64,000 bases of DNA from Rhizobium skierniewicense (GTDB taxonomy: Bacteria > Pseudomonadota > Alphaproteobacteria > Rhizobiales > Rhizobiaceae): positions 124,001-188,000 of the forward strand of contig NZ_JACIDV010000002.1 in the NCBI RefSeq assembly GCF_014196515.1, written 5' to 3'. A model generated the notes under the pieces. The model was given only the letters and a program-made list of their open reading frames with translations. It was not told the origin of the DNA and searched no databases. A program made the translations under genes and the position numbers. Shown piece by piece: positions 1 to 64,000 of the stretch. The first letter of the stretch is position 1. Every line of letters begins with the position of its first letter.

Positions 1-645
1 GACCTGAACAAGCTGGGTCATCTGGCTGATGGCGTTGACATTGGATTGTTCTGCATAGCCCTGCATGACGCCAACGGCCGAATTGTCGACCACCGGCTGC
101 GGCGCTTCGGAGAAGATGACGCCACTGTTTTCATAGCGCACAAAACCCTTCTTCGCATCAGCGGAGAAAAGGCCGAGCTGCGCAACTGTGGTGCCATTTT
201 GAACAATACGGCCATCCGCACCGACGGTCGGCGTGCCACCGGCGAGGTTGAGCTGTATAGGCGCGCCACCAGCATCGATAACTGGATAGCCTTGCGTGGA
301 GACCAGCTCGCCCGTTACCGACATGGAGAAGCGACCATCGCGCGTCATGACCTGGCCGGCTGGCGTGTTGATGCCGAACCATCCATCCCCCTTGACCGCG
401 AAATCAAGCGGGTTGCCGGTCTTGATCATTTCACCGTTGCGTGTCGAAAGATAATCGCTTCCCTGCGTCACGAAGGAAATGTCGGCCTTCAGATCGTTGC
501 GCGTCTGGCTCATGACCTGGTCGAACTTTACTTCCGTACCGCGAAAACCGACCGTGTTCATGTTGGCGATATTGTCGGCAATGGTAGTCAGGCGGCGTTC
601 CAAGGCAATCTGGGAGGAAATGCCGACGTAAATTCCTGATTGCAT
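1..645 (-). CDS. flgF: Flagellar basal-body rod protein FlgF (3' end cut by window edge)
   Basis: Proximal rod component of the flagellar basal body, exported by the flagellar type III system. The reading frame is open from the ATG at 643-645 to the window edge, giving 215 residues with no stop. The start has a good AGGAG six bases upstream. The N-terminus MQSGIYVGISSQIALERR and the following TIADNIANMNTVGFR are the rod/hook-family N-terminal motif; DGWFGINTPAGQVMTRDG matches the FlgE/F/G central region; the C-terminal part GVMQGYAEQSNVN is the conserved rod-protein C-terminal helix. It diverges from motA, with 241 bases between that must hold both promoters. FlgG is the main alternative, but the divergence from motA is the usual rhizobial place for flgF. 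Confidence 0.9.
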   Translation of the reverse strand, partial: MQSGIYVGISSQIALERRLTTIADNIANMNTVGFRGTEVKFDQVMSQTRNDLKADISFVTQGSDYLSTRNGEMIKTGNPLDFAVKGDGWFGINTPAGQVMTRDGRFSMSVTGELVSTQGYPVIDAGGAPIQLNLAGGTPTVGADGRIVQNGTTVAQLGLFSADAKKGFVRYENSGVIFSEAPQPVVDNSAVGVMQGYAEQSNVNAISQMTQLVQV

Positions 646-886
646 GGTGCTCTCCTGTTCGGACAATGAAGAAAAGGCGCACTGCTTCACAGCAACCTCG
701 TATCTGCCCCGAAACTAGAAGCGCTGGCTTGTGCGAAGCTTTTGAGCGCGACCATGGGACGAGGGGTCTAGGCTGAGCTGGTATTGCTTGGAATGCGGGC
801 TTGGAAACAGCCGTTGATAGCCAGCCTCGCACAAGGCATGTCACCTATCCCTGAAATGCGAAATTGGCATCAGACGCGAGCTTCAG

Positions 887-1759
887 ATGAACATTCTTAT
901 CGGATTAGTGATTACCTTCGGCTGTATTATCGGCGGTTACATGGCCATGGGCGGTCATTTGGACGTGCTGTTCCAGCCATTCGAGCTTGTCATCATCGGC
1001 GGCGCTGGTATCGGTGGCTTCATCATGGCCAACCCCATGAAAGTGGTGAAGGACAGCGGTAAGGCACTTGGCGAAGCATTCAAGTTTGCCGTCCCCAAAG
1101 AGCGGAACTATCTGGACGTTCTGGGTGTCCTTTATTCGCTGATGCGCGATCTGCGTACGAAATCGCGCAACGAGATCGAAGCTCATATCGACAATCCGGA
1201 GGAATCCTCGATTTTCCAGACCGCACCATCGGTTCTGAAAAACAAGGAGCTCACGTCTTTCATCTGCGATTATGTTCGCCTCATCATCATCGGCAATGCG
1301 CGCAGCCACGAGATCGAGGCGCTGATGGACGAAGAAATCGAAACCATTCTGCACGACAAGATGAAGCCCTATCACGCCATTACCGCGATGGGCGATTCAT
1401 TCCCCGCCATCGGTATCGTGGCCGCGGTTCTCGGCGTTATCAAAGCGATGGGCAAGATCAACGAATCGCCTGCGGTTCTGGGCGGCCTCATCGGTGCTGC
1501 ACTCGTTGGCACCATGCTTGGTATCATCCTGTCCTACTCCATCTGTAATCCTCTGTCGGCGCAGATAAAGATCGTGCGCACCAAGCAGCACCGTCTTTAC
1601 ATCATCGTGAAACAGACCTTGCTTGCCTACATGAATGGCTCGGTCCCGCAGGTCGCGCTGGAATACGGACGCAAGACCATTTCCAACTATGAGCGTCCGT
1701 CCATCGATGCCGTGGAGCAGGAAATGATGAACCCGGGTGGCGACCAGAAGGCGGCTTGA
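887..1759 (+). CDS. motA: Flagellar motor stator protein MotA
   Basis: Inner-membrane stator subunit that, with MotB, forms the proton channel and pushes on FliG. The product has 290 residues, the usual MotA length. It opens with a membrane segment ([20 protein letters not shown]), then a second segment around residues 35-50 with [20 protein letters not shown] cytoplasmic loop follows with charged residues (residues 70-160, including [14 protein letters not shown]), then two more segments with the proline-rich [21 protein letters not shown] motif. The stop overlaps the fliM start (TGATG), so the two are translationally coupled. It is the first gene of the motA-fliM-fliN-fliG-flhB run. MotB and MotC, its partners, lie about 49 kb downstream in this window. 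Confidence 0.95.
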
Positions 1760-2715
1760 TGATGGCAAATATTGCCCAGACCACTGTCACGACCATGGAA
1801 CCGGCACTTCTCGCGAAGTTGACGGGTGGCCTTGGCGACAGCAAGAAAGTTGCCAAGATTGGTGCTGATATGGGCCAGCTGTACAGCAATTTTCTGCCCG
1901 ATATCTTTCACAGCGAGACGGGCATCACCATAGAGGTCGACTATGTCGGCTGCGAATCAGGCCTGATGACCGATCTTGTTCGCAAGCTGGGCAAGGATTT
2001 TGCCGTGGCAGACTGCTCGTTGCGCAACTGGTGCCCCAACTTCATGATAGCGACCAGCACGTCCTTCATCATGGCATTGATGGAGCGGATGCTGGGTGCC
2101 GCCCCTGATACGGTTATTGAGGCTGAAGTGCGGGCGCTGTCGCAGATCGAGCTTGATCTTGCCGCACTTGTCATGGGCCGCATCGGTGACGTGCTGCGCT
2201 CCGGCGTCAACGCGCAAGGCGGATTCGAGACGACGGTCAATGCGCCTTTCAACGGTAATGGCAAGAGTGCTTTCGAAGAGGCCATGGCCGCACAATTCGG
2301 CATGCTCGTTCGGCTGAAGGTGGAGATCGGCAAGGTCGCCAGCGAGTTCGTGCTGGTCATTCCTCAGCGCACCCTATTGAAGACGACGATCGTCGCGCCA
2401 AAACCATCGGCGCAGGCGATGAAGAAGCAGGAAGAATGGGTGGAGATGATTTCCGAGCAGGTGAAACGCTCGCAGGTCACGTTGGAAGCCAAAATCCGCT
2501 TGCAGAGCCTGACACTGAAGACGATCTCGCGGCTGGTGGAAGGCGATGTCATTCCGTTTCGCGATATCCGCCAGGACGACATCTGCGTCGAGGTCAGCGC
2601 CAATGGCGCCAACATGTACAATTGCGAATTCGGTCGCGCAGGCGATCGATACACGGTTCGGGTCAAGAATAACGTCTCCACGGATGACGAAATTCTCAGA
2701 CATTTGATGGGTTAA
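1759..2715 (+). CDS. fliM: Flagellar motor switch protein FliM
   Basis: C-ring switch component that receives CheY-P and sets rotor direction. The ATG at 1759 overlaps the motA stop; a second ATG follows at once, and an upstream in-frame TTG at 1756 is unlikely. The product has 318 residues: a central CheC/FliM-like domain (roughly 45-225) and a C-terminal SpoA/FliN-like domain (roughly 240-315, containing LTLKTISRLVEGDVIPF). The canonical N-terminal CheY-docking motif (LSQxEIDALL type) is not visible in the first 40 residues. Rhizobial FliM proteins are divergent, and assignment here rests on the SpoA domain and on position between motA and fliN. Sixty-seven bases separate it from fliN. Confidence 0.88.
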   Translation: MMANIAQTTVTTMEPALLAKLTGGLGDSKKVAKIGADMGQLYSNFLPDIFHSETGITIEVDYVGCESGLMTDLVRKLGKDFAVADCSLRNWCPNFMIATSTSFIMALMERMLGAAPDTVIEAEVRALSQIELDLAALVMGRIGDVLRSGVNAQGGFETTVNAPFNGNGKSAFEEAMAAQFGMLVRLKVEIGKVASEFVLVIPQRTLLKTTIVAPKPSAQAMKKQEEWVEMISEQVKRSQVTLEAKIRLQSLTLKTISRLVEGDVIPFRDIRQDDICVEVSANGANMYNCEFGRAGDRYTVRVKNNVSTDDEILRHLMG

Positions 2716-2782
2716 ATCCTGAACGCGCCTCCCCAAGAGGCATGGGCAGCTTGACGCAAGTTTCAAAGGGAATAATTAGCGC

Positions 2783-3322
2783 ATGGCTACGAAAAAGACA
2801 CCAAAACCCGAAGACGACTTGATGGCGTCGCTGAATGATCCAGCCGATCTGGACCAGGCGATCGGCGATCTGCGCGGTGTGCTGAAGAGCGATTCGGAAG
2901 GATCGCTGTCCGACTTCGGCGATTTTGGCGACTTCGGCTCGACAGCAGCCGAACCGGAAAGCAACGATCTTGCTGCTTTCGGCGGTGGCATGGATACATT
3001 CGGAATGTCCGAGTTCGGCTCTGCCGAACCGGTCATGGGATCGCCATCGCCGTTGGGCAGCGGTCTTTCGGATAATCTCGATCTGATCATGGATATCCCC
3101 ATCGATGTGCAGATCGTTCTGGGCACCAGCCGCATGCTGGTTTCCGGATTGATGGGACTTGAAGAAGGTGCGACCATCGCGCTTGAGCGTCGAATCGGTG
3201 AGCCTGTTGAAATCATGGTGAATGGCCGATGCATTGCGCGTGGCGAGATCACCGTTCTGGAAGACGATGATACACGGTTTGGCGTGAAGCTGATCGAAGT
3301 TTTGAGTACGAAGAAAGCCTAA
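2783..3322 (+). CDS. fliN: Flagellar motor switch protein FliN
   Basis: C-ring protein at the base of the rotor that works with FliM and docks the FliH export complex. The 179-residue product has a long acidic, Gly/Asp/Phe-rich N-terminal extension (residues 1-95, with a [11 protein letters not shown] run) and a C-terminal SpoA domain. The SpoA domain starts at [17 protein letters not shown] and continues through [20 protein letters not shown] to a conserved RFGVKLIEV end. The extension makes it longer than enteric FliN (about 137 residues), as expected in rhizobia. It sits between fliM and fliG on the same strand with short gaps. Confidence 0.93.
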
Positions 3323-3349
3323 TCCCTGTGGGGACGGAGAGGAAAGACC

Positions 3350-4393
3350 ATGATGGACTTTGAAGATTTCGGTAACCCTTTAGCAGGGAAACCGTTGTCT
3401 CAGGCCGATAAGGCCGCCGCCGTACTTCTGGCGATGGGAAAAGGCGTGGCCGGGAAACTCCTCAAGTTTTTCACGCAGGCCGAGTTGCAGACCATCATCA
3501 ATTCAGCCCAGACGCTGCGGGTCATTCCTCCCGATGAACTCGCAGTGATCGTGGCTGAATTCGAAGACCTGTTTACCGAAGGCACTGGCCTCATGGACAA
3601 TGCCAAGGCCATCGAGAGCATTCTCGAAGAAGGATTGACACCGGAAGAGGTCGACGGCCTTCTCGGTCGCCGTGCGGCATTCCAGTCCTATGAAACATCG
3701 ATCTGGGACCAGCTGCAGGATGCAGACCCATTGATCATCGGCAAGTTCCTGATGCGCGAGCACCCGCAGACCATTGCCTATATCCTGTCCATGTTGCCAT
3801 CGTCTTTCGGTGCAAAGGTTCTTCTGACCATTCCCGACGAGCAGCGCGCCGACATCATGAACCGTACGGTCAACATGAAGGAAGTCAGTCCGGCCGCTAC
3901 GCAGATTATCGAAAAGCGTGTCTTGAACCTGATCGTGGAACTCGACGCGGAGCGCAACGCAGCCGGTTCGACGAAGGTCGCCGACCTCATGAACGAACTC
4001 GACAAGCCGCAGGTCGATACCCTGCTCAGCTCGCTCGAGACCCTCAGCAAGGAAGCTGCCAACAAGGTCAAGCCAAAGATCTTCCTGTTCGAAGACCTTC
4101 TCTACATGCCGCAGCGCAGCCGTGTTCTTCTGCTCAACGACGTCTCCGCCGACATTCTCACCATGGCGCTTCGCGGCGCCACGATGGAAATCAAGGAATG
4201 TGTCTTGTCGTGCATCAGCCCGCGCCAGCGTCGCATGATCGAATCGGACCTGGCCGTGCCAACCGCGTCTCTCAACACCCGCGAAGTGGCGATTGCCCGC
4301 CGCGCCGTTGCGCAGGAAGCCATTCGCCTGGCCAATTCAGGCCAGATCCTGCTCAAGGAAGCCGCCCCGGCAGAGCAAGCCGCAGCGGCGTGA
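3350..4393 (+). CDS. fliG: Flagellar motor switch protein FliG
   Basis: Rotor protein that binds FliF through its N-terminus and takes torque from MotA through its C-terminal charged helix. The product has 347 residues (346 if the second of two adjacent ATGs is used), the usual FliG size. Recognisable parts are the N-terminal LSQADKAAAVLLAMGKGVAGKL segment, the middle-domain REHPQTIAYILSMLP (the EHPQ motif) near residues 137-151, and a C-terminal domain with charged residues. The sequence GGAGAGGAAAG lies just before the start, a strong ribosome-binding site. A strong hairpin terminator follows before flhB. Confidence 0.95.
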   Translation: MMDFEDFGNPLAGKPLSQADKAAAVLLAMGKGVAGKLLKFFTQAELQTIINSAQTLRVIPPDELAVIVAEFEDLFTEGTGLMDNAKAIESILEEGLTPEEVDGLLGRRAAFQSYETSIWDQLQDADPLIIGKFLMREHPQTIAYILSMLPSSFGAKVLLTIPDEQRADIMNRTVNMKEVSPAATQIIEKRVLNLIVELDAERNAAGSTKVADLMNELDKPQVDTLLSSLETLSKEAANKVKPKIFLFEDLLYMPQRSRVLLLNDVSADILTMALRGATMEIKECVLSCISPRQRRMIESDLAVPTASLNTREVAIARRAVAQEAIRLANSGQILLKEAAPAEQAAAA

Positions 4394-4473
4394 TCTCTCG
4401 CCGGTTGATAACCCTGTGTGGTAGCGACGGGTGGGTTGCGGGCAAAGGTTGGCCTCTGTAACCTGTCGATAAC

Positions 4474-4501
4474 GGCCTGCCGATTCCGGCGGGCCTTTTT
4501 T
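4474..4501 (+). terminator. Intrinsic terminator or attenuator between fliG and flhB
   Basis: A 9-bp stem (4474-4482 pairing with 4487-4495, one G-U pair) with a 4-base ATTC loop is followed by six T residues (4496-4501). It has the full form of a Rho-independent terminator. It ends only five bases before the flhB ribosome-binding site, so flhB needs read-through or its own promoter, or the hairpin tunes the FliG:FlhB ratio. Confidence 0.8.
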
Positions 4502-4517
4502 GTGCAGGGGACGTGTC

Positions 4518-5600
4518 TTGTCAGACGGCGAAGACAAAGACAGTAAAACAGAAGAACCCACAGAAAAGAAGATGACCGATGCGGTGGAGAAGGGCAATGT
4601 CCCCTCATCGCACGAAGCGTCTCTCTTCGCTTCGACGCTCGCTTTCTACATCTATCTCGTTTTCTTCGTTCCTGATGGTATCAAGAGACTGGGCGAAACG
4701 CTCAAAGACATCATAGAGCGACCCGAACAATGGCGCATGAACACCGCCGCCGACATGGTGTCGCTGGGGCTGCACCTTGCCAAGGAAGCCAGCGCGCTCC
4801 TCATGCCCGCCGCGATCATGCTGATCATTTTCGGTCTGGGGCAGTCTTTCGCACAGAACCTGCCGCAGTTCGTTCTGGACCGGATCACCCCTCAGGCGTC
4901 ACGAATATCGGTCGTTAAAGGCTTTCAGCGCATCTACAGCGTCAATGGCATGGTCAATTTCGGCAAGTCGCTGTTCAAGGTGGTCGTCGTTGCGATCATC
5001 ATGGTCATGGTTTTGAAGAGCGATTACTACAATCTTCTCAATGCCCTGATGGTAGACCCGCACAGCATCATGACGACGGGCTATGAAATCCTGAAGAAAA
5101 TGGTGATTGTCGTTCTGTTTTCCACGGGCATTCTGGCCGTGGTTGACTATTTCTGGACCAATTATAAGTGGCACAGCGACCTGCGCATGACCAAGCAGGA
5201 AATCAAGGACGAGCACAAGCAATCGCAGGGTGATCCGGTCGTGAAAGCTCGTCAGCGTTCGATCGCGCGTGACAGGGCTCGCCGCCGCATGATGGATGGT
5301 GTCCCGCGTGCGACACTCATTATCACCAACCCGACTCACTATGCGGTTGCCCTGCGCTATGTAAAGGAAGAAAGCGACGCGCCCATTGTCGTCGCCAAGG
5401 GCCAGGATCTGATCGCTCTCAGGATCAGAGAGATCGCCACCGAGAACGGAATTCCGATTTTTGAGGACCCGCCGCTTGCCCGCTCCATGTTTGCGCAAGT
5501 CTCGGTGGATAGTGTCATACCGTCAGTATTTTATAAGGCAGTCGCGGAACTTATCCATAAGGTTTACGCCACACGCCAAAGCAAAAGACGGGTAAACTGA
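4518..5600 (+). CDS. flhB: Flagellar type III export switch protein FlhB
   Basis: Membrane component of the flagellar export gate that switches substrate class after self-cleavage. The frame is open from 4500, but the TTG at 4518 is the better start: it gives the family N-terminus [18 protein letters not shown] and has AGGGGA at 4506-4511. The product has 360 residues. Four membrane segments lie in the first ~215 residues. The cytoplasmic domain holds the autocleavage motif NPTH (in [17 protein letters not shown]), then [21 protein letters not shown], typical of FlhB/YscU. A TTG start and a terminator hairpin just upstream suggest low, controlled expression. flhA and fliR are not in the window. 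Confidence 0.93.
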
Positions 5601-5605
5601 TCAGT

Positions 5606-6055
5606 ATGAAAAAGTGCTCATATTCGGCTGAGAGAGAAGAAATTTTGGCTCGCGCGATTAGCCCAGTGGCCGCCGAGCTTCGTTTGATCGATGCGGGAGA
5701 TCTCATCTCCCTGTTGAAGTTTGAGTATTACAGCAGCCTGTCCGATCTCGTGGATTCGGCTGCGGAACTTTATTTCCACCCGGGTACCGTCTATTTTGGA
5801 ATTGGCGGCGATTATTCGCTCGATTGGGACACCTATCCCGAAATCACGCTGGATCTGGAAATCAAGCCGAAAGGCGTGACCATCTATGCGCAGTTGATGC
5901 TGGGAAAGGACCAGGCTGGTGTGAATATCAATCACATCAATTTCCAGAATCCGTCAAACGACCCGAACGAAAATACGGCGTTTCTGGCCGATAGTCTGCG
6001 ACACGCAACCTTCTACCGCACGACCGACACTCCCGCAGCTACAATCACGCATTAG
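5606..6055 (+). CDS. Hypothetical protein downstream of flhB
   Basis: I do not recognise a family. The 149-residue product starts at the ATG 5606, five bases after the flhB stop, so it is probably the last gene of the operon. It has no signal peptide or membrane segment. It is acidic and rich in aromatic residues; the middle (residues 60-115) alternates short hydrophobic stretches such as TVYFGIGGDYSLDWDTYPEI and GVTIYAQLML, suggesting beta strands. A strong bidirectional hairpin follows it. It is a real gene by coding character and operon position. A motility role is suggested by position only. Confidence 0.75.
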   Translation: MKKCSYSAEREEILARAISPVAAELRLIDAGDLISLLKFEYYSSLSDLVDSAAELYFHPGTVYFGIGGDYSLDWDTYPEITLDLEIKPKGVTIYAQLMLGKDQAGVNINHINFQNPSNDPNENTAFLADSLRHATFYRTTDTPAATITH

Positions 6056-6098
6056 GCGTTGCGCGCGACGACCCTTCACATCTGAGATGATCGATACG

Positions 6099-6134
6099 CC
6101 GTCACCGAGGATCGCAAGCGGTCCTCGGTGACGG
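6099..6134. terminator. Bidirectional hairpin between convergent genes
   Basis: A perfect 13-bp inverted repeat (6099-6111 with 6122-6134; core CCGTCACCGAGGA) with a 10-base loop sits between the convergent ends of the small hypothetical gene (plus) and the aminotransferase (minus). The T-tract is weak (GCGTTT), but position and stem strength fit a shared transcription terminator. Confidence 0.7.
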
Positions 6135-6147
6135 GCGTTTCTCAGTA

Positions 6148-7320
6148 TCAGAATGGCTTGCTCAAAATATAGCCCGACAAGCGGTCTGCCGCGTCCTCGA
6201 TCTGCGCCGGGTTGCGCAGGAAGCAGGCGCGCAGGAACAGCTCGCCACCCGCGCCAAAGGCGGTCCCGGGAGCCAGACCCACGCCGACCTTGTCGACGAT
6301 ATCGAAGGCAGCGGCGCGGCTATCGGTAACGCCGTCGATCTTCAGAAACGCGTAGAGCGCTCCATCGGGTTTCAGGGTCTCGACGCGATTGGTGGCAATC
6401 AGCGCATCGCACAAGATGTCACGCGATCTGGCGGCGCGGGCAAAATTCTGTTTGATGAACTCGTCGCCGTGATCGAGTGCGGCAACAGCGCCGCGCTGCA
6501 TGAACTGCGCCACACCCGATGTGGAGTACTGAATGAGATTTTCGATGACCTGACCGATTTCCGTCGGTGCCGCCAGCCAACCGACGCGCCAGCCTGTCAT
6601 CGACCAGTTCTTGGAAAACGAATTGGCGAAGATGATGCGATCGTCCTCTTCCTTGATATCCAGGAACGAAGGCGCGCGACCTCCGGCATAGTGGTAAAGC
6701 GCGTAAATCTCGTCGGCGATGATCCAGAGATCATGCTTGCGGGCGAGCGTGAGAATGTCGCGCAAATTGTCGAGTGTGGCGGTCCAGCCGGTCGGGTTCG
6801 ATGGCGTATTGATGAACAGCGCCTTCGTCTTTGGCGTAATTGCCTGTTCCAGCTTGCCGATATCGATATCCCATTTGCCATTGGTGAAATCGATGCCGAC
6901 GGGAACAGCTTTGGCACCAGCCACGCCGATTGCCGCGACGATGTTCGGCCATGTCGGGGTCAGATAGATCATTTCATCACCCGGCGAGGTCAATGCCTGC
7001 ACGGCAAGGACGATGGCCTGCATGCCGGAGCCGGTAACATAAAAATGGTCAGATGAGAGATTGACTGCAAAATGGCGTTTGTAATAGCGGCTGAGAGCGT
7101 CGCGCAATTCGGGAATGCCGCGCTGCCACGTATAAAACGTCTCGCCACCTGTCAACGCATCTGCGGCGGCTTGTGCGATGAACGCGGGCGTTGGCAGGTC
7201 TCCTTCGCCAACCCAGAGCGGCAGTAGATTTTCACGCGCCTGAGCGTATTTTTTGACCTCAACGATACCACTTTCAGGCGCAGCCAGTGAGCGGGCACTT
7301 AGACTTTTCAGAATCGACAT
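6148..7320 (-). CDS. PLP-dependent aminotransferase, class I/II
   Basis: Fold-type I aminotransferase of the aspartate aminotransferase superfamily, cytoplasmic. It would move an amino group between an amino acid and a 2-oxo acid; the substrate is not readable. Family marks are SNPTGWTAT (the NPTG substrate loop), IIADEIYALYHY (the Asp that binds the PLP ring nitrogen), and NSFSKNWSMTGWRVGW, where the Lys of SFSK forms the Schiff base and the Arg binds phosphate. The ATG at 7320 gives 390 residues; an upstream in-frame GTG at 7332 lies inside the mscL terminator hairpin and is less likely. It is not a motility gene and belongs to the non-flagellar insert between flhB and the che operon. Confidence 0.88.
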   Translation of the reverse strand: MSILKSLSARSLAAPESGIVEVKKYAQARENLLPLWVGEGDLPTPAFIAQAAADALTGGETFYTWQRGIPELRDALSRYYKRHFAVNLSSDHFYVTGSGMQAIVLAVQALTSPGDEMIYLTPTWPNIVAAIGVAGAKAVPVGIDFTNGKWDIDIGKLEQAITPKTKALFINTPSNPTGWTATLDNLRDILTLARKHDLWIIADEIYALYHYAGGRAPSFLDIKEEDDRIIFANSFSKNWSMTGWRVGWLAAPTEIGQVIENLIQYSTSGVAQFMQRGAVAALDHGDEFIKQNFARAARSRDILCDALIATNRVETLKPDGALYAFLKIDGVTDSRAAAFDIVDKVGVGLAPGTAFGAGGELFLRACFLRNPAQIEDAADRLSGYILSKPF

Positions 7321-7321
7321 G

Positions 7322-7347
7322 AAAAAAGGCACTCCAGTGTGAGTGCC
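7322..7347 (-). terminator. mscL terminator abutting the aminotransferase start
   Basis: Read on the minus strand, a 7-bp perfect stem (GGCACTC/GAGTGCC) with a 6-base loop is followed by six T residues that end one base before the aminotransferase ATG. It fits an intrinsic terminator for mscL. The transcript of the aminotransferase would have to start within or after it, or read through it. Confidence 0.7.
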
Positions 7348-7414
7348 TTCTTAGCGCATGAAAAGCCTGCTGTGCATGATATTCGGTGAAGATATCACGG
7401 ATTTTTCTGATGGA

Positions 7415-7858
7415 TCAGACGCGAGTTGTATCCGCAGTTTTCAGCAGATCGCGAATTTCCGTGAGAAGACGGACATCTTCCGGTGGCGGCGCCGGTTCTT
7501 TCTTTTCCTCGACCTTCTGACGCTCGACCGACGAGCGCAGCGTGTTCACGCCCTTCACCATGAGGAAAATGATCCATGCCAGGATGAGGAAGTTGATGAC
7601 GACGGTGATGAAGTTGCCATAGGCGAAGACCGCGCCCTGCGCACGGGCTGCCTCAAGCGTCGGTGCCGTTACCGCAGAGCTGAGCGGCAGGAAATAGTTG
7701 GCAAAATCGAACCCGCCAAAAATCGCGCCGACCAACGGCATGATCAGATCCTTGACGACCGAATCAACGATCTTGCTGAAAGCAGCACCAATGATGACAC
7801 CCACAGCCAGGTCCATGACATTGCCGCGGGCGATAAACGTTTTAAACTCGTTAAGCAT
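7415..7858 (-). CDS. mscL: Large-conductance mechanosensitive channel MscL
   Basis: Inner-membrane pentameric channel that opens under high membrane tension and releases solutes on osmotic downshock. The product has 147 residues, the usual length. The N-terminus [35 protein letters not shown] carries the amphipathic helix and the glycine-rich first membrane helix that lines the pore. [24 protein letters not shown] is the second membrane helix. The C-terminus has the charged [26 protein letters not shown] segment, ending in the conserved LLTEIRDLL helix. It is divergent from the hybrid kinase gene and followed by a terminator. Confidence 0.96.
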
Positions 7859-8070
7859 TCCAGGCGTCCCCTCTTTGAAGCCCTCTTTCAGCCGGTGCGT
7901 ACGGCACGGCCATTACACAATAACATCCAATTTTCGAATGTGCAGATATACGACGTAAAAAGACAATTTGTTCCGCTACCATAAACTTTATGCCTATTCC
8001 CAAGCCAATTCTCATTTTCCCGGAACTGGCTTATGCTTAAGCGGGCGAGGATGAGGGAGAGAACCGTCAA

Positions 8071-11000
8071 GTGCTTCCGGGCTGGGTCATATTCGGATCG
8101 GCGTTTGCCTATATTCTGCTGCTGTTTGCGGTAGCTACCTATGGCGATGCCAAGAGCCGTCAGAAGTCAGCCACTAAAAAGGGCAGGCCCGTCGTCTATG
8201 CGCTGAGCCTTGCGATCTACTGCACCTCCTGGACTTACTTTGGCGGCGTTGGGCTGGCATCCGAACGCGGGCTGGAGTTTCTTGGTATCTACACCGGCCC
8301 GATCCTTGCCTTCACGCTCGGGATGCCCATCCTTCGGCGGATCGTGGAACTGGCGAAAGCCGAGAAGCTGACATCCGTTGCCGACTTCATCGCCGCCCGG
8401 TACGGCAAGAACCCAACGGTGGCGACGCTGGTATCGATCATCGCGCTGGTGGGCGCCATCCCCTATATCGCCTTGCAGCTTAAATCCGTGTCCAACTCGG
8501 TCGCTGCCATGGTGGACCCGAGCGATTACGGCATTGGTAGCGGTAACCTCTATTTTCTTGATCTGCCCCTGCTGGTGACGGTTGTCATGGCCGGGTTTGC
8601 GGTCATTTTCGGAACGCGCCATACCGATGCGACTGAGCATCAGGACGGGCTGATCCTCGCCATATCCATGGAATCAGTGGTGAAGCTGGTGGCGATCTGC
8701 ACGGCGGGCGTCTATGTTGTCTTCTTCCTGTTCGATGGTCCAGCGCAGCTCTGGCGACTGGCGTCGCAGAACACCCAGGTCATGCAGGCCATGTCCTACC
8801 AGACGCCGATCAGCCGTTGGATCGTGCTGACGCTGCTCTCGGCTTTCGCCATCATCCTTTTACCGCGCCAGTTCCACGTCACAGTGGTGGAGAACCGCAC
8901 GCCGAACGAGTTGCGCATGGCGGGGCTGCTGTTTCCGCTCTACCTCATTGCCATCAACATCTTCGTATTGCCGATTGCCATTGCCGGTCTGCTGACGCTG
9001 GGTGGCAATGGCGACGCCGACCTTTATGTGCTGCAATTACCCTTGGTCAACCAGATGCCGGTGGTGTCGCTTATCACCTTTATTGGCGGCTTTTCGGCGG
9101 CGACGGCCATGGTCATCGTTGCCTCTGTCGCCTTGTCCATCATGGTGTCGAACGACATTCTGATGCCGATTTTCCTGCGGCAGAAATTGTTACATCGCTC
9201 GTCGCATCGCGATGATTTTGCCAAGACCCTGCTCAACATACGCCGCACTGCGATTTTTGCGGTTCTTTTGCTTGGCTATGCCTATTATCGCGCGGCAGAC
9301 AGCGCGTCTGGCCTCGCATCGATCGGCCTGCTGGCCTTTGCAGCCATTGCGCAAATGGCACCGTCACTGTTGGGCGGGCTCATATGGCGTCGTGCCAATG
9401 CGCGTGGTGCCATAGCAGGCTTGAGTTCAGGCTTCCTCATCTGGGGCTATCTCCTCTTTCTCCCGAGTCTTGGCGGGCCTGATAACTCCCATATTGCGGC
9501 CACTGTCTTGAGCTTCCTGTTCCCCGGAACGACACTGTTCAACGGTCCAGGCGCCGATCCGCTTGTCAATGCCGTCACACTCAGTCTGCTGATCAATTGC
9601 GCCGCATTTGTGCTTGGATCTCTGTCGCGTAATCCGCGTCCGGTGGAGCGCATCCAGTCCGGCATTTTCGTCAAACGGCATTCCAAATCGCAATTTGCGA
9701 CCCGTGGCTGGAAAACGCGTGTCAGTGTGGGCGATCTGAAGACGGCCGTTGCGCGCTATCTCGGCGAAGAAAGGATGTTGCGCTCGCTGTCGGCTTACGA
9801 AAAGACGGCGGGCCGAAAGCTGGAGGACGATCAACCGGCGGACATGGCGCTCATCCATTTTTCCGAACAATTGTTGGGCAGCGCCATCGGCTCGTCCTCG
9901 GCGCGGTTGGTATTGTCGCTGATCCTGCAAAAGGCAGAAGATACCAGCGCCGACACTGTCTGGCTGCTGGATCAGGCCAGCGAAGCGCTGCAATATAATC
10001 AGGACATGCTTCAAACCGCGCTGGCGCAAATGGACCAGGGCATCGCCGTATTCGACAGCTCCCAGCAACTGACCATCTGGAACCGGCGCTTCCGCACCCT
10101 GCTCGATCTGCCGGAGCAGTTCGGGAGGGTAGGACTGCCGCTCAACGAGATCGTGGCCATGCTGGAGGAGCGTGGTGATATCGCGGCGGGCCAGCAGGCG
10201 CACACCATAGATCTGTTTCTGACGATGGACATGCCGTTTTCGCTTGTGTTGGCGGGTGGTGCACGCATTATCGAAGTGCGCTCCAACGCCATGCCGGACA
10301 AGGGTATTGTCGCCACCTTCACCGATATCACCCAGCGTGTGGCCAGCGACCAAGCGCTCAAGCAGGCCAATGAAACGCTGGAGCAACGTGTGGAGGAACG
10401 GACCGGCGAATTGACACGTGTAAACCGTGAGTTGGCCGAAGCGCGTGCGGCAGCTGATGATGCCAATATCGGCAAGACCCGTTTTTTTGCCGCAGCGGGT
10501 CACGATATTCTTCAGCCCCTGAATGCTGCCCGGCTGTACTCGTCGGCGCTTGTCGAGCGGGTCGGGGCGTCTGAAAACGGCTCTCTCGTCCAGAATATCG
10601 ACTCCGCACTGGAATCGGTGGAAACCATTCTCGGCGCGGTTCTCGACATATCCCGTCTCGATACCGGCTCGATGAAGCCACGTGTGGCGTCCGTAGCGCT
10701 GACTGATCTGTTCAAACGCATCGAGACGGATTTTGCGCCGATGGCGCGGGAAAGGAACCTCGAACTCATCGTCATGCCCACATCTCTGACGGTAAAATCC
10801 GATATCAATCTGCTGCGACGGCTCGTTCAGAACCTCGTATCCAATGCCATCAAATATACGGTGACCGGTAAGGTCGTTGTCGGCGTCCGTCGCCGTGGGA
10901 AGGAGGCGGTCATTCAGGTGTCGGATTCCGGCATCGGTATTCCGTCCTCCAAGTTCCGCACCATCTTCAAGGAGTTTGCGCGGCTTGACGAAGGGGCAAA

Positions 11001-11580
11001 GACGGCGGCAGGGCTTGGCTTGGGCCTGTCGATTGTGGACCGCCTGTCACGCATTCTGCATCACCCCGTCCACCTGTCGTCCGTTCAGGGCAAAGGCACG
11101 ACGTTTCGCGTTCACCTGCCGCGCGAGCTTATCCATGGTCGTCAATCAAAGATCTTGGAGCGCAATGCCCCGCGAGCGATTGCGCAGCAAATGAGGGGCT
11201 TTCGTATCCTGTGCATCGACAATGAACCGAAGATATTGGAAGGCATGGCCCTGTTGATGTCCGGTTGGGGGTGTGAGGTGCAACAGGCAGCCTCGCTTGC
11301 CTCGATCGATGAGAGAGCGGCGCGCCACACCGAGCCTCCAGATATGATCATCGCCGATTATCATCTTGACGATGGCGATGGCGTAAATGCGGTGCTTCGG
11401 CTCCGACGCATGTATCAGAGAGATATTCCTGCGCTGCTCATCACCGCCGACCGCACGCCGGACGTCCGGATGCAGGCGGAAAAAGAGGGGATTGCCGTGC
11501 AGCATAAGCCTGTCCGGCCGGCAGCTCTTCGCGCCTACATCAACCAGGTGTTCAGCGTGACGCGGGCAGCGGCAGAGTAA
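8071..11580 (+). CDS. Symporter-domain hybrid sensor histidine kinase/response regulator
   Basis: A 1,169-residue membrane sensor kinase. Residues 1 to about 520 form a sodium:solute symporter-like (PutP/SSS) domain of many membrane helices, which may sense or carry a small solute. A PAS-type domain follows (about 650-760, with ALAQMDQGIAVFDSSQQLTI), then a coiled coil (TLEQRVEERTGELTRVNREL). The HisKA domain has phospho-acceptor His811 in FFAAAGHDILQPLNAARL. The ATPase has NLVSNAIKYT (N box) and SDSGIGIP (G1). A C-terminal receiver has Asp1096 in IIADYHLDDGDGVN. The arrangement matches the NahK/ErcS family. The GTG start is inferred from the N-terminal membrane helix. No cognate regulator is adjacent. 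The ligand is unknown. Confidence 0.9.
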   Translation: MLPGWVIFGSAFAYILLLFAVATYGDAKSRQKSATKKGRPVVYALSLAIYCTSWTYFGGVGLASERGLEFLGIYTGPILAFTLGMPILRRIVELAKAEKLTSVADFIAARYGKNPTVATLVSIIALVGAIPYIALQLKSVSNSVAAMVDPSDYGIGSGNLYFLDLPLLVTVVMAGFAVIFGTRHTDATEHQDGLILAISMESVVKLVAICTAGVYVVFFLFDGPAQLWRLASQNTQVMQAMSYQTPISRWIVLTLLSAFAIILLPRQFHVTVVENRTPNELRMAGLLFPLYLIAINIFVLPIAIAGLLTLGGNGDADLYVLQLPLVNQMPVVSLITFIGGFSAATAMVIVASVALSIMVSNDILMPIFLRQKLLHRSSHRDDFAKTLLNIRRTAIFAVLLLGYAYYRAADSASGLASIGLLAFAAIAQMAPSLLGGLIWRRANARGAIAGLSSGFLIWGYLLFLPSLGGPDNSHIAATVLSFLFPGTTLFNGPGADPLVNAVTLSLLINCAAFVLGSLSRNPRPVERIQSGIFVKRHSKSQFATRGWKTRVSVGDLKTAVARYLGEERMLRSLSAYEKTAGRKLEDDQPADMALIHFSEQLLGSAIGSSSARLVLSLILQKAEDTSADTVWLLDQASEALQYNQDMLQTALAQMDQGIAVFDSSQQLTIWNRRFRTLLDLPEQFGRVGLPLNEIVAMLEERGDIAAGQQAHTIDLFLTMDMPFSLVLAGGARIIEVRSNAMPDKGIVATFTDITQRVASDQALKQANETLEQRVEERTGELTRVNRELAEARAAADDANIGKTRFFAAAGHDILQPLNAARLYSSALVERVGASENGSLVQNIDSALESVETILGAVLDISRLDTGSMKPRVASVALTDLFKRIETDFAPMARERNLELIVMPTSLTVKSDINLLRRLVQNLVSNAIKYTVTGKVVVGVRRRGKEAVIQVSDSGIGIPSSKFRTIFKEFARLDEGAKTAAGLGLGLSIVDRLSRILHHPVHLSSVQGKGTTFRVHLPRELIHGRQSKILERNAPRAIAQQMRGFRILCIDNEPKILEGMALLMSGWGCEVQQAASLASIDERAARHTEPPDMIIADYHLDDGDGVNAVLRLRRMYQRDIPALLITADRTPDVRMQAEKEGIAVQHKPVRPAALRAYINQVFSVTRAAAE

Positions 11581-11586
11581 AGCGAA

Positions 11587-11614
11587 AAAGGCCGCCCGTC
11601 ATCGGGCGGCCTTT
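11587..11614. terminator. Bidirectional terminator between hybrid kinase and chemoreceptor
   Basis: A perfect 12-bp inverted repeat (11587-11598 with 11603-11614, AAAGGCCGCCCG and its complement) with a TCAT loop. It has A residues on one side and T residues on the other, so it can stop transcription from both convergent genes. Confidence 0.85.
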
Positions 11615-11642
11615 CAAGTCTATTGAGCAATCAGTGAGAGGC

Positions 11643-13487
11643 TTATGCAGCGCGGTCGTAGCGGGCCTGCTGCTGGTTTGGCTGGCCGATCTGGAAGCGT
11701 TGGACCAGTCCAAGCAGAGCTTCGACCTCTTCCGATAGCATCTGGGTCGCCGCGCTGGACTCTTCCGCCATAGCGGCGTTCTGCTGGGTCATCTGGTCCA
11801 TCTGATTGACGGAGCCATTGACTTCCTGAAGCGCGGACGACTGGTCGGCCGTTGCCGTTGCGATGGTTTCAACGTGCTTGCTGACGACGACGATCTGCTG
11901 GCTGATGTCCGACAGAACCTGTCCTGCTTCCTGTACCAGATGAGCGCCTGTGCCGACTTCGTTGGTGGACTGGTTGATCAGCGTTTTGATTTCGCGGGCG
12001 GCATCGGCCGAACGCTGGGCAAGCTCGCGAACTTCCTGCGCCACAACGGCAAAGCCCTTGCCAGCTTCACCGGCACGCGCAGCCTCGATACCGGCATTCA
12101 ACGCCAGAAGGTTGGTCTGGAAGGCGATGTCGTCGATGACCTCGATGATCTGCTCGATCTTCTTGGAAGCATCTTCGATACGGCCCATCGCGTCGATGGC
12201 GTTCTTGACCACTGAGCCAGAGCTATCGGCACTCTTTTGCGTGATGCGAACCGCCTGATTTGCTTCACGGGCACGTTCGGCAGAGGATTTTACGGTAACA
12301 GTGATTTCCTCAACAGCGGCTGCGGTCTGTTCCAGTGAGGCAGCCTGTGATTCCGTGCGCCGCGACAAGTCGTTGGAAGATTCGCGCATCTCCATGCCAT
12401 TGGTCTGGATCACAAGCGTTCTATCGCGGATTTGCGCCAGAACGTCTTTCAGATTGGCAAGCGAGTTGTTGAAGTCCGAGCGCAACTGTTCCAGGCGACC
12501 GGAGAACGGCGTATCGATCGTCTGCGTCAGGTCACCCTGAGAAAGACGGGCAAGACCACCAGCAAGCTGGTTGACCGCATAATCGATCTGGCGGTCCGTT
12601 TCCCGCTTTTCAGCGTCGTTGCGGTTACGTTCAGCCTCAGCCTCGGCCCGTTCCTCGACGCTGCGGCCTTCCATGACCAGCTTTTCGTGCGCGTTGTCGC
12701 GGAAGACTTCCAGTGCACGTGCGATGTTACCAAACTCATTTTTACGTTCGGTGTAGGGAATATCGGTGTCAAGCTTGCCTTCCGACAACGACTTGACCGC
12801 ATTCGTCAGCAGGCCGAGGGGGCGGAGCGACCGGTTGATGGCGAAGTAGCCGAGCAGACCGAACACGACCATGACGCCAACGCCGCAACACAGCACGATG
12901 TTACGCAATCCGTCGATATGAGACTGGTAAACGGCCATCGGAACGCCAACGAAGAGAATCCCGACCGTGTTGCCGGACTTGTTGAGGACGGGAAGATAGC
13001 CCGTCATGTAGTCCGTGCCAAAAAGCCTCGCTTGTCCAAAGTAGGACTCGCCCTTTGCCATTTTGGCATAGGCAGGATGATCAAGCGCAAGTTTGGTGCC
13101 GACAGCGCGTTCGCCCTTCTCGTTTTTTACGTTGGTCGAGATACGCGTGTAATCGGTGCCCTGGGTCTGGAAGACGGTGGCAACACCACCATTGGCGGTA
13201 CCTGTACGATCCACGAGGTCGAAATCAAGCAGCGTTCCGATGCTGGGTCTGCTGACAGATTTCAAATCGCCATTTTCGATAGCAACCGTCGCACCACCGA
13301 CTTTCATCTCATAGAGAATAGCCATGCTTCTGACAGCACGACGCGTGTCCATGAGTGCGCTCTCCATCACGTCTTGCTTCAGACGGATGTAGGTCGAAGT
13401 ACCAACGGCAAAAATGCCAAGAAAAATAAGCGCGATAGTCAGACAAACCATCTGAACAACTATCGATCTCGAAAAGAAACTCGTCAT
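11643..13487 (-). CDS. Methyl-accepting chemotaxis protein with single Cache sensor domain
   Basis: Transmembrane chemoreceptor that would feed CheA. The ATG at 13487 with GGGGA six bases upstream gives 614 residues; an upstream GTG at 13520 is weaker. Order: membrane helix 1 (residues 5-30, VQMVCLTIALIFLGIFAVG), a periplasmic Cache_3-type domain (about 35-180, ending in GNTVGILFVGVPM), membrane helix 2 (IVLCCGVGVMVVFGLLGYFAI), HAMP, then the signalling domain. The hairpin tip carries [33 protein letters not shown]-type sequence, the strict MCP signature. The C-terminus (RYDRAA) lacks a CheR-tethering pentapeptide such as NWETF. It stands alone, separate from the che operon. Confidence 0.95.
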   Translation of the reverse strand: MTSFFSRSIVVQMVCLTIALIFLGIFAVGTSTYIRLKQDVMESALMDTRRAVRSMAILYEMKVGGATVAIENGDLKSVSRPSIGTLLDFDLVDRTGTANGGVATVFQTQGTDYTRISTNVKNEKGERAVGTKLALDHPAYAKMAKGESYFGQARLFGTDYMTGYLPVLNKSGNTVGILFVGVPMAVYQSHIDGLRNIVLCCGVGVMVVFGLLGYFAINRSLRPLGLLTNAVKSLSEGKLDTDIPYTERKNEFGNIARALEVFRDNAHEKLVMEGRSVEERAEAEAERNRNDAEKRETDRQIDYAVNQLAGGLARLSQGDLTQTIDTPFSGRLEQLRSDFNNSLANLKDVLAQIRDRTLVIQTNGMEMRESSNDLSRRTESQAASLEQTAAAVEEITVTVKSSAERAREANQAVRITQKSADSSGSVVKNAIDAMGRIEDASKKIEQIIEVIDDIAFQTNLLALNAGIEAARAGEAGKGFAVVAQEVRELAQRSADAAREIKTLINQSTNEVGTGAHLVQEAGQVLSDISQQIVVVSKHVETIATATADQSSALQEVNGSVNQMDQMTQQNAAMAEESSAATQMLSEEVEALLGLVQRFQIGQPNQQQARYDRAA

Positions 13488-13717
13488 ACTATGTCCCCGA
13501 GAAATACTGAATTTTGCCACAATGCAGAAAAAAAGTTAAAATTCACGGAACGTGTTTGTGCGTCAATATTTTGTGTGATTTCGCGGTGAAATTGACTTAT
13601 TGGTACTAAATATTGAAATAATTGTATTCTTGCTTCTTTAAGGCTGACATTTTGATCAGTCAGGAACAGATGCTGCTTCCTGTCAGTGCAGAGTAAAGGT
13701 GTTATTTTGAATTCGCC

Positions 13718-14062
13718 TCAAAGGCTTTGACGACTGTTCGGATCCTGCTCGGCACGGTCGCGGTAAAGGGCGGCACGGCCCAATAGCATTAAAGAAACAG
13801 GCGTGGTGACGGTCATGAAAATACCGATGAAGATTTCCTGAAACACCGGGCGTTCGCCTGACACCGAAAAATAGATGACCGATGCGATGACGATGCCGCC
13901 TGTTCCCCAGCTGGTGCCAAGAGTTGGGGCGTGCAGGCGTTCATAGAAGCTCTGCAACTTGGCAAAGCCGATCGTTCCGATGAGCGTGAGGGATGAACCA
14001 AGCAGAACGAAAAAGGCGACGAGGATGGCGGCCCAGAGGGGGAATTCGGCGGCGCTGTTCAT
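13718..14062 (-). CDS. phaG: Na+(K+)/H+ antiporter subunit G (MrpG/PhaG)
   Basis: Smallest peripheral membrane subunit of the Mrp-type multisubunit cation/proton antiporter, and the last gene of a six-gene operon on the minus strand. The 114-residue product has three membrane segments (AILVAFFVLLGSSLTLIGTIGF, GIVIASVIYFS, and IFMTVTTPVSLMLLGRAA) and the conserved FYERLHAPT motif of MrpG. It overlaps the phaF stop by four bases (ATGA), showing translational coupling. Mrp antiporters export Na+ or K+ for pH and salt tolerance; in S. meliloti the homologous pha genes are needed for growth at high K+ and nodule invasion. Confidence 0.93.
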   Translation of the reverse strand: MNSAAEFPLWAAILVAFFVLLGSSLTLIGTIGFAKLQSFYERLHAPTLGTSWGTGGIVIASVIYFSVSGERPVFQEIFIGIFMTVTTPVSLMLLGRAALYRDRAEQDPNSRQSL

Positions 14063-14340
14063 TCGATCACCTCTCCACGCATCATGAATTTTGAAAGTGC
14101 CACGGTCGATACGAATCCTAGAATAGCGATCAGCAGGGCGGCGGTGAAATAGACGTCGTTGCCGGTGCGAAGCCCAAACAGCAGAACCAACAGCATGGCG
14201 CTGACATAAAGCGTATCGACGCCGAGGACCCGGTCCTGCGCGCGCGGGCCGATGGCGATGCGATAGACGGATAGCGCCATGGCGATTGCAAGAAACAACT
14301 GGGCGATCGAGAACGACCAGAAAAGGATAACCGAACTCAT
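14059..14340 (-). CDS. phaF: Na+(K+)/H+ antiporter subunit F (MrpF/PhaF)
   Basis: Small membrane subunit of the Mrp antiporter. The 93-residue product has three predicted membrane segments and the family motif YRIAIGPRAQDRVLGVDTLY (conserved GP..DR..A.D in MrpF). It overlaps both neighbours by four bases. MrpF is a bile-salt/cation-transport-related subunit in some bacteria, but here its role is inferred only as part of the complex. Confidence 0.93.
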   Translation of the reverse strand: MSSVILFWSFSIAQLFLAIAMALSVYRIAIGPRAQDRVLGVDTLYVSAMLLVLLFGLRTGNDVYFTAALLIAILGFVSTVALSKFMMRGEVIE

Positions 14341-14825
14341 TCGAATATCTCCATCAGCAATTTTTCATAACGGCCTTTGATGAGGTTATGCCAATAGGCC
14401 TCATTCATTTCGTCCAATACGTGGATCAAAAGCGTGCCTTGAGACGAATTATACTCAAGCCAGGCGCTTCCGGGTGCTGCTGTGAGCACCACGGCCAGAA
14501 TCGAAAGCCCCATCGGGTCTCGGAGTTCAAGAGGCAGCGTCAGGAAGCCCGAGCGTATCTTTCGATCGCGCCGGAACAGGATGATCGCTGCAACCGTGAT
14601 GTTGGAGCGGATGATATCGTAAAGGACGATGAACGTCAGCTTCACCAGCAGATGCCAGTTTCGAATGCGCGGTTTCGGTGGGCGCAGGGACGCCATGGCC
14701 CAGGACGCCAAGATGGCGACGATGGTACCCAGCAACAGATGACCAGTCGAGAAGCCATTGATCGTCAGCCAGAAGAAGATGAGCGAAAGTGTCAGCAGCG
14801 GATAGGGCAGGATACGGGTGATCAT
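14337..14825 (-). CDS. phaE: Na+(K+)/H+ antiporter subunit E (MrpE/PhaE)
   Basis: Membrane subunit of the Mrp antiporter needed for assembly. The 162-residue product has two to three N-terminal membrane segments (LPYPLLTLSLIFFWLTING and HLLLGTIVAILASWAMASL), the MrpE motif VKLTFIVLYDIIRSNITVA, and the C-terminal LTAAPGSAWLEYNSSQGTLL containing the conserved TPGT-like/PGS turn. It overlaps phaD and phaF by four bases each. Confidence 0.93.
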   Translation of the reverse strand: MITRILPYPLLTLSLIFFWLTINGFSTGHLLLGTIVAILASWAMASLRPPKPRIRNWHLLVKLTFIVLYDIIRSNITVAAIILFRRDRKIRSGFLTLPLELRDPMGLSILAVVLTAAPGSAWLEYNSSQGTLLIHVLDEMNEAYWHNLIKGRYEKLLMEIFE

Positions 14826-16468
14826 GGCGCTGACCCCTGACCGTTATCGGCCCTCGGAGCAGACATCACGCCTTGAATATAGCTTTCGGGAAGACTGCCG
14901 ATACGTGCCGTTTCCTGCAGGTACCTCATGACGGGACCGGCTGCGATGGTCATTGCCAACGTTAAGGCCAACAGCATCAGGACAGGCGCGATTTCAATGA
15001 CGAGAACACGCGGTACAGTCCCTTCAAGTGACCCCCAGAAGGTACGAATACCGGCGCGCGTCATGGAAATCAGCGCGGCCAAGCCCGAGAAGACGATGAG
15101 GAAGACGAGCCACCACGAGAGCGTCGAGACCGTATCGTTGGCGCCCAATCCTGATGGATTGAGGATGGCAGATAGCATCGAGAACTTGGCGATGAAGCCG
15201 GATAATGGTGGCAGGCCAGCCAGAAGAATACCACAGGCTGCGAAACAGACGCCGAGCACCGCCATGGTGCCGGGCATGGTAACGCCGACCTCGTCTTCTT
15301 CTTCGTCCTCTTCACCTTCGCCGTAAGCTTCCATCGTCACAGCCAAAACGTTGGCACCGGCGTCCTGCCCGCGCTCGACGAGTTCGATCAGCATGAAAAA
15401 GGCGCTGGTCGTCAGTGTCGAACTGATGAGGTAATACAGCGCACCGGAGGCAACAAGGGGATTGCCCGTTCCCATCGCAGCCAGAAGCGTTCCCGAGGAC
15501 ACGAGAACAGAAAAGCCGGCAAGGCGGCCAAGCGCCTGTGAGGCTAGCACCCCGATGGTGCCGAACACGATGGTGGCGATGCCGCCGACCAGAAGCGCAT
15601 CATGACCGAAACCCGCCGAAGCGCCCGCCGTCTCTCCGAACAGGAGGAAGGACAGGCGCGCGATGATGTAGATTCCAACCTTGCTCATGATGGCGAAAAT
15701 GGCGGCTACAGGTGCCGATGCGGCGGTGTAGGCCGTGGGTAGCCAGAAATTCAAAGGCCACATGCCGGCCTTGACCAGGAAGGCTACGCCAAGCACGGCC
15801 GCGCCGGTTTCCAGCAGCATGCGCTGATCCGGGTTGAGACCTGCAATGCGCTGTGCCAGATCACCCATGTTGAGGGTGCCGGTGACGCCATAGATGAGGC
15901 TGACGCCGATCAGGAAAAACAGGGCCGCAACAAGATTTATGGCGATGTAATGCAGGCCGGCCTTGACGCGCAACGGCCCGGAGCCGTGCAATAGGAGGCC
16001 ATAGGAGGCTGCCAGCATGACCTCGAAGAAGACAAACAGGTTGAACAGATCGCCGGTCAGGAATGCGCCGTTCACGCCCATCAGCATCAGATGAAAAAGT
16101 GAATGGAAATGCGCACCTGCTTTGTGCCACTTCGCCAGCGAGTAGATGAGTGAGGGAATGGCGAGCAGCGCCATCAGCAGTACCATAAGGCCGGAAAGCC
16201 GGTCCGCGACCAGCACGATACCGAAGGGCGCAGGCCAGTTGCCGAGAAGATAGACGCCGGTCGAAATGACGGCAGCAACTTCCGTGTTGATCGTCGAATT
16301 GACCTCGATGAACAGGGTGACGGCAACCGCCAGCAGAATGAAGGTCGAGATGAGGCTGACGGCGGCTTTCGTGGAGCGCTTGCGCTCGTCGATGAACAGC
16401 AGGATGGCGCCAGTCATCAGCGGCACCAATATCGGCGCAACGACGATGTGAGCGGGAAAGGAATTCAC
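14822..16468 (-). CDS. phaD: Na+(K+)/H+ antiporter subunit D (MrpD/PhaD)
   Basis: Large antiporter-like subunit related to NuoN/NuoM of respiratory complex I, with about 14 membrane helices; it carries protons across the membrane. The 548-residue product has FEVMLAASYGLL (conserved Glu in a membrane helix), VKAGMWPLNFWLPTAYTAASAPVAA (conserved Lys and Pro-rich motif of the MrpA/D and NuoL/M/N family), and LAGLPPLSGFIAKF. A short acidic insert GEGEEDEEEDEVG near residues 385-397 sits in a loop and is unusual. It overlaps phaC and phaE. Confidence 0.95.
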   Translation of the reverse strand: MNSFPAHIVVAPILVPLMTGAILLFIDERKRSTKAAVSLISTFILLAVAVTLFIEVNSTINTEVAAVISTGVYLLGNWPAPFGIVLVADRLSGLMVLLMALLAIPSLIYSLAKWHKAGAHFHSLFHLMLMGVNGAFLTGDLFNLFVFFEVMLAASYGLLLHGSGPLRVKAGLHYIAINLVAALFFLIGVSLIYGVTGTLNMGDLAQRIAGLNPDQRMLLETGAAVLGVAFLVKAGMWPLNFWLPTAYTAASAPVAAIFAIMSKVGIYIIARLSFLLFGETAGASAGFGHDALLVGGIATIVFGTIGVLASQALGRLAGFSVLVSSGTLLAAMGTGNPLVASGALYYLISSTLTTSAFFMLIELVERGQDAGANVLAVTMEAYGEGEEDEEEDEVGVTMPGTMAVLGVCFAACGILLAGLPPLSGFIAKFSMLSAILNPSGLGANDTVSTLSWWLVFLIVFSGLAALISMTRAGIRTFWGSLEGTVPRVLVIEIAPVLMLLALTLAMTIAAGPVMRYLQETARIGSLPESYIQGVMSAPRADNGQGSAP

Positions 16469-16800
16469 TTCGTTTCCCTCCCGTCGACATGGTCAGTGCC
16501 GGTCAGTCCGCGTGCTGCCAGGAGGACGACGAGAAAGAGTGCGGTCGTTGCAAAGCCGATGACGATGGCTGTCAGCACGAGTGCTTGCGGAACGGGATCC
16601 GCCAAGGTCGACGTGATGACACCCTCAAGCAGCAAGGGCGGTGCATTCGTTTTGATGCCGCCAACGCCGAAGATGAAGAGGTTGACGGCGTAGGACAGAA
16701 GCGAAAGACCGATGATGACCTGATAGGTGCGGGGACGCAGGATGAGCCAGACACCAGATCCGGTCATCACACCGATCCCCAGGGCAAGAATGAGTTCCAT
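16465..16800 (-). CDS. phaC: Na+(K+)/H+ antiporter subunit C (MrpC/PhaC)
   Basis: NuoK-like membrane subunit. The 111-residue product has three membrane helices with MELILALGIGVMTGSGVWLI, the conserved YQVIIGLSLLSYAVNLFIF, and DPVPQALVLTAIVIGFATTAL; the DP.PQALVLTAIVI segment is the MrpC/NuoK signature with its membrane Gln/Thr cluster. Its ATG overlaps the stop of phaA by one base (TAATG). Confidence 0.95.
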   Translation of the reverse strand: MELILALGIGVMTGSGVWLILRPRTYQVIIGLSLLSYAVNLFIFGVGGIKTNAPPLLLEGVITSTLADPVPQALVLTAIVIGFATTALFLVVLLAARGLTGTDHVDGRETK

Positions 16801-19718
16801 TACGCCTCCTCCGCTTTTGAGGCGTCAGGCACACGTATTTTATAGTTACGCAGCGATTGGTGCGCCAATGCTATCAGAATAAGGACCGTCGCACCGACGA
16901 CGAGGGCGAAAACGCCAAGGTCGAACAGCAGCGCGGTCGCTGTCGGCATTTTGCCGATGTAGGGAATGTCAGTGTATTGAAAATAGGATGTGAGGAACGG
17001 GTATCCGAGGAGCCAAGACCCCATGCCCGTTGCTGCCGACATCAACAGACCGAACCCCATCCAGCGCAACGGCAGAATGCGGATGCGGTCTTCCGCCCAG
17101 CGGGTCCCACCGGCCAGATATTGCAGAAGAAACGCAACAGCCATGGTGATCCCTGCCGAGAAGCCACCGCCCGGAAGATCATGGCCCCTTATGAACAGGT
17201 AGATCGAGAAGGTCACGATGACAGGGAACATCCACTGCATGATAACAGAAGGGACCAGCAGATAATCGCGAACCGTGTCACCTTTGCTGCGTTCCGGGCT
17301 GTCGGCATCGAACGCATTTTGAATAAGCTGTTGTTCCGGCAGACCGATGCTTTCCTGAGCAGGACGGAAACGACGCAGCAGCGAGAACACAGTGAGACCG
17401 ACGATCGCGAGAACCGCGATCTCACCCATGGTATCGAATCCACGGAAATCGACCAGAATGACGTTGACAACATTCCTTCCGCCACCCTCGCTATAGGCTT
17501 TATCGAGGAAGTAGTTGGCGATGGTGTTGGGCACGGGCAGCGTCATGACGGCAAAAGCGATGATGCTCATGCCGATACCGCAAAAGACGGCAAGCAGAAA
17601 ATCGCGCCCGCGACGAAGCTGGGACGGCAGTTCGTTGTTGTTGTCGACCTTGACCATACGTTTGGGTAGCCAGCGCAGGCCCAGCAGAATGAGAACGAGC
17701 GTCACGATTTCGACCAGCAACTGCGTGATGGCCAGATCGGGTGCTGAAAGCCACACGAAGGTGAGGCAGGTGACAAGACCTGATACGCCCAGCATGACGA
17801 GGGCAGCCAGGCGGTGATATTTCGCCTGCCATGCGGCACCCATGGCGGCAATCATCCCGATGCCCCATAGAATGGCGAAAATCGGATCAAAAGTTGTCAC
17901 AGCGGGAAGTGTCAACGAGAAATTGGACGATGCGAGCGGTGAAAAACCGGCAACCAGCGCCACCAATATCAGCATGCGCAGTTGCGGTTGCAAACGGCGT
18001 GTCCCCAGCCTGCTTTCAGCCCAGCGCGCCCATTTCCAGGAAACGGTCACCATGACCCGCTCGAAAATACGTTGCCCGCGCAGATGCCGGAAGAACGGTG
18101 GACCATCATCGCAGCGCGCGAAATAACCACCCAGCAAAGCGTAGATTGCAACGCCACCCACGAATGCCATCAAGCTCATGATCAGTGGAAGGTTAAAACC
18201 GTGCCAGATCGACAGGCTATAGACCGGGGTCTGAGGTCCAAGCACCGACAGGACCGCCGAATGCAGGAAGGGACCGATGGACAGGCTCGGCACGACGCCG
18301 ACGATCAGGCAGGCCAGCACCAGAAACTCGATGGGAAATCGCATCCAGCGCGGCGGTTCATGGGGCTTGGGGTTGGGAATATCATGTGGCGGCGGTCCGA
18401 AGAACACCGTGTGGATGAAGCGCAGCGAATAGGCCACGGCAAAGGCGCCCGATAAGGTCGCGACATAGGGAAGTGCCTTGTCCAGCAGGGAATCTGCATG
18501 GGTTTCCACGGATTCGGCAAAGAACATCTCCTTTGACAGAAAGCCGTTGAAGAGCGGAACACCGGCCATGGCCGCGCTCGCCGCCATTGCGAGCGTGGCA
18601 GTTGCTGGTAAAAACGGATAGAGGCCGCTCAAGCGCCGCATATCCCGTGTGCCGGTTTCATGGTCGATGATGCCGGCTGCCATGAAAAGCGATGCCTTGA
18701 AGGTGGCATGGTTCATCATGTGGAAGATGGCGGCAACAGCAGCGAGTGGACTGCCGAGGCTGAGAAGCGTAGTGATCAGGCCCAGATGGCTGATGGTGGA
18801 GTATGCGAGAAGTCCCTTCAGATCCTGCTGGAACATGGCGAAGTAAGCACCGAGCAGCAGGGTGATGATACCGCAGAAACCGAGCAGCCAGAACCATTCC
18901 GGTGTTCCCGCCAGAACCGGCCACAGCCTCGCCAGTAGAAACACGCCAGCTTTCACCATAGTGGCGGAGTGCAGATAGGCGGACACCGGTGTCGGCGCCG
19001 CCATGGCATTGGGGAGCCAGAAGTGGAACGGGAATTGCGCGCTCTTCGTCAGTGCGCCGATGAGGATGAGGACAAGTGCGGGAACATAGAGCGAGTGCGC
19101 TCTGATATCGCCTCCCTTGGCGATGATGTCATCCAGATCGTAGCTGCCCGCCATATGACCGAGGATCAAAAGCCCTGCCAGAAGGCAGAAGCCGCCGATA
19201 CCGGTGACGGTGAGCGCCATACGTGCGCCATCGCGGGCTGTGGCATTGTGGTGCCAGTATCCGATCAGCAAAAATGAGAAGATGCTTGTCATTTCCCAGA
19301 AGATTGACAGTAAAATCACGTTTCCGGATAGAACAATTCCCAGCATCGAGCCCATGAAGGACAGGAAGAACGCGAAAAAGCGTGGAATAGGGTCGTCCGA
19401 AGACATGTAATAGCGTGCGTAGAGCACCACCAGAAAACCGATGCCGGTGACCAGTACCGTGAACATCCACGCAAATGCGTCCAGCCGGAGCGTAAAATTC
19501 AGACCAAGCTGTGGAAGCCACTCTACATCGTATTTGAGAACTGCACCGCCCTTGACGCTGCTGTAGAGCAGGATGGTCGTCACGAGGCTGAAGAGGGCGA
19601 TGCCGCCGGCAACCAGCACAGGCGCACGGGCAGCGCCATCTCTCGGCATCATCGCAGTCACAATGCTGCCGATGAAGGGGAGGGCAATCAGAATGGGAAG
19701 GAGGGCTTCAAGACTCAT
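16800..19718 (-). CDS. phaAB: Na+(K+)/H+ antiporter subunit A/B fusion (MrpAB/PhaAB)
   Basis: Largest subunit of the Mrp antiporter. The ATG at 19718 gives 972 residues; an in-frame TTG at 19730 would add four, and neither has a clear ribosome-binding site. Residues 1 to about 770 match MrpA (NuoL-like): SIFWEMTSIFSFLLIGYW and KSAQFPFHFWLPNAMAAPTPVSAYLHSATMVKAG-type motif with the proton-path Lys and His. The last ~150 residues match MrpB: LVPSVIMQWMFPVIVTFSIYLFIRGHDLPGGGF. There is no separate mrpB gene, so the two are fused, as in rhizobial pha. It is the first gene of the operon. Confidence 0.94.
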   Translation of the reverse strand: MSLEALLPILIALPFIGSIVTAMMPRDGAARAPVLVAGGIALFSLVTTILLYSSVKGGAVLKYDVEWLPQLGLNFTLRLDAFAWMFTVLVTGIGFLVVLYARYYMSSDDPIPRFFAFFLSFMGSMLGIVLSGNVILLSIFWEMTSIFSFLLIGYWHHNATARDGARMALTVTGIGGFCLLAGLLILGHMAGSYDLDDIIAKGGDIRAHSLYVPALVLILIGALTKSAQFPFHFWLPNAMAAPTPVSAYLHSATMVKAGVFLLARLWPVLAGTPEWFWLLGFCGIITLLLGAYFAMFQQDLKGLLAYSTISHLGLITTLLSLGSPLAAVAAIFHMMNHATFKASLFMAAGIIDHETGTRDMRRLSGLYPFLPATATLAMAASAAMAGVPLFNGFLSKEMFFAESVETHADSLLDKALPYVATLSGAFAVAYSLRFIHTVFFGPPPHDIPNPKPHEPPRWMRFPIEFLVLACLIVGVVPSLSIGPFLHSAVLSVLGPQTPVYSLSIWHGFNLPLIMSLMAFVGGVAIYALLGGYFARCDDGPPFFRHLRGQRIFERVMVTVSWKWARWAESRLGTRRLQPQLRMLILVALVAGFSPLASSNFSLTLPAVTTFDPIFAILWGIGMIAAMGAAWQAKYHRLAALVMLGVSGLVTCLTFVWLSAPDLAITQLLVEIVTLVLILLGLRWLPKRMVKVDNNNELPSQLRRGRDFLLAVFCGIGMSIIAFAVMTLPVPNTIANYFLDKAYSEGGGRNVVNVILVDFRGFDTMGEIAVLAIVGLTVFSLLRRFRPAQESIGLPEQQLIQNAFDADSPERSKGDTVRDYLLVPSVIMQWMFPVIVTFSIYLFIRGHDLPGGGFSAGITMAVAFLLQYLAGGTRWAEDRIRILPLRWMGFGLLMSAATGMGSWLLGYPFLTSYFQYTDIPYIGKMPTATALLFDLGVFALVVGATVLILIALAHQSLRNYKIRVPDASKAEEA

Positions 19719-19813
19719 GTACAATGGCAATTTTCTGGCGTTAAGATGTGACAGTTTCTGTGCCCGTCAACTTCGCCAACTCCGTCAAGTACGGAGATAA
19801 CTGGCCACGACGG

Positions 19814-20209
19814 TTATGAAATTCCTCGGGGTGGCCCGCGGGGTGAGACCGTCCCGGTGAGACGAAGACCATGCCCACCGAATTGCATGTCTTCTGCACC
19901 GATCTGGTCGTTCATGTCGCCTGATACCAGTGCTATGTTCGGTAAAAATGGATCAACAAAATCGTGATCCACTGACCGAGCGTAAGACGTCCAGAGTGCT
20001 GAATCATGGCGCTGTGCACTGGTTGCGTTGTGCGCCAGCGATGTGGCTGCCTGAGGTCGTTGAGACGATTCAAGTCGATGGAGTTTTGCTGTAAGGGCAA
20101 CGCTGACGCTCGCCTGAATTCCGATGAAGACAAGCATGCCAGCTGCAAAAACACCGATCAGCCTTTTGGAATAACGCGGGGTCCAGCGGTTTTTCCCCAT
20201 CCATGGCAA
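19814..20209 (-). CDS. Small single-pass membrane protein, unknown
   Basis: I do not recognise a family. The frame begins with TTG at 20209, which has a strong GAGGAG eight bases upstream (20218-20223), giving 131 residues. The N-terminus is basic (MPWMGKNRWTPRYSKR) and is followed by one hydrophobic segment, LIGVFAAGMLVFIGIQASVSVAL, then a polar C-terminal part of about 80 residues with no visible motif. The topology would place the C-terminus in the periplasm. It could be a truncated sensor N-terminus or a genuine small envelope protein. It diverges from icpA across a 488-base regulatory region. Confidence 0.5.
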   Translation of the reverse strand: MPWMGKNRWTPRYSKRLIGVFAAGMLVFIGIQASVSVALTAKLHRLESSQRPQAATSLAHNATSAQRHDSALWTSYARSVDHDFVDPFLPNIALVSGDMNDQIGAEDMQFGGHGLRLTGTVSPRGPPRGIS

Positions 20210-20260
20210 AATCGTGTCTCCTCAATCGTCGTCAGCGTTTTGTTAAAACATCACCAGAAA

Positions 20261-20274
20261 AGTGGATATCCACT
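20261..20274. promoter_or_regulatory. 14-bp perfect palindrome with GGATATCC core
   Basis: AGTGGATATCCACT is a perfect 14-bp palindrome. A second palindrome with the same core (AAGGATATCCTT) lies with its centre 64 bp away, about six helical turns, so the pair could bind one dimeric regulator on the same DNA face. The regulator is unknown. Confidence 0.45.
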
Positions 20275-20325
20275 GTGTTTTTAGGGGAATGGTATCGCCA
20301 TTGTCCAGCGTGGAAAGCCTAAAAT

Positions 20326-20337
20326 AAGGATATCCTT
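20326..20337. promoter_or_regulatory. 12-bp perfect palindrome with GGATATCC core
   Basis: AAGGATATCCTT, the partner of the palindrome at 20261-20274 (centre to centre 64 bp). It lies about 360 bases upstream of the icpA start and about 117 bases upstream of the divergent small ORF. Confidence 0.45.
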
Positions 20338-20458
20338 CCAAAAAAATGTGACGTCTGAGACTGGTCGCTGTAAGGAAAAAACGTGGCAAGGCCGAATTAT
20401 ACAGCAAATTTTAGTATTTGTTGGTTTATGTATTGGTTCTTAACTTTCGGGCAAGGAA

Positions 20459-20470
20459 TTAACCATAAAG
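20459..20470 (+). promoter_or_regulatory. TTAACCAT box (CtrA-type) upstream of icpA
   Basis: TTAACCATAAAG contains TTAACCAT, the half-site reported for the cell-cycle regulator CtrA in S. meliloti and other Alphaproteobacteria. The same 12 bases recur upstream of the third flagellin gene at 47811-47822. Binding is inferred from sequence only. Confidence 0.35.
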
Positions 20471-20697
20471 ATTGGACGTATTTCACGGCGGAACGGAGAT
20501 TTGAAAAATCTCCTTCCAGGCATGACGCCGCGCTGCCGTACCGGGTCGATCCGGTATTCTCTTTGATTGCAGAAGGCTCAGCAGCGTCATCTTGCCACGA
20601 TTCGTCGTGCGCGGATTCGTGAAATATCCACCCGGATACTGACATTCTCAATCGGTCATGAGCCGGTTACCACCGGCGTAGCTATTGGGGACGTCGC

Positions 20698-22305
20698 TTG
20701 GGGCAGGAATTGCCAACAGATCAAACGAGAAAGGCCACGGGCAGCAGCCTGGGCGGCCGTCTGCGTTTTGCCGGTCTGGATCAGGACCAGTGCGATCTGT
20801 TGCGCCGCTACCGCGTCATGCTCGAACCCCATGTGAAGGCTGGCCTGCGCGATCTGATGGTCCGCTTCCAGTCCATGCCTGACTGTTCCCCATCCTTTGA
20901 AAGTGAAAACCAGCTCGACCGGCTGCACGACCTCCAGACTGCTCATTGGAGCGTGATGACGGACGCCCGGTTCGACGCGGTCTACGCGGAGCGCATCAAG
21001 GTCCTGTCCGATACCGAAAGCCGCATGGGGCTCGACCCACGCTGGCACATCGCCGGTCATGCCGTGGTGCTGGAAAATCTTCTCGGCGGTTTGATTGCCG
21101 ACCATGCGCCTCGCACACTTTTGCCCGGCAACCGCAAGCGTCAGCGCGAATTGGCTGAAGCCGTCAAGGCTGTGGTGCGGCTGGTCATGGTCGATACTGA
21201 AATCGCGGTTTCGTTGCGCTTCAACGAATTGCGCCTGCGCCATACCCAGGAACTGGCCAAGCAGCGCGAAGAGGATCAGGCAGACGCCAAGCGTCTCCTC
21301 GGTGATGCATTGGCCGCCTTTGCGGCCGGCGATCTGACGGTACGGATCAGCGGCGATATTCCAGATAATTATCGTGATCTTGCCGACGCCTTCAACGGGG
21401 CGCTGGAGAAGATCGAAGCGTCGTTGGCATCGGCTCAGGCTGGGATACATCAGGCACATACAGCAACCGAGCGGTTGGCGGGCGAGGGCCGGACGATGGC
21501 ATCTGCATCGTCGCAGCAGGCGCTAAGATTGACCAGCGCATCCGACACTTTGGGTGTGATCATGGACGACGTTCGCTCCAGCAGCGAGCGTATTGCTGCT
21601 GCCGACACGGCGGTCTCGCAGGCTCGTAACGCCGCCACGGAAAGCGGAACGGCTGTTGGTGAGGCGATCAATGCCATGGCCGGTATCGAACAATCGGCGG
21701 AACAGATCGGTCGCATCATCGGCTCGATCGATGAAATTGCATTCCAGACAAATCTGCTGGCGCTGAACGCTGGCATCGAAGCCGCACGTGCGGGCGAAAG
21801 CGGTCGCGGCTTTGCCGTCGTCGCTCAGGAAGTGCGCGCTTTGGCTCAGCGTTCGGCAGATGCGGCGCGTGAAATCAAAAATCTCGTCAACGGCACAAAA
21901 ACGCAGGTGGATGCAGGCGTTCGCATGGTCAATCGCACGCAGGAAGCCATTGACGGTGTTGTCCGCCAGGTTTCCGGGGTCAGCGACATGATTGGCGATG
22001 TTGCACGCCGTACGGACGAAAACGTTACCAGCTTGCAGACCGTTGCGATTGAACTCGGTTCCATCGGTTCTGACGCGGAGCGTTCCGCTATCCGTTTGAC
22101 ATCGGCGGCCGGTGAGGCCGACGATTTGCACACGGTCATTCTGGAACTGGGTCGTACCGTGCGGGAGTTCCGCATCGCGCGCCAGATGCAATCTGCGGCA
22201 GAGCCGATCATCAGACACACACAAGACAACGTGGCAACCACGCGTGAAGATCGCGTGGAGTATGGCTACGTGCACCAACAATTCAGACGCCAAGGAGTGA
22301 TTTGA
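20698..22305 (+). CDS. icpA: Cytoplasmic globin-type chemotaxis transducer IcpA
   Basis: Soluble chemoreceptor with no membrane segment, the first gene of the che operon. Residues 1 to about 190 resemble the protoglobin sensor domain of HemAT-type aerotaxis transducers (helical, with [20 protein letters not shown], the [18 protein letters not shown] segment that could give the haem-ligand His, and [17 protein letters not shown]). A coiled-coil/HAMP-like part (about 195-245) follows, then the MCP signalling domain with [20 protein letters not shown] near residues 342-361. The product has 535 residues from a TTG at 20698 that has GGGGA upstream. Its stop overlaps cheS (TGATG). It likely senses oxygen or redox state, by family; haem binding is not proven by sequence. 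Confidence 0.9.
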
Positions 22306-22604
22306 TGGCAAGCAGGAAAGCAGCGCAACCGGCATTAAAATTGTCACCGGTGCTGGACCTCAATCAGGCATCCGTCCTGCACGGAAAGCTGATGGAATTG
22401 AGGGGTGCCCCGCTTGCGGTGGATGCCTCCGAGGTCGAGCGCGTGGGCGTGCAATGCGCCCAGGTCTTGATGGCTGGCATCAAGGCTTGGGAAGCCGATG
22501 GCAAGTCATTCACCTTTGCAAAGGCATCGGACGCCTTTGACAAAACTCTTAAACTGATCGGCGTGGACATCGATCATATGCTCCCGAAGGAGATGCAGAA
22601 ATGA
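22305..22604 (+). CDS. cheS: STAS-domain chemotaxis protein CheS
   Basis: Small cytoplasmic protein; the S. meliloti homologue binds CheA and speeds removal of phosphate from CheY1, so it supports signal termination. The ATG at 22305 overlaps the icpA stop, giving 99 residues. The STAS-like fold is visible in LKLSPVLDLNQASVLHGKL, PLAVDASEVERVGVQCAQVL (strand then helix, DASEVERVG in the place of the anti-sigma-antagonist DLSGVTFIDSSG loop, but without its phospho-Ser) and KSFTFAKASDAFDKTL. The overlap with cheY1 is ATGA. Confidence 0.9.
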   Translation: MASRKAAQPALKLSPVLDLNQASVLHGKLMELRGAPLAVDASEVERVGVQCAQVLMAGIKAWEADGKSFTFAKASDAFDKTLKLIGVDIDHMLPKEMQK

Positions 22605-22966
22605 AGAAGAAGGTTCTGACGGTCGACGATTCCAGGACGATCCGTAATATGCTGCTTTTGACGCTGAACAATGCCGGGTTTGAAACGATCCAGGCTGAAG
22701 ACGGCATCGAAGGTCTTGAAGTGCTCGAAGGCTGCGAGCCCGATGTTATCGTCACCGACATCAACATGCCGCGTCTCGATGGTTTCGGCTTTATCGAGGG
22801 TGTTCGTCGCAATGAGAAATATCGTGCGATCCCCATCCTTGTCCTGACGACGGAAAGCGATGCTGAAAAGAAAAATCGTGCCCGCCAGGCAGGTGCGACC
22901 GGCTGGATTGTCAAGCCGTTCGATCCTGTAAAGCTGATCGATGCCATTGAACGCGTAACTGCTTGA
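22601..22966 (+). CDS. cheY1: Chemotaxis response regulator CheY1
   Basis: Single-domain receiver, 121 residues, phosphorylated by CheA. Acid pocket Asp9/Asp10 (VLTVDDSRTIR), phospho-acceptor Asp53 (VIVTDINMPRLDG), Thr83/Thr84 (LVLTTESD) and Lys105 (WIVKPFDP) are all present. In S. meliloti CheY1 acts as a phosphate sink, taking phosphate back from CheY2-P through CheA rather than binding the motor; the same role is likely here because cheS and cheY2 are also in the operon. It overlaps cheS by four bases. Confidence 0.95.
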   Translation: MKKKVLTVDDSRTIRNMLLLTLNNAGFETIQAEDGIEGLEVLEGCEPDVIVTDINMPRLDGFGFIEGVRRNEKYRAIPILVLTTESDAEKKNRARQAGATGWIVKPFDPVKLIDAIERVTA

Positions 22967-22982
22967 TACGGGACTACTCACG

Positions 22983-25247
22983 ATGGATATGAACGAAATC
23001 AAAGAAATCTTCTTCCAGGAGTGCGAAGAGCAACTCGCTGAACTGGAATCGGGTCTTCTGAAATTGAATGACGGGGACCGTGATCCGGAAACCGTAAATG
23101 CTGTGTTTCGTGCCGTTCATTCCATCAAGGGTGGAGCGGGCGCGTTCGGTCTCGACGATCTCGTAGCATTCGCTCACGTTTTCGAAACGACACTGGACTG
23201 CGTACGCTCGAACAAGCTGGAACCCGACCAGGACGTCCTGAAGGTCATGCTGAAGTCGGCTGACGTTCTGGCTGACCTGACCAATGCCGCCCGTGATGGC
23301 AGCAGCGTCGAAGATGGCCGTACGCGCGGTCTGGTCAAGGAACTGGAAGCACTGGCCAACGGCGAGAAGGTCTCGTCCAGCGCCGCGTCCGAACCCGCAG
23401 CAGCCAAGCCCTCAGCGCCAGCACCGGCCGCCGCTGCACCCGCGCCGACCGACGACAGCGGCTTCCAGCCCGTTGCCTTTTCTTTCGGCGAGTTCGAGGA
23501 TGACACTGTCCCGATGATGGAAACGCCGTCTTTCGACGTCGTTTTCAAGCCGCAGACCTCGCTCTATACCAAGGGCAATGAGTCAGCTCTGTTGCTGCGC
23601 GATCTTTCCCGCATCGGCGAGATGAGCATCAACTGCGACATGAGCGCTTTGCCTGCGCTGGAAAACATCGAGCCTGAAGCGGCCTATTTCTTCTGGAAGA
23701 TTTCGATCAAGACGGACAAGGGTGCCGCAGGCATCCGGACTGTCTTTGAATTCGCCGAGTGGGATTGCGACCTGGAAATCACGGAAATCGTGGCCGAGAC
23801 GTCAGCCGAAGAAGAACTGCCGATGATACCGGTTCCGTTCGATCTTTCCGTCCTCGACGAAACTGCCGAAGAGCCTGCCATCCAGCCGGCTGCTGCGGAA
23901 GAAACAGTCGCGACAAAGACTGTCTCGACCGCTGTTGCCGCCACCGAGGTAACGCGCGCCGTATCCGCGGCTGCGGAAAAGAAGGAAGCACCGGCCGCTG
24001 CTGCTGCTGCTGCTGCTGCCAATGCTGCAAACTCTAGCGCTGGCCAGACGATCCGCGTGGATCTGGATCGCGTCGACCGCCTCATCAACCTGGTGGGCGA
24101 ACTCGTCATCAACCAGGCGATGCTGTCGCAGAGCGTCATCGAGAACGACACGACCGGCACATCTGCCGTCAATATGGGCCTTGAAGAACTCCAGCAGCTG
24201 ACGCGCGAAATTCAGGACAGCGTTATGGCTATCCGCGCGCAGCCGGTGAAGCCTGTCTTCCAGCGCATGTCGCGTATCGTGCGCGAAGTCGCCGACATGA
24301 TCGGCAAGCAGATCCGCCTGATCACCGAGGGTGAAAACACCGAAGTGGACAAGACGGTCATCGACAAGCTGGCCGAGCCTCTGACTCACATGATCCGCAA
24401 TGCCGTTGACCACGGCATCGAGACGCCTGAAAAACGCGAGGCCGCCGGCAAGAACCCCGAAGGCACTGTCAAGTTGACGGCAAAGCACCGCTCGGGCCGC
24501 ATCCTGATCGAACTGGCCGACGACGGCGCCGGCATCAATCGCGAGCGTGTTCGCCAGAAGGCAATCGACAACGATCTGATCGCTGCCGATGCCAATCTGA
24601 CGGACGAGGAAATCGACAATCTGATCTTTGCTCCGGGCTTTTCCACCGCCGACAAGATTTCCGACATTTCGGGTCGTGGTGTGGGCATGGACGTGGTTAA
24701 GCGTTCGATCCAGGCACTGGGCGGCCGTATCAGCATCACCTCGCGTCCGGGTCTCGGTTCTACCTTCACCATGAGCCTGCCACTGACACTTGCCGTTCTC
24801 GACGGCATGGTGGTGACCGTTGCCGGTCAGACGCTCGTCGTGCCTTTGACGGCAATTGTCGAAACATTGCAGCCGGAAGCGGTGAACATTCACTCCTTCG
24901 GCTCCAACCAGCGCCTGATCTCCATCCGCAACTCCTTCTGCCCGCTGGTGGATGTCGGTCGTATCCTCAACTTCCGCAACACCCAGGCAAACCCGGTCGA
25001 CGGCGTTGCACTGCTGGTGGAATCGGAAGGTGGCGGCCAGCGTGCTTTGATGGTCGATGCCATCCAGGGCCAGCGCCAGGTCGTGATCAAGTCACTGGAA
25101 GCCAACTATACCCACGTGCCGGGCATCGCTGCCGCAACCATCCTTGGTGATGGCCGCGTCGCGCTCATTCTCGATGTGGATGCTGTTGTCGGCGCGTCTC
25201 GTGGCCAGTCGCTCAAGCAAGAGATGTCTCTTGCGGTAGCGGGTTGA
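22983..25247 (+). CDS. cheA: Chemotaxis histidine kinase CheA
   Basis: Central kinase of the chemotaxis array, 754 residues. P1 has the phospho-acceptor His46 in FRAVHSIKGGAGAFGL. A long linker rich in Ala/Pro/Glu (about 125-350) surrounds a P2-like region and includes an Ala tract coded by seven GCT and one GCC (23997-24020). P3 dimerisation has LVGELVINQAMLSQ. The P4 ATPase has HMIRNAVDHGIETPEKR (N box), ELADDGAGINRERV (G1), and ISGRGVGMDVVK (G2). P5 is the CheW-like regulatory domain (about 610-745). The operon lacks cheW, which must lie elsewhere. No receiver domain is fused. Confidence 0.97.
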   Translation: MDMNEIKEIFFQECEEQLAELESGLLKLNDGDRDPETVNAVFRAVHSIKGGAGAFGLDDLVAFAHVFETTLDCVRSNKLEPDQDVLKVMLKSADVLADLTNAARDGSSVEDGRTRGLVKELEALANGEKVSSSAASEPAAAKPSAPAPAAAAPAPTDDSGFQPVAFSFGEFEDDTVPMMETPSFDVVFKPQTSLYTKGNESALLLRDLSRIGEMSINCDMSALPALENIEPEAAYFFWKISIKTDKGAAGIRTVFEFAEWDCDLEITEIVAETSAEEELPMIPVPFDLSVLDETAEEPAIQPAAAEETVATKTVSTAVAATEVTRAVSAAAEKKEAPAAAAAAAAANAANSSAGQTIRVDLDRVDRLINLVGELVINQAMLSQSVIENDTTGTSAVNMGLEELQQLTREIQDSVMAIRAQPVKPVFQRMSRIVREVADMIGKQIRLITEGENTEVDKTVIDKLAEPLTHMIRNAVDHGIETPEKREAAGKNPEGTVKLTAKHRSGRILIELADDGAGINRERVRQKAIDNDLIAADANLTDEEIDNLIFAPGFSTADKISDISGRGVGMDVVKRSIQALGGRISITSRPGLGSTFTMSLPLTLAVLDGMVVTVAGQTLVVPLTAIVETLQPEAVNIHSFGSNQRLISIRNSFCPLVDVGRILNFRNTQANPVDGVALLVESEGGGQRALMVDAIQGQRQVVIKSLEANYTHVPGIAAATILGDGRVALILDVDAVVGASRGQSLKQEMSLAVAG

Positions 25248-25259
25248 AAGTAGTGATGA

Positions 25260-26168
25260 ATGACAGCGCTCAAGTTTAACGATACACGCCTATCCCCGGA
25301 TGAAGTGCTTGCCAGCGGAGAATATCCGCTGACACGTCGCGACCTGTCCGAAATCGCCGCGATGATCTATGCCGATGCCGGCATCTATCTGAACGACACA
25401 AAGGCGTCGCTCGTTTATTCACGACTGTCCAAGCATATCCGCAATCTGGGTATTTCCGGTTTCCGGGAGTATTGCACCCTCGTTTCCTCTCAAGAGGGCG
25501 CTCATGCTCGTCGTGAGATGCTGTCGCATTTGACAACAAACTTCACGCGCTTCTTCCGCGAAAACCATCACTTCGAGAATCTGCGTGATGAGGTTCTTCC
25601 AGGGCTTATCAACCGTGCAAAAGCCGGTGGCCGTGTGCGAATCTGGTCTGCCGCCTGTTCCGACGGGCAGGAGCCATATTCAATCGCACTGACGGTTCTG
25701 GGCCTGTTTCCGAATGCCGCGGAATACGACTTCCGCATTCTGGCGACGGATATCGACCCGAAGATTCTGGCGCAGGCCCGAGCGGGGATTTATGATGAGA
25801 ATGCGCTGGAAACCGTTACACCTGCCATGCGCAAGCAATGGTTTCAGGACGTCGATGTCGGTGGTCGCCGCAAGCACCAGATCAGCGACAAAGTCAAAAA
25901 GCTGATCACGTTCAACGAGTTGAACCTTATGACGCAGTGGCCCTTCAAGGGCGGCTTCGACGTCATTTTCTGTCGCAACGTGGTGATCTATTTCGATGAG
26001 CCGACACAGGTGAAAATCTGGGCGCGTTTTGCAGGCCTTCTGCCGGAAGGCGGACATCTCTATATCGGTCACTCCGAGCGTGTCTCCGGTGATCCGAAAG
26101 CACTGTTCGACAACACTGGCATCACGACCTATCGCTACATCGGCAAACCCGGCGGGAGAAAAGCATGA
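25260..26168 (+). CDS. cheR: Chemotaxis protein methyltransferase CheR
   Basis: Methylates receptor glutamates using S-adenosylmethionine. The product has 302 residues from the ATG at 25260, twelve bases after the cheA stop. The N-terminal helical domain is residues 1 to about 95; the catalytic domain has [18 protein letters not shown] (SAM-binding motif I), [17 protein letters not shown] (acidic loop binding the ribose), [14 protein letters not shown] (motif with NV.IYF) and [14 protein letters not shown]. The C-terminal part is the usual size. Its stop overlaps the cheB start (ATGA). The MCP at 11643-13487 lacks a tethering pentapeptide, so tethering-dependent methylation is not expected there. 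Confidence 0.96.
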
Positions 26169-27220
26169 CGGCACCCGCCAGAGTTCTTGTCGTTGACGAC
26201 TCACCGACGATGCGCGGCCTGATTTCGGCTGTCCTAAAAGCTGACCCCGATGTTGACGTGGTTGGCCAGGCAGGCAACGCCATGGAAGCGCGCGCGGCGA
26301 TCAAGGAACTCAACCCGGATGTTGTGACGCTGGATATCGAGATGCCGGAGATGAACGGCCTCGAGTTCCTGGAAAAGATCATGCGGCTTCGGCCTATGCC
26401 GGTCATCATGGTTTCGACGCTGACGCATCGCGGTGCCGGTGCCTCGCTGGCGGCGCTTGAAATCGGTGCGTTCGATTGTGTTGGAAAGCCTGCTCCGGGT
26501 GACAGCCGGCCGTTTGGCGATCTGGCTGAAAAGGTCAAGGCTGCCGCACGTTCGCAGCATCAGTCCTATCGCAATGTCGCAGTTGAAAGGGCTCCTGTTC
26601 CCCAGCCAATGGCCGTCAGCGATTATCGCGTTGGACGAAAGATTGTGGCGATCGGCTCATCGACCGGTGGTGTCGAAGCACTGATCGCTGTCTTGCAGAA
26701 ATTCCCGGCCAATTGCCCGCCCACCGTCATCACCCAGCACATGCCTTCGACGTTTACGAAAAGCTTTGCGGAGCGCCTTAATCGTTTATGCGCGCCGGTG
26801 GTCGAGGAGGCCACGGATGGTGCGCGTCTTCAAACGGGGAAAATATATCTTGCACCGGGCGGAGAGCGTCATTTGCAGGTCGTTAATCATTCCGCGCCAA
26901 GCTGCAGGCTTTTGGAAAAGGAACCTGTTAATGGGCACCGTCCATCCGTGGATGTTCTGTTCGATTCCGTGGCCGAACTCGCCGGACGCAACGCCGTTGG
27001 TGTCATCCTCACAGGGATGGGGCGTGACGGGGCTGCCGGACTGCTGAAAATGCGCCATGCCGGTGCCCGCACCGTTGGCCAGAACGAAAAAACCTGCGTC
27101 GTTTATGGCATGCCAAGGGTCGCCCACGAACTTGGTGCTGTCGAAACACAACTTCCGCTGAACGCCATCGGCGAAGAAATTTTAAAACTTACTGCCGCCC
27201 GAAAAGAAGGTTCCGACTAA
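26165..27220 (+). CDS. cheB: Chemotaxis receptor methylesterase/deamidase CheB
   Basis: Response regulator with a C-terminal methylesterase, 351 residues. The receiver (1-120) has the acid pocket VVDDSPTMR and the acceptor Asp in [13 protein letters not shown]. The effector has catalytic Ser in [13 protein letters not shown]-type sequence ([13 protein letters not shown]), His in [17 protein letters not shown] and Asp in [13 protein letters not shown]. It reverses CheR methylation and deamidates receptor Gln when phosphorylated by CheA. Start and stop both overlap neighbours (ATGA with cheR, TAATG with cheY2). Confidence 0.97.
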
Positions 27221-27609
27221 TGTCTCTTGCAGAAAAAATCAAAGTTCTGATCGTTGACGATCAGGTTACCAGCCGCCTGCTCCTCAGTGATGCACTCACG
27301 CAGCTCGGTTTCAAGCAGATCACCTCTGCTGGTGACGGCGAACAGGGAATGAAGATCATGGAGCAGCAGCCCCATCATCTCGTCATTTCCGACTTCAACA
27401 TGCCGAAGATGGATGGTCTTGGCTTCTTGCAGGCGGTTCGCACGAACCCGACGACCAAGAAGGCAGCCTTCATCATCTTGACCGCGCAGGGTGACCGCGC
27501 GCTGGTTCAGAAGGCAGCGCAGCTGGGCGCCAACAACGTTCTGGCAAAGCCATTCTCCATTGACAAAATGAAGGCGGCAATCGAAGCCGTATTTGGATCG
27601 TTGAAATGA
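27220..27609 (+). CDS. cheY2: Chemotaxis response regulator CheY2
   Basis: Main output regulator, 129 residues. Acid pocket in [10 protein letters not shown], phospho-acceptor Asp58 ([13 protein letters not shown]; the S. meliloti CheY2 acceptor is also Asp58), Thr in IILTAQGD and Lys in [10 protein letters not shown]. In S. meliloti CheY2-P binds the motor and slows it, changing speed rather than direction. It overlaps cheB and cheD. Confidence 0.96.
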
Positions 27610-28151
27610 TCGAAACCGCAGCCAAGCGCGTACATATCATCCAAGGCGAGTATAAAATCGCCAACGATCCCGAAGTGGTTTTAACGACCATTCTCGGCTC
27701 GTGCGTGGCTGCATGTCTGAGAGACCCCGTTGCGGGCGTCGGCGGCATGAACCACTTTCTGCTGCCGGGAACGGGGGGCACCGGGGGCGGAGATGCAACC
27801 CGCTATGGGGTGCATCTCATGGAATTGCTGATCAACGGTCTGCTCAAGCAGGGCGCGCGCCGTGATCGGCTCGAGGCAAAGATTTTCGGCGGGGCGAAGA
27901 CCATTGCCAGCTTCTCGAATGTCGGCGAACAGAACGCTGCATTCGCGGTGCAATTTCTAAAAGATGAAGGCATTCGTCTTCTCGGGCAGTCGACCGGGGG
28001 AGACTCGGGCAGAAAAGTGGAGTTCTGGCCGGTGTCCGGTCGTGCCCGCCAGCATCCACTCAGCGGTGCCGAAACGCAGTCTACGGTTGCCCTCGAAAAG
28101 CGTCCAGCACCGGCTCCAAAGCCAGTCGCCAACGATATCGAGTTTTTCTAG
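27606..28151 (+). CDS. cheD: Chemoreceptor glutamine deamidase CheD
   Basis: Deamidates specific receptor glutamines. The product has 181 residues. It shows the CheD catalytic Cys in [14 protein letters not shown] and the His in [11 protein letters not shown], with [12 protein letters not shown] and [16 protein letters not shown], all typical. The start overlaps the cheY2 stop (ATGA). The C-terminal tail (residues 140-181) is Pro/Ala rich and ends in DIEFF. Confidence 0.96.
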
Positions 28152-28257
28152 AACGGCTACAAAAGCGGGTTTGCTCAGTCGTTCTTCATCTTGTTTCAGC
28201 ATCGGGTCGACGCCAGCTTGGCAACATCGATCCGGCGCTCTGGTCACGGAGTCATTT

Positions 28258-28641
28258 ATGCAGATCGCCGAGCAAGCGCAGTTGTCCCCATTCGAAGAAG
28301 CACTTCCCGATGTCTTGATGCGGGTCGTTTCGGAGCTTCACGATGTGGCGTACCTGATCGAGAGAATAGAACCGCAATTGCTCGAGGCGACCGATGGTGC
28401 CGTCACCGTGGAAGGCATGCGCCTTTTCCAGGGTATAGACCTTGCTGTCCAAAAGACCCGCGGTCTCGCCGAATTCATCGATACGATTACGGGTTCCATC
28501 CCGCTCGATTGGGCCGTCGATGTCTCGACTGCGCTCAGCCTCGTCAAGCTGGCTGAAATGCAAAAGGCGCTGGGTGCAGGCTTGCGTCATGGCCATTCGC
28601 AACCGCTCGACAAGGTTTCCGGTGATTGCGATTTGTTCTAG
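28258..28641 (+). CDS. cheT: CheT, conserved last gene of the rhizobial che operon
   Basis: Small protein of 127 residues from the ATG at 28258; an upstream-extended frame to 27964 lies within cheD and is not used. It is all-helical in appearance. It carries the sequence GIDLAVQKT, which contains D-x-x-x-Q, the catalytic pattern of CheZ/CheX-type CheY phosphatases; a phosphatase role is therefore plausible. In S. meliloti the gene in this place is called cheT. It is the last che gene; there are 106 bases after cheD, without a clear terminator after it. In related rhizobia fliF follows here, but in this window an 11-kb insert comes first. Confidence 0.75.
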   Translation: MQIAEQAQLSPFEEALPDVLMRVVSELHDVAYLIERIEPQLLEATDGAVTVEGMRLFQGIDLAVQKTRGLAEFIDTITGSIPLDWAVDVSTALSLVKLAEMQKALGAGLRHGHSQPLDKVSGDCDLF

Positions 28642-28857
28642 AATCAGTTTTTTGAAGCTCAAGGTGGCGGTGCAATCCTGTATCGTCACCGGTTATCGAA
28701 CACTGAAAAATTGATTTCCTATTATTTATGAGGCAATGAAGCATCATTTTTGTGCACGTAAAGCGCGGCACAAGCTTCGAAGTATTAATCTGCAATCCGA
28801 TTTCCATAGACAATGGTACATGTGGCGAACAGCACGCCATATTCGGGGTTCAGATTG

Positions 28858-30909
28858 ATGAATAGTGTAACAAACGGCAATGTCTCCAGTTCGCTTTTCC
28901 CGAATGTGCTTGAGCTTGCGAAGACCCAGCGTCTGTCTTTGATGGACCTCTTCAAATTTGCCGAAACCTTCAGTGCAGAAGGCCGACGAGCCGAGGCGGT
29001 CGAGCTTTACAAGACCTGGCTTGCCTTCAACGAGTCCCAGCCGGGACAGCAGATGGTATACTTCAACTATTCTGTCACCCTGCGCCAACTCAACGACCTG
29101 CCTGGATCGATCAACGCCATGCGTGCCGCGCTGAAAGTCGATCCCATGTTTGGTCCTGCTCACATCAACCTGGGGCGGGCCTATGAAGACGCCGGCGCAG
29201 CCCCACAGGCCATCCAGCAGTGGAAGAGTTTTGTCGAGAGCACGGACGAAAGCACCGCCGACCGTGTGTCCTACCGGTTCATGGCGTTGCAGCACATTGG
29301 CCGCGTGATGGAAAATGCCGGTTTGCTGGATGAGGCTGAGGCTGTGATGTGGCAGGCCATGGAGTTGCGGCCGGACAAGCCAGAAACCGGCCAGCACTGG
29401 AGCGCCATTCGTCAGCGCCAGTGCAAATGGCCGATCCTCATCCCGTCGAACCATATCACCATGCGTCAGATGGTGGATGCCATGTCACCGCTGACATTGG
29501 GCTGCTATTCCGACGACCCGATGTTCCAATTGGCCCGTGCGTATGTCTACAACAAGGGTTTCGTCGGCCGCCTTGATATCAAGGATTTTCCACGCAGCCA
29601 GGTCAAACAGAAGACCGGCACAGGGCAACGCCTGCGCATCGGTTACGTCTCGTCCGACCTTCGCGACCATGCGGTCGGCTTTGCTTTGCGCGAGGTTTTG
29701 GAATGTCACGACAAGGCAAGTGTCGAGATCCATGCCTATTACTGTGGCGAGCCAGTTGCCAAGGACGAAACACAGACACGCATGAAGGCAGCGGTCGACA
29801 CCTGGCATGACATCGGCACGCTGACAGATGAAGCCGCCGCGCGACAGATCGCCAAGGACGAGATCGACATTCTGATCGACGTCAACGGTTACACGAAACA
29901 TGCCCGCACGAAAATTTTCGCTTATCGTCCCGCACCTGTCATCGTCAATTTCTGCGGTTATCCCGGCTCGATGGGCAGTCCGTTCCACCAGTATATGATT
30001 GCAGATGCCCAAATCGTGCCCGTCGAAAGCGAGATTTACTACTCGGAGAAAGTTCTGCGCATTGCCTGCAATCAACCGATCGATCGCAAGCGCACGATCG
30101 CCGAGAAGCCGACGCGAGCGAGCGTAGGGCTGCCGGAAGATGCCTTCGTATTTGCTTGCTTCAATGGCATGCAAAAGATCACCTCTGGCACGTTTGACCA
30201 GTGGATGAAAATCCTTACTGCCACGCCTGACAGCATTTTGTGGCTGTTGAGCGGTAACGAAAAAGCCGATCAACGACTACGAGAATTGGCGCAGGCCGCG
30301 GGCATCGCGTCTGAGCGGATCATCTTCGCGCCCAAGGCTGGCAATGCACAGCATCTGGCGCGCATCGCCGTGGCGGATCTGTTTCTCGACACTTTCCCTT
30401 ATGGTGCGCACTCGACGGCCGGTGACGCATTGACGGTCGGGCTTCCCGTGCTGACGTTCCCTGGCAAGAGCTTCGCCGCGCGCTTCTGCAGCAGCGTTGT
30501 GGCTGCAACCGGCGTGCCGGAACTGATCTGCACGGGCCCGGAAGACTATGTCGACAAGGCGATTGCCTATGCCAAAAAACCTACGACCTTGAAGCAAGTG
30601 AGAGACAAGCTGCAAGCCAATCGTGAAACGAGCGCGCTGCGCGACATTCCCGGATTGGCCCGCCGTCTGGAAGAGCTGTTTTGGCAGATGCAAGGCGAAG
30701 CGGAGCGTGGCCAGGCCCCGGTTCCCGATTTGCGAAACCTCGATGTCTACTACGAAATCGGGACCGAACTTGTTCTGGAAAACCTGGAATTTGTTGATGA
30801 GCAGACTTACCGCAACCGATATCTGGAAAAGCTGAGGGAGTGGAATGCCTTCGCTGCCATCCCCCATGACATCAGGCTGTGGACCGGTAACGGAAGCAAC
30901 GACGCATAG
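28858..30909 (+). CDS. TPR-containing GT41 (OGT/SPINDLY-like) glycosyltransferase
   Basis: Cytoplasmic O-glycosyltransferase of family GT41. The ATG at 28858 with GGGG upstream gives 683 residues; the frame is open from 28813. TPR repeats (about 40-185) include MRAALKVDPMFGPAHINLGR and EAVMWQAMELRPDKPE. The catalytic part has IGYVSSDLRDHAVGFALRE (His271 matches the conserved OGT His), DILIDVNGYTKHARTKIF, VNFCGYPGSMGSPFH, ACFNGMQKITSGTFDQW, and LFLDTFPYGAHSTAGDAL with LTVGLPVLTFPG. It would add a sugar to Ser/Thr of a protein. Caulobacter FlmG, of the same TPR+GT41 build, glycosylates flagellin. Here the next genes are a UDP-galactopyranose mutase and a Ser/Thr-rich repeat giant, which may be its target (inference). 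Confidence 0.85.
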   Translation: MNSVTNGNVSSSLFPNVLELAKTQRLSLMDLFKFAETFSAEGRRAEAVELYKTWLAFNESQPGQQMVYFNYSVTLRQLNDLPGSINAMRAALKVDPMFGPAHINLGRAYEDAGAAPQAIQQWKSFVESTDESTADRVSYRFMALQHIGRVMENAGLLDEAEAVMWQAMELRPDKPETGQHWSAIRQRQCKWPILIPSNHITMRQMVDAMSPLTLGCYSDDPMFQLARAYVYNKGFVGRLDIKDFPRSQVKQKTGTGQRLRIGYVSSDLRDHAVGFALREVLECHDKASVEIHAYYCGEPVAKDETQTRMKAAVDTWHDIGTLTDEAAARQIAKDEIDILIDVNGYTKHARTKIFAYRPAPVIVNFCGYPGSMGSPFHQYMIADAQIVPVESEIYYSEKVLRIACNQPIDRKRTIAEKPTRASVGLPEDAFVFACFNGMQKITSGTFDQWMKILTATPDSILWLLSGNEKADQRLRELAQAAGIASERIIFAPKAGNAQHLARIAVADLFLDTFPYGAHSTAGDALTVGLPVLTFPGKSFAARFCSSVVAATGVPELICTGPEDYVDKAIAYAKKPTTLKQVRDKLQANRETSALRDIPGLARRLEELFWQMQGEAERGQAPVPDLRNLDVYYEIGTELVLENLEFVDEQTYRNRYLEKLREWNAFAAIPHDIRLWTGNGSNDA

Positions 30910-31007
30910 GCGTTCCGATTAAACCGGTTTCCCGGCAACGTCCCCAACATCTTTCGATCCGCGCGCTGTTTCGTTTCTTGCGCGCTCGCGATCGATACAT
31001 CCAATAA

Positions 31008-32177
<1,170 letters not shown>

Positions 32178-32410
32178 GCTGACTGCGCGCAAGCCCCGAT
32201 TTTTAGATCGAGAAACCTGACAGCCTCGCGCAAGCAACCAAACCTAGAATTGTTACAGCTGGATTTATGCCTTGGCCGTTGGCCCGGGCAACGTTCTGCA
32301 CGACAGGGGCTGGGCAGGGTTATTTTCTTCGTGCTGTTCAGGCATTCGTCCGGAGGCGTTGCGGCTTCCGAATTGTCTTCGATATTTGAACTCGCGATCA
32401 AGGCCTGCAC

Positions 32411-35400
32411 ATGACGTCGATCATACCTTCTTTAACGCCCAGCCTGATTTCGAAGCTATCGACGGCCACAGTTGCCAGCTGGTCCACGGAAGACGTCGCA
32501 TCCCTCACGACCGAACAGGTGTCTGCCATGTCTTCGCGGCAGATCGGCGCATTTTCGTCCATACAGATATCGGCGATCGAGACGGAAGATCTGCAAACGA
32601 TGTCACGGATACAGCTGAGTGGCATTTCCGAGAGCGGGATGGTGGGGCTGACCCTTGACCAGCTTGCGGTTCTCAACAAAGCCTCCATCGAAAGCTTCAG
32701 CCAGAAGCAGGTCGCTGCGTTGACCACGCAACAGTTGGCCGACATGAACGATGTTACCATCGAAGCACTCACACCATCGCAGATCGCAGCTCTGAGTTCC
32801 GAGCAACTGGCAGCGATTGACCCGGAGGACTTCAAGGAGTTCTCCACCGCAGATATAGCTGCCATCTCCAGCAAAGCCATGCCGGGCTTGAGCCATAAGG
32901 TCATTCCGTTTTTAAGCACGGCTCAAATTGCTGCGATTTCTGCAACTGCCATGCCCGGGGTGACGACGGAAGCCTTCAGTTCCTTTTCCGATGTGCAGCT
33001 TGCCGCCATCAACAGCCAGGCAATTGCAAAGCTGACGAGCGAGCAGCTTACGAGCCTCGTCTCCGTCGAATTCGCATATTTTACGCCCGATCAGGCGTCT
33101 GCCCTGAAGGCCAACCAGATTTCCGCACTCGAGCAGGGAGATGTCTCCAACTTCACGGTAGCTGCTGTCGGCGCATTCAGCACGGCTGTGATCGCGAGCC
33201 TTTCTACCGGCCAGATTGCGGAATTATCCTCGACGCAGCTTGCGAACTTGAACGTCCGCCAGATCGGTGCGCTGACCTCATCTCAAGTGGCAGTCGTTAC
33301 GGCCGTTGACATCGAAGCTCTGACGCCGACGCAGATCGCGGCACTTTCGACGAAAACAATCACGGGTCTGACCACAGAGCAAATCGGTGCGCTTTCCACC
33401 GCGCAGGTGGAGGCCTTTACCCCGGCTCAGGTCAAAGCACTCAGTTCGACCCAGGTCGCAACGCTCGATAAAGATCAGATGGCGACCTTTTCAACAGGCG
33501 ACATAGCTGCGATCACGAGTGCAGCTGCTGTGGGCTTGAAGACGGAGATCGTTTCGTCTTTGAGTTCCCAGCAGGTGGCGGCAATCAGTGCCAGCACGTT
33601 CGCGAAGCTCACGACCGATCAGATATTGGCGCTGACATCAAGCCAGCCGGGCGCTTTGACATCGACCCAACTGGCCGCACTGACATCCATTCAGGCGGCA
33701 GTTCTGTCTAAGGATGACATTGACAAGTTTGAACCCTCAGCGCTCGCAGCCTTATCCAGCAAAGCGGTTCCAGGCCTCGATGTATCCGTCATTGCCGAGT
33801 TCACGGCCAATCAGATCGCCGCTCTGTCGACCGGTGCGATTGCCAAACTGACCACAACGCAGGTTGCCGCACTGTCTGCCGATCAGGTCGAGGCTCTGAC
33901 TGCGGCTCAGGTCAAAGTGCTGACCTCGTCCCAGATCGCGGCTCTCGGCGCCGACGAGATCAAGACATTCTCGACGGATGATATCGCCGCCCTCTCGACC
34001 AAAAGTATTGCGGGCTTGAGCGCCGACGCATTGAAGGGCCTGACGGAAGAGCAGGTCGCAGCCTTCAGTTCTGCTGCTGTTGCTGCCTTGTCGACTGAAC
34101 AGTTTGGTGCGTTTACAAGCGTTCAGTTGGAGGGGTTGACGGTAACCCAACTGAGCGCGCTCAAACCGGCACACGTCAAATTGCTGTCCGCAGAAACAGT
34201 CGCCTCACTTGACAATGAGGGTATCGCAGCTCTGAATACCGCAGCGATTGCTGCCTTGTCGACGGCGCAGATTGCCGCGATGACGACGGCTCAGGTTGAA
34301 GCCTTGTCGCCGAACCAAGTCAAAGCTTTAAGTTCATCGCAACTCGGCGCGCTCGAAACGGACCAAATTACTACGTTTTCGACAGCGGATATCGCCGCGA
34401 TCGGCTCCAAGGCCATCCAGGGCTTGAGCACCGCCGTCGTCGCTGCGCTGACCTCCATGCAAGTGGCCGCGTTGAGCACGGTTTCCGTTGCCGCGCTGAC
34501 CACAGATCAGATCGATGCTCTACCAGCCGACATGTTCACGTATCTCTCAAACATACAGGTCGGCGCGCTCACGTCTGCGCAAGTGGGTGTGCTGGATGCC
34601 TCTGATCTTGCAAAGATTTCCATCCCGGCTTTAAGCGGGACGGCCATCCCGGGTCTTTCTACGGCGGTTCTTGCCTCGCTCAAGCCAACGGAAATTGCGG
34701 CTTTGAGCACCAATGCCGTCTCGAAATTGACGAAGGATCAGATCGTCGCCTTGACGGCCACTCAGGTCGCGGCATTGACGACAGGCCAGACCAGAGCCCT
34801 CAGTACCACGCAAGTTGCAGCCCTTCCTTTAACGTCTCTCGCTGCGTTGAGCACGGCGCAGATATCCACGATGTTGCCAAAGACGTTGGCCGCGTTGACT
34901 GCGGAACAGATAACGGCTCTCTCGAGTGAGCAGATGAAAGCCTTGTCGTCGTCGCAAGTTGCGGCGCTGACATCGAACCAGATCAAAGGGTTTGAGGCCG
35001 AAGACATCAAGGCACTTTCGACGGCGGCTGTCGCGACCTTAAGCGCAAGCGGTGTCAGCGGCTTATCGAAAGACCTGATCGAGGCACTGTCAGCGGACCA
35101 GATTGCTGCGTTAAGCGTTGGCTCCGTCGGGTCCATGACGTCAGATCAGATTTCAGCGCTCTCGACCTTGCAGGTAGATGCCTTCACCACGCGTCAGCTC
35201 GCTGCGATGAAATCGGCACAGACTGCGGGATTTGGGCCTGAGGATATTGCGACATTTTCGACAGCAGACATCGCCGCTCTCACCGCAAGGGGTATTGCCG
35301 GCTTCAGCACGACTGCGATAAAGGCGCTGACAACAGAACAGATAGGGGCATTTTCGACGTCCGCCGTGGCAAGTTTGACGGTTGACCAGATTGATATGCT

Positions 35401-38400
35401 CGACACAGCTCAGTTCGCGGCGCTGGCGACGGCGCAGATTGGGGCGCTCACATCCGGCCAGATTGCTGCGCTGGATGCGGCAAATCTGCAATCGCTGGCT
35501 ACCGATAAACTTGCAGCGCTTCAACCTGCCACGATCAAAAATCTGACCGACGCTCAAGTGGCTGCGTTGACAACCCTCCAGATCGCCAGCCTTTCCACAG
35601 CCCAGGTGCGTGAATTGGGCGCCACCCAGATCGCCGCAATGAGCACGGACAAGATTGCGGCTCTGTCTGCCGACAAGATCGCAGCTATTGGTACCGCGGG
35701 TATTTCCGGCCTGTCCAGCAAGCAGATTGCGGCGTTGACGCCATTGCAGGCAGAGGCGCTGACAACCATACAAATATCGGTCATGGTCGGCGATCAGATC
35801 GACGCGTTTGGAAAAGACGCCATCGCCAAATTCTCCACTGACGATATGGCGGCCATCAAGTCCGATGCCATTTCCGGGCTATCGACGGCCGTTCTGGCGT
35901 CGTTGACGACAGCGCAAATTGCGGCACTGAACCCCTCCAGCGTCCCGGCGCTGACAACCCGTCAGGTCGCAGTGCTCGACAGCACACAAATTCCCGCATT
36001 GACCACAAAACAGGTCTCATCGCTGACCGCGGGCCAGATTGCCGTTCTCAACCCAGATGACGTCGCAAAATTCACGACATCACAGATTGCGGCTTTGAGT
36101 ACCCTTGGTGTTTCCGGGCTGACCCCGGCCCAGCTTGCAAAGTTTACAACGCTACAGGCCGAAGCGTTGACCGCTTTCCAGGTCGGGGCTTTGTCTTCTG
36201 CACAGATCGGCGCTTTGGGAAAAGATGGCATAGCGCAATTTTCGAACGCTGATATTGGCGCCATCAATCCGGCCATTATTGCGACCCTACCGACAGATAC
36301 CATCAAGGGTCTGACGCCGATTCAGCTCGCATCTTTGAGCAGCAGCGCTGTCGCAAGCCTGACGACCGGTCAGATCGGTGCTTTGAGCACCGGGCAGATC
36401 GATGCATTGTCAACGAAACAGATTTCCGCAATGACGTCACAGCAAATCGGGGCGCTGAGCAGCGACCATCTGACGTCGATGTCCACCGCATCCATCGCAT
36501 CGATCAGCTCTGCTGCGATTTCCGGATTGTCGACTGAGACGATTGCAGCGTTGACGACTTTCCAACTGGGCGCCATCAGCACGGCTGGTATATCAGGCTT
36601 GACGACCAAACAGGTCGCAGCCTTGAGTACCGGCCAGGTCGGCTGGCTGTCGAGCACGCAGGTTTCTGCCTTGTCTTCGAGACAGGTGGCATCCCTCAAC
36701 TCCGATCAGATCAAAGTGTTGACCACGCTTCAGATAACGGCCTTGAGTTCAGACGGCGTCACGGGTCTTTCGACCACGCAGATCGCCACTTTTACCACGC
36801 TTCAGGCGGAAGCGCTCACAACCGGGCAGGTTGCTGTGCTAAGCTCTGCGCAGGTTGGAGCGTTTGACGTCGACGATCTCAAGGTCTTTTCGACCAGAGA
36901 TATTCTGGCGCTTTCCAGCGGCGCGGTCGCGGGCCTGTCCACCGACATGCTGCCTTTGCTACCTGCTGAGACCATCGCCGCATTATCCTCGTCGGCCATG
37001 GCGGGTCTCTCCACAGCCCAGATTGCATCTTTGACATTGACACAATTTGGAGCGCTGACCACGTCGCAGATTGGCGCACTCGGTTCAAAGCAGATCGCAG
37101 CCCTTGGAACCGCCGGTGTCGGTGCGCTGTCCACGGCCCAGATTGCTGCACTCAGCACGATGGGCGTGCCCGGCCTTTCCCCAGCCCAGGTCGGCGCGCT
37201 TTCCACAGATCAGATCGAAGCGCTCAATACAGCGCAGGTCGCCGTCCTTACCTCGTCGCAAGTCGCAGCGCTTGACGCCGCCGACATTGGCGTGTTTTCG
37301 ACCGCTGAACTCGCAGTCCTGAGCTCAAGCGCTATTCTTGGATTATCCTCCGCGACGCTTGCCGGTCTTTCCCCAGAGCGCATCGCCGTGCTTGGAGCGG
37401 GCAGTGTTCCTGGCCTGTCCACGGGACAAATCGGGTCGCTGACGAGCGTGCAGATCGGTGCCTTGACGACGGTGCAGATTGCATCACTTGGCTCCAAGCA
37501 GATCGCAGCCTTGGGCACGGTCGGTGCCAGCGCGCTATCCACAGGCCAGATCGCAGCCTTGAGCACCGCTGGCATAGCCGGTCTCACCACAGACCAGATT
37601 GCGGCTCTGTCGACGGGGCAGATCGAAGCCTTCAACACGACGCAGGTTGCGGTGCTGACCTCTGCGCAGGTTGGCGCCTTGGGCGGGGACGACTTCAGCG
37701 CGTTTTCGACTGCCGAGCTTGCAGCTCTGTCTTCGGGTGCGATTGCTGGTCTCACGACCACGACACTTGCCGGACTTCCAACGGAGCGCATCGCTGTTCT
37801 CGGAACGGCCAGCATTGCTGGTCTCTCGACCGCGCAGATTGCGGCTTTGAAACCAGCGCAGCTGGAAGCCTTGACGACGGCGCAAGTGGCAGCCCTTGGC
37901 TCCAAACAGGTGGCTGCCCTGGGAAGCACGGGCGCGGCAGTCTTGTCGTCTGCGCAGATCATGGCCATGAGCACAGCCGCCATCGCAGGCCTGTCAACTG
38001 GCCAGATCACGGCCTTTTCCACGGAGCAGGTGGAGGCACTGACACCTGTACAGGTTGCCGCTCTCAACTCCATGCAGCTTTCTGCCTTTGATGTGGACGA
38101 TATTGCTGCACTGTCTACCGATGATCTGGCGGCGCTACCAGCGCATGTGATCCAAGGCTTATCCACCTCGGCGCTGGCCGCCATGCCAACGGAACGGATT
38201 GCAGCCCTCGGCACCGCTGGTATTTCCGGCCTCACAACCGGGCAGATCGCATCCTTGAGTGTCGATCAGGTGGAAGCCTTCACGCCTGTTCAGGTGGCGG
38301 CGCTGGGATCGAAACAGCTGGCGGCCCTCGGTACGGACGATCTTCTGACATTCTCGACGGCCGATATCGCGGCCATCAGCGCCGCCGCCATCAGTGGCCT

Positions 38401-39574
38401 GTCCACGGCGACAGTTGCTTCGTTGTCCACTGAAGTCGTCCATTCTCTGAGTGCAGCTGCTATTCCGGGCCTTTCCACGGCACAGATCGCCGCCCTGACA
38501 GTCGATCAGATCAGCGTTCTGTCGCTCGGCCAGATCGGGGCGTTTAGCTCGCAGCAGGTCGCAGCATTGGAAGTTGTTGACATCGCGGCTCTCTCGACGG
38601 GCCAGATCGTGTCGATCAGCACGGGCGGTATCACCGGTCTCTCCAGCGATCAGGTCGCGGCTCTCAGCCTGGAACAATTGCATGTGCTGTCCACCACACA
38701 GGTCAATAATCTCACGTCAAAGGCAGTAGCAGGGCTAACAGCGGAGGAGTTGCAGACGCTCAGCTCGGCCCAGATCGCTGCCATCAACTCGTCGGCCATC
38801 GGCGGATTGCCGACCGACTTCATTGCGGCGATGTCCACGGGCGAACTGGCGGCCTTGGGAACGGCCGGCATCGCCGGGCTGACCAGCAAACAGGTCGCAG
38901 CGCTTGGCAAGGATCAGGTTGAATCCTTCTCGACTGCTCAGATTGCAGCACTCAGCGCAGATGGTTTGGCTGGTCTGACGACACAGGCCATGTCGACATT
39001 CTCGACATCCGATATCGCTGCGATTGCCTCCGGCTCCATTCGCGGCCTGTCGACCGCCATCATCGCGGCATTGACGACCAGCGAGATCGGCGCTTTGAGT
39101 GCGAGCCAGGTTGGGGCGCTGGGCTACAACCAGATCGTCGCACTGACGACGACACAGGTCGATGCGCTGACGACAACGCAGATCAACGCCCTGAACGCCA
39201 TCCAGGCGGCGGCGCTGGGAACAGAAGATATCGCGCTGTTTTCAACGGACGACATTCTGGCTTTTTCCACCGGCGCGATTTCCGGTCTTGCAACCAGCGT
39301 GATCGGTGCGTTGACGACTGCGCAAAGTGAGGCGTTGACACCGGCGCAGGTCGGCGCGCTGACATCGGCCCAGGTGGCGGCTCTCTCCAAGGAGAATATC
39401 GCGAAGTTCTCGACCTCCGATATCGCGGCCTTCAGCCCGACCGGCATCACCGGCCTATCCACAGACACGCTGGTGAGCCTGTCCAGCGAGCAGATCGATA
39501 CGATCCTCAACACCCATATGGGATCGCTGACGCCCAATCAGGTGTCTGCCATTATCTCCAATTACGTGTCCTGA
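32411..39574 (+). CDS. Giant octapeptide-repeat protein, 2,387 residues
   Basis: I do not recognise a named family. After six residues (MTSIIP) the whole chain is built of 8-residue units with consensus x-[LF]-[ST]-[ST]-x-[QDE]-[IV]-x, commonly ALTTAQIA. There are 91 complete units to residue 734, one broken unit of five residues (KISIP, 735-739), then 206 complete units to the C-terminus. Units are grouped in modules of 10 or 17, each opened by a unit such as TFSTADIA. Composition is Ala, Leu, Ser, Thr, Gln; I see no Cys, only two Trp, and few Lys/Arg. There is no signal peptide, membrane segment or C-terminal export domain. Each unit has a helix N-cap pattern: Ser/Thr at 3 with Gln at 6, and Leu at 2 with Ile/Val at 7. 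It could be an exported or surface, possibly glycosylated filament or spacer. Function unknown. Confidence 0.9.
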   Translation: MTSIIPSLTPSLISKLSTATVASWSTEDVASLTTEQVSAMSSRQIGAFSSIQISAIETEDLQTMSRIQLSGISESGMVGLTLDQLAVLNKASIESFSQKQVAALTTQQLADMNDVTIEALTPSQIAALSSEQLAAIDPEDFKEFSTADIAAISSKAMPGLSHKVIPFLSTAQIAAISATAMPGVTTEAFSSFSDVQLAAINSQAIAKLTSEQLTSLVSVEFAYFTPDQASALKANQISALEQGDVSNFTVAAVGAFSTAVIASLSTGQIAELSSTQLANLNVRQIGALTSSQVAVVTAVDIEALTPTQIAALSTKTITGLTTEQIGALSTAQVEAFTPAQVKALSSTQVATLDKDQMATFSTGDIAAITSAAAVGLKTEIVSSLSSQQVAAISASTFAKLTTDQILALTSSQPGALTSTQLAALTSIQAAVLSKDDIDKFEPSALAALSSKAVPGLDVSVIAEFTANQIAALSTGAIAKLTTTQVAALSADQVEALTAAQVKVLTSSQIAALGADEIKTFSTDDIAALSTKSIAGLSADALKGLTEEQVAAFSSAAVAALSTEQFGAFTSVQLEGLTVTQLSALKPAHVKLLSAETVASLDNEGIAALNTAAIAALSTAQIAAMTTAQVEALSPNQVKALSSSQLGALETDQITTFSTADIAAIGSKAIQGLSTAVVAALTSMQVAALSTVSVAALTTDQIDALPADMFTYLSNIQVGALTSAQVGVLDASDLAKISIPALSGTAIPGLSTAVLASLKPTEIAALSTNAVSKLTKDQIVALTATQVAALTTGQTRALSTTQVAALPLTSLAALSTAQISTMLPKTLAALTAEQITALSSEQMKALSSSQVAALTSNQIKGFEAEDIKALSTAAVATLSASGVSGLSKDLIEALSADQIAALSVGSVGSMTSDQISALSTLQVDAFTTRQLAAMKSAQTAGFGPEDIATFSTADIAALTARGIAGFSTTAIKALTTEQIGAFSTSAVASLTVDQIDMLDTAQFAALATAQIGALTSGQIAALDAANLQSLATDKLAALQPATIKNLTDAQVAALTTLQIASLSTAQVRELGATQIAAMSTDKIAALSADKIAAIGTAGISGLSSKQIAALTPLQAEALTTIQISVMVGDQIDAFGKDAIAKFSTDDMAAIKSDAISGLSTAVLASLTTAQIAALNPSSVPALTTRQVAVLDSTQIPALTTKQVSSLTAGQIAVLNPDDVAKFTTSQIAALSTLGVSGLTPAQLAKFTTLQAEALTAFQVGALSSAQIGALGKDGIAQFSNADIGAINPAIIATLPTDTIKGLTPIQLASLSSSAVASLTTGQIGALSTGQIDALSTKQISAMTSQQIGALSSDHLTSMSTASIASISSAAISGLSTETIAALTTFQLGAISTAGISGLTTKQVAALSTGQVGWLSSTQVSALSSRQVASLNSDQIKVLTTLQITALSSDGVTGLSTTQIATFTTLQAEALTTGQVAVLSSAQVGAFDVDDLKVFSTRDILALSSGAVAGLSTDMLPLLPAETIAALSSSAMAGLSTAQIASLTLTQFGALTTSQIGALGSKQIAALGTAGVGALSTAQIAALSTMGVPGLSPAQVGALSTDQIEALNTAQVAVLTSSQVAALDAADIGVFSTAELAVLSSSAILGLSSATLAGLSPERIAVLGAGSVPGLSTGQIGSLTSVQIGALTTVQIASLGSKQIAALGTVGASALSTGQIAALSTAGIAGLTTDQIAALSTGQIEAFNTTQVAVLTSAQVGALGGDDFSAFSTAELAALSSGAIAGLTTTTLAGLPTERIAVLGTASIAGLSTAQIAALKPAQLEALTTAQVAALGSKQVAALGSTGAAVLSSAQIMAMSTAAIAGLSTGQITAFSTEQVEALTPVQVAALNSMQLSAFDVDDIAALSTDDLAALPAHVIQGLSTSALAAMPTERIAALGTAGISGLTTGQIASLSVDQVEAFTPVQVAALGSKQLAALGTDDLLTFSTADIAAISAAAISGLSTATVASLSTEVVHSLSAAAIPGLSTAQIAALTVDQISVLSLGQIGAFSSQQVAALEVVDIAALSTGQIVSISTGGITGLSSDQVAALSLEQLHVLSTTQVNNLTSKAVAGLTAEELQTLSSAQIAAINSSAIGGLPTDFIAAMSTGELAALGTAGIAGLTSKQVAALGKDQVESFSTAQIAALSADGLAGLTTQAMSTFSTSDIAAIASGSIRGLSTAIIAALTTSEIGALSASQVGALGYNQIVALTTTQVDALTTTQINALNAIQAAALGTEDIALFSTDDILAFSTGAISGLATSVIGALTTAQSEALTPAQVGALTSAQVAALSKENIAKFSTSDIAAFSPTGITGLSTDTLVSLSSEQIDTILNTHMGSLTPNQVSAIISNYVS
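32429..39571 (+). repeat. 24-bp coding repeat array, 297 full units
   Basis: The DNA has 7,143 bases = 297 x 24 + 15. The 15-base remainder is the short unit at 34613-34627. Neighbouring units differ at many third positions and use different Leu, Ser and Thr codons, so the array is old or selected at protein level rather than a recent perfect expansion. Antisense and out-of-frame open frames here are by-products of the repeat. Confidence 0.9.
36884..38107 (+). repeat. Three tandem 408-bp (17-octad) super-repeats
   Basis: Modules start at 36884 (VFSTRDIL), 37292 (VFSTAELA) and 37700 (AFSTAELA), exactly 408 bp apart. Matching inner units recur at the same offsets, for example ALGSKQIA-type unit 9 and the GLSxxQI unit 13. 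A fourth partial copy of 10 units runs from 38108 to 38347, where the next TFSTADIA module starts. Confidence 0.85.
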
Positions 39575-39694
39575 CAGGGACCCGTAATTTAGGCAAGGGA
39601 AACGGATAGGGGAAACGCTCGCGCAAGCTTCGCCGCATAGTGTGCCAATGGGACCAGAAGGTCTTGGACTCATTGAATGACGGTGCGGAACAGA

Positions 39695-41386
39695 ATGAAT
39701 CTGTTAAATCAATTCCCTCAGGTTTTAAAAAATTTCGCGGCTCTCGGCCAGACGCGGCTTTTGATGCTGGGTGGTGTGGGCGTGTTGTCCATGGCAATCA
39801 TTCTCGCTGCTGCGCTTTATGTGAACAAACCTGCCTACGAAACGCTCTATGTCGGTCTCGAAACGATGGATCTGAACAAGATCAGCATCGCGCTTGCAGA
39901 ATCGAATGTCGATTTTCAGGTCGGTTCTGACGGCACGAGCCTTCAGGTCCCAGTAGGCATGACCAGCAAGGCGCGCCTGTTGCTTGCCGAGCGCGGTCTG
40001 CCTGACAGCGCCAATGCCGGTTACGAACTGTTCGACAATGTCGGTTCGCTGGGTCTCACCTCCTTCATGCAGGAAGTCACCCGTGTCCGCGCCCTTGAGG
40101 GCGAAATCGGACGTTCCATCCAGCAGATCGATGGTATTGCCGCTGCCCGCGTCCATATCGTCATGCCCGATGTCGGGAATTTCCGTCGCGGCGAGCAAAA
40201 GCCAACCGCTTCTGTCATGATCCGCGCAAGCGCATCGGCCGGCCGCAAGGCCGCATCATCCATTCGTCATCTCGTCGCTTCGGCTGTTCCCGGCCTTGAG
40301 GTTGACGATGTGACGCTTCTTGATTCCACTGGCCAGCTTCTGGCCTCTGGCGACGATGTCGGCAACGGCGCGTTGAACCGCTCGCTGACACTGTCCCAGA
40401 ACGTCCAGCAGGAACTCGAAACCAAGATCGACAAGGCGCTGGCGCCCTTTCTCGGCATGGACAATTTTCGCTCTACTGTCACAGCGGAGTTGAACACCGA
40501 CACCCAGCAGATTCAGGAAACGGTCTTCGATCCTGAATCGCGCGTAGAACGGTCCGTACGCACCACCAAGGAAGACCAGAAATCTCAGGAAACGACACCT
40601 GACTCGGCTGCAACCGTTGAGCAGAACGTACCGCAGGCAGCCCCTCAGGGCGGTGGCGGCGGCCCGAAATCTTCCGATGAGACGGCGAAAAAAGAAGAGC
40701 AGACAAACTACGAAATCAATTCCAAGACGACAGCCACGGTTCGCAATGGCTACACCGTCGACAAGATTTCCATTGCCGTTGTCGTCAACAAAGGTCGTCT
40801 GGCAAAAATGATCGGCGAAAATGCCGATCAGCCTAAGATCGACGCCTATCTCGCCGAAATGCAGAAAATTGTGGCATCCGCTGCGGGCATTTCGACGGAC
40901 CGTGGCGATATCGTGACCATCACGGCCATGGACTTCCTTGAGACCCAGTTGCTCGACCAGGCCGTTGCCGGTCCAGGCTTTACAGAAGTCTTGAGCCGCA
41001 ATTCGGCAGGTATCATCAACTCACTGGCCTTCGTTCTGGTCGCGTTCCTCGTGGTCTGGCTCGGTGTACGTCCAATCGTACGCTCCATTTCGGGCGGCAA
41101 CGCGTCGTCACCTGCAGAAATCGGCCAGGAAGCCGCGGGTCTCGAACTCCCCGACTTCTCGCCGGCTATGGGCGGAGCAAGCGCCGGGGGAGGTCTTATG
41201 GACGGCTTCGGCGCGGACTTCGGCTTCGACAGCACCGACGATCTCCTGTCCGGCGACGATGGCGGTGGCGATTTCACCCGCCGGGTTCGCGAAGGGCCGG
41301 AGCGCCGCCTGTCTCGCATGGTGGAAATCAGCGAAGAACGCGCGGCCAAGATACTACGCAAATGGGCAATCGAAAAAGCAGCCTAA
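39695..41386 (+). CDS. fliF: Flagellar MS-ring protein FliF
   Basis: Forms the MS ring in the inner membrane, the base on which rod, export gate and C-ring assemble. The ATG at 39695 gives 563 residues starting MNLLNQFPQVLKNFAALG, the usual rhizobial start; an upstream in-frame ATG at 39677 is possible. First membrane segment LLMLGGVGVLSMAIILAAALYV, then the ring-building modules (ETLYVGLETMDLNKISIALAES, VRALEGEIGRSIQQIDGIAAARVHIVMP), a low-complexity Gln/Gly/Pro loop (about 300-340), second membrane segment IINSLAFVLVAFLVVWLGV, and the C-terminal FliG-binding tail ERAAKILRKWAIEKAA. It is followed by a terminator. Confidence 0.95.
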   Translation: MNLLNQFPQVLKNFAALGQTRLLMLGGVGVLSMAIILAAALYVNKPAYETLYVGLETMDLNKISIALAESNVDFQVGSDGTSLQVPVGMTSKARLLLAERGLPDSANAGYELFDNVGSLGLTSFMQEVTRVRALEGEIGRSIQQIDGIAAARVHIVMPDVGNFRRGEQKPTASVMIRASASAGRKAASSIRHLVASAVPGLEVDDVTLLDSTGQLLASGDDVGNGALNRSLTLSQNVQQELETKIDKALAPFLGMDNFRSTVTAELNTDTQQIQETVFDPESRVERSVRTTKEDQKSQETTPDSAATVEQNVPQAAPQGGGGGPKSSDETAKKEEQTNYEINSKTTATVRNGYTVDKISIAVVVNKGRLAKMIGENADQPKIDAYLAEMQKIVASAAGISTDRGDIVTITAMDFLETQLLDQAVAGPGFTEVLSRNSAGIINSLAFVLVAFLVVWLGVRPIVRSISGGNASSPAEIGQEAAGLELPDFSPAMGGASAGGGLMDGFGADFGFDSTDDLLSGDDGGGDFTRRVREGPERRLSRMVEISEERAAKILRKWAIEKAA

Positions 41387-41388
41387 TC

Positions 41389-41418
41389 AAAACGACCGGT
41401 TTTCTGCCGGTCGTTTTT
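41389..41418 (+). terminator. fliF terminator
   Basis: An 11-bp stem (AAAACGACCGG, 41389-41399, with 41407-41417) and 7-base loop followed by T-rich sequence, three bases after the fliF stop codon. Confidence 0.85.
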
Positions 41419-41579
41419 CGTTTTACCCTTGCATCAAATCCAAGCGCGTGTTCTTTTTTAGGACAGAATTTATCATTTGTTCATCAAGCCGATAATTTAC
41501 CTTGGAATAATGAAATCAACCCTGTGCGACATTGAGAACATCAATATGCTTCCTTCGTCGTGACAAGGAGACGAAATAA

Positions 41580-41636
41580 GTGGAATGCCTTGGACTGGTT
41601 ATGGCGTTTGCCGTAGCGTCTCCTAAAATGCAATGA
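41580..41636 (+). CDS. Possible leader peptide upstream of visN
   Basis: A GTG start with AAGGAG (41565-41570) nine bases upstream begins an 18-residue frame (MECLGLVMAFAVASPKMQ) that stops at 41634-41636. The ribosome-binding site is as good as any in the window. No homologue is known to me; it may be a chance frame. Confidence 0.2.
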   Translation: MECLGLVMAFAVASPKMQ

Positions 41637-41681
41637 TTCGGTCGTCAGTGATGCAGTCCTTTATTTTGGTTGCGTTTCTGA

Positions 41682-41698
41682 ATGGAAATGATTTCCAT
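41682..41698. promoter_or_regulatory. Palindromic operator-like site upstream of visN
   Basis: ATGGAAAT-G-ATTTCCAT: two 8-base arms perfectly inverted around one base, 49 bases before the visN start. This spacing suits an operator for a dimeric regulator close to the promoter, possibly VisNR itself or an upstream control of the motility master regulator. Confidence 0.45.
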
Positions 41699-41746
41699 CC
41701 CGGTTAAGAAATCTCCGTTATTGGAGAACTAAGAGGGCCTAGGCTA

Positions 41747-42478
41747 TTGAAGGTGGATGTTGATGTTCGCAGGCTCTCTGCAACGCCGTTCGACAGATCG
41801 GTGAAAGCGTTGCCGCGCGACCAGCTGATGCGAAATATTTCCATCGCGGCTGGAGACAGCAACGTTACAGCTGCCGTAGAGATGATCGCGTCTTATGCCG
41901 GTGCGTCGCACTACCTGTTGGCGCGCGAAGATCTTTTGCAGGAAGCGGGCCTCAATTTCATTCTGACATCGGACTGGCCGTTCGATCTCGTTCGTAAGCT
42001 GGGCGCAGAGCTGACCAACAATCAGAACCGTGTCAGCGAGATGGAAAAATGCCTGGCGCTGCTGAAGCCGCGCATGCTGTTTTTACCGGATGATGCGGTG
42101 ATCCCGGAAGGGGTGGATCGCAAGTATTGCTCGGTCACGTTCTGCGTCGGCCGCATACGCTTCTCGCTTCTCATGCTGTTTGCGGAAGACAGCACTCCGG
42201 TGGAAGACCGGCTACAGGAGGCGGCCATGCTGGCAGGTTATTTCGCAAGCTCTGGTATTGTTGCCGAATCCCGTACGGAGCGTGATATCGATCTCACCGA
42301 GCGTGAACTCGAATGCCTTTTCTGGATTGCCGAGGGCAAGACCAGCGATGAAATGGCGACCATTCTGGGCATATCGCGCAACACGATCAACAATTACATC
42401 ACCAGCGTCATGCGCAAGACGGCAACAAAGACCCGCTCCGAGGCCATTGCCTATGCGGTTCGCAACAATCTCGTTTGA
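41747..42478 (+). CDS. visN: LuxR-type motility master regulator VisN
   Basis: Subunit of the VisNR heteromer that activates rem and thereby flagellar and chemotaxis genes in S. meliloti and Agrobacterium. The product has 243 residues from a TTG at 41747 that has GAGGG upstream; later starts are possible. Residues 1 to about 170 resemble the ligand-binding domain of LuxR regulators without clear acyl-homoserine-lactone residues. The C-terminal LuxR helix-turn-helix is LTERELECLFWIAEGKTSDE then MATILGISRNTINNYITSVM. It is coupled to visR, whose frame overlaps its stop. Confidence 0.92.
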   Translation: MKVDVDVRRLSATPFDRSVKALPRDQLMRNISIAAGDSNVTAAVEMIASYAGASHYLLAREDLLQEAGLNFILTSDWPFDLVRKLGAELTNNQNRVSEMEKCLALLKPRMLFLPDDAVIPEGVDRKYCSVTFCVGRIRFSLLMLFAEDSTPVEDRLQEAAMLAGYFASSGIVAESRTERDIDLTERELECLFWIAEGKTSDEMATILGISRNTINNYITSVMRKTATKTRSEAIAYAVRNNLV

Positions 42479-42489
42479 AGGCGACCGGA

Positions 42490-43236
42490 ATGGGGTATTA
42501 CAAGGAAGCTGAGAGTGCCAATGTGGGGCAGGGTTTTCCCACCCGGACGGGCACCTCCACCAGTCGTTCCGATCTTTTTCCAAAGCTCGTGGCCATCCAG
42601 CGCCTGTTGGGCGCCAAGAATTTCATTGTTTTAAGAGCTGTTGCATCAGGCTTTCCGAATAAGCGTAAACTCTCTTGCGAACTCGAAAACTGGGGTATGA
42701 ACGCCGGTGAACAAAGCGCAAAACTGGTCCGGGTCATGGGTGAAGCCTTGCTTGACCATCTGGAACGCTCGCTGATTCCCGTCACGTGGAAGAGTGAAAA
42801 CGGTACTGGGTTTTCCGATATTCCGGATGTCGCAGCTCTCATGCTGAGGCTTGGCAACGACGAACTCTCCTATCCCGGGCTGGCGCTGCCGGTTCGTCTT
42901 GGCAGCATTGGCAACGGCTATGTGATTTTTTGTGGCGGTGGACTGCTGCTCGACAACGAGCTGGTTCTTGAGCAGCATATAAAATGCACTGAAGTGATGG
43001 TCGATCTGCTTGCGCTCGATGAGCGTCGCGTAACGCCTGCCGAGTCCTTGAGCGAGCGCGAAGTCGCCTGCCTGCAACTGGCCGGCGATGGCCGTATCAG
43101 CGAAGAAATCGCGGTCAAGCTCGGGCTGTCGGTTCACACCGTCAACGCCTATCTGGGCTCCGCGACCATCAAGCTGGATTCCGTCAATCGTATCCAGGCG
43201 ATCGCAAAGGCCATCCGCATGGGCTACATCCACTAA
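42490..43236 (+). CDS. visR: LuxR-type motility master regulator VisR
   Basis: Partner of VisN. The ATG at 42490 (AAGG 12 bases or so upstream, within the visN end) gives 248 residues; the frame is open from a TTG at 42475 that overlaps the visN stop. The N-terminal sensor-like part is residues 1 to about 180. The C-terminal helix-turn-helix is LSEREVACLQLAGDGRISEE then IAVKLGLSVHTVNAYLGSAT. The pair is adjacent to fliF as in other rhizobia. The next gene (minus strand) converges on it with 62 bases between. Confidence 0.92.
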   Translation: MGYYKEAESANVGQGFPTRTGTSTSRSDLFPKLVAIQRLLGAKNFIVLRAVASGFPNKRKLSCELENWGMNAGEQSAKLVRVMGEALLDHLERSLIPVTWKSENGTGFSDIPDVAALMLRLGNDELSYPGLALPVRLGSIGNGYVIFCGGGLLLDNELVLEQHIKCTEVMVDLLALDERRVTPAESLSEREVACLQLAGDGRISEEIAVKLGLSVHTVNAYLGSATIKLDSVNRIQAIAKAIRMGYIH

Positions 43237-43298
43237 ACCGCTCGGTATGCGGAGCCGACCTGACAGCCAAAGTTGTCTTCAGGCCAGCTCTGTCGTGC

Positions 43299-45221
43299 TT
43301 ATCGGACCTCGAACGGTGCGCTACGTGGAGGCAGGGCTGGCACATCGAAGTGATCAGGCTCTGCTCCGGCCTTTGCTTTCTCCCACATGGTTTCGTATGC
43401 GCTCTCAAGGTGACGGCAGAAGCGCTCGGCATCAAAGAGTGGCATAGTGAAACGGTTGGCATCGATCCGGGCCCGGATATCACCCAACGGCGCAGGATCC
43501 AGAGCGTAAGCGACGGCCTGATCAACGTAAGCGGCTTCGCTTTCCGCGATCAGTTCAGGCGCGCCGATGGCGTGAAGCAGGCTTTCGCTCACACGGGATG
43601 CGAAGTTCGTGCCCTGCGTTGTGAGAACCGGCAAGCCAGACCAGAGTTGCTCCGACGTTGTCGTGTGCCCATTGACCGGAAAAGTGTCGAGACCAAGGTC
43701 AGCGACAGTGATACGGTTGAGGTGGAGCTCGAACTCCAGTTTTTCCATAAAGAACACCCGCTTTGCCGATATTCCCGTCGCCATAAGCTTGGTGAGAATA
43801 TTGGTTTTGCTGTCCTGACTGTTGTGCAAAATCCAGATGACGCTTTTCGGCGCGCGTTTGAGGATTTCTGCCCATAGCTCCATGGTGCGGGGTGTGATCT
43901 TGCGGTTGGCGTTGAAGGACGCGAAAACAAACGCGTCTTCTGGAAGCCCGACCTGCGCCCGGCTGATCTTCTTGGCCAAAGGACGGTTGACCGGGTCGTT
44001 TGGCTGATAGGTCTCAGGCAGCCGCGCGAATTTTTCGTAATAGTGCGGCTTTGAGCTGTCGCGTAGCACGTAATGGTCGCCAATGACGTAATCGAGGTCG
44101 ACGTTAACGGTCGAACCTGGAAAGCCGATCCAGGCGACCTGGATCGGTGCTGCTCCCATGTTGAGAATGGATGTCCGATTGCCGGCCGTGTGGCCTTTCA
44201 GGTCAACAAGAATATCGATGCCGCGCGCCTTGATTTCGGCGAGAGCTTCATCGTTGCTCATGTCTCTTATGGTGACGACGTGTCCCCACAAAGCGCGATC
44301 GGCCTGGTTCGTCTGAAGAAGGTCGGGTTCCGAGTGGCAAAACAACGTGACTTCGAAACGGTCGCGATCGTGCAGTTCCAACACACGGCGAATGAGCTTC
44401 ATGGTCGCATGTTTGTCGAAAAAGTCGGAGGAGAGGTAGCCGACCCTGATCTTCTGCCCCCACTCGTGAGGCATCTTACGGCGTTTGCTGCTCATTTCGG
44501 GCGAAAAGACCGGAGTGTTGCTGCGGGCCATCTGGTTGATGTGCTCGTCGCCGCTCCAATGCAGATTGAAGAACGTGCCATCCAGCTCGATGAAAGCCGT
44601 GTCTCCGGTTGCAATCGCGTTTTCGATGATCGGCAGGTGCTTTTCCACGGCGTCGAACTTGCTGTGTTCGCGGCAAAACGTCAGATACATCAAACGCACG
44701 GCCTGTTGGCGTGGCAATTTCGCAAGAAGAATGCGCGCTGTTTCGATGTCTTTCGGATCGAACAAATCCCAGGTCGTAATCGCTATGCGAGCACCCAGTT
44801 TCATATGCTCAACTGAATCGCTCTTCATCAGAACATTTTTCAGCGCCCGCGCAATTCGGGGTTCGCCCCGTTCCAGCAGGATCGTACCGACGATGTAGCA
44901 TATCTCGGGATACTTATGAAATTTGTGGATGAGCTTGTTGGCGAGCGAAAGCGCTTTGTCTTTTTGTCCGCACTCATAATGCAGCTTGATGCTCTCGACG
45001 AGATAGCTTTCGGCATCCATACCTCCCTGCTGGTATGCCAGCTCATAGGATGTGGCTGCCTGTTCCGGCATATTGATCCGCAAACACGTCTTCGCGAGGA
45101 GCGCATAGGTCCGCGAATCGCGATTGGTATCGATCAGCTTGTTCAGCGTCGTCAAGGCTTGTGTGTATTGACCGGTCTTGAAGTGCTTCGACGCGGCTGA
45201 GTAGCTGATTTCGTTTAGCAT
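43299..45221 (-). CDS. TPR-containing GT41 glycosyltransferase, likely flagellin-modifying
   Basis: A second GT41 enzyme, divergent from the flagellin genes. The ATG at 45221 with GGGAC upstream gives 640 residues (MLNEISYSAASKHFKTGQYT); the open frame reaches 45431 but that extension lacks coding character. TPR-like repeats fill about residues 1-230. The catalytic part has VGYLSSDFFDKHATMKLI, DILVDLKGHTAGNRTSIL, PIQVAWIGFPGSTVNVDLDY, FASFNANRKITPRTMELW and LGLDTFPVNGHTTTSEQL with WSGLPVLTTQG, close to canonical OGT motifs. Caulobacter FlmG has the same build and glycosylates flagellin. Position next to four flagellins supports that role. It is distinct from the 28858-30909 enzyme. Confidence 0.85.
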   Translation of the reverse strand: MLNEISYSAASKHFKTGQYTQALTTLNKLIDTNRDSRTYALLAKTCLRINMPEQAATSYELAYQQGGMDAESYLVESIKLHYECGQKDKALSLANKLIHKFHKYPEICYIVGTILLERGEPRIARALKNVLMKSDSVEHMKLGARIAITTWDLFDPKDIETARILLAKLPRQQAVRLMYLTFCREHSKFDAVEKHLPIIENAIATGDTAFIELDGTFFNLHWSGDEHINQMARSNTPVFSPEMSSKRRKMPHEWGQKIRVGYLSSDFFDKHATMKLIRRVLELHDRDRFEVTLFCHSEPDLLQTNQADRALWGHVVTIRDMSNDEALAEIKARGIDILVDLKGHTAGNRTSILNMGAAPIQVAWIGFPGSTVNVDLDYVIGDHYVLRDSSKPHYYEKFARLPETYQPNDPVNRPLAKKISRAQVGLPEDAFVFASFNANRKITPRTMELWAEILKRAPKSVIWILHNSQDSKTNILTKLMATGISAKRVFFMEKLEFELHLNRITVADLGLDTFPVNGHTTTSEQLWSGLPVLTTQGTNFASRVSESLLHAIGAPELIAESEAAYVDQAVAYALDPAPLGDIRARIDANRFTMPLFDAERFCRHLESAYETMWEKAKAGAEPDHFDVPALPPRSAPFEVR

Positions 45222-45603
45222 TGGGTCCCGTTCTATCCTCTTGCCGTCCCTTGCCCAGACAGTCGCCATGACGCGCGCAGGTATCGCAGACTTTGAATAT
45301 CCACATGACCCTATCTTGCGAAGCTTGCTTGAAACAGGTCTTGCGGTCGTCGCCGGTGTCCCAGTTTGGTTAATGCTGGCGATCGGGTCTTTGCGCGATA
45401 TTAACCAACAAAACCAACAGACTGGCCGCAACCTTCAAAATTAAGGACTTGGAAATCGTTGCCGCGCATTTTGATCCCTGCGTGACGGGTTTGGTTGTCC
45501 ATAAGAAAATCGGAACCGAGTGGCATGATGCCGAACCGTTCGCGCCGGTACCTGTAATCCGGCATGTCCCTCATCTTGTACCGCGTTTTAAAGGGGCACT
45601 ATT
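45222..45603. promoter_or_regulatory. Divergent promoter region, glycosyltransferase/first flagellin
   Basis: No gene is supported in these 382 bases; a frame at 45449-45709 overlaps the flagellin start and is not credible. The stretch holds a TTAACC box (45401-45406) and the flagellin leader elements at 45545-45597. Confidence 0.55.
45545..45597 (+). promoter_or_regulatory. Flagellin mRNA leader element, copy 1
   Basis: CCGG (45545-45548) ... CCGG (45559-45562), then ATGTCCC (45564-45570) and AAGGGG (45591-45596), seven bases before the flagellin ATG. CCCT can pair with the AGGGG of the ribosome-binding site, hiding it. The same order occurs before the next two flagellins. A short upstream frame (ATG 45564 to TAG 45611, MSLILYRVLKGHYYV) overlaps the flagellin start. 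Confidence 0.6.
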
Positions 45604-46482
45604 ATGTCTAGCATTAACTACAACTCCAGCGCTAATTCCGCACTTCAGACACTGCGCACGATCAACAGCAATCTTGGCAAGACGCAGGAACGCGTTTCGA
45701 CCGGCATGAAAATCGGCGGTGCGTCCGACGGTGCTGCCTACTGGTCCATCGCTACCACGATGAAGTCCGACAACAAGGCACTCGGTGCAGCAACTGACGC
45801 ACTGGGCGTTGGTGCGGCCAAGGTCGACACCGCTTATGCCGCCATGGACAGCGCAATCGACGTCGTCAACGAAATCAAGGCAAAGCTGACGACCGCCAGC
45901 GAATCGTCTGTAGACAAGGAACAGGTTCAGCTCGAAATCACCAAGCTTCAGGAGCAGCTGTCCTCTATCGGTCAGGCCGCTTCGTTCAACGGTGAAAACT
46001 GGGCCGTTAAGGCTAGTGGTTCGTCCACGACTGTTGTCGATGGCTTCATCCGCAACACCGACGGAACCGTCAAGGTCACGACTGCAACCTTCGATGCAGG
46101 TTCCTATGCGATGTTCTCCGCCATCTCGACGGCTGGCGTCGGTACAGGCGGTGTTCTGGCTGCGGTCATGACAATCGCTTTGACATCCATCTCTACACAG
46201 GGCCAGGTCGATGCATTCCTTACGACGGTCGAAACAGCACTCGGAAAAATGACGAAGGGCGCCGCTGCCCTCGGTGCATTGTCCACGCGTATCGATCTTC
46301 AGGATCAGTATTCCAGCAAGCTCAGCGATGCGATGGACGCGGGTGTTAGCCGTCTGGTTGATGCAGACATGGAAGAGGAATCGGCCAGACTGTCCGCTCT
46401 GCAAACACAGCAGCAGCTGGCGATCCAGTCTTTGTCGATCGCCAACTCTTCTTCGCAGAACATCCTCACGCTGTTCCGTTAA
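45604..46482 (+). CDS. flaA: Flagellin, first tandem copy
   Basis: Filament subunit, 292 residues, exported by the flagellar apparatus. It has only the conserved D0/D1-type ends and a short middle, typical of rhizobial flagellins. N-terminal SALQTLRTINSNLGKTQERV and STGMKIGGASDGAAYWSIA; C-terminal LVDADMEEESARLSALQTQQ and SIANSSSQNILTLFR. Start ATG 45604 with AAGGGG upstream. The letter A is assigned by order and by its first place in the tandem array, not by comparison. It is closely similar to the next copy. FlaF, FlbT and the adjacent GT41 enzyme are its likely post-transcriptional and post-translational partners. Confidence 0.93.
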   Translation: MSSINYNSSANSALQTLRTINSNLGKTQERVSTGMKIGGASDGAAYWSIATTMKSDNKALGAATDALGVGAAKVDTAYAAMDSAIDVVNEIKAKLTTASESSVDKEQVQLEITKLQEQLSSIGQAASFNGENWAVKASGSSTTVVDGFIRNTDGTVKVTTATFDAGSYAMFSAISTAGVGTGGVLAAVMTIALTSISTQGQVDAFLTTVETALGKMTKGAAALGALSTRIDLQDQYSSKLSDAMDAGVSRLVDADMEEESARLSALQTQQQLAIQSLSIANSSSQNILTLFR

Positions 46483-46505
46483 TAGAACAAGCAGTCTCAA
46501 AAATT

Positions 46506-46532
46506 GGCCGGACCGAAAGGTTCGGCCTTTTT
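46506..46532 (+). terminator. Terminator of first flagellin
   Basis: A 9-bp stem (46506-46514 with 46519-46527, one G-U pair) with a GAAA tetraloop and five T residues. Confidence 0.85.
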
Positions 46533-46699
46533 GCGTTCTTAGTTCATTAAGATAGTATTAACAAATTATTTTCAAAATTAACTCATTCTTTACTGAATAT
46601 TTGGAAGTCCTTAACCTTAATAATGTTAGATCGGGTTACCAAAACGACGGCCGAGAATTTACTATACTATTCGGCAGGCATGAAGCTGATCGTCGTTTA

Positions 46700-46743
46700 C
46701 CGGTAAAGCCGGAATGTCCCTTCAATTATTCTTGCCAAAGGGG
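46700..46743 (+). promoter_or_regulatory. Flagellin mRNA leader element, copy 2
   Basis: CCGG (46700-46703), CCGG (46709-46712), ATGTCCCTT (46714-46722), then TTGCC and AAAGGGG (46737-46743), eleven bases before the ATG. CCCTT pairs with AAGGG. A 14-codon upstream frame (MSLQLFLPKGQIIL) ends in a TGA that overlaps the flagellin ATG (ATGA), so it could couple translation. Confidence 0.6.
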
Positions 46744-46754
46744 CAAATAATACT

Positions 46755-47633
46755 ATGACCAGTATCCTGACTAACCCATCTGCAATGTCTGCACTTCAGA
46801 CTCTGCGCACTATCAATATGAATCTTGCAACAACGCAGGACCGCGTTTCGTCTGGTGAAAAGGTCGGCAAGGCTGCCGATAACGTCGCTTACTGGTCGAT
46901 TTCCACGACAATGAATTCCGACAACAAGGCACTCGGCGCAGCAACGGACGCTCTGGGCGTCGGCGCAGCCAAGGTCGACACCGCTTACGCTGCTATGGAT
47001 AGCGCGATCGACGTTGTTAACGAAATCAAGGCAAAGCTGACAACTGCCAGCGAAACATCCGTCGACAAAGACCAGGTTCAGCTTGAAATCACCAAGCTTC
47101 AGGAACAGCTGACAGCAATCGGTCAGGCCGCGTCTTTCAACGGCGAAAACTGGGCAGTTCAGGCCAGCGGATCGACAACGACTGTGGTCGATGGCTTCAT
47201 TCGTGACTCTGCCGGCGCCGTCAAGGTAACGACAGCAACGTTCGATGCTGGCACATACGCCATGTTCTCTGCGATCTCCAGCGGCGTTGGTACCGGTGGT
47301 GTTCTCGGTTCTCTGATGTCCGTCAAGCTGGAAAGCAACTCGACGCAGGGCGAAATTGATGCGTTCCTGACGACTGTTCAGGGCGCTCTTGACAAACTGA
47401 CTGACGGTGCGGCTGCTCTCGGTGCTCTGTCTTCGCGTATCGACATGCAGGACGACTACTCTGCCAAGCTGAGCGATGCGATCGAAGCCGGTGTAAGCCG
47501 CCTGGTTGACGCCGACATGGAAGAAGAATCTGCACGCCTTTCGGCACTGCAGACCCAGCAGCAGCTCGCGGTCCAGTCGCTGTCGATTGCCAACTCTTCT
47601 TCGCAGAACATCATGTCTCTCTTCAGAGGCTAA
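46755..47633 (+). CDS. flaB: Flagellin, second tandem copy
   Basis: Filament subunit, 292 residues. It shares almost all of the conserved central sequence NKALGAATDALGVGAAKVDT and most of the rest with the first copy, with different silent codons. N-terminus MTSILTNPSAMSALQTLRTI; C-terminus SIANSSSQNIMSLFRG. Letter assigned by order. It has its own leader, promoter region and terminator, so it is transcribed separately from the first copy. Confidence 0.93.
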   Translation: MTSILTNPSAMSALQTLRTINMNLATTQDRVSSGEKVGKAADNVAYWSISTTMNSDNKALGAATDALGVGAAKVDTAYAAMDSAIDVVNEIKAKLTTASETSVDKDQVQLEITKLQEQLTAIGQAASFNGENWAVQASGSTTTVVDGFIRDSAGAVKVTTATFDAGTYAMFSAISSGVGTGGVLGSLMSVKLESNSTQGEIDAFLTTVQGALDKLTDGAAALGALSSRIDMQDDYSAKLSDAIEAGVSRLVDADMEEESARLSALQTQQQLAVQSLSIANSSSQNIMSLFRG

Positions 47634-47652
47634 TCTCTATCCACTTGAAGCG

Positions 47653-47682
47653 AAAAAGCCGCGCATTGCGCGGCTTTTTTTT
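47653..47682 (+). terminator. Terminator of second flagellin
   Basis: A perfect 12-bp stem (AAAAAGCCGCGC, 47653-47664, with 47668-47679) with an ATT loop and a run of T residues. Confidence 0.9.
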
Positions 47683-47951
47683 AAGAAAAATTAATATTGT
47701 GATATTCAAAATTATCTAAATTTAACAATATGTTATTGTTCATTAATAGCAATGGCTGCCCTTAATGCTTCATTCATGAAGGTAAAAGATTCCCTTCGTT
47801 TAAAGTTTTGTTAACCATAAAGTTGTCTTCTGTGGTCATCGAAACAGCGCACCGGCCACTTCAAGGTCGGGAAGCATGAAGCTGCCTGCTGCGTTTCCCG
47901 GCTGGACCGGAATGTCCCTTCTAAAAGATTTGCCAAAGGGGCGACCTGAAG
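47683..47951 (+). promoter_or_regulatory. Promoter and leader of third flagellin
   Basis: AT-rich region without a gene. It holds TTAACCATAAAG (47811-47822), identical to the box upstream of icpA, and the leader set CCGG (47898-47901), CCGG (47907-47910), ATGTCCCTT (47912-47920) and AAAGGGG (47935-47941), ten bases before the ATG. In this copy the upstream frame from 47912 does not stop near the flagellin start but runs on to 48124 in another frame. Confidence 0.6.
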
Positions 47952-48830
47952 ATGACGAGTATTTTGACAAACACCTCTGCAATGTCTGCCCTTCAGACGC
48001 TGCGCTCCATCAACATAGACCTCTCCGACACCCAGGACCGCGTTTCCTCTGGTTACCGCGTTGGTCAGGCGAAAGACAACGTTGCCTATTGGTCCATCTC
48101 CACCACCATGAACTCCGACAATAAAGCGCTAAATGCCGCTTCGGACGCTCTGGGTGTGGGTGCCGCCAAGGTTGATACCGCCTATGCGGCAATGGAAAGC
48201 GCGATCAGCGCCGTTGACGAAATCAAAGCAAAGCTTGTCACCGCCAGCGAGCAGTCCACTGACAAGAGCCAGATCCAGCTCGAAATCGGTAAACTGCAGG
48301 AGCAGCTTTCCGCAATCGCACAGGGCGCGTCCTTCTCCGGTGAAAACTGGATGGTCTATGGCTCTGTGACAGAGGCAAGCGTTGTCGATGGTTTCATTCG
48401 TACGGCAAGCGGTGGCGTCAGCGTCACAACAGCGAAATTCAATATCGGTTCTTATGCCATGTTCCAGTCGATCAACGGCGGCGTTGGCTCGGGCGGTATT
48501 CTCGGCAGCATCATGAGCGTCGCTCTGACCAGCATATCCACGCAGGGCGAGATCGACAATTTCATGAACATCGTCGAAACTGCGATGAGTGGCCTGACGG
48601 ACTCGGCTGCTGCTATCGGTGCGCTCCAGACCCGTATCGACTTGCAGGACAACTACTCCGCCAAACTGTCGGATGCGATGGAATCCGGCGTAAGCCGACT
48701 TGTCGATGCGGACATGGAAGAGGAATCCGCCAAGCTTTCGGCACTCCAGACACAGCAGCAGCTGGCGATCCAGTCACTCTCGATTGCGAACTCTTCGGCC
48801 CAGAATATCATGACGCTGTTCCAGCGTTAA
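47952..48830 (+). CDS. flaC: Flagellin, third tandem copy
   Basis: Filament subunit, also 292 residues. Ends are conserved (SALQTLRSINIDLSDTQDRV; LVDADMEEESAKLSALQTQQ; SIANSSAQNIMTLFQR) while the middle differs more from the first two (for example SAVDEIKAKLVTASEQSTDK and VTEASVVDGFIRTASGG). Letter assigned by order. Own leader and terminator. Confidence 0.92.
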   Translation: MTSILTNTSAMSALQTLRSINIDLSDTQDRVSSGYRVGQAKDNVAYWSISTTMNSDNKALNAASDALGVGAAKVDTAYAAMESAISAVDEIKAKLVTASEQSTDKSQIQLEIGKLQEQLSAIAQGASFSGENWMVYGSVTEASVVDGFIRTASGGVSVTTAKFNIGSYAMFQSINGGVGSGGILGSIMSVALTSISTQGEIDNFMNIVETAMSGLTDSAAAIGALQTRIDLQDNYSAKLSDAMESGVSRLVDADMEEESAKLSALQTQQQLAIQSLSIANSSAQNIMTLFQR

Positions 48831-48850
48831 GCATCAGATATTACGTAAGA

Positions 48851-48885
48851 AAACCGTACCGTCCGAAAGGACGGTGCGGTTTTTT
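48851..48885 (+). terminator. Terminator of third flagellin
   Basis: A long stem (AACCGTACCGTCC with GGACGGTGCGGTT, one mismatch) with a GAAA loop and six T residues. Confidence 0.88.
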
Positions 48886-49102
48886 CATTTTATTCTGAAA
48901 AGAGAACAGTCTGTTTTTGACGCCTATGACGCAAGCTTCGGCATAGCTTGGCTTGATATAAGGCTTGCTTCAGGATTGCAATTTTCAACCGCTGGCGATC
49001 TAGCAGCTTCGAGATTGGCTCCCACGCCTCTTCATGATGAGAGTGCGATCTTCGCCAGATTGATTGGCATGTTTCTGACACTTATTGCCGATGTAGGTAC
49101 CG

Positions 49103-50068
49103 ATGACCAAAATTCTCTCTTCTGGCTACGTGCAGAGCGCGCTTCAAACCCTGTTGTTCAGCGATGATACGCTGACGAAGACACAGGCGAGGGTGACCTC
49201 GGGTTTGAAAATTGCCTCGGCCGCCGACGACTCCGGTTACTGGTCCACGGCAACCAATCTACGCTCTGACGGGAATGTTCTGACCAGTGTCGGCGATGCG
49301 CTCAACCTGGGTGCGTCCAAAGCCGACACGGCCTACGAGGCCGTCACCGCGATTATCGATGTTGTTGACCAGATCATGACGCAACTGACGACGGCGTATG
49401 AGCCTGGCGCAGACCGAGACAAAATCAACGGGGCCATCGACGCGCTCAAGAATAATCTGCAGTCAGTCTCGCAGGCAGCAAGCTTTTCAGGGGACAATTG
49501 GCTTTATAACACCAGCGAGCAGCTTCAGCCTGAAAAGCGCGTCCCGTTTTCGTTCCAGAAGGATACATCCGGCTCCATCACTTTGCAGTATCTGACGGTG
49601 AATACGGCGCAAACGACACTTGTCGATAGCAGCGATGCGAGCCGCGGGCTGCTGACCGCAGGCGTTGACGCGAGCAAACGTAACCCTGATACAAGTTCCA
49701 CGGAGCGCAATTACTACCTGCTGGACGTTGGGTCACCGACGGGCCAAACGGGGAGCGAAGTCAGCATTTCGAAAAGCACGACCAACGACGAACTCGATGA
49801 CATGGTCTATGTAGTCGGGCAGTTATCGACCAAGTTGAACCAGTTGGCCGGCTCGATCGGCACCATGTCCAGCAGGATTGATCAGCAGACGACCTTTGTC
49901 GGCGCATTGAAAGATTCCATGGGTAAAAGCGTCAGCCGACTGGTGGATGCCAACATGGAAGAAGAATCCACACGATTGAAAGCGCAGGAAACGCAGCGCG
50001 ATCTGGCGGTTCAAGTGGTGTCGCTTGCCAACAACCATCGCAAAAGCCTAGCCAACCTGTTTGCGTGA
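49103..50068 (+). CDS. flaD: Flagellin, fourth and divergent copy
   Basis: Filament or minor flagellin, 321 residues. N-terminus MTKILSSGYVQSALQTLLFS and TSGLKIASAADDSGYWSTAT; C-terminus LVDANMEEESTRLKAQETQR and VSLANNHRKSLANLFA. The middle is about 30 residues longer than in the other three and dissimilar. It lacks the CCGG/CCCTT/AAGGGG leader, and the terminator between the third copy and this gene means it has its own promoter. Letter assigned by order. Likely a minor or proximal filament protein; that is inference. Confidence 0.88.
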   Translation: MTKILSSGYVQSALQTLLFSDDTLTKTQARVTSGLKIASAADDSGYWSTATNLRSDGNVLTSVGDALNLGASKADTAYEAVTAIIDVVDQIMTQLTTAYEPGADRDKINGAIDALKNNLQSVSQAASFSGDNWLYNTSEQLQPEKRVPFSFQKDTSGSITLQYLTVNTAQTTLVDSSDASRGLLTAGVDASKRNPDTSSTERNYYLLDVGSPTGQTGSEVSISKSTTNDELDDMVYVVGQLSTKLNQLAGSIGTMSSRIDQQTTFVGALKDSMGKSVSRLVDANMEEESTRLKAQETQRDLAVQVVSLANNHRKSLANLFA

Positions 50069-50258
50069 TCTGCGGCAGGGTTCATCTTCGCACAAGTTTG
50101 ACCCTTTAGTTTGAGACACTGAATTGCTGCCTTATCTTTGCGCGTTCCCGGGGAATGCGCGAAGCCATTTTGTCGGCTGTAGCTGAATGCCTAGCGGATT
50201 ATTTCATGACGTTCTCATCTGAAGAAAAGACGAGTGTGATATCGGGTGGAGAGCATCT

Positions 50259-50903
50259 ATGAGCGGAGCGCTTGCCAAATATCTCAAGGACTTCAGCCAG
50301 TTCGTACCGCCTGAAACGCCGAGCTACTTTGACCTCGACACGCCTGTTTCCGCTTTTGAACATGACGTTTTCGCAGAGCCGGAAATTATCGTTGATCTGG
50401 ACGAAGAGAAACGCAAGGCGTTCGCCGAGGGCGAAGTAGCCGCAGCCCAACAGGCAAAAGACACGAACGAAAAAGAGCTTGAAGCGCTACGTACGACGCA
50501 TGCCCAGGAGATCGAGGCCATGCGGATGCGTTATGAAGAAGAAATTGCCACACATCTTGCGACGTCGGTCATCTCTATGAAGCAGACGATTGCCGCGGAT
50601 GTGGAGCAGGTATGTTTTCGCCTGTTTGGATTGATCATGGAGCGCGATTTCGCTGAAAAAGCGGCCACAGAAGTCGCGACCCAGATCATCAAAGAGATTG
50701 AGGGCGGTCATGCCGGCACGATCAAGATCACGGGGCCTGATCTTCTCGTGTCGCGTGTCAGAGAAGCCTTGGGTGATGTCGACAATCAGGTCGACTACGA
50801 TGTGTCGACCGATATCGACGTGAAGGTTCAAATGGAAAACTCGGTGCTGATGACAAGACTATCCGAGTTTTTCCAGAGCGTAAGGGGTTTGGCGGATGAG
50901 TGA
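50259..50903 (+). CDS. FliH-like flagellar export protein
   Basis: Probable export-ATPase regulator. The 214-residue product has an acidic N-terminus, a coiled-coil-like central region rich in Glu, Lys and Gln (about 48-95, with [20 protein letters not shown]), and a C-terminal alpha/beta part with [20 protein letters not shown], resembling the FliH C-terminal domain. A FliH identity fits its place before motB and its length, but the sequence match is weak. It overlaps motB by eight bases. Confidence 0.65.
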
Positions 50904-52170
50904 AGGCGAAAATCACCATCACGGCAAAAACGAGATCATTATCGTCAAGCGCCACAAGGGCGGCCACGATGGGGCTCATGGTGGCGCGTGGAAAATCGCT
51001 TATGCGGATTTCATGACTGCCATGATGGCGTTCTTTCTCGTGATGTGGCTCGTCAACGCATCGAACGAGGAAACAAAGGCGTCCGTCGCCAGCTATTTCA
51101 ACCCGATCAAGCTAACCGATGAAAAGCCAGCCGACAAAGGGATGAAGCAGCCTGCCAAAACCGCCAAGGGCGAGCAGACCCAGCAGACCTCCGACACCAA
51201 ATCTGAAAAGCCGGAAGATGCGGCAGCCGCTGCAAGCGGTGAGGATATGACCTCATCATCAGGCGACAAGACCGCCTATTCCGAAGCGGCGTTCTTCGAG
51301 AACCCTTATGCGGTTCTGGCGGAGATTGCCCAGGAAGTCGGCCAGCAGGCCAATGTCAGTGCCAAGGGCGAGGGTGGTGCAAGCAATTCCGGCCCATCGA
51401 CCGGTGCTTCTGGTGGAGAAGCGTACCGCGATCCGTTTGACCCGGATTTCTGGAGCAAGCAGGTCGATGTGCCCGCGCAGCCGGCAAGTGTTGCTGTGCA
51501 GGATACGGCTCTGCCAAAGAAAGACCAGAACACGGCCGACGCCAAGGCTGCGGTCGCCAAGCAGGACTTGACCGATGTCATTAGCGACAGCGAACCTGCG
51601 ACCCCTGTTCAGAACACGGCCGCCAGTGCACAGAAAAACTCGAAGACCGAGATCGCATCCGTCGAAAAAAATCAGATGCCTGATGAAGCAGCGGAAGTGA
51701 CGGATGCGGAGAAGAAAACTGCTGACAAATTGCGCGACGAAATCTCTCAGCAGGTTGCCGGTGTTGCGGGTAAGCTGGCAGAAGGTATCGTGGTCACCCC
51801 TGCCGAGGGCGGCACTTTGATCACCATTTCGGAAAAAGCCAACACGTCCATGTTCGACGTCGGTTCCGCAGTGCCCCAGAAGACGCTTGTGCTGGCGATG
51901 GAAAAAATCGGCGCGGTTCTCAGCAAGCAACCCGGTGCCGTCGTCATTCGCGGTCACACGGATGCGCGTCCATATAGCGTCGGCGGCAAAGACAATTGGA
52001 CCCTTTCCATGGATCGCGCCCATTCGGCATTTTACATGCTGTCGCGTGGCGGTCTGGACCAGACACGGATCAAGCAGCTCTCCGGCTTTGCCGACCGTCG
52101 TCTGCAAAACGTTGAAGATCCTTTGAACGGCGCCAACCGCCGTATCGAAATCTTGCTTGAGGATGGTTGA
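50896..52170 (+). CDS. motB: Flagellar motor protein MotB
   Basis: Stator subunit that anchors MotA to peptidoglycan. The product has 424 residues, longer than enteric MotB because of an Ala/Ser/Glu/Lys-rich periplasmic linker (about 75-280). A single membrane helix [20 protein letters not shown] carries the proton-accepting Asp38. The C-terminal OmpA-like peptidoglycan domain (about 300-424) has [33 protein letters not shown] and [10 protein letters not shown]. The start overlaps the previous gene. motC follows nearly at once. Confidence 0.95.
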
Positions 52171-52178
52171 GGCAGCGG

Positions 52179-53399
52179 ATGATGAAAGCGACCCGCATAG
52201 CTGTCTTGTCCCTGTGCATTCCCTGGTTGGCCAGCGCCAGCCATGGATACGCACAAAGCGATCTGCCGCCTTCGAAAATATTGCGCTCGCTTCAGTTCGT
52301 GCAGGATTCTGTGGTTATGGGGGATCACTCCGCACGGGATATGCAAAAATACCTTCTCGAAACCATTGATACCGCGTTGCGGACGGCAGACCCCTCGATT
52401 TTCGAAGATTCCGCCAATGCGGATGCCGCGCTTGCCTACATCATGAGTGGCGGTAATCCGCAGACCCTCGATTACCTCGTTGCCCGCGACGTTCAGGGCC
52501 ATTTCGACACGCGGGTGATCAATGTCTTGCAGAAATATTTCAATGGAAGAGGCAGTCAGGCCGAAAAGGTCATATCCGATATCCTGCCGGAGTATCGCAA
52601 CGGCGTACTCGGCCCTTATCTCATGCTGATTGCGGGCAACATCACGGTAACGAGAGATCCAACGGCTGCGCTGGTCTATTTTGATGACGCACGTTTGACG
52701 GCCCCTGGCACGATCATCGAAGAGGCCGCCTTGCGCCGCTCTATCATCGCCATGATCCAGGCCAAGCAGCCCGAAAAGACGTTTGCCTATGTCAGAAAAT
52801 ATGCGGTCAGATTTCTGCATTCTCCTTATGCGTCTCAATTTGCTGATCTCTTCGTAACCTTCGTTGTCGACGGCAATGGCGCGGTTTCCAACGAGAAGAT
52901 CGGCGAAATTGCACAGCTGATGGATGATGAGAGGGCAGAGGAAATCTATCTGCGGATCGCCCGGCAGGCTTCGTTGCGCGGCCAGGTGGAACTGGCCCGG
53001 TTTGCGACGGAGCAGGCCAACATTCTTCTGCCGGAACCCGGTGACGGTGCACGCGCCCCATTGTCGAAACTGTATTCTGGATTGGCGAGCGTATCGAGCG
53101 ATGCCGTTCATAGTGTCAGTGAGGCGCTGTCAAGCATCCCCAGTGACGAGCTGTCCCCGCGCGATCTTGCGTTACGCGATGCGGCTCAGGCCGTTGCCGA
53201 GCAGATCGTAAGGACGCCCATAGCCATCCCGGTATCGCAAGATGGTGGCGTTGCCACGGCACCGCAAAACGGTGGTGACCCGGTAAAGCAGGACCAGACC
53301 CAACAGGCGGTTGCCAGCGCGCCTTTGCAGGAATTCGTCGACAAGAGCCGGACTCGCTTAAGCGAGATCGACACTTTGTTGGAGCAGGAGGAGAAATAG
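52179..53399 (+). CDS. motC: Periplasmic motor speed-control protein MotC
   Basis: Periplasmic protein found in Rhizobiaceae that binds MotB and is needed for motor speed control and stator function in S. meliloti. The ATG at 52179 (GAGG upstream) gives 406 residues; an adjacent ATG at 52182 is equally possible. It has a signal peptide (MKATRIAVLSLCIPWLASAS, cleaved near SHGYAQS). The mature part has helical repeats (PSKILRSLQFVQDSVVMGDH, TALVYFDDARLTAPGTIIEE). The C-terminal helix (DKSRTRLSEIDTLLEQEE) looks coiled-coil. It lies between motB and motD as in S. meliloti. Confidence 0.92.
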   Translation: MMKATRIAVLSLCIPWLASASHGYAQSDLPPSKILRSLQFVQDSVVMGDHSARDMQKYLLETIDTALRTADPSIFEDSANADAALAYIMSGGNPQTLDYLVARDVQGHFDTRVINVLQKYFNGRGSQAEKVISDILPEYRNGVLGPYLMLIAGNITVTRDPTAALVYFDDARLTAPGTIIEEAALRRSIIAMIQAKQPEKTFAYVRKYAVRFLHSPYASQFADLFVTFVVDGNGAVSNEKIGEIAQLMDDERAEEIYLRIARQASLRGQVELARFATEQANILLPEPGDGARAPLSKLYSGLASVSSDAVHSVSEALSSIPSDELSPRDLALRDAAQAVAEQIVRTPIAIPVSQDGGVATAPQNGGDPVKQDQTQQAVASAPLQEFVDKSRTRLSEIDTLLEQEEK

Positions 53400-53400
53400 G

Positions 53401-54855
53401 ATGAACGTGTTAACGACGATCGCGTCCGCAAATTCCGACGCCACGGCTCAAGCAAGCCGACAGGGCAGGGACAACTCTTCCAAGGGTAAAGGGTCTGGCT
53501 TTTCCGAGACGCTAGGCTCGTTCGACAAGGCCGCTCCGTCGCGGCCGAGCCCTCGTGGGGATGCCAATACCGCCAAGGACGATGCGCAGCCGCAAGCCGT
53601 TGTTGACGATCCTGCCGCAGACACCGCATCCGCCAGCCCGGCGCAGCCAGCGGTCAGCAAAGCAACCGTACCGACCTCACTGTTCCCAGCCGTCGCGAAC
53701 ACCATTCCCGCCATATCTCAAGAGGCGGTCTTGCCGCCGGTCAACGCTGAACCGACATTGGAGGTGTCCATCATCGAGCCGCTTTCCATTGCGGCCGTAC
53801 CTGCACAAGAGATCAGTGACGATAACGCGCTCGCACCTGTTATAAGCGACCTGGCAAAACTGGTGACGGCTCTGACGAAAACCGCGTCTGCGTCTGTAAC
53901 GGCCAAGACGGATAGTACGGGCGATGCCGATGCCACCGACGATTTGACGGATGCAGATACGGTTCCTGCCGGCCCAGCGAACCAGAATATGGATCTTTTG
54001 TCGCTACTGACATCAACGGCAATGCCTGCTCAAACCGATCAGCCGCCGGCTCAGACTGTTGCGGTGGAACAGATTGGACAACAGACGTCGGGCGCACTAT
54101 CGGGTGCTATGGGTACGGACCTATTGGTCGAAAGCGGTCCAACGACCACATCTGTGGTGAGACTGCAAAAGCAGGATACGCCGGGCATCGATTTTCATTT
54201 TGAAACGGATGAAGACGGCTCGACACAAGTGGATGTGGCAAAGGCGGCTGGTGACGCTGTCGATGTGGTGCAGGTGGTGGAAAGCAGACGGTTCGTTGGA
54301 CTTGCACCGGCAACGAATGCTGCTGCCATAACCAGCGCCATGTCATCCGACCCCGATTGGGCGAGCCGCATGGCTGGTCAGACAAACACCGGGCCAATGA
54401 TCGCGAGCACAGGTCAGGTTGTTCACGTGCTGAAGATCCAGATGGCACCTGTTGACCTGGGCCACGTGACAGCAGCTTTGAAACTGGTGGGTGACGACCT
54501 GAGCGTTCAGCTGACGGCACACACCCTCAAAGGCTACAGTGAACTGCAGAAAGACAGTTCGAGCATCCTCGACGCCCTCAAGTCTCAAGGGTTCAGTGTC
54601 GAGCAGGTGACTGTTAGCCTCGCAAGTGGCGCAGACCGGCAGGACAATGGCACGAACAACCGACAGCCTTCCGATGGTGGCCAGCAGAGCGCGCAGCACA
54701 ACCAGCGCGGTCAGGAAGAAAAGCCTCAACAACAACAATCATATAGGCAAGCAAGTGGCGACGCCCGCCAGGAGGCCATCGTCCATGACAACCCTTCAAC
54801 AGCTGAAACTTCTATTCGCGCTTCCAGCGCTCGCCCTGACCTCGTTTACCTGTGA
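53401..54855 (+). CDS. motD: MotD, flagellar hook-length control protein (FliK function)
   Basis: Measures hook length and triggers the FlhB switch. In S. meliloti motD was named as a motor gene but works as FliK. The product has 484 residues. The N-terminal two thirds are low-complexity, Ala/Thr/Pro/Ser-rich, as in FliK proteins. The C-terminal Flg_hook domain includes VVHVLKIQMAPVDLGHVTAA and SSSILDALKSQGFSVEQVTV. A Gln/Arg-rich tail follows (about 415-484). It starts one base after the motC stop, and the next gene begins inside its end. Confidence 0.9.
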   Translation: MNVLTTIASANSDATAQASRQGRDNSSKGKGSGFSETLGSFDKAAPSRPSPRGDANTAKDDAQPQAVVDDPAADTASASPAQPAVSKATVPTSLFPAVANTIPAISQEAVLPPVNAEPTLEVSIIEPLSIAAVPAQEISDDNALAPVISDLAKLVTALTKTASASVTAKTDSTGDADATDDLTDADTVPAGPANQNMDLLSLLTSTAMPAQTDQPPAQTVAVEQIGQQTSGALSGAMGTDLLVESGPTTTSVVRLQKQDTPGIDFHFETDEDGSTQVDVAKAAGDAVDVVQVVESRRFVGLAPATNAAAITSAMSSDPDWASRMAGQTNTGPMIASTGQVVHVLKIQMAPVDLGHVTAALKLVGDDLSVQLTAHTLKGYSELQKDSSSILDALKSQGFSVEQVTVSLASGADRQDNGTNNRQPSDGGQQSAQHNQRGQEEKPQQQQSYRQASGDARQEAIVHDNPSTAETSIRASSARPDLVYL

Positions 54856-55366
54856 GGCTTCACAGATCGCAACGCGGGTTGACTGCGAACGCCAAATCCA
54901 GGCAGCTGCCGGCCAGTACGGCATACCGGAAGGTATTCTCTATTCGGTTGGGCTGACCGAGACGGGTCGAAAGGGCTCCTTGAGCCCCTACGCAATCAAT
55001 ATTGAAGGGAAAGCATTTTTCCCGAGCAGCTTTCCAGAAGCCTATCAACTGGTGGAAAATGCAAAACGCAACGGTGCCAAGTTGATCGATATCGGCTGCA
55101 TGCAGATCAACGTCTACTTCCATGGCGCCGAATTCAAGTCGCTGGCGGAGATGTTTGACCCCGCCAAGAACGTGTCCTACGCCGCTCAGTTTCTCAGCCG
55201 TCTTCACGCCAAACATGAAACCTGGACGATGGCGGTAGCCAGATACCATGCAGGACCCAACAACGACCCTGCTCAACAGCGGTATGTTTGCCGGGTCATC
55301 AGTAATCTGGTCGCCACTGGCTACGGACAATGGACCGTCAACGCGAGAAAATTCTGCACGACCTGA
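54785..55366 (+). CDS. Lytic transglycosylase-like protein after motD
   Basis: Likely peptidoglycan-cleaving enzyme that opens the wall for the rod. The ATG at 54785 has AGGAGG nine bases upstream and gives 193 residues. The frame overlaps the end of motD by 71 bases, so the long upstream extension of the frame is not used. It has a signal peptide (FALPALALTSFTCEASQ). YGIPEGILYSVGLTETGRKG carries the catalytic Glu of the SLT family; IDIGCMQINVYFHGAEF (GxMQIN) and AVARYHAGPNN are the other family motifs. It corresponds in position to the open frame between motD and rem in S. meliloti. Confidence 0.88.
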   Translation: MTTLQQLKLLFALPALALTSFTCEASQIATRVDCERQIQAAAGQYGIPEGILYSVGLTETGRKGSLSPYAINIEGKAFFPSSFPEAYQLVENAKRNGAKLIDIGCMQINVYFHGAEFKSLAEMFDPAKNVSYAAQFLSRLHAKHETWTMAVARYHAGPNNDPAQQRYVCRVISNLVATGYGQWTVNARKFCTT

Positions 55367-55442
55367 CCAATCTATGGTTGTTATGCAAGCCCTTCTTGAG
55401 GCTACAAAAAAATAAGGCGAGATTCAGTCAAAAATGGCAACG

Positions 55443-55553
55443 CAAGTCTTAACTGACTTGACGGCTGCTTTTCCACCAAAAAAATATCCTTAAAATTTTA
55501 ACGGCATACTATATGTAGATCAAATCGGAACAATTTCGTTAATCAATTATTAA
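55443..55553. promoter_or_regulatory. Sites upstream of rem
   Basis: CAAGTC-TTAACT-GACTTG (55443-55460) is an inverted repeat. TTAA-N7-TTAA at 55539-55553 is an exact match to the CtrA consensus spacing, 92 bases before the rem ATG. The 278-base intergenic stretch is AT-rich and contains no credible gene. Confidence 0.45.
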
Positions 55554-55644
55554 TAAATACCTGTGGTTTTTTGTAGTTGTGAGAGATTCCCACGATTCGT
55601 ACACCCGGACTGTAGATTGGCTACACTGATTCGGAGGCGGACGA

Positions 55645-56316
55645 ATGATCGTGGTAGTTGATGAGCGGAAGCTTGTTAAGGACGGGTATACAGCCCTATT
55701 TGGGCGAGAGGGAATTCCCTCGACTGGATTTGATCCAGTAGAATTTGGCGAATGGGTAACAACGGCGGCAGACTCTGATATTGCGGCGATTGAGGCATTC
55801 CTGATTGGTCAGTCGGAGACTACTCACGAGTTGCCGCGCACTATCCGGGATCGCTCTCAGGCGCCTGTGATTGCGGTTAGCGATCATCATTCGTTGGATG
55901 CGACGTTGGCACTCTTTGACTGTGGCGTGGACGATGTCGTTCGCAAGCCAGTCCACCCAAGAGAAATTCTAGCGCGTGCTGCGGCAATTCGCCGTCGCCT
56001 TTCGGTGCTGACGAATTTCACGGATGCTGGCCCAATCCGGGTGTTTTCGGATGGTCGCGATCCCGAGGTCAATGGTGAAGTCTTTGCCTTGCCGCGTCGC
56101 GAGCGTCGTATTCTTGAATACTTAATCGCAAATCGCAGCCGTCGGGTTTCGAAATCGCAGATTTTCAATGCGATTTACGGCATCTTTGACGAAGAAGTCG
56201 AAGAAAACGTTGTTGAGAGCCACATCAGCAAGCTGCGCAAGAAGCTGCGCAAGAAACTCGGTTTCGACCCGATCGATTCAAAGCGCTTTTTGGGCTATTG
56301 CATCGACTGGAACTAA
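55645..56316 (+). CDS. rem: Motility response regulator Rem
   Basis: OmpR-type transcription regulator that acts below VisNR to turn on class IB and later flagellar genes during exponential growth. The product has 223 residues, the S. meliloti Rem length, from an ATG with GGAGG upstream. The receiver (1-115) is degenerate: the strand that should carry the phospho-acceptor reads [10 protein letters not shown], with no Asp, although a Lys-Pro (RKPVHPRE) is kept. The DNA-binding winged helix (about 130-223) has [20 protein letters not shown] and [12 protein letters not shown]. It lies between the motor genes and the hook genes. Confidence 0.92.
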
Positions 56317-56579
56317 ACGGCCACCCCGGACCGCATCTGGTCCCGATCGCATGCCTTCGAATTTTCATGTTATGCGCCGTCGGCTCCCAAGGCCCTCGGC
56401 GTTTTTCATTTTTGGAGCCAGTTGCGGCGGTCTCCTGATTTCATAGCGTAAACGTGGTGAAATACGATTGGTTCCATCAAAGGCTTCTTTTTTCTTTTTT
56501 CCCAACCAGAGTCAAAACAGACAGCCTCACGCAAGGCCCGCATCCTAACTTTGGTACAGACAGGAACAGAGGATTCGGA

Positions 56580-57845
56580 ATGAGCCTTTTTGGAACGATG
56601 AAGACGGCCGTATCAGGCATGGGCGCTCAGGCAAACAAGCTGGGAACGGTCGGCGACAACATCGCCAATGCCAGCACGACTGGCTATAAAAGCGCATCGA
56701 CCGCCTTTTCCTCACTCGTCTTGTCATCGAGCGGCGGCAGCTACAACTCCGGCGGCGTCATGACAAACGTCAACTATTCGATTTCGCAGCAGGGCGCTTT
56801 GCAGTCCACGCAGTCTTCGACCGATTTGGCCATCGACGGTGATGGCTTCTTCGTCGTTCAGGACACGGCCGGCAACGTCTTTCTGACACGCTCCGGTTCG
56901 TTTACTCCCAATGACGAAGGCTTCCTGGTCAACGATGCTGGCTTTACGCTTCTTGGCTACCAGTACACTGGCACAACGCCAACGACAGTCATCAACAGCT
57001 ACGACGGTCTGGTCCCGGTCAATGTCTCTGCCAACGGCATGACGGCAACCGCTTCCACGACAGGCTCGCTGACGGGTAACCTCAGCGACTCTGCGCCCGT
57101 TGCCGCCAACCTCCCAGGCGATAATAGTGCTTCTGTCGTCGTCGATCAGATCAGCGTTCTGAAGACCTCCGTGACCGGTTACGATCCGCTCGGCAACGAA
57201 ATCAAATACGACTTCTACTTTGCCAAGACGGATCAGGGTGAATGGGAAGTTTCGGTTTATGACGCAGCGAATGCGACGCCTCCCGGCGGCTTCCCGTATT
57301 CCGAAGGCCCCATTAGCCAAATGACATTGAGCTATGACGATCTCGGCACTATGCTGAACGATCCAAAGACGATCCTGATCGACGACACCAACAACAATAC
57401 CAGCATCACGGTCGACCTGTCTGGCATGACCCAGCTTGGTGCTGACAAGTCGACGATCGCCAAGGGTGGCGTTAACGGTAACCCGGCGGAAGAGGTACAA
57501 TCCATCTCTATCACTGCTGATGGTACCGTCTACGCAACCTACGCAAAATCCGCGGCGCGTGCGCTCTTCCAGATCCCTTTGGCAGATGTCGCAAGCCCGG
57601 ACAATCTCAGTGTTCTCTCAGGCAACGTCTTTCAGACCAGCGCAGACTCCGGCGTCGTGACGCTCGGTTTCGCAGGCCAGACCGGGTTCGGCAAGATTTC
57701 CTCGAAGCAGCTCGAGTCTTCCAACGTTGATATCGCGACGGAACTGACCGAAATGATCCAGGCACAGCGCAGCTACACTGCAAATTCCAAAGTCTTCCAG
57801 ACAGGTTCCGATCTGATGGACGTTCTCATCAATCTCGTACGATAG
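56580..57845 (+). CDS. flgE: Flagellar hook protein FlgE
   Basis: Hook subunit, 421 residues from the ATG at 56580 with GAGG/GGA upstream. The longer open frame to 56454 has no coding character and is not used. N-terminal MSLFGTMKTAVSGMGAQANK and NIANASTTGYKSASTAFSSL; hook-family central motif DLAIDGDGFFVVQDTAGNVF; C-terminal ESSNVDIATELTEMIQAQRS. It starts the flgE-flgK-flgL-flaF-flbT-flgD-fliQ run. Confidence 0.95.
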   Translation: MSLFGTMKTAVSGMGAQANKLGTVGDNIANASTTGYKSASTAFSSLVLSSSGGSYNSGGVMTNVNYSISQQGALQSTQSSTDLAIDGDGFFVVQDTAGNVFLTRSGSFTPNDEGFLVNDAGFTLLGYQYTGTTPTTVINSYDGLVPVNVSANGMTATASTTGSLTGNLSDSAPVAANLPGDNSASVVVDQISVLKTSVTGYDPLGNEIKYDFYFAKTDQGEWEVSVYDAANATPPGGFPYSEGPISQMTLSYDDLGTMLNDPKTILIDDTNNNTSITVDLSGMTQLGADKSTIAKGGVNGNPAEEVQSISITADGTVYATYAKSAARALFQIPLADVASPDNLSVLSGNVFQTSADSGVVTLGFAGQTGFGKISSKQLESSNVDIATELTEMIQAQRSYTANSKVFQTGSDLMDVLINLVR

Positions 57846-57864
57846 TTTTTTAGAGGACGGGTGA

Positions 57865-59313
57865 ATGTCGCTTGCTTCGGCACTTAATACGACCAAGTCA
57901 ACTCTGAGCAATACAGCGCTCCAGAGTGGTGTCGTTTCGACCAACATTTCGAATGCCAGCTCCGCGGATTATAATCGCCGCACGGCGATCACGACCACGA
58001 ACACGTCCACCGGCGCGATCACTGTCAAGATCGAGCGGACTGAAGATACCGCGCTCCTGAAGCAGACGCTGGCAGCGACGTCCGATGACGCTGGAAAGCA
58101 GGCATTCCTTGATGGTATGAATTCGCTCAGCGTCGTTCTCGGCGGTGAAGAATATACCGCGGCGCCTGCAACCTACCTGGCTGCGTTGCAGAAGGCGTTG
58201 CAGACGGCCGCAGCATCACCAAGCGATGTAACACTGGCATCTGCCGCCGTCAGCGCATCGAGCGATGTCGCAAACGCGCTGAATACCTCGACACAGGCTG
58301 TTCAGCAGCTGCGCACCGATGCCGATAGTGAAATTGCAACGACCGTTGCAAAGCTCAACCAGCTCCTGTCCGATTTCGAACAGGCAAACAGTGCGGTACG
58401 CTCGGCAACAGCCGCTGGCACTGATCCGAACAATGCTCTCGATCAGCGCGAAGGTCTGCTCAAGCAGATCTCCGGGATTGTCGGCATCTCCACCTCCGTG
58501 CGCTCGGACAACGACATGGCGATCTACACCAGCGATGGTACGACGCTGTTCGAGACGAGACCCAGGCAGGTTTCGTTCGATTCTCTCGCTGCCTACGATG
58601 CCAACACCACCGGGGGAAGCATCTATATCGATGGCGTTGCGATCAAGACCGGTGCAGGCAGCAATACCAATTCGAAGGGGAGCCTTCCCGCGCTGTTGCA
58701 GCTTCGCGACGAGGTTTACCCAACATACCAGACCCAGCTCGACGAGATCGCACGTTCGGTAATGAAGACATTTGCCGAAACCGATGCCGGCGGCAACGCC
58801 ATCGCGGGTCTCTTCACGACACGCGATGGTTCGGTTGTCGATTTCGACGCCGACCCGCCAACCGCCATCCCGGGTCTTGCAGGTCTGATCGCGGTTTCGG
58901 CTGATGCGACGGCAACGCCCGTCAAGCTTCGTGATGGCAGTATCGCAGGCGAGACACCGAACACCGAAAATTCCAGCGGTTACTCCGACCTGCTTTACAA
59001 ATATGCAGCTGGCCTCAACGCCCAGATGGATTTCGACCCCGCTGCCGGTATCTCGACAAATGTCAGCCTCTTGAGTTTCGCAACCGATTCCGCAGGCTTC
59101 GTGGAAGAGTATCGCTCCAACGCCACATCGGCTGCGGAAAGCACGTCCGCCATGCTGAACAAGTCGAAGGAAGCCTACTCCAATTCGACCGGCGTCAATC
59201 TGGACGAAGAACTGATCCAGATGCTGGACATTGAGCAGTCCTACAAGGCTGCCGCGAAACTCATGTCGACCATAGACGATCTATTGAAGACACTGATGGA
59301 GGCTGCGAACTGA
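57865..59313 (+). CDS. flgK: Flagellar hook-filament junction protein FlgK (HAP1)
   Basis: Junction protein between hook and filament, 482 residues. N-terminal MSLASALNTTKSTLSNTALQ and TNISNASSADYNRRTAITTT; a conserved internal NNALDQREGLLKQISGIVGI; C-terminal SGVNLDEELIQ-type end (here GVNLDEELIQMLDIEQSYKA). One base separates its stop from the flgL start, and 19 bases lie before it after flgE. Confidence 0.95.
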   Translation: MSLASALNTTKSTLSNTALQSGVVSTNISNASSADYNRRTAITTTNTSTGAITVKIERTEDTALLKQTLAATSDDAGKQAFLDGMNSLSVVLGGEEYTAAPATYLAALQKALQTAAASPSDVTLASAAVSASSDVANALNTSTQAVQQLRTDADSEIATTVAKLNQLLSDFEQANSAVRSATAAGTDPNNALDQREGLLKQISGIVGISTSVRSDNDMAIYTSDGTTLFETRPRQVSFDSLAAYDANTTGGSIYIDGVAIKTGAGSNTNSKGSLPALLQLRDEVYPTYQTQLDEIARSVMKTFAETDAGGNAIAGLFTTRDGSVVDFDADPPTAIPGLAGLIAVSADATATPVKLRDGSIAGETPNTENSSGYSDLLYKYAAGLNAQMDFDPAAGISTNVSLLSFATDSAGFVEEYRSNATSAAESTSAMLNKSKEAYSNSTGVNLDEELIQMLDIEQSYKAAAKLMSTIDDLLKTLMEAAN

Positions 59314-59314
59314 T

Positions 59315-60328
59315 ATGAAAACGACACCGATCTCTTCTCTCTCCATCAGCACCGCCATGCAACTGACCGTTTCGAACGCGCAGACGGAAATCACCAAGCT
59401 GCAAAAAGAGGCCGTGACGGGCACCTACTCGGATGTTGGTCTGGAACTTGGCACCCGCACGTCCACCAGCCTGGATTACACGCGCGAAAGCGGACGTCTC
59501 CAGTCTATCATGGACGCCAATGCTTTGGCCGAACAACGCATGGATGCGTCTCAGCTGGCCATGGAGAACATGTCTTCGTCGGCTCAAAGCCTGCTCAACT
59601 CGGTGATCGCACTCAGTGGTAACACCGACGCCAGCAGCTTGAGCGTTGCCCAGACCACCGCCAAGTCGACTCTCGAGAATTTCGTCAGCTATTCGAACAC
59701 GGCTGTTAACGGTGAATATCTTTTCTCAGGTATCAACACCGATGCGCAAACTCTGAGCGACACGTTTATCGATGACATCAGCACAGACTTCAAAACCGCG
59801 TTCGATGCGCAGTTCCCCGATCCCTCGGCTGTGACAGCCGACGAGATGAAGACCTTTCTGTCAGACTATCAGGATAATCTTGATTGGCCAGCCTGGACGA
59901 GTGCTTCTGAGACAACCATGAGTAGCCGTATTAGCACTTCGGAAACCGTGTCCACATCGACCACTGCCAACTCGGATGGTTTCAAAAGCCTTGTGCTGGC
60001 GAGTGTGATATCGTCGCAGCTTGTAAACTCCGGTCTGAACTCGAATGCGCTCGCTGTCGTCAATGACACAACCACGAGCCTGGCTGGAGCCGCAATTTCT
60101 GGCATCGATACGCAGCGGGCGAAGATCGGCCTGTCCCAGGAACGAGTGGAAAAGGCGAATACCTATATGAGTTCGCAAAAAACGATCATCGACACGCAGC
60201 TGACGAATCTGATCGGTGTGGACACCTATGAGGCATCGACGCGCCTCACGACCCTGCTCAATCAGGTCGAGACGTCATACTCCATCACCTCGAAGATACA
60301 GGGCCTCAGCCTTGTGAACTTTCTCTAG
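59315..60328 (+). CDS. flgL: Flagellar hook-filament junction protein FlgL (HAP3)
   Basis: Second junction protein, 337 residues, flagellin-like at the ends: MKTTPISSLSISTAMQLTVS and RQ-like LQSIMDANALAEQRMDASQL; C-terminal DTYEASTRLTTLLNQVETSY then ITSKIQGLSLVNFL. It starts one base after flgK. Fifty-five bases follow before flaF. Confidence 0.94.
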   Translation: MKTTPISSLSISTAMQLTVSNAQTEITKLQKEAVTGTYSDVGLELGTRTSTSLDYTRESGRLQSIMDANALAEQRMDASQLAMENMSSSAQSLLNSVIALSGNTDASSLSVAQTTAKSTLENFVSYSNTAVNGEYLFSGINTDAQTLSDTFIDDISTDFKTAFDAQFPDPSAVTADEMKTFLSDYQDNLDWPAWTSASETTMSSRISTSETVSTSTTANSDGFKSLVLASVISSQLVNSGLNSNALAVVNDTTTSLAGAAISGIDTQRAKIGLSQERVEKANTYMSSQKTIIDTQLTNLIGVDTYEASTRLTTLLNQVETSYSITSKIQGLSLVNFL

Positions 60329-60383
60329 CGAAAACAGATAACGCCTATGACAGGTGGCATTTAAGACCATGAAGGAAAAATGA

Positions 60384-60731
60384 ATGTTCCAGTTTTCATA
60401 TGCGGAGATAATGGAGGATGACCCCAATATCGCCCGCGATAGAGAAAGACAGGTTCTAGAACGATCGATCGAACTTCTTGCCGCCGCCAAACAGCACGAC
60501 CATTACGGCAAGGACGGTATCGAGGCGATCTTTTACACAAGACGCGTTTGGACCAGGCTTATCGACGACCTCAAGCAGGCCGAAAACGAGCTTCCTGTTG
60601 AACTAAAAGCCAACCTGATATCCATCGCTATCTGGATTCTGAGAGAATGCGAACAAATCCGCAAACGTAAATCGAAGAATTATCAGGGCATCATTGACGT
60701 TACAACCATCATCAAGGATGGATTAAAATGA
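60384..60731 (+). CDS. flaF: Flagellar biosynthesis regulator FlaF
   Basis: Small cytoplasmic protein needed for flagellin synthesis and export in Alphaproteobacteria; it acts against FlbT. The product has 115 residues. [20 protein letters not shown] and [16 protein letters not shown] are family marks. A good AAGGAA precedes the start. It overlaps flbT (ATGA). Confidence 0.94.
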
Positions 60732-61174
60732 AAAGTACGCTGCGCATTTCTTTGAAGTCCGGGGAAAAAATCTTCATCAACGGCGCCGTGTTGCGCGTTG
60801 ACAGGAAAGTCTCGCTGGAATTTCTGAACGACGTGACCTTCCTTCTCGAAAACCACGTCCTGCAACTTGAAGACACCACGACACCTTTGCGGCAGCTCTA
60901 TTTCATCGTTCAGATGATGCTGATCAACCCAGAGGGCAAGGAACAGTCGCTTTCGCTGTTCCGCAAGTCGATCACGATGCTTCTGACCACCTTCAAGAAC
61001 GAAGACATTCGTTCCGAACTGAAGCGGATCGACGCGACCGTATCGTCTGGCCGTCCTTTCGACGCGCTCAAGACCATTCGCGGTCTTTACGCCAAGGAAG
61101 AAGTCATTCTCAACAGTCATGAAATCACGCCTGCGGCGGTGAGTGAGCTGAGAAGGGAAATTGCACCATGGTAG
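60728..61174 (+). CDS. flbT: Flagellin mRNA regulator FlbT
   Basis: RNA-binding post-transcriptional regulator. In Caulobacter FlbT binds the 5' leader of flagellin mRNA and promotes its decay or blocks its translation until hook assembly is complete. The product has 148 residues with [20 protein letters not shown] and [20 protein letters not shown], both typical. Coupled to flaF upstream and flgD downstream (overlap of seven bases). Its probable targets here are the three flagellin leaders at 45545-45597, 46700-46743 and 47898-47941. Confidence 0.94.
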
Positions 61175-61593
61175 ACGCTGTCACAGGTAGCACTTCGACG
61201 ACGAGCACGTCTGCTGCGACGTCAGCGTCCAAAACGGACGCCAAGAAGGCGTCCCTGGATTACGACAATTTCCTTCAACTGTTGATCACACAGATGAAGA
61301 ACCAGGATCCGACAGATCCAATGGATGCCAGTGAACAGGTGGCACAGCTTGCCACCTTCTCGCAGGTCGAGCAGACCATCAAGACGAACACCAATCTTGA
61401 GAACCTTCTTTCGGCCAATTCGCTGTCGAGCGCATCGTCCTATATCGGGAAAACGGTGACCAGCGCGGACGAAAGCACCACTGGTGTTGTATCTGCGGTC
61501 AAGGTCACGGCGGATGGCATCACCGCCACCACGACTTCAGGCGCGACGATTGCGATTACGCAAGGTATCAAAATCGCGAATACCCCGGCTTAA
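61168..61593 (+). CDS. flgD: Flagellar hook-capping protein FlgD
   Basis: Scaffold that caps the growing hook. The product has 141 residues, short for FlgD but usual for rhizobia, which keep only the conserved N-terminal part. [20 protein letters not shown] and [20 protein letters not shown] are the family signature. The C-terminal Ig-like/TUDOR region of enteric FlgD is largely absent. It overlaps flbT. Confidence 0.94.
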
Positions 61594-61634
61594 CCATCAG
61601 TCTCGAATCATATACTGTCTTTTGCAGACGGAAA

Positions 61635-61680
61635 CGGCGTCACCGAAACAAGATGTCTTCCACTCGGCTTCGTGACGCCG
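61635..61680. repeat. Inverted repeat between flgD and fliQ
   Basis: A 9-bp perfect inverted repeat (CGGCGTCAC, 61635-61643, with 61672-61680) with a 28-base loop that can pair further (CCGA with TCGG). There is no T-tract. It may be an mRNA processing or stability element; it lies 20 bases upstream of the fliQ ATG. Confidence 0.4.
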
Positions 61681-61700
61681 ATTAGATCGAGCGGACTGAG

Positions 61701-61967
61701 ATGAACGAGGCCGACGCTCTCGACATTATGCAAAATGCCATCTGGACCATTCTGGTGGCATCCGGCCCGGCTGTTCTGGCTGCCATGGTCGTTGGTATCG
61801 TCATTGCCTTCATCCAGGCTCTGACCCAAATCCAGGAAATGACCCTGACATTCGTGCCGAAGATCATCGCCGTTATGCTGGCGATCGGCGTCTCCGCACC
61901 TTTTGTCGGCGCCCAGATCTCCATGTTCACGACCATGGTCTTCTCCCGCGTCCAGTCCGGATTCTAG
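61701..61967 (+). CDS. fliQ: Flagellar export gate protein FliQ
   Basis: Small membrane component of the type III export gate, 88 residues with two membrane helices (TILVASGPAVLAAMVVGIVI and KIIAVMLAIGVSAPFVGAQI) and the conserved ALTQIQEMTLTFVPKI between them. Usual family length. In many rhizobia flhA and fliR follow, but here a tRNA gene on the other strand follows at once, so these must lie elsewhere or upstream. Confidence 0.95.
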   Translation: MNEADALDIMQNAIWTILVASGPAVLAAMVVGIVIAFIQALTQIQEMTLTFVPKIIAVMLAIGVSAPFVGAQISMFTTMVFSRVQSGF

Positions 61968-62073
61968 CAGCTTTCGGCGCCATTGCGATCTGGAGCGGCT
62001 GTCACAGACGAAAACGCGCACGCCACACGAGGCGTCATTCGATGATTGACCATGTCAGTAGTTTTTTGAAAAG

Positions 62074-62148
<75 letters not shown>

Positions 62149-62288
62149 ATCCGATGCCGAAGCAGTGCTTCACATCAAGTTGGGGCCTATTGCCATAGGT
62201 TTATGATGAGCGCAAGCCGCAATGTGAGACTTGGTCATTCCACATGGCAAAAACCGGTGGGGGCTGTTGAAAACTTGCAAATTCCGCT

Positions 62289-62525
62289 ATGGATGCGCTC
62301 ATGAACGATCATCACGACAATATCGCCGATAAAGCAGAGCCCGCCTCAGGGCAAAATGGGCCCGGCAATGAGGCCAAACGGCAAGAGGCTCTCCGTAAGG
62401 CGCGGGCGGCAAACAAGTTGCGTGAAAACCTGGCTCGCCGCAAGCAGCAGGCCCGGGCACGACGTGCGGGAGAAGCGGACGAAACAAATGGTCTGCCCGC
62501 CGCAAAAACGGACGAATCGTGCTGA
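62289..62525 (+). CDS. Small charged hypothetical protein upstream of murA
   Basis: A 78-residue protein (74 if the second ATG at 62301 is used) with no recognised family. It is very rich in Ala, Arg, Lys and Glu, with a likely helix EAKRQEALRKARAANKLREN and the basic run LARRKQQARARRAGEA. Proteins of this kind are often seen just upstream of murA in Rhizobiaceae, from memory. It is likely soluble and may bind nucleic acid; no function is claimed. Confidence 0.6.
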   Translation: MDALMNDHHDNIADKAEPASGQNGPGNEAKRQEALRKARAANKLRENLARRKQQARARRAGEADETNGLPAAKTDESC

Positions 62526-62709
62526 CAAGAAACATTCATCAGAAAATTGAAATGGCGCCGGGTTTCCTTTACTGCGTAGCCTGACGGACAACGCGGCAAG
62601 GCCGCTCGCCAGGTCGATTCTAGACCGGATACAATAGGTGCGGACGGGCAGGAGAGGCCTATTCGCAATAAGCACTCAGGAAAGGCGGGCGCTAAGCTCG
62701 TAGGGACGC

Positions 62710-64000
62710 ATGGATCGCATCAGAATTATTGGCGGCAACGAACTCAACGGCATCATTCCGATCTCAGGCGCAAAGAATGCAGCTTTGCCGTTGATGATCG
62801 CCTCGCTGCTGACAAGCGATACCCTGACGCTTGAAAACGTTCCTCATCTGGCAGACGTCGAGCAGCTCGTTCGTATCTTGGGCAATCATGGTGTCGATGT
62901 CGCGGTCAACGGCCGTCGTGAAAGCCAGGGTGAAGGCTATTCCCGCACCGTGCATTTCACCTGCCGGACCATTGTCGATACGACGGCTCCCTATGAACTC
63001 GTATCCAAGATGCGCGCAAGCTTCTGGGTCATCGGGCCTCTTTTGGCGCGTGACGGCAAAGCGCGCGTGTCCCTGCCGGGTGGTTGCGCCATCGGCACAC
63101 GTCCCGTCGACCTTTTCATCGAAGGTCTGGAGGCACTGGGTGCCAACATGGAAATCGACAGCGGTTATATCAATGCAACGGCACCTTCCGGTGGTTTGAT
63201 CGGCGCGACCTACACATTCCCGAAAGTTTCGGTTGGCGCAACTCACGTCATGCTGATGGCGGCATCTCTGGCACGTGGCACGACGGTTATTCACAATGCA
63301 GCACGCGAGCCCGAAGTTGTCGATCTTGCCCAGTGCCTGATTGCCATGGGTGCGAAAATCGAGGGGGCGGGCACCTCGACCATCACGATTGAGGGCGTGA
63401 CGTCGCTGCATGGCGCGCGCCACCGCGTCCTTCCAGACCGCATCGAGACCGGCACTTACGCCATGGCGGTTGCCATGGCGGGTGGCGATGTCCTGCTGGA
63501 AGGAACGCGCGCGTCGCTGCTCGACAACGCGCTCGACACGCTGAAGCTCGCCGGCGCGACCATCACCGAAACGGAAACCGGCCTGCGCGTCGTCCGCAAT
63601 GGCAATGGCATTCATCCGGTGGACGTCGTAACAGAACCTTTTCCCGGCTTCCCGACGGATCTTCAGGCGCAGTTCATGGCATTGATGACGCGCGCACAGG
63701 GCGTCTCGCACATTACCGAAACGATTTTCGAAAACCGTTTCATGCACGTTCAGGAACTGGCACGTCTCGGCGCGAAAATCTCGCTCTCGGGCCAGATGGC
63801 TCGCATCGAAGGTGTGTCTCGCCTCAAGGGCGCGCCTGTCATGGCGACGGATCTTCGCGCATCGGTATCGTTGGTCATCGCCGGTCTCGTCGCGGAAGGT
63901 GAAACGATGGTGTCACGCGTCTACCACCTCGACCGTGGCTTCGAGCGCCTGGAAGAAAAGCTCAACCGTTGCGGTGCGCAGGTCGAGCGCGTTAGCGACT
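62710..64000 (+). CDS. murA: UDP-N-acetylglucosamine 1-carboxyvinyltransferase MurA (3' end cut)
   Basis: Catalyses the first committed step of peptidoglycan synthesis, adding enolpyruvate from phosphoenolpyruvate to UDP-GlcNAc. The frame starts at ATG 62710 and runs off the window after 430 residues, so at most the last few are missing (family length about 420-430). [20 protein letters not shown] binds the substrate; catalytic Cys126 is in [35 protein letters not shown] and [15 protein letters not shown] are family motifs. The gene is unrelated to motility. Confidence 0.96.

Follow-up and report, generated by a model that had tools for sequence, protein, structure and literature searches.

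The window analysed here, a stretch of 64,000 nucleotides from Rhizobium skierniewicense, harbors a gene for a giant octapeptide-repeat protein inside its chemotaxis-flagellum cluster, which raises the question of what such a protein does there and how it relates to the sugar genes next to it. The gene order is cheR, cheB, cheY, cheD, cheT, a TPR/GT41 glycosyltransferase gene, a UDP-galactopyranose mutase gene (GLF), the repeat gene and fliF (Table 1), the CheT model covering residues 99-225 of its reading frame. The original prediction had placed the array between cheT and fliF, which is correct as to position, but the glycosyltransferase and mutase genes also lie between cheT and the array. 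The repeat family is already known. New here are an almost obligate association of the family with its own clade of O-glycosyltransferases, a signature predicting the sugar sites, and the repeated entry of its genes into the flagellar regulon. We propose, with a probability of roughly 0.6, that a dedicated cytoplasmic GT41 enzyme decorates a giant helical solenoid, which is then exported.

Table 1. Features of the cheT-fliF insert and its surroundings (positions in the window)
Feature	Position	Strand	Evidence or remark
cheT, final che gene ahead of the insert	28258..28641 (ORF 27964-28641)	+	NCBIfam NF047973 200.9 bits, cut-off 200
TPR + GT41 (OGT-like) glycosyltransferase, 698 aa	28813..30909	+	PF13844 1.1e-75 + TPR models
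UDP-galactopyranose mutase (GLF), 385 aa	31020..32177	+	TIGR00031 312.5 bits, cut-off 303.75; PF03275 1.2e-77
Giant ALTTAQ-repeat protein	32411..39574	+	PF20080 1198.9 bits, 80 stretches; 2,387 aa, 237 kDa, pI 4.2
N-terminal leader MTSIIP	32411..32428	+	6 residues before the octads
Octads 1-91	32429..34612	+	residues 7-734
Broken unit KISIP, phase shift	34613..34627	+	5 residues, 735-739
Octads 92-297	34628..39571	+	residues 740-2387; 206 units, last residue = unit end
Conserved C-terminal element	39494..39571	+	last 26 residues; in the model, longer helices at the end of the chain
fliF, bounding the insert on the right	39677..41386	+	PF01514 2.2e-51, PF08345 5.7e-35
Second TPR/GT41 gene (GT41b), adjoins flagellin genes	43299..45431	-	PF13844 1.7e-72; separate clade
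Flagellin genes (45604-46482, 46755-47633, 49103-50068)	45604..50068	+	PF00669/PF00700

The repeat gene runs from an ATG to a TGA codon, and its product is free of Cys, as had been stated from the sequence. ORF analysis likewise confirmed that, after six residues, the protein consists of 297 octads (91 and 206, parted by one broken unit) which keep their phase to the last residue; the MTS start is common to most of the intact paralogues listed. Residues at positions 2 (297 of 297 units) and 7 (293 of 297) are hydrophobic, but the consensus offered earlier, x-L-[ST]-[ST]-x-Q-[IV]-x, is matched exactly by only 68 units. Ser or Thr occupies position 3 in 218 octads and position 4 in 195. At a lag of eight residues the identity is 0.306 versus 0.103 in 200 shuffled sequences (z 32), 291 of the units are distinct, and tandem repetition is slight at the DNA level, where five arrays of 2.0-2.9 copies were found. 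The gene is under purifying selection: compared over 2,387 codons with that of A. rubi TR3 (locus L119), dN is 0.078 and dS 0.749, giving a dN/dS of 0.10, with ratios of 0.05, 0.02 and 0.02 for the neighbors GT41, GLF and cheB.

No C-terminal export domain had been seen in the original prediction; the C-terminus nevertheless forms a distinct element, better conserved than any other block in a set of 15 orthologues (0.76 versus 0.52-0.69 in other parts). Of 111 complete ALTTAQ ORFs longer than 400 aa, 102 carry a C-terminal motif, a count that is descriptive because the pattern was redrawn after the ends had been viewed (an earlier motif matched 45 of 134 ORFs), and some rows of the set are one gene fetched twice. 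The nine misses comprise four ends that are intact but depart from the pattern, two of them only slightly, and five ORFs that are frame-broken, contain N or are cut. We regard the element as a candidate cap or export signal.

The original prediction held that the array could be an undescribed surface or flagellum-associated structure. The repeat belongs to a named family, PF20080 (ALTTAQ repeat, ALTTAQ_rpt; cut-off 26.4 bits, each of the 80 stretches passing individually), and has a solved relative, HeliScrew4 (PDB 9zem), which matches over 107 residues with the same octad (E 8.5e-16). The Pfam entry line gives no function, and a search of a literature library for ALTTAQ, HeliScrew and PF20080 found no paper on function. 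HeliScrew4, a chain of 120 residues, usually has Pro at position 4, whereas the protein described here has Ser or Thr.

Modelled with AlphaFold2, the first 320 residues (pLDDT 91.0, pTM 0.81) and the last 540 residues (pLDDT 90.9, pTM 0.73) consist of helix and loop only, with a single short helix per octad, and the repeat protein is predicted to be a giant alpha-solenoid. Helices of at least four residues start at octad position 4 in 35 of 36 cases in the first model and in 61 of 64 in the second, which makes position 3 the predicted N-cap, filled by Ser or Thr; the helix itself would open with the residue at position 4, predicted to be exposed. Pro favors the first turn of a helix, and its counts at positions 1 to 8 (0, 0, 8, 27, 0, 0, 1 and 11) therefore fit position 4 as the helix start. 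The second model ends in two longer helices at residues 512-525 and 528-539 of 540. A leucine-rich repeat fold was rejected: LRR_EndoS scored 40.8 bits (cut-off 27.9) and PDB structures of such repeats matched weakly (E at least 0.002), yet neither model contains a strand. CAAP1 (PF15335) matched one 40-residue stretch, 812-851, with 60.6 bits against a cut-off of 25. We take both scores for probable chance likeness, which for CAAP1 would lie between the octads and a model that is itself short and helical.

The glycosyltransferase encoded two genes upstream has a TPR N-terminus and a GT41 domain scoring 255.4 bits (cut-off 25). By profile alignment it has its catalytic domain family in common with XcOGT (2jlb), human OGT and SPINDLY (E 2.3e-77, for XcOGT, to 7.1e-45). 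Its active-site residues H286, K455 and H533 align with OGT and are invariant in nine of nine aligned sequences; we take them to be H498, K842 and H920 of human OGT. An identity as an N-glycosyltransferase of the HMW1C/NGT type was considered and rejected with a score of 22.2 bits for NF049992 (cut-off 1000). HMW1C, likewise a GT41 enzyme but one that transfers to Asn, is a mechanistic precedent in that it modifies a giant exoprotein, the HMW1 adhesin, with mono- or di-hexose sugars (PMC3012730).

The remark that the array lies next to sugar genes, which the original prediction made in passing, turned out to touch on a strong association with a dedicated GT41 and often with the mutase. In 61 genomes all 29 GT41 copies of at least 45% identity have an ALTTAQ ORF at most 2 kb away, with 0-2 genes between, at varied places. 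Within the genus ALTTAQ genes were found in 27 of 37 genomes, and GT41 together with GLF in 26 of these and in none of the other 10; the sole exception among the 27 (G018) has an ALTTAQ ORF of 274 aa. Among 297 genomes of the order, GT41 (E<=1e-120) was found in 13, each of them one of the 18 ALTTAQ genomes, and in 12 of the 13 it adjoins ALTTAQ on a single contig (Fisher 5e-19 for the co-occurrence, kinship ignored). The five ALTTAQ genomes of the order lacking it comprise four with a single match and one, G299, with 15. Among 385 genomes of the class, GT41s of at least 570 bits occur in four of six ALTTAQ genomes and in no further genome, 23 additional genomes having only GT41s of at most 341 bits. 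Since 5 of 18 genomes in the order and 2 of 6 in the class have ALTTAQ without the enzyme, the repeat can do without GT41.

A scan of genome contigs gave 248 relatives, of which the best 80 were taken as named GT41 loci. In 73 of these 80 loci an ALTTAQ gene lies within 10 kb, and the genomes of the remaining 7 all have one at another place. GLF is present in just 58 of the best 80, once at only 38% identity, which makes its role uncertain. In a tree of 54 GT41 rows, built by a quick search, all 31 enzymes labelled ALTTAQ-adjacent fall into a single clade (SH-aLRT 98), itself divided into two subclades. Outside it fall 19 GT41s of ALTTAQ-less genomes, one of an ALTTAQ genome and three GT41b, the latter labelled apart, though the GT41b of genome G014 sits 1.5 kb from ALTTAQ. 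In this tree, which covers GT41s of the genomes searched, the ALTTAQ-adjacent enzymes are a separate clade tied to one putative acceptor family, in which they would differ from XcOGT, human OGT and SPINDLY.

If the solenoid is the acceptor, its sequence might carry a signature of the sites. Ser/Thr contents were determined for every distinct ALTTAQ ORF of the GT41-positive genomes that consists of octads to at least 60%, 133 in total, the octads being scored with positions 4 and 5 left out of the score. The mean at position 4 is 0.75 (0.48-0.97), and six of these genes that do not adjoin GT41 have 0.55-0.73. In five genomes where GT41 was not found the values are 0.10, 0.24, 0.28, 0.50 and 0.97 (median 0.28), a difference with p 0.025 for a small comparison group, kinship uncorrected; adding Thioclava (0.45) and Polaromonas (0.27), for which the lack of GT41 was assessed at the locus alone, gave p 0.0016, again with kinship uncorrected. 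Position 3 has a mean of 0.80, the same with or without GT41 (p 0.42). The position-4 bias is therefore supported with exceptions. The main exception is the value of 0.97 in G299 (L181), where the gene runs off the contig start, so that a GT41 in an unassembled part is possible. The protein at L195 (0.30), whose type it shares with the protein of value 0.28, was set apart from the test, since its genome has a GT41 elsewhere. At another locus (L178, 5477-13489) the gene for an ALTTAQ type with little Ser/Thr at position 4 adjoins HlyD and MFS genes; its genome, G372, has no GT41 passing 1e-80.

Three proteins next to the other GT41 subclade have position-4 values of 0.73-0.96. In all three loci seen with both subclades Ser/Thr is high at positions 4 and 5 alike (L194 0.95/0.85, L196 0.96/0.92, pieces of L204 0.88-0.92/0.74-0.85), which, more tentatively, could mean that the paired paralogues each read their own register. 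In our reading position 3 has a structural role, and the sugar acceptor is position 4, in some cases position 5.

With a sugar-attaching enzyme both neighboring and co-occurring, the repeat protein is probably a sugar-coated fibre. It would be the substrate of the upstream TPR/GT41 enzyme, which would attach sugars in the cytoplasm, mainly to the Ser/Thr at position 4, and the mutase may contribute to the sugar donor pool. The glycosylated fibre would then be exported, to form a coat or matrix or to serve in adhesion outside the cell. Export by way of the flagellar apparatus, or expression together with it, is likely in the Agrobacterium rubi clade, where the cassette lies inside the che-fli cluster. 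Outside this clade type I secretion would be the better candidate: type I secretion genes lie near ALTTAQ and GT41 in Cereibacter, Pseudomonas (P. asturiensis), Pseudoroseomonas, G506, G601 and Ensifer LCM 4579. Among the 80 named loci (best 80 of 248 relatives) an ABC/HlyD pair of type I secretion was matched only in L104. The source genome has one PrtD-type exporter over the cut-off (762 bits), encoded on contig 3.

Such a pathway would give a hitherto unexplained repeat family a testable function and a bacterial clade of OGT relatives its likely substrate, with the position-specific Ser/Thr signature directly predicting the sugar sites. Up to ~200 O-glycans would then be spaced regularly along one polypeptide shaped as a rigid screw. 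Nature would thereby offer a scaffold for displaying sugars multivalently, and plant-associated bacteria might possess a new layer on their surface or flagella.

The search of related genomes for the array between cheT and fliF, suggested along with the original prediction, succeeded. GT41-GLF-ALTTAQ stands ahead of fliF in 15 of 37 genomes of the genus (source genome counted), in one of them (G010) with an interrupted mutase reading frame; together with the dN/dS of 0.10 this argues against a gene that is silent and absent in close relatives. Among the named loci, those of A. rubi TR3, A. rosae and A. larrymoorei show an identical gene order. In all of the remaining 22 genomes cheT and fliF are only 112-129 bp apart. 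GT41b is present in all 15 genomes with the che-fli cassette and in one of the 22 others, G014, which has flagellins, GT41b, GLF, ALTTAQ and GT41 grouped at a place other than cheT-fliF.

How general the flagellar linkage is was judged by contexts, defined as groups of loci sharing at least two neighbor families (cut contigs can split contexts); flagellar genes were sought with 17 genes of the window as queries, and Pfam confirms MotA, FliG and FlgE. Of the 73 named loci with ALTTAQ (from the best 80 of 248 relatives), 16 have flagellar genes in the fetched stretch, which amounts to 5 of 39 contexts: cheT-fliF (5 loci), a flgL-like gene (5), flgE (2), motA...fliG (3) and flagellins with motB and motC (1). 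The fetched stretches of the other 34 contexts contain no flagellar gene. Five of 39 would arise by chance with a probability of 0.0001-0.002, assuming a guessed rate of 1.2-2.4% per context. Flagellar linkage thus recurs, but as a minority of contexts, and the idea of a surface or flagellum-associated structure remains a good guess with partial support. Beyond the named set, flagellar contexts were seen in G014, on a Pseudorhizobium flavum plasmid and in Rhodovastum. In L126, L139 and L166 the order ALTTAQ-GT41-ALTTAQ follows directly behind a motA...fliG run, with a flhB-like gene next in L139 and L166, an arrangement that looks like an insertion of the cassette into the motor gene cluster with which the window opens (887-5600).

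Cassettes in several lineages of Rhizobiaceae sit at differing points of the flagellar regulon (cheT-fliF, fliG-flhB, flgL, flgE, flagellins). More tentatively, and as a possibility we would not call probable, this would be a new bacterial glyco-fibre in which most helix starts of the solenoid are sugar sites, written by a GT41 clade evolved for it and exported by flagellar or type I machinery, and which in these lineages is built with the flagellum and coats it or rides on it.

The same flagellar positions could be explained in other ways. One is that the repeat protein, glycosylated or not, is a cytoplasmic scaffold or flexible spring that organizes chemotaxis or motor proteins. Solenoids commonly bind partners, a signal peptide is not evident on inspection of the sequence, and besides the che-fli position here the gene adjoins motA-fliG in three other loci. 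Most contexts of the family lie away from che and fli genes, however, in several lineages the gene is near HlyD/ABC exporters, and the 22 insert-less genomes with their short cheT-fliF distance indicate that the motor works without the repeat protein. We consider a scaffold unlikely, if the best placed of the alternatives.

Next comes the view that GT41 and mutase modify flagellin, the ALTTAQ protein being a passenger of the flagellar cluster. The model would be FlmG of Caulobacter, a soluble TPR-containing glycosyltransferase which modifies flagellins in the cytoplasm before export (PMC7591256) and is also a mechanistic precedent for our own proposal. By description rather than sequence, the enzyme studied here would resemble it as a soluble TPR glycosyltransferase acting in the cytoplasm on a polymer before its secretion, with a repeat solenoid as acceptor instead of flagellin. 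The cassette does lie between cheT and fliF, with flagellins ~4 kb past fliF, and the five flagellar contexts point the same way. Yet the 34 contexts that pair GT41 with ALTTAQ in stretches devoid of flagellar genes do not fit, nor does the lack of GT41 in all 10 ALTTAQ-less genomes of the genus, every one of which has fliF. Moreover, a different GT41 adjoins the flagellins of the window: downstream of fliF follow two LuxR-type regulators, GT41b and then the flagellin genes. GT41b is a candidate flagellin glycosyltransferase and by its position likelier than the enzyme of the cassette to be of the FlmG type; the sugars of the cluster may thus serve flagellin, which counts against our main proposal. 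Modification of flagellin by the cassette itself appears improbable. ORF 47952-48830, among the flagellin genes and equal to them in length, is a further candidate flagellin.

Least probable is an exported fibre with a GT41 acting on some other target, linked to it through the shared mobility of a surface-modification island. In favor of this, the cassettes are found on plasmids as well as in many different contexts, a giant cadherin-like repeat protein or its end adjoins GT41 in two of the seven loci without local ALTTAQ, and G299 is rich in position-4 Ser/Thr with GT41 not found. It would leave unexplained, however, the tight order-wide pairing, the grouping of the GT41s in one clade and the Ser/Thr bias at position 4.

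Decoration of the ALTTAQ solenoid by its own GT41 therefore remains our preferred reading, and several minor observations on the cassette may be added. Some ALTTAQ proteins bear the names heme utilization protein, large exoprotein or ICE nucleation protein in plasmid records, apparently because low-complexity sequences resemble one another. Caulobacter vibrioides, a control genome, matches PF20080, and an 18.9-kb plasmid (CP117533.1) of the Spiroplasma endosymbiont of Drosophila atripex gave a 27% match, far beyond Proteobacteria. The source genome has further ALTTAQ genes (L039, L040 and L041), namely a 768-aa ORF on contig C5 and gene parts at the ends of C5 and C4; in these parts equal-scoring matches are spaced 408 bp (17 octads) apart and probably broke the assembly. 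In L120 (3361-9387) GT41 and GLF adjoin a giant cadherin-like repeat protein in place of ALTTAQ, and at the start of L118 the end of a similar protein; both genomes have ALTTAQ elsewhere, and the cadherin-like protein is perhaps a second type of substrate. Relatives of a gene with a Methyltransf_FA domain recur in 17 loci, in L137 (11754-13439, PF12248) between GT41 and GLF, as a possible sugar-modifying partner of the cassette.
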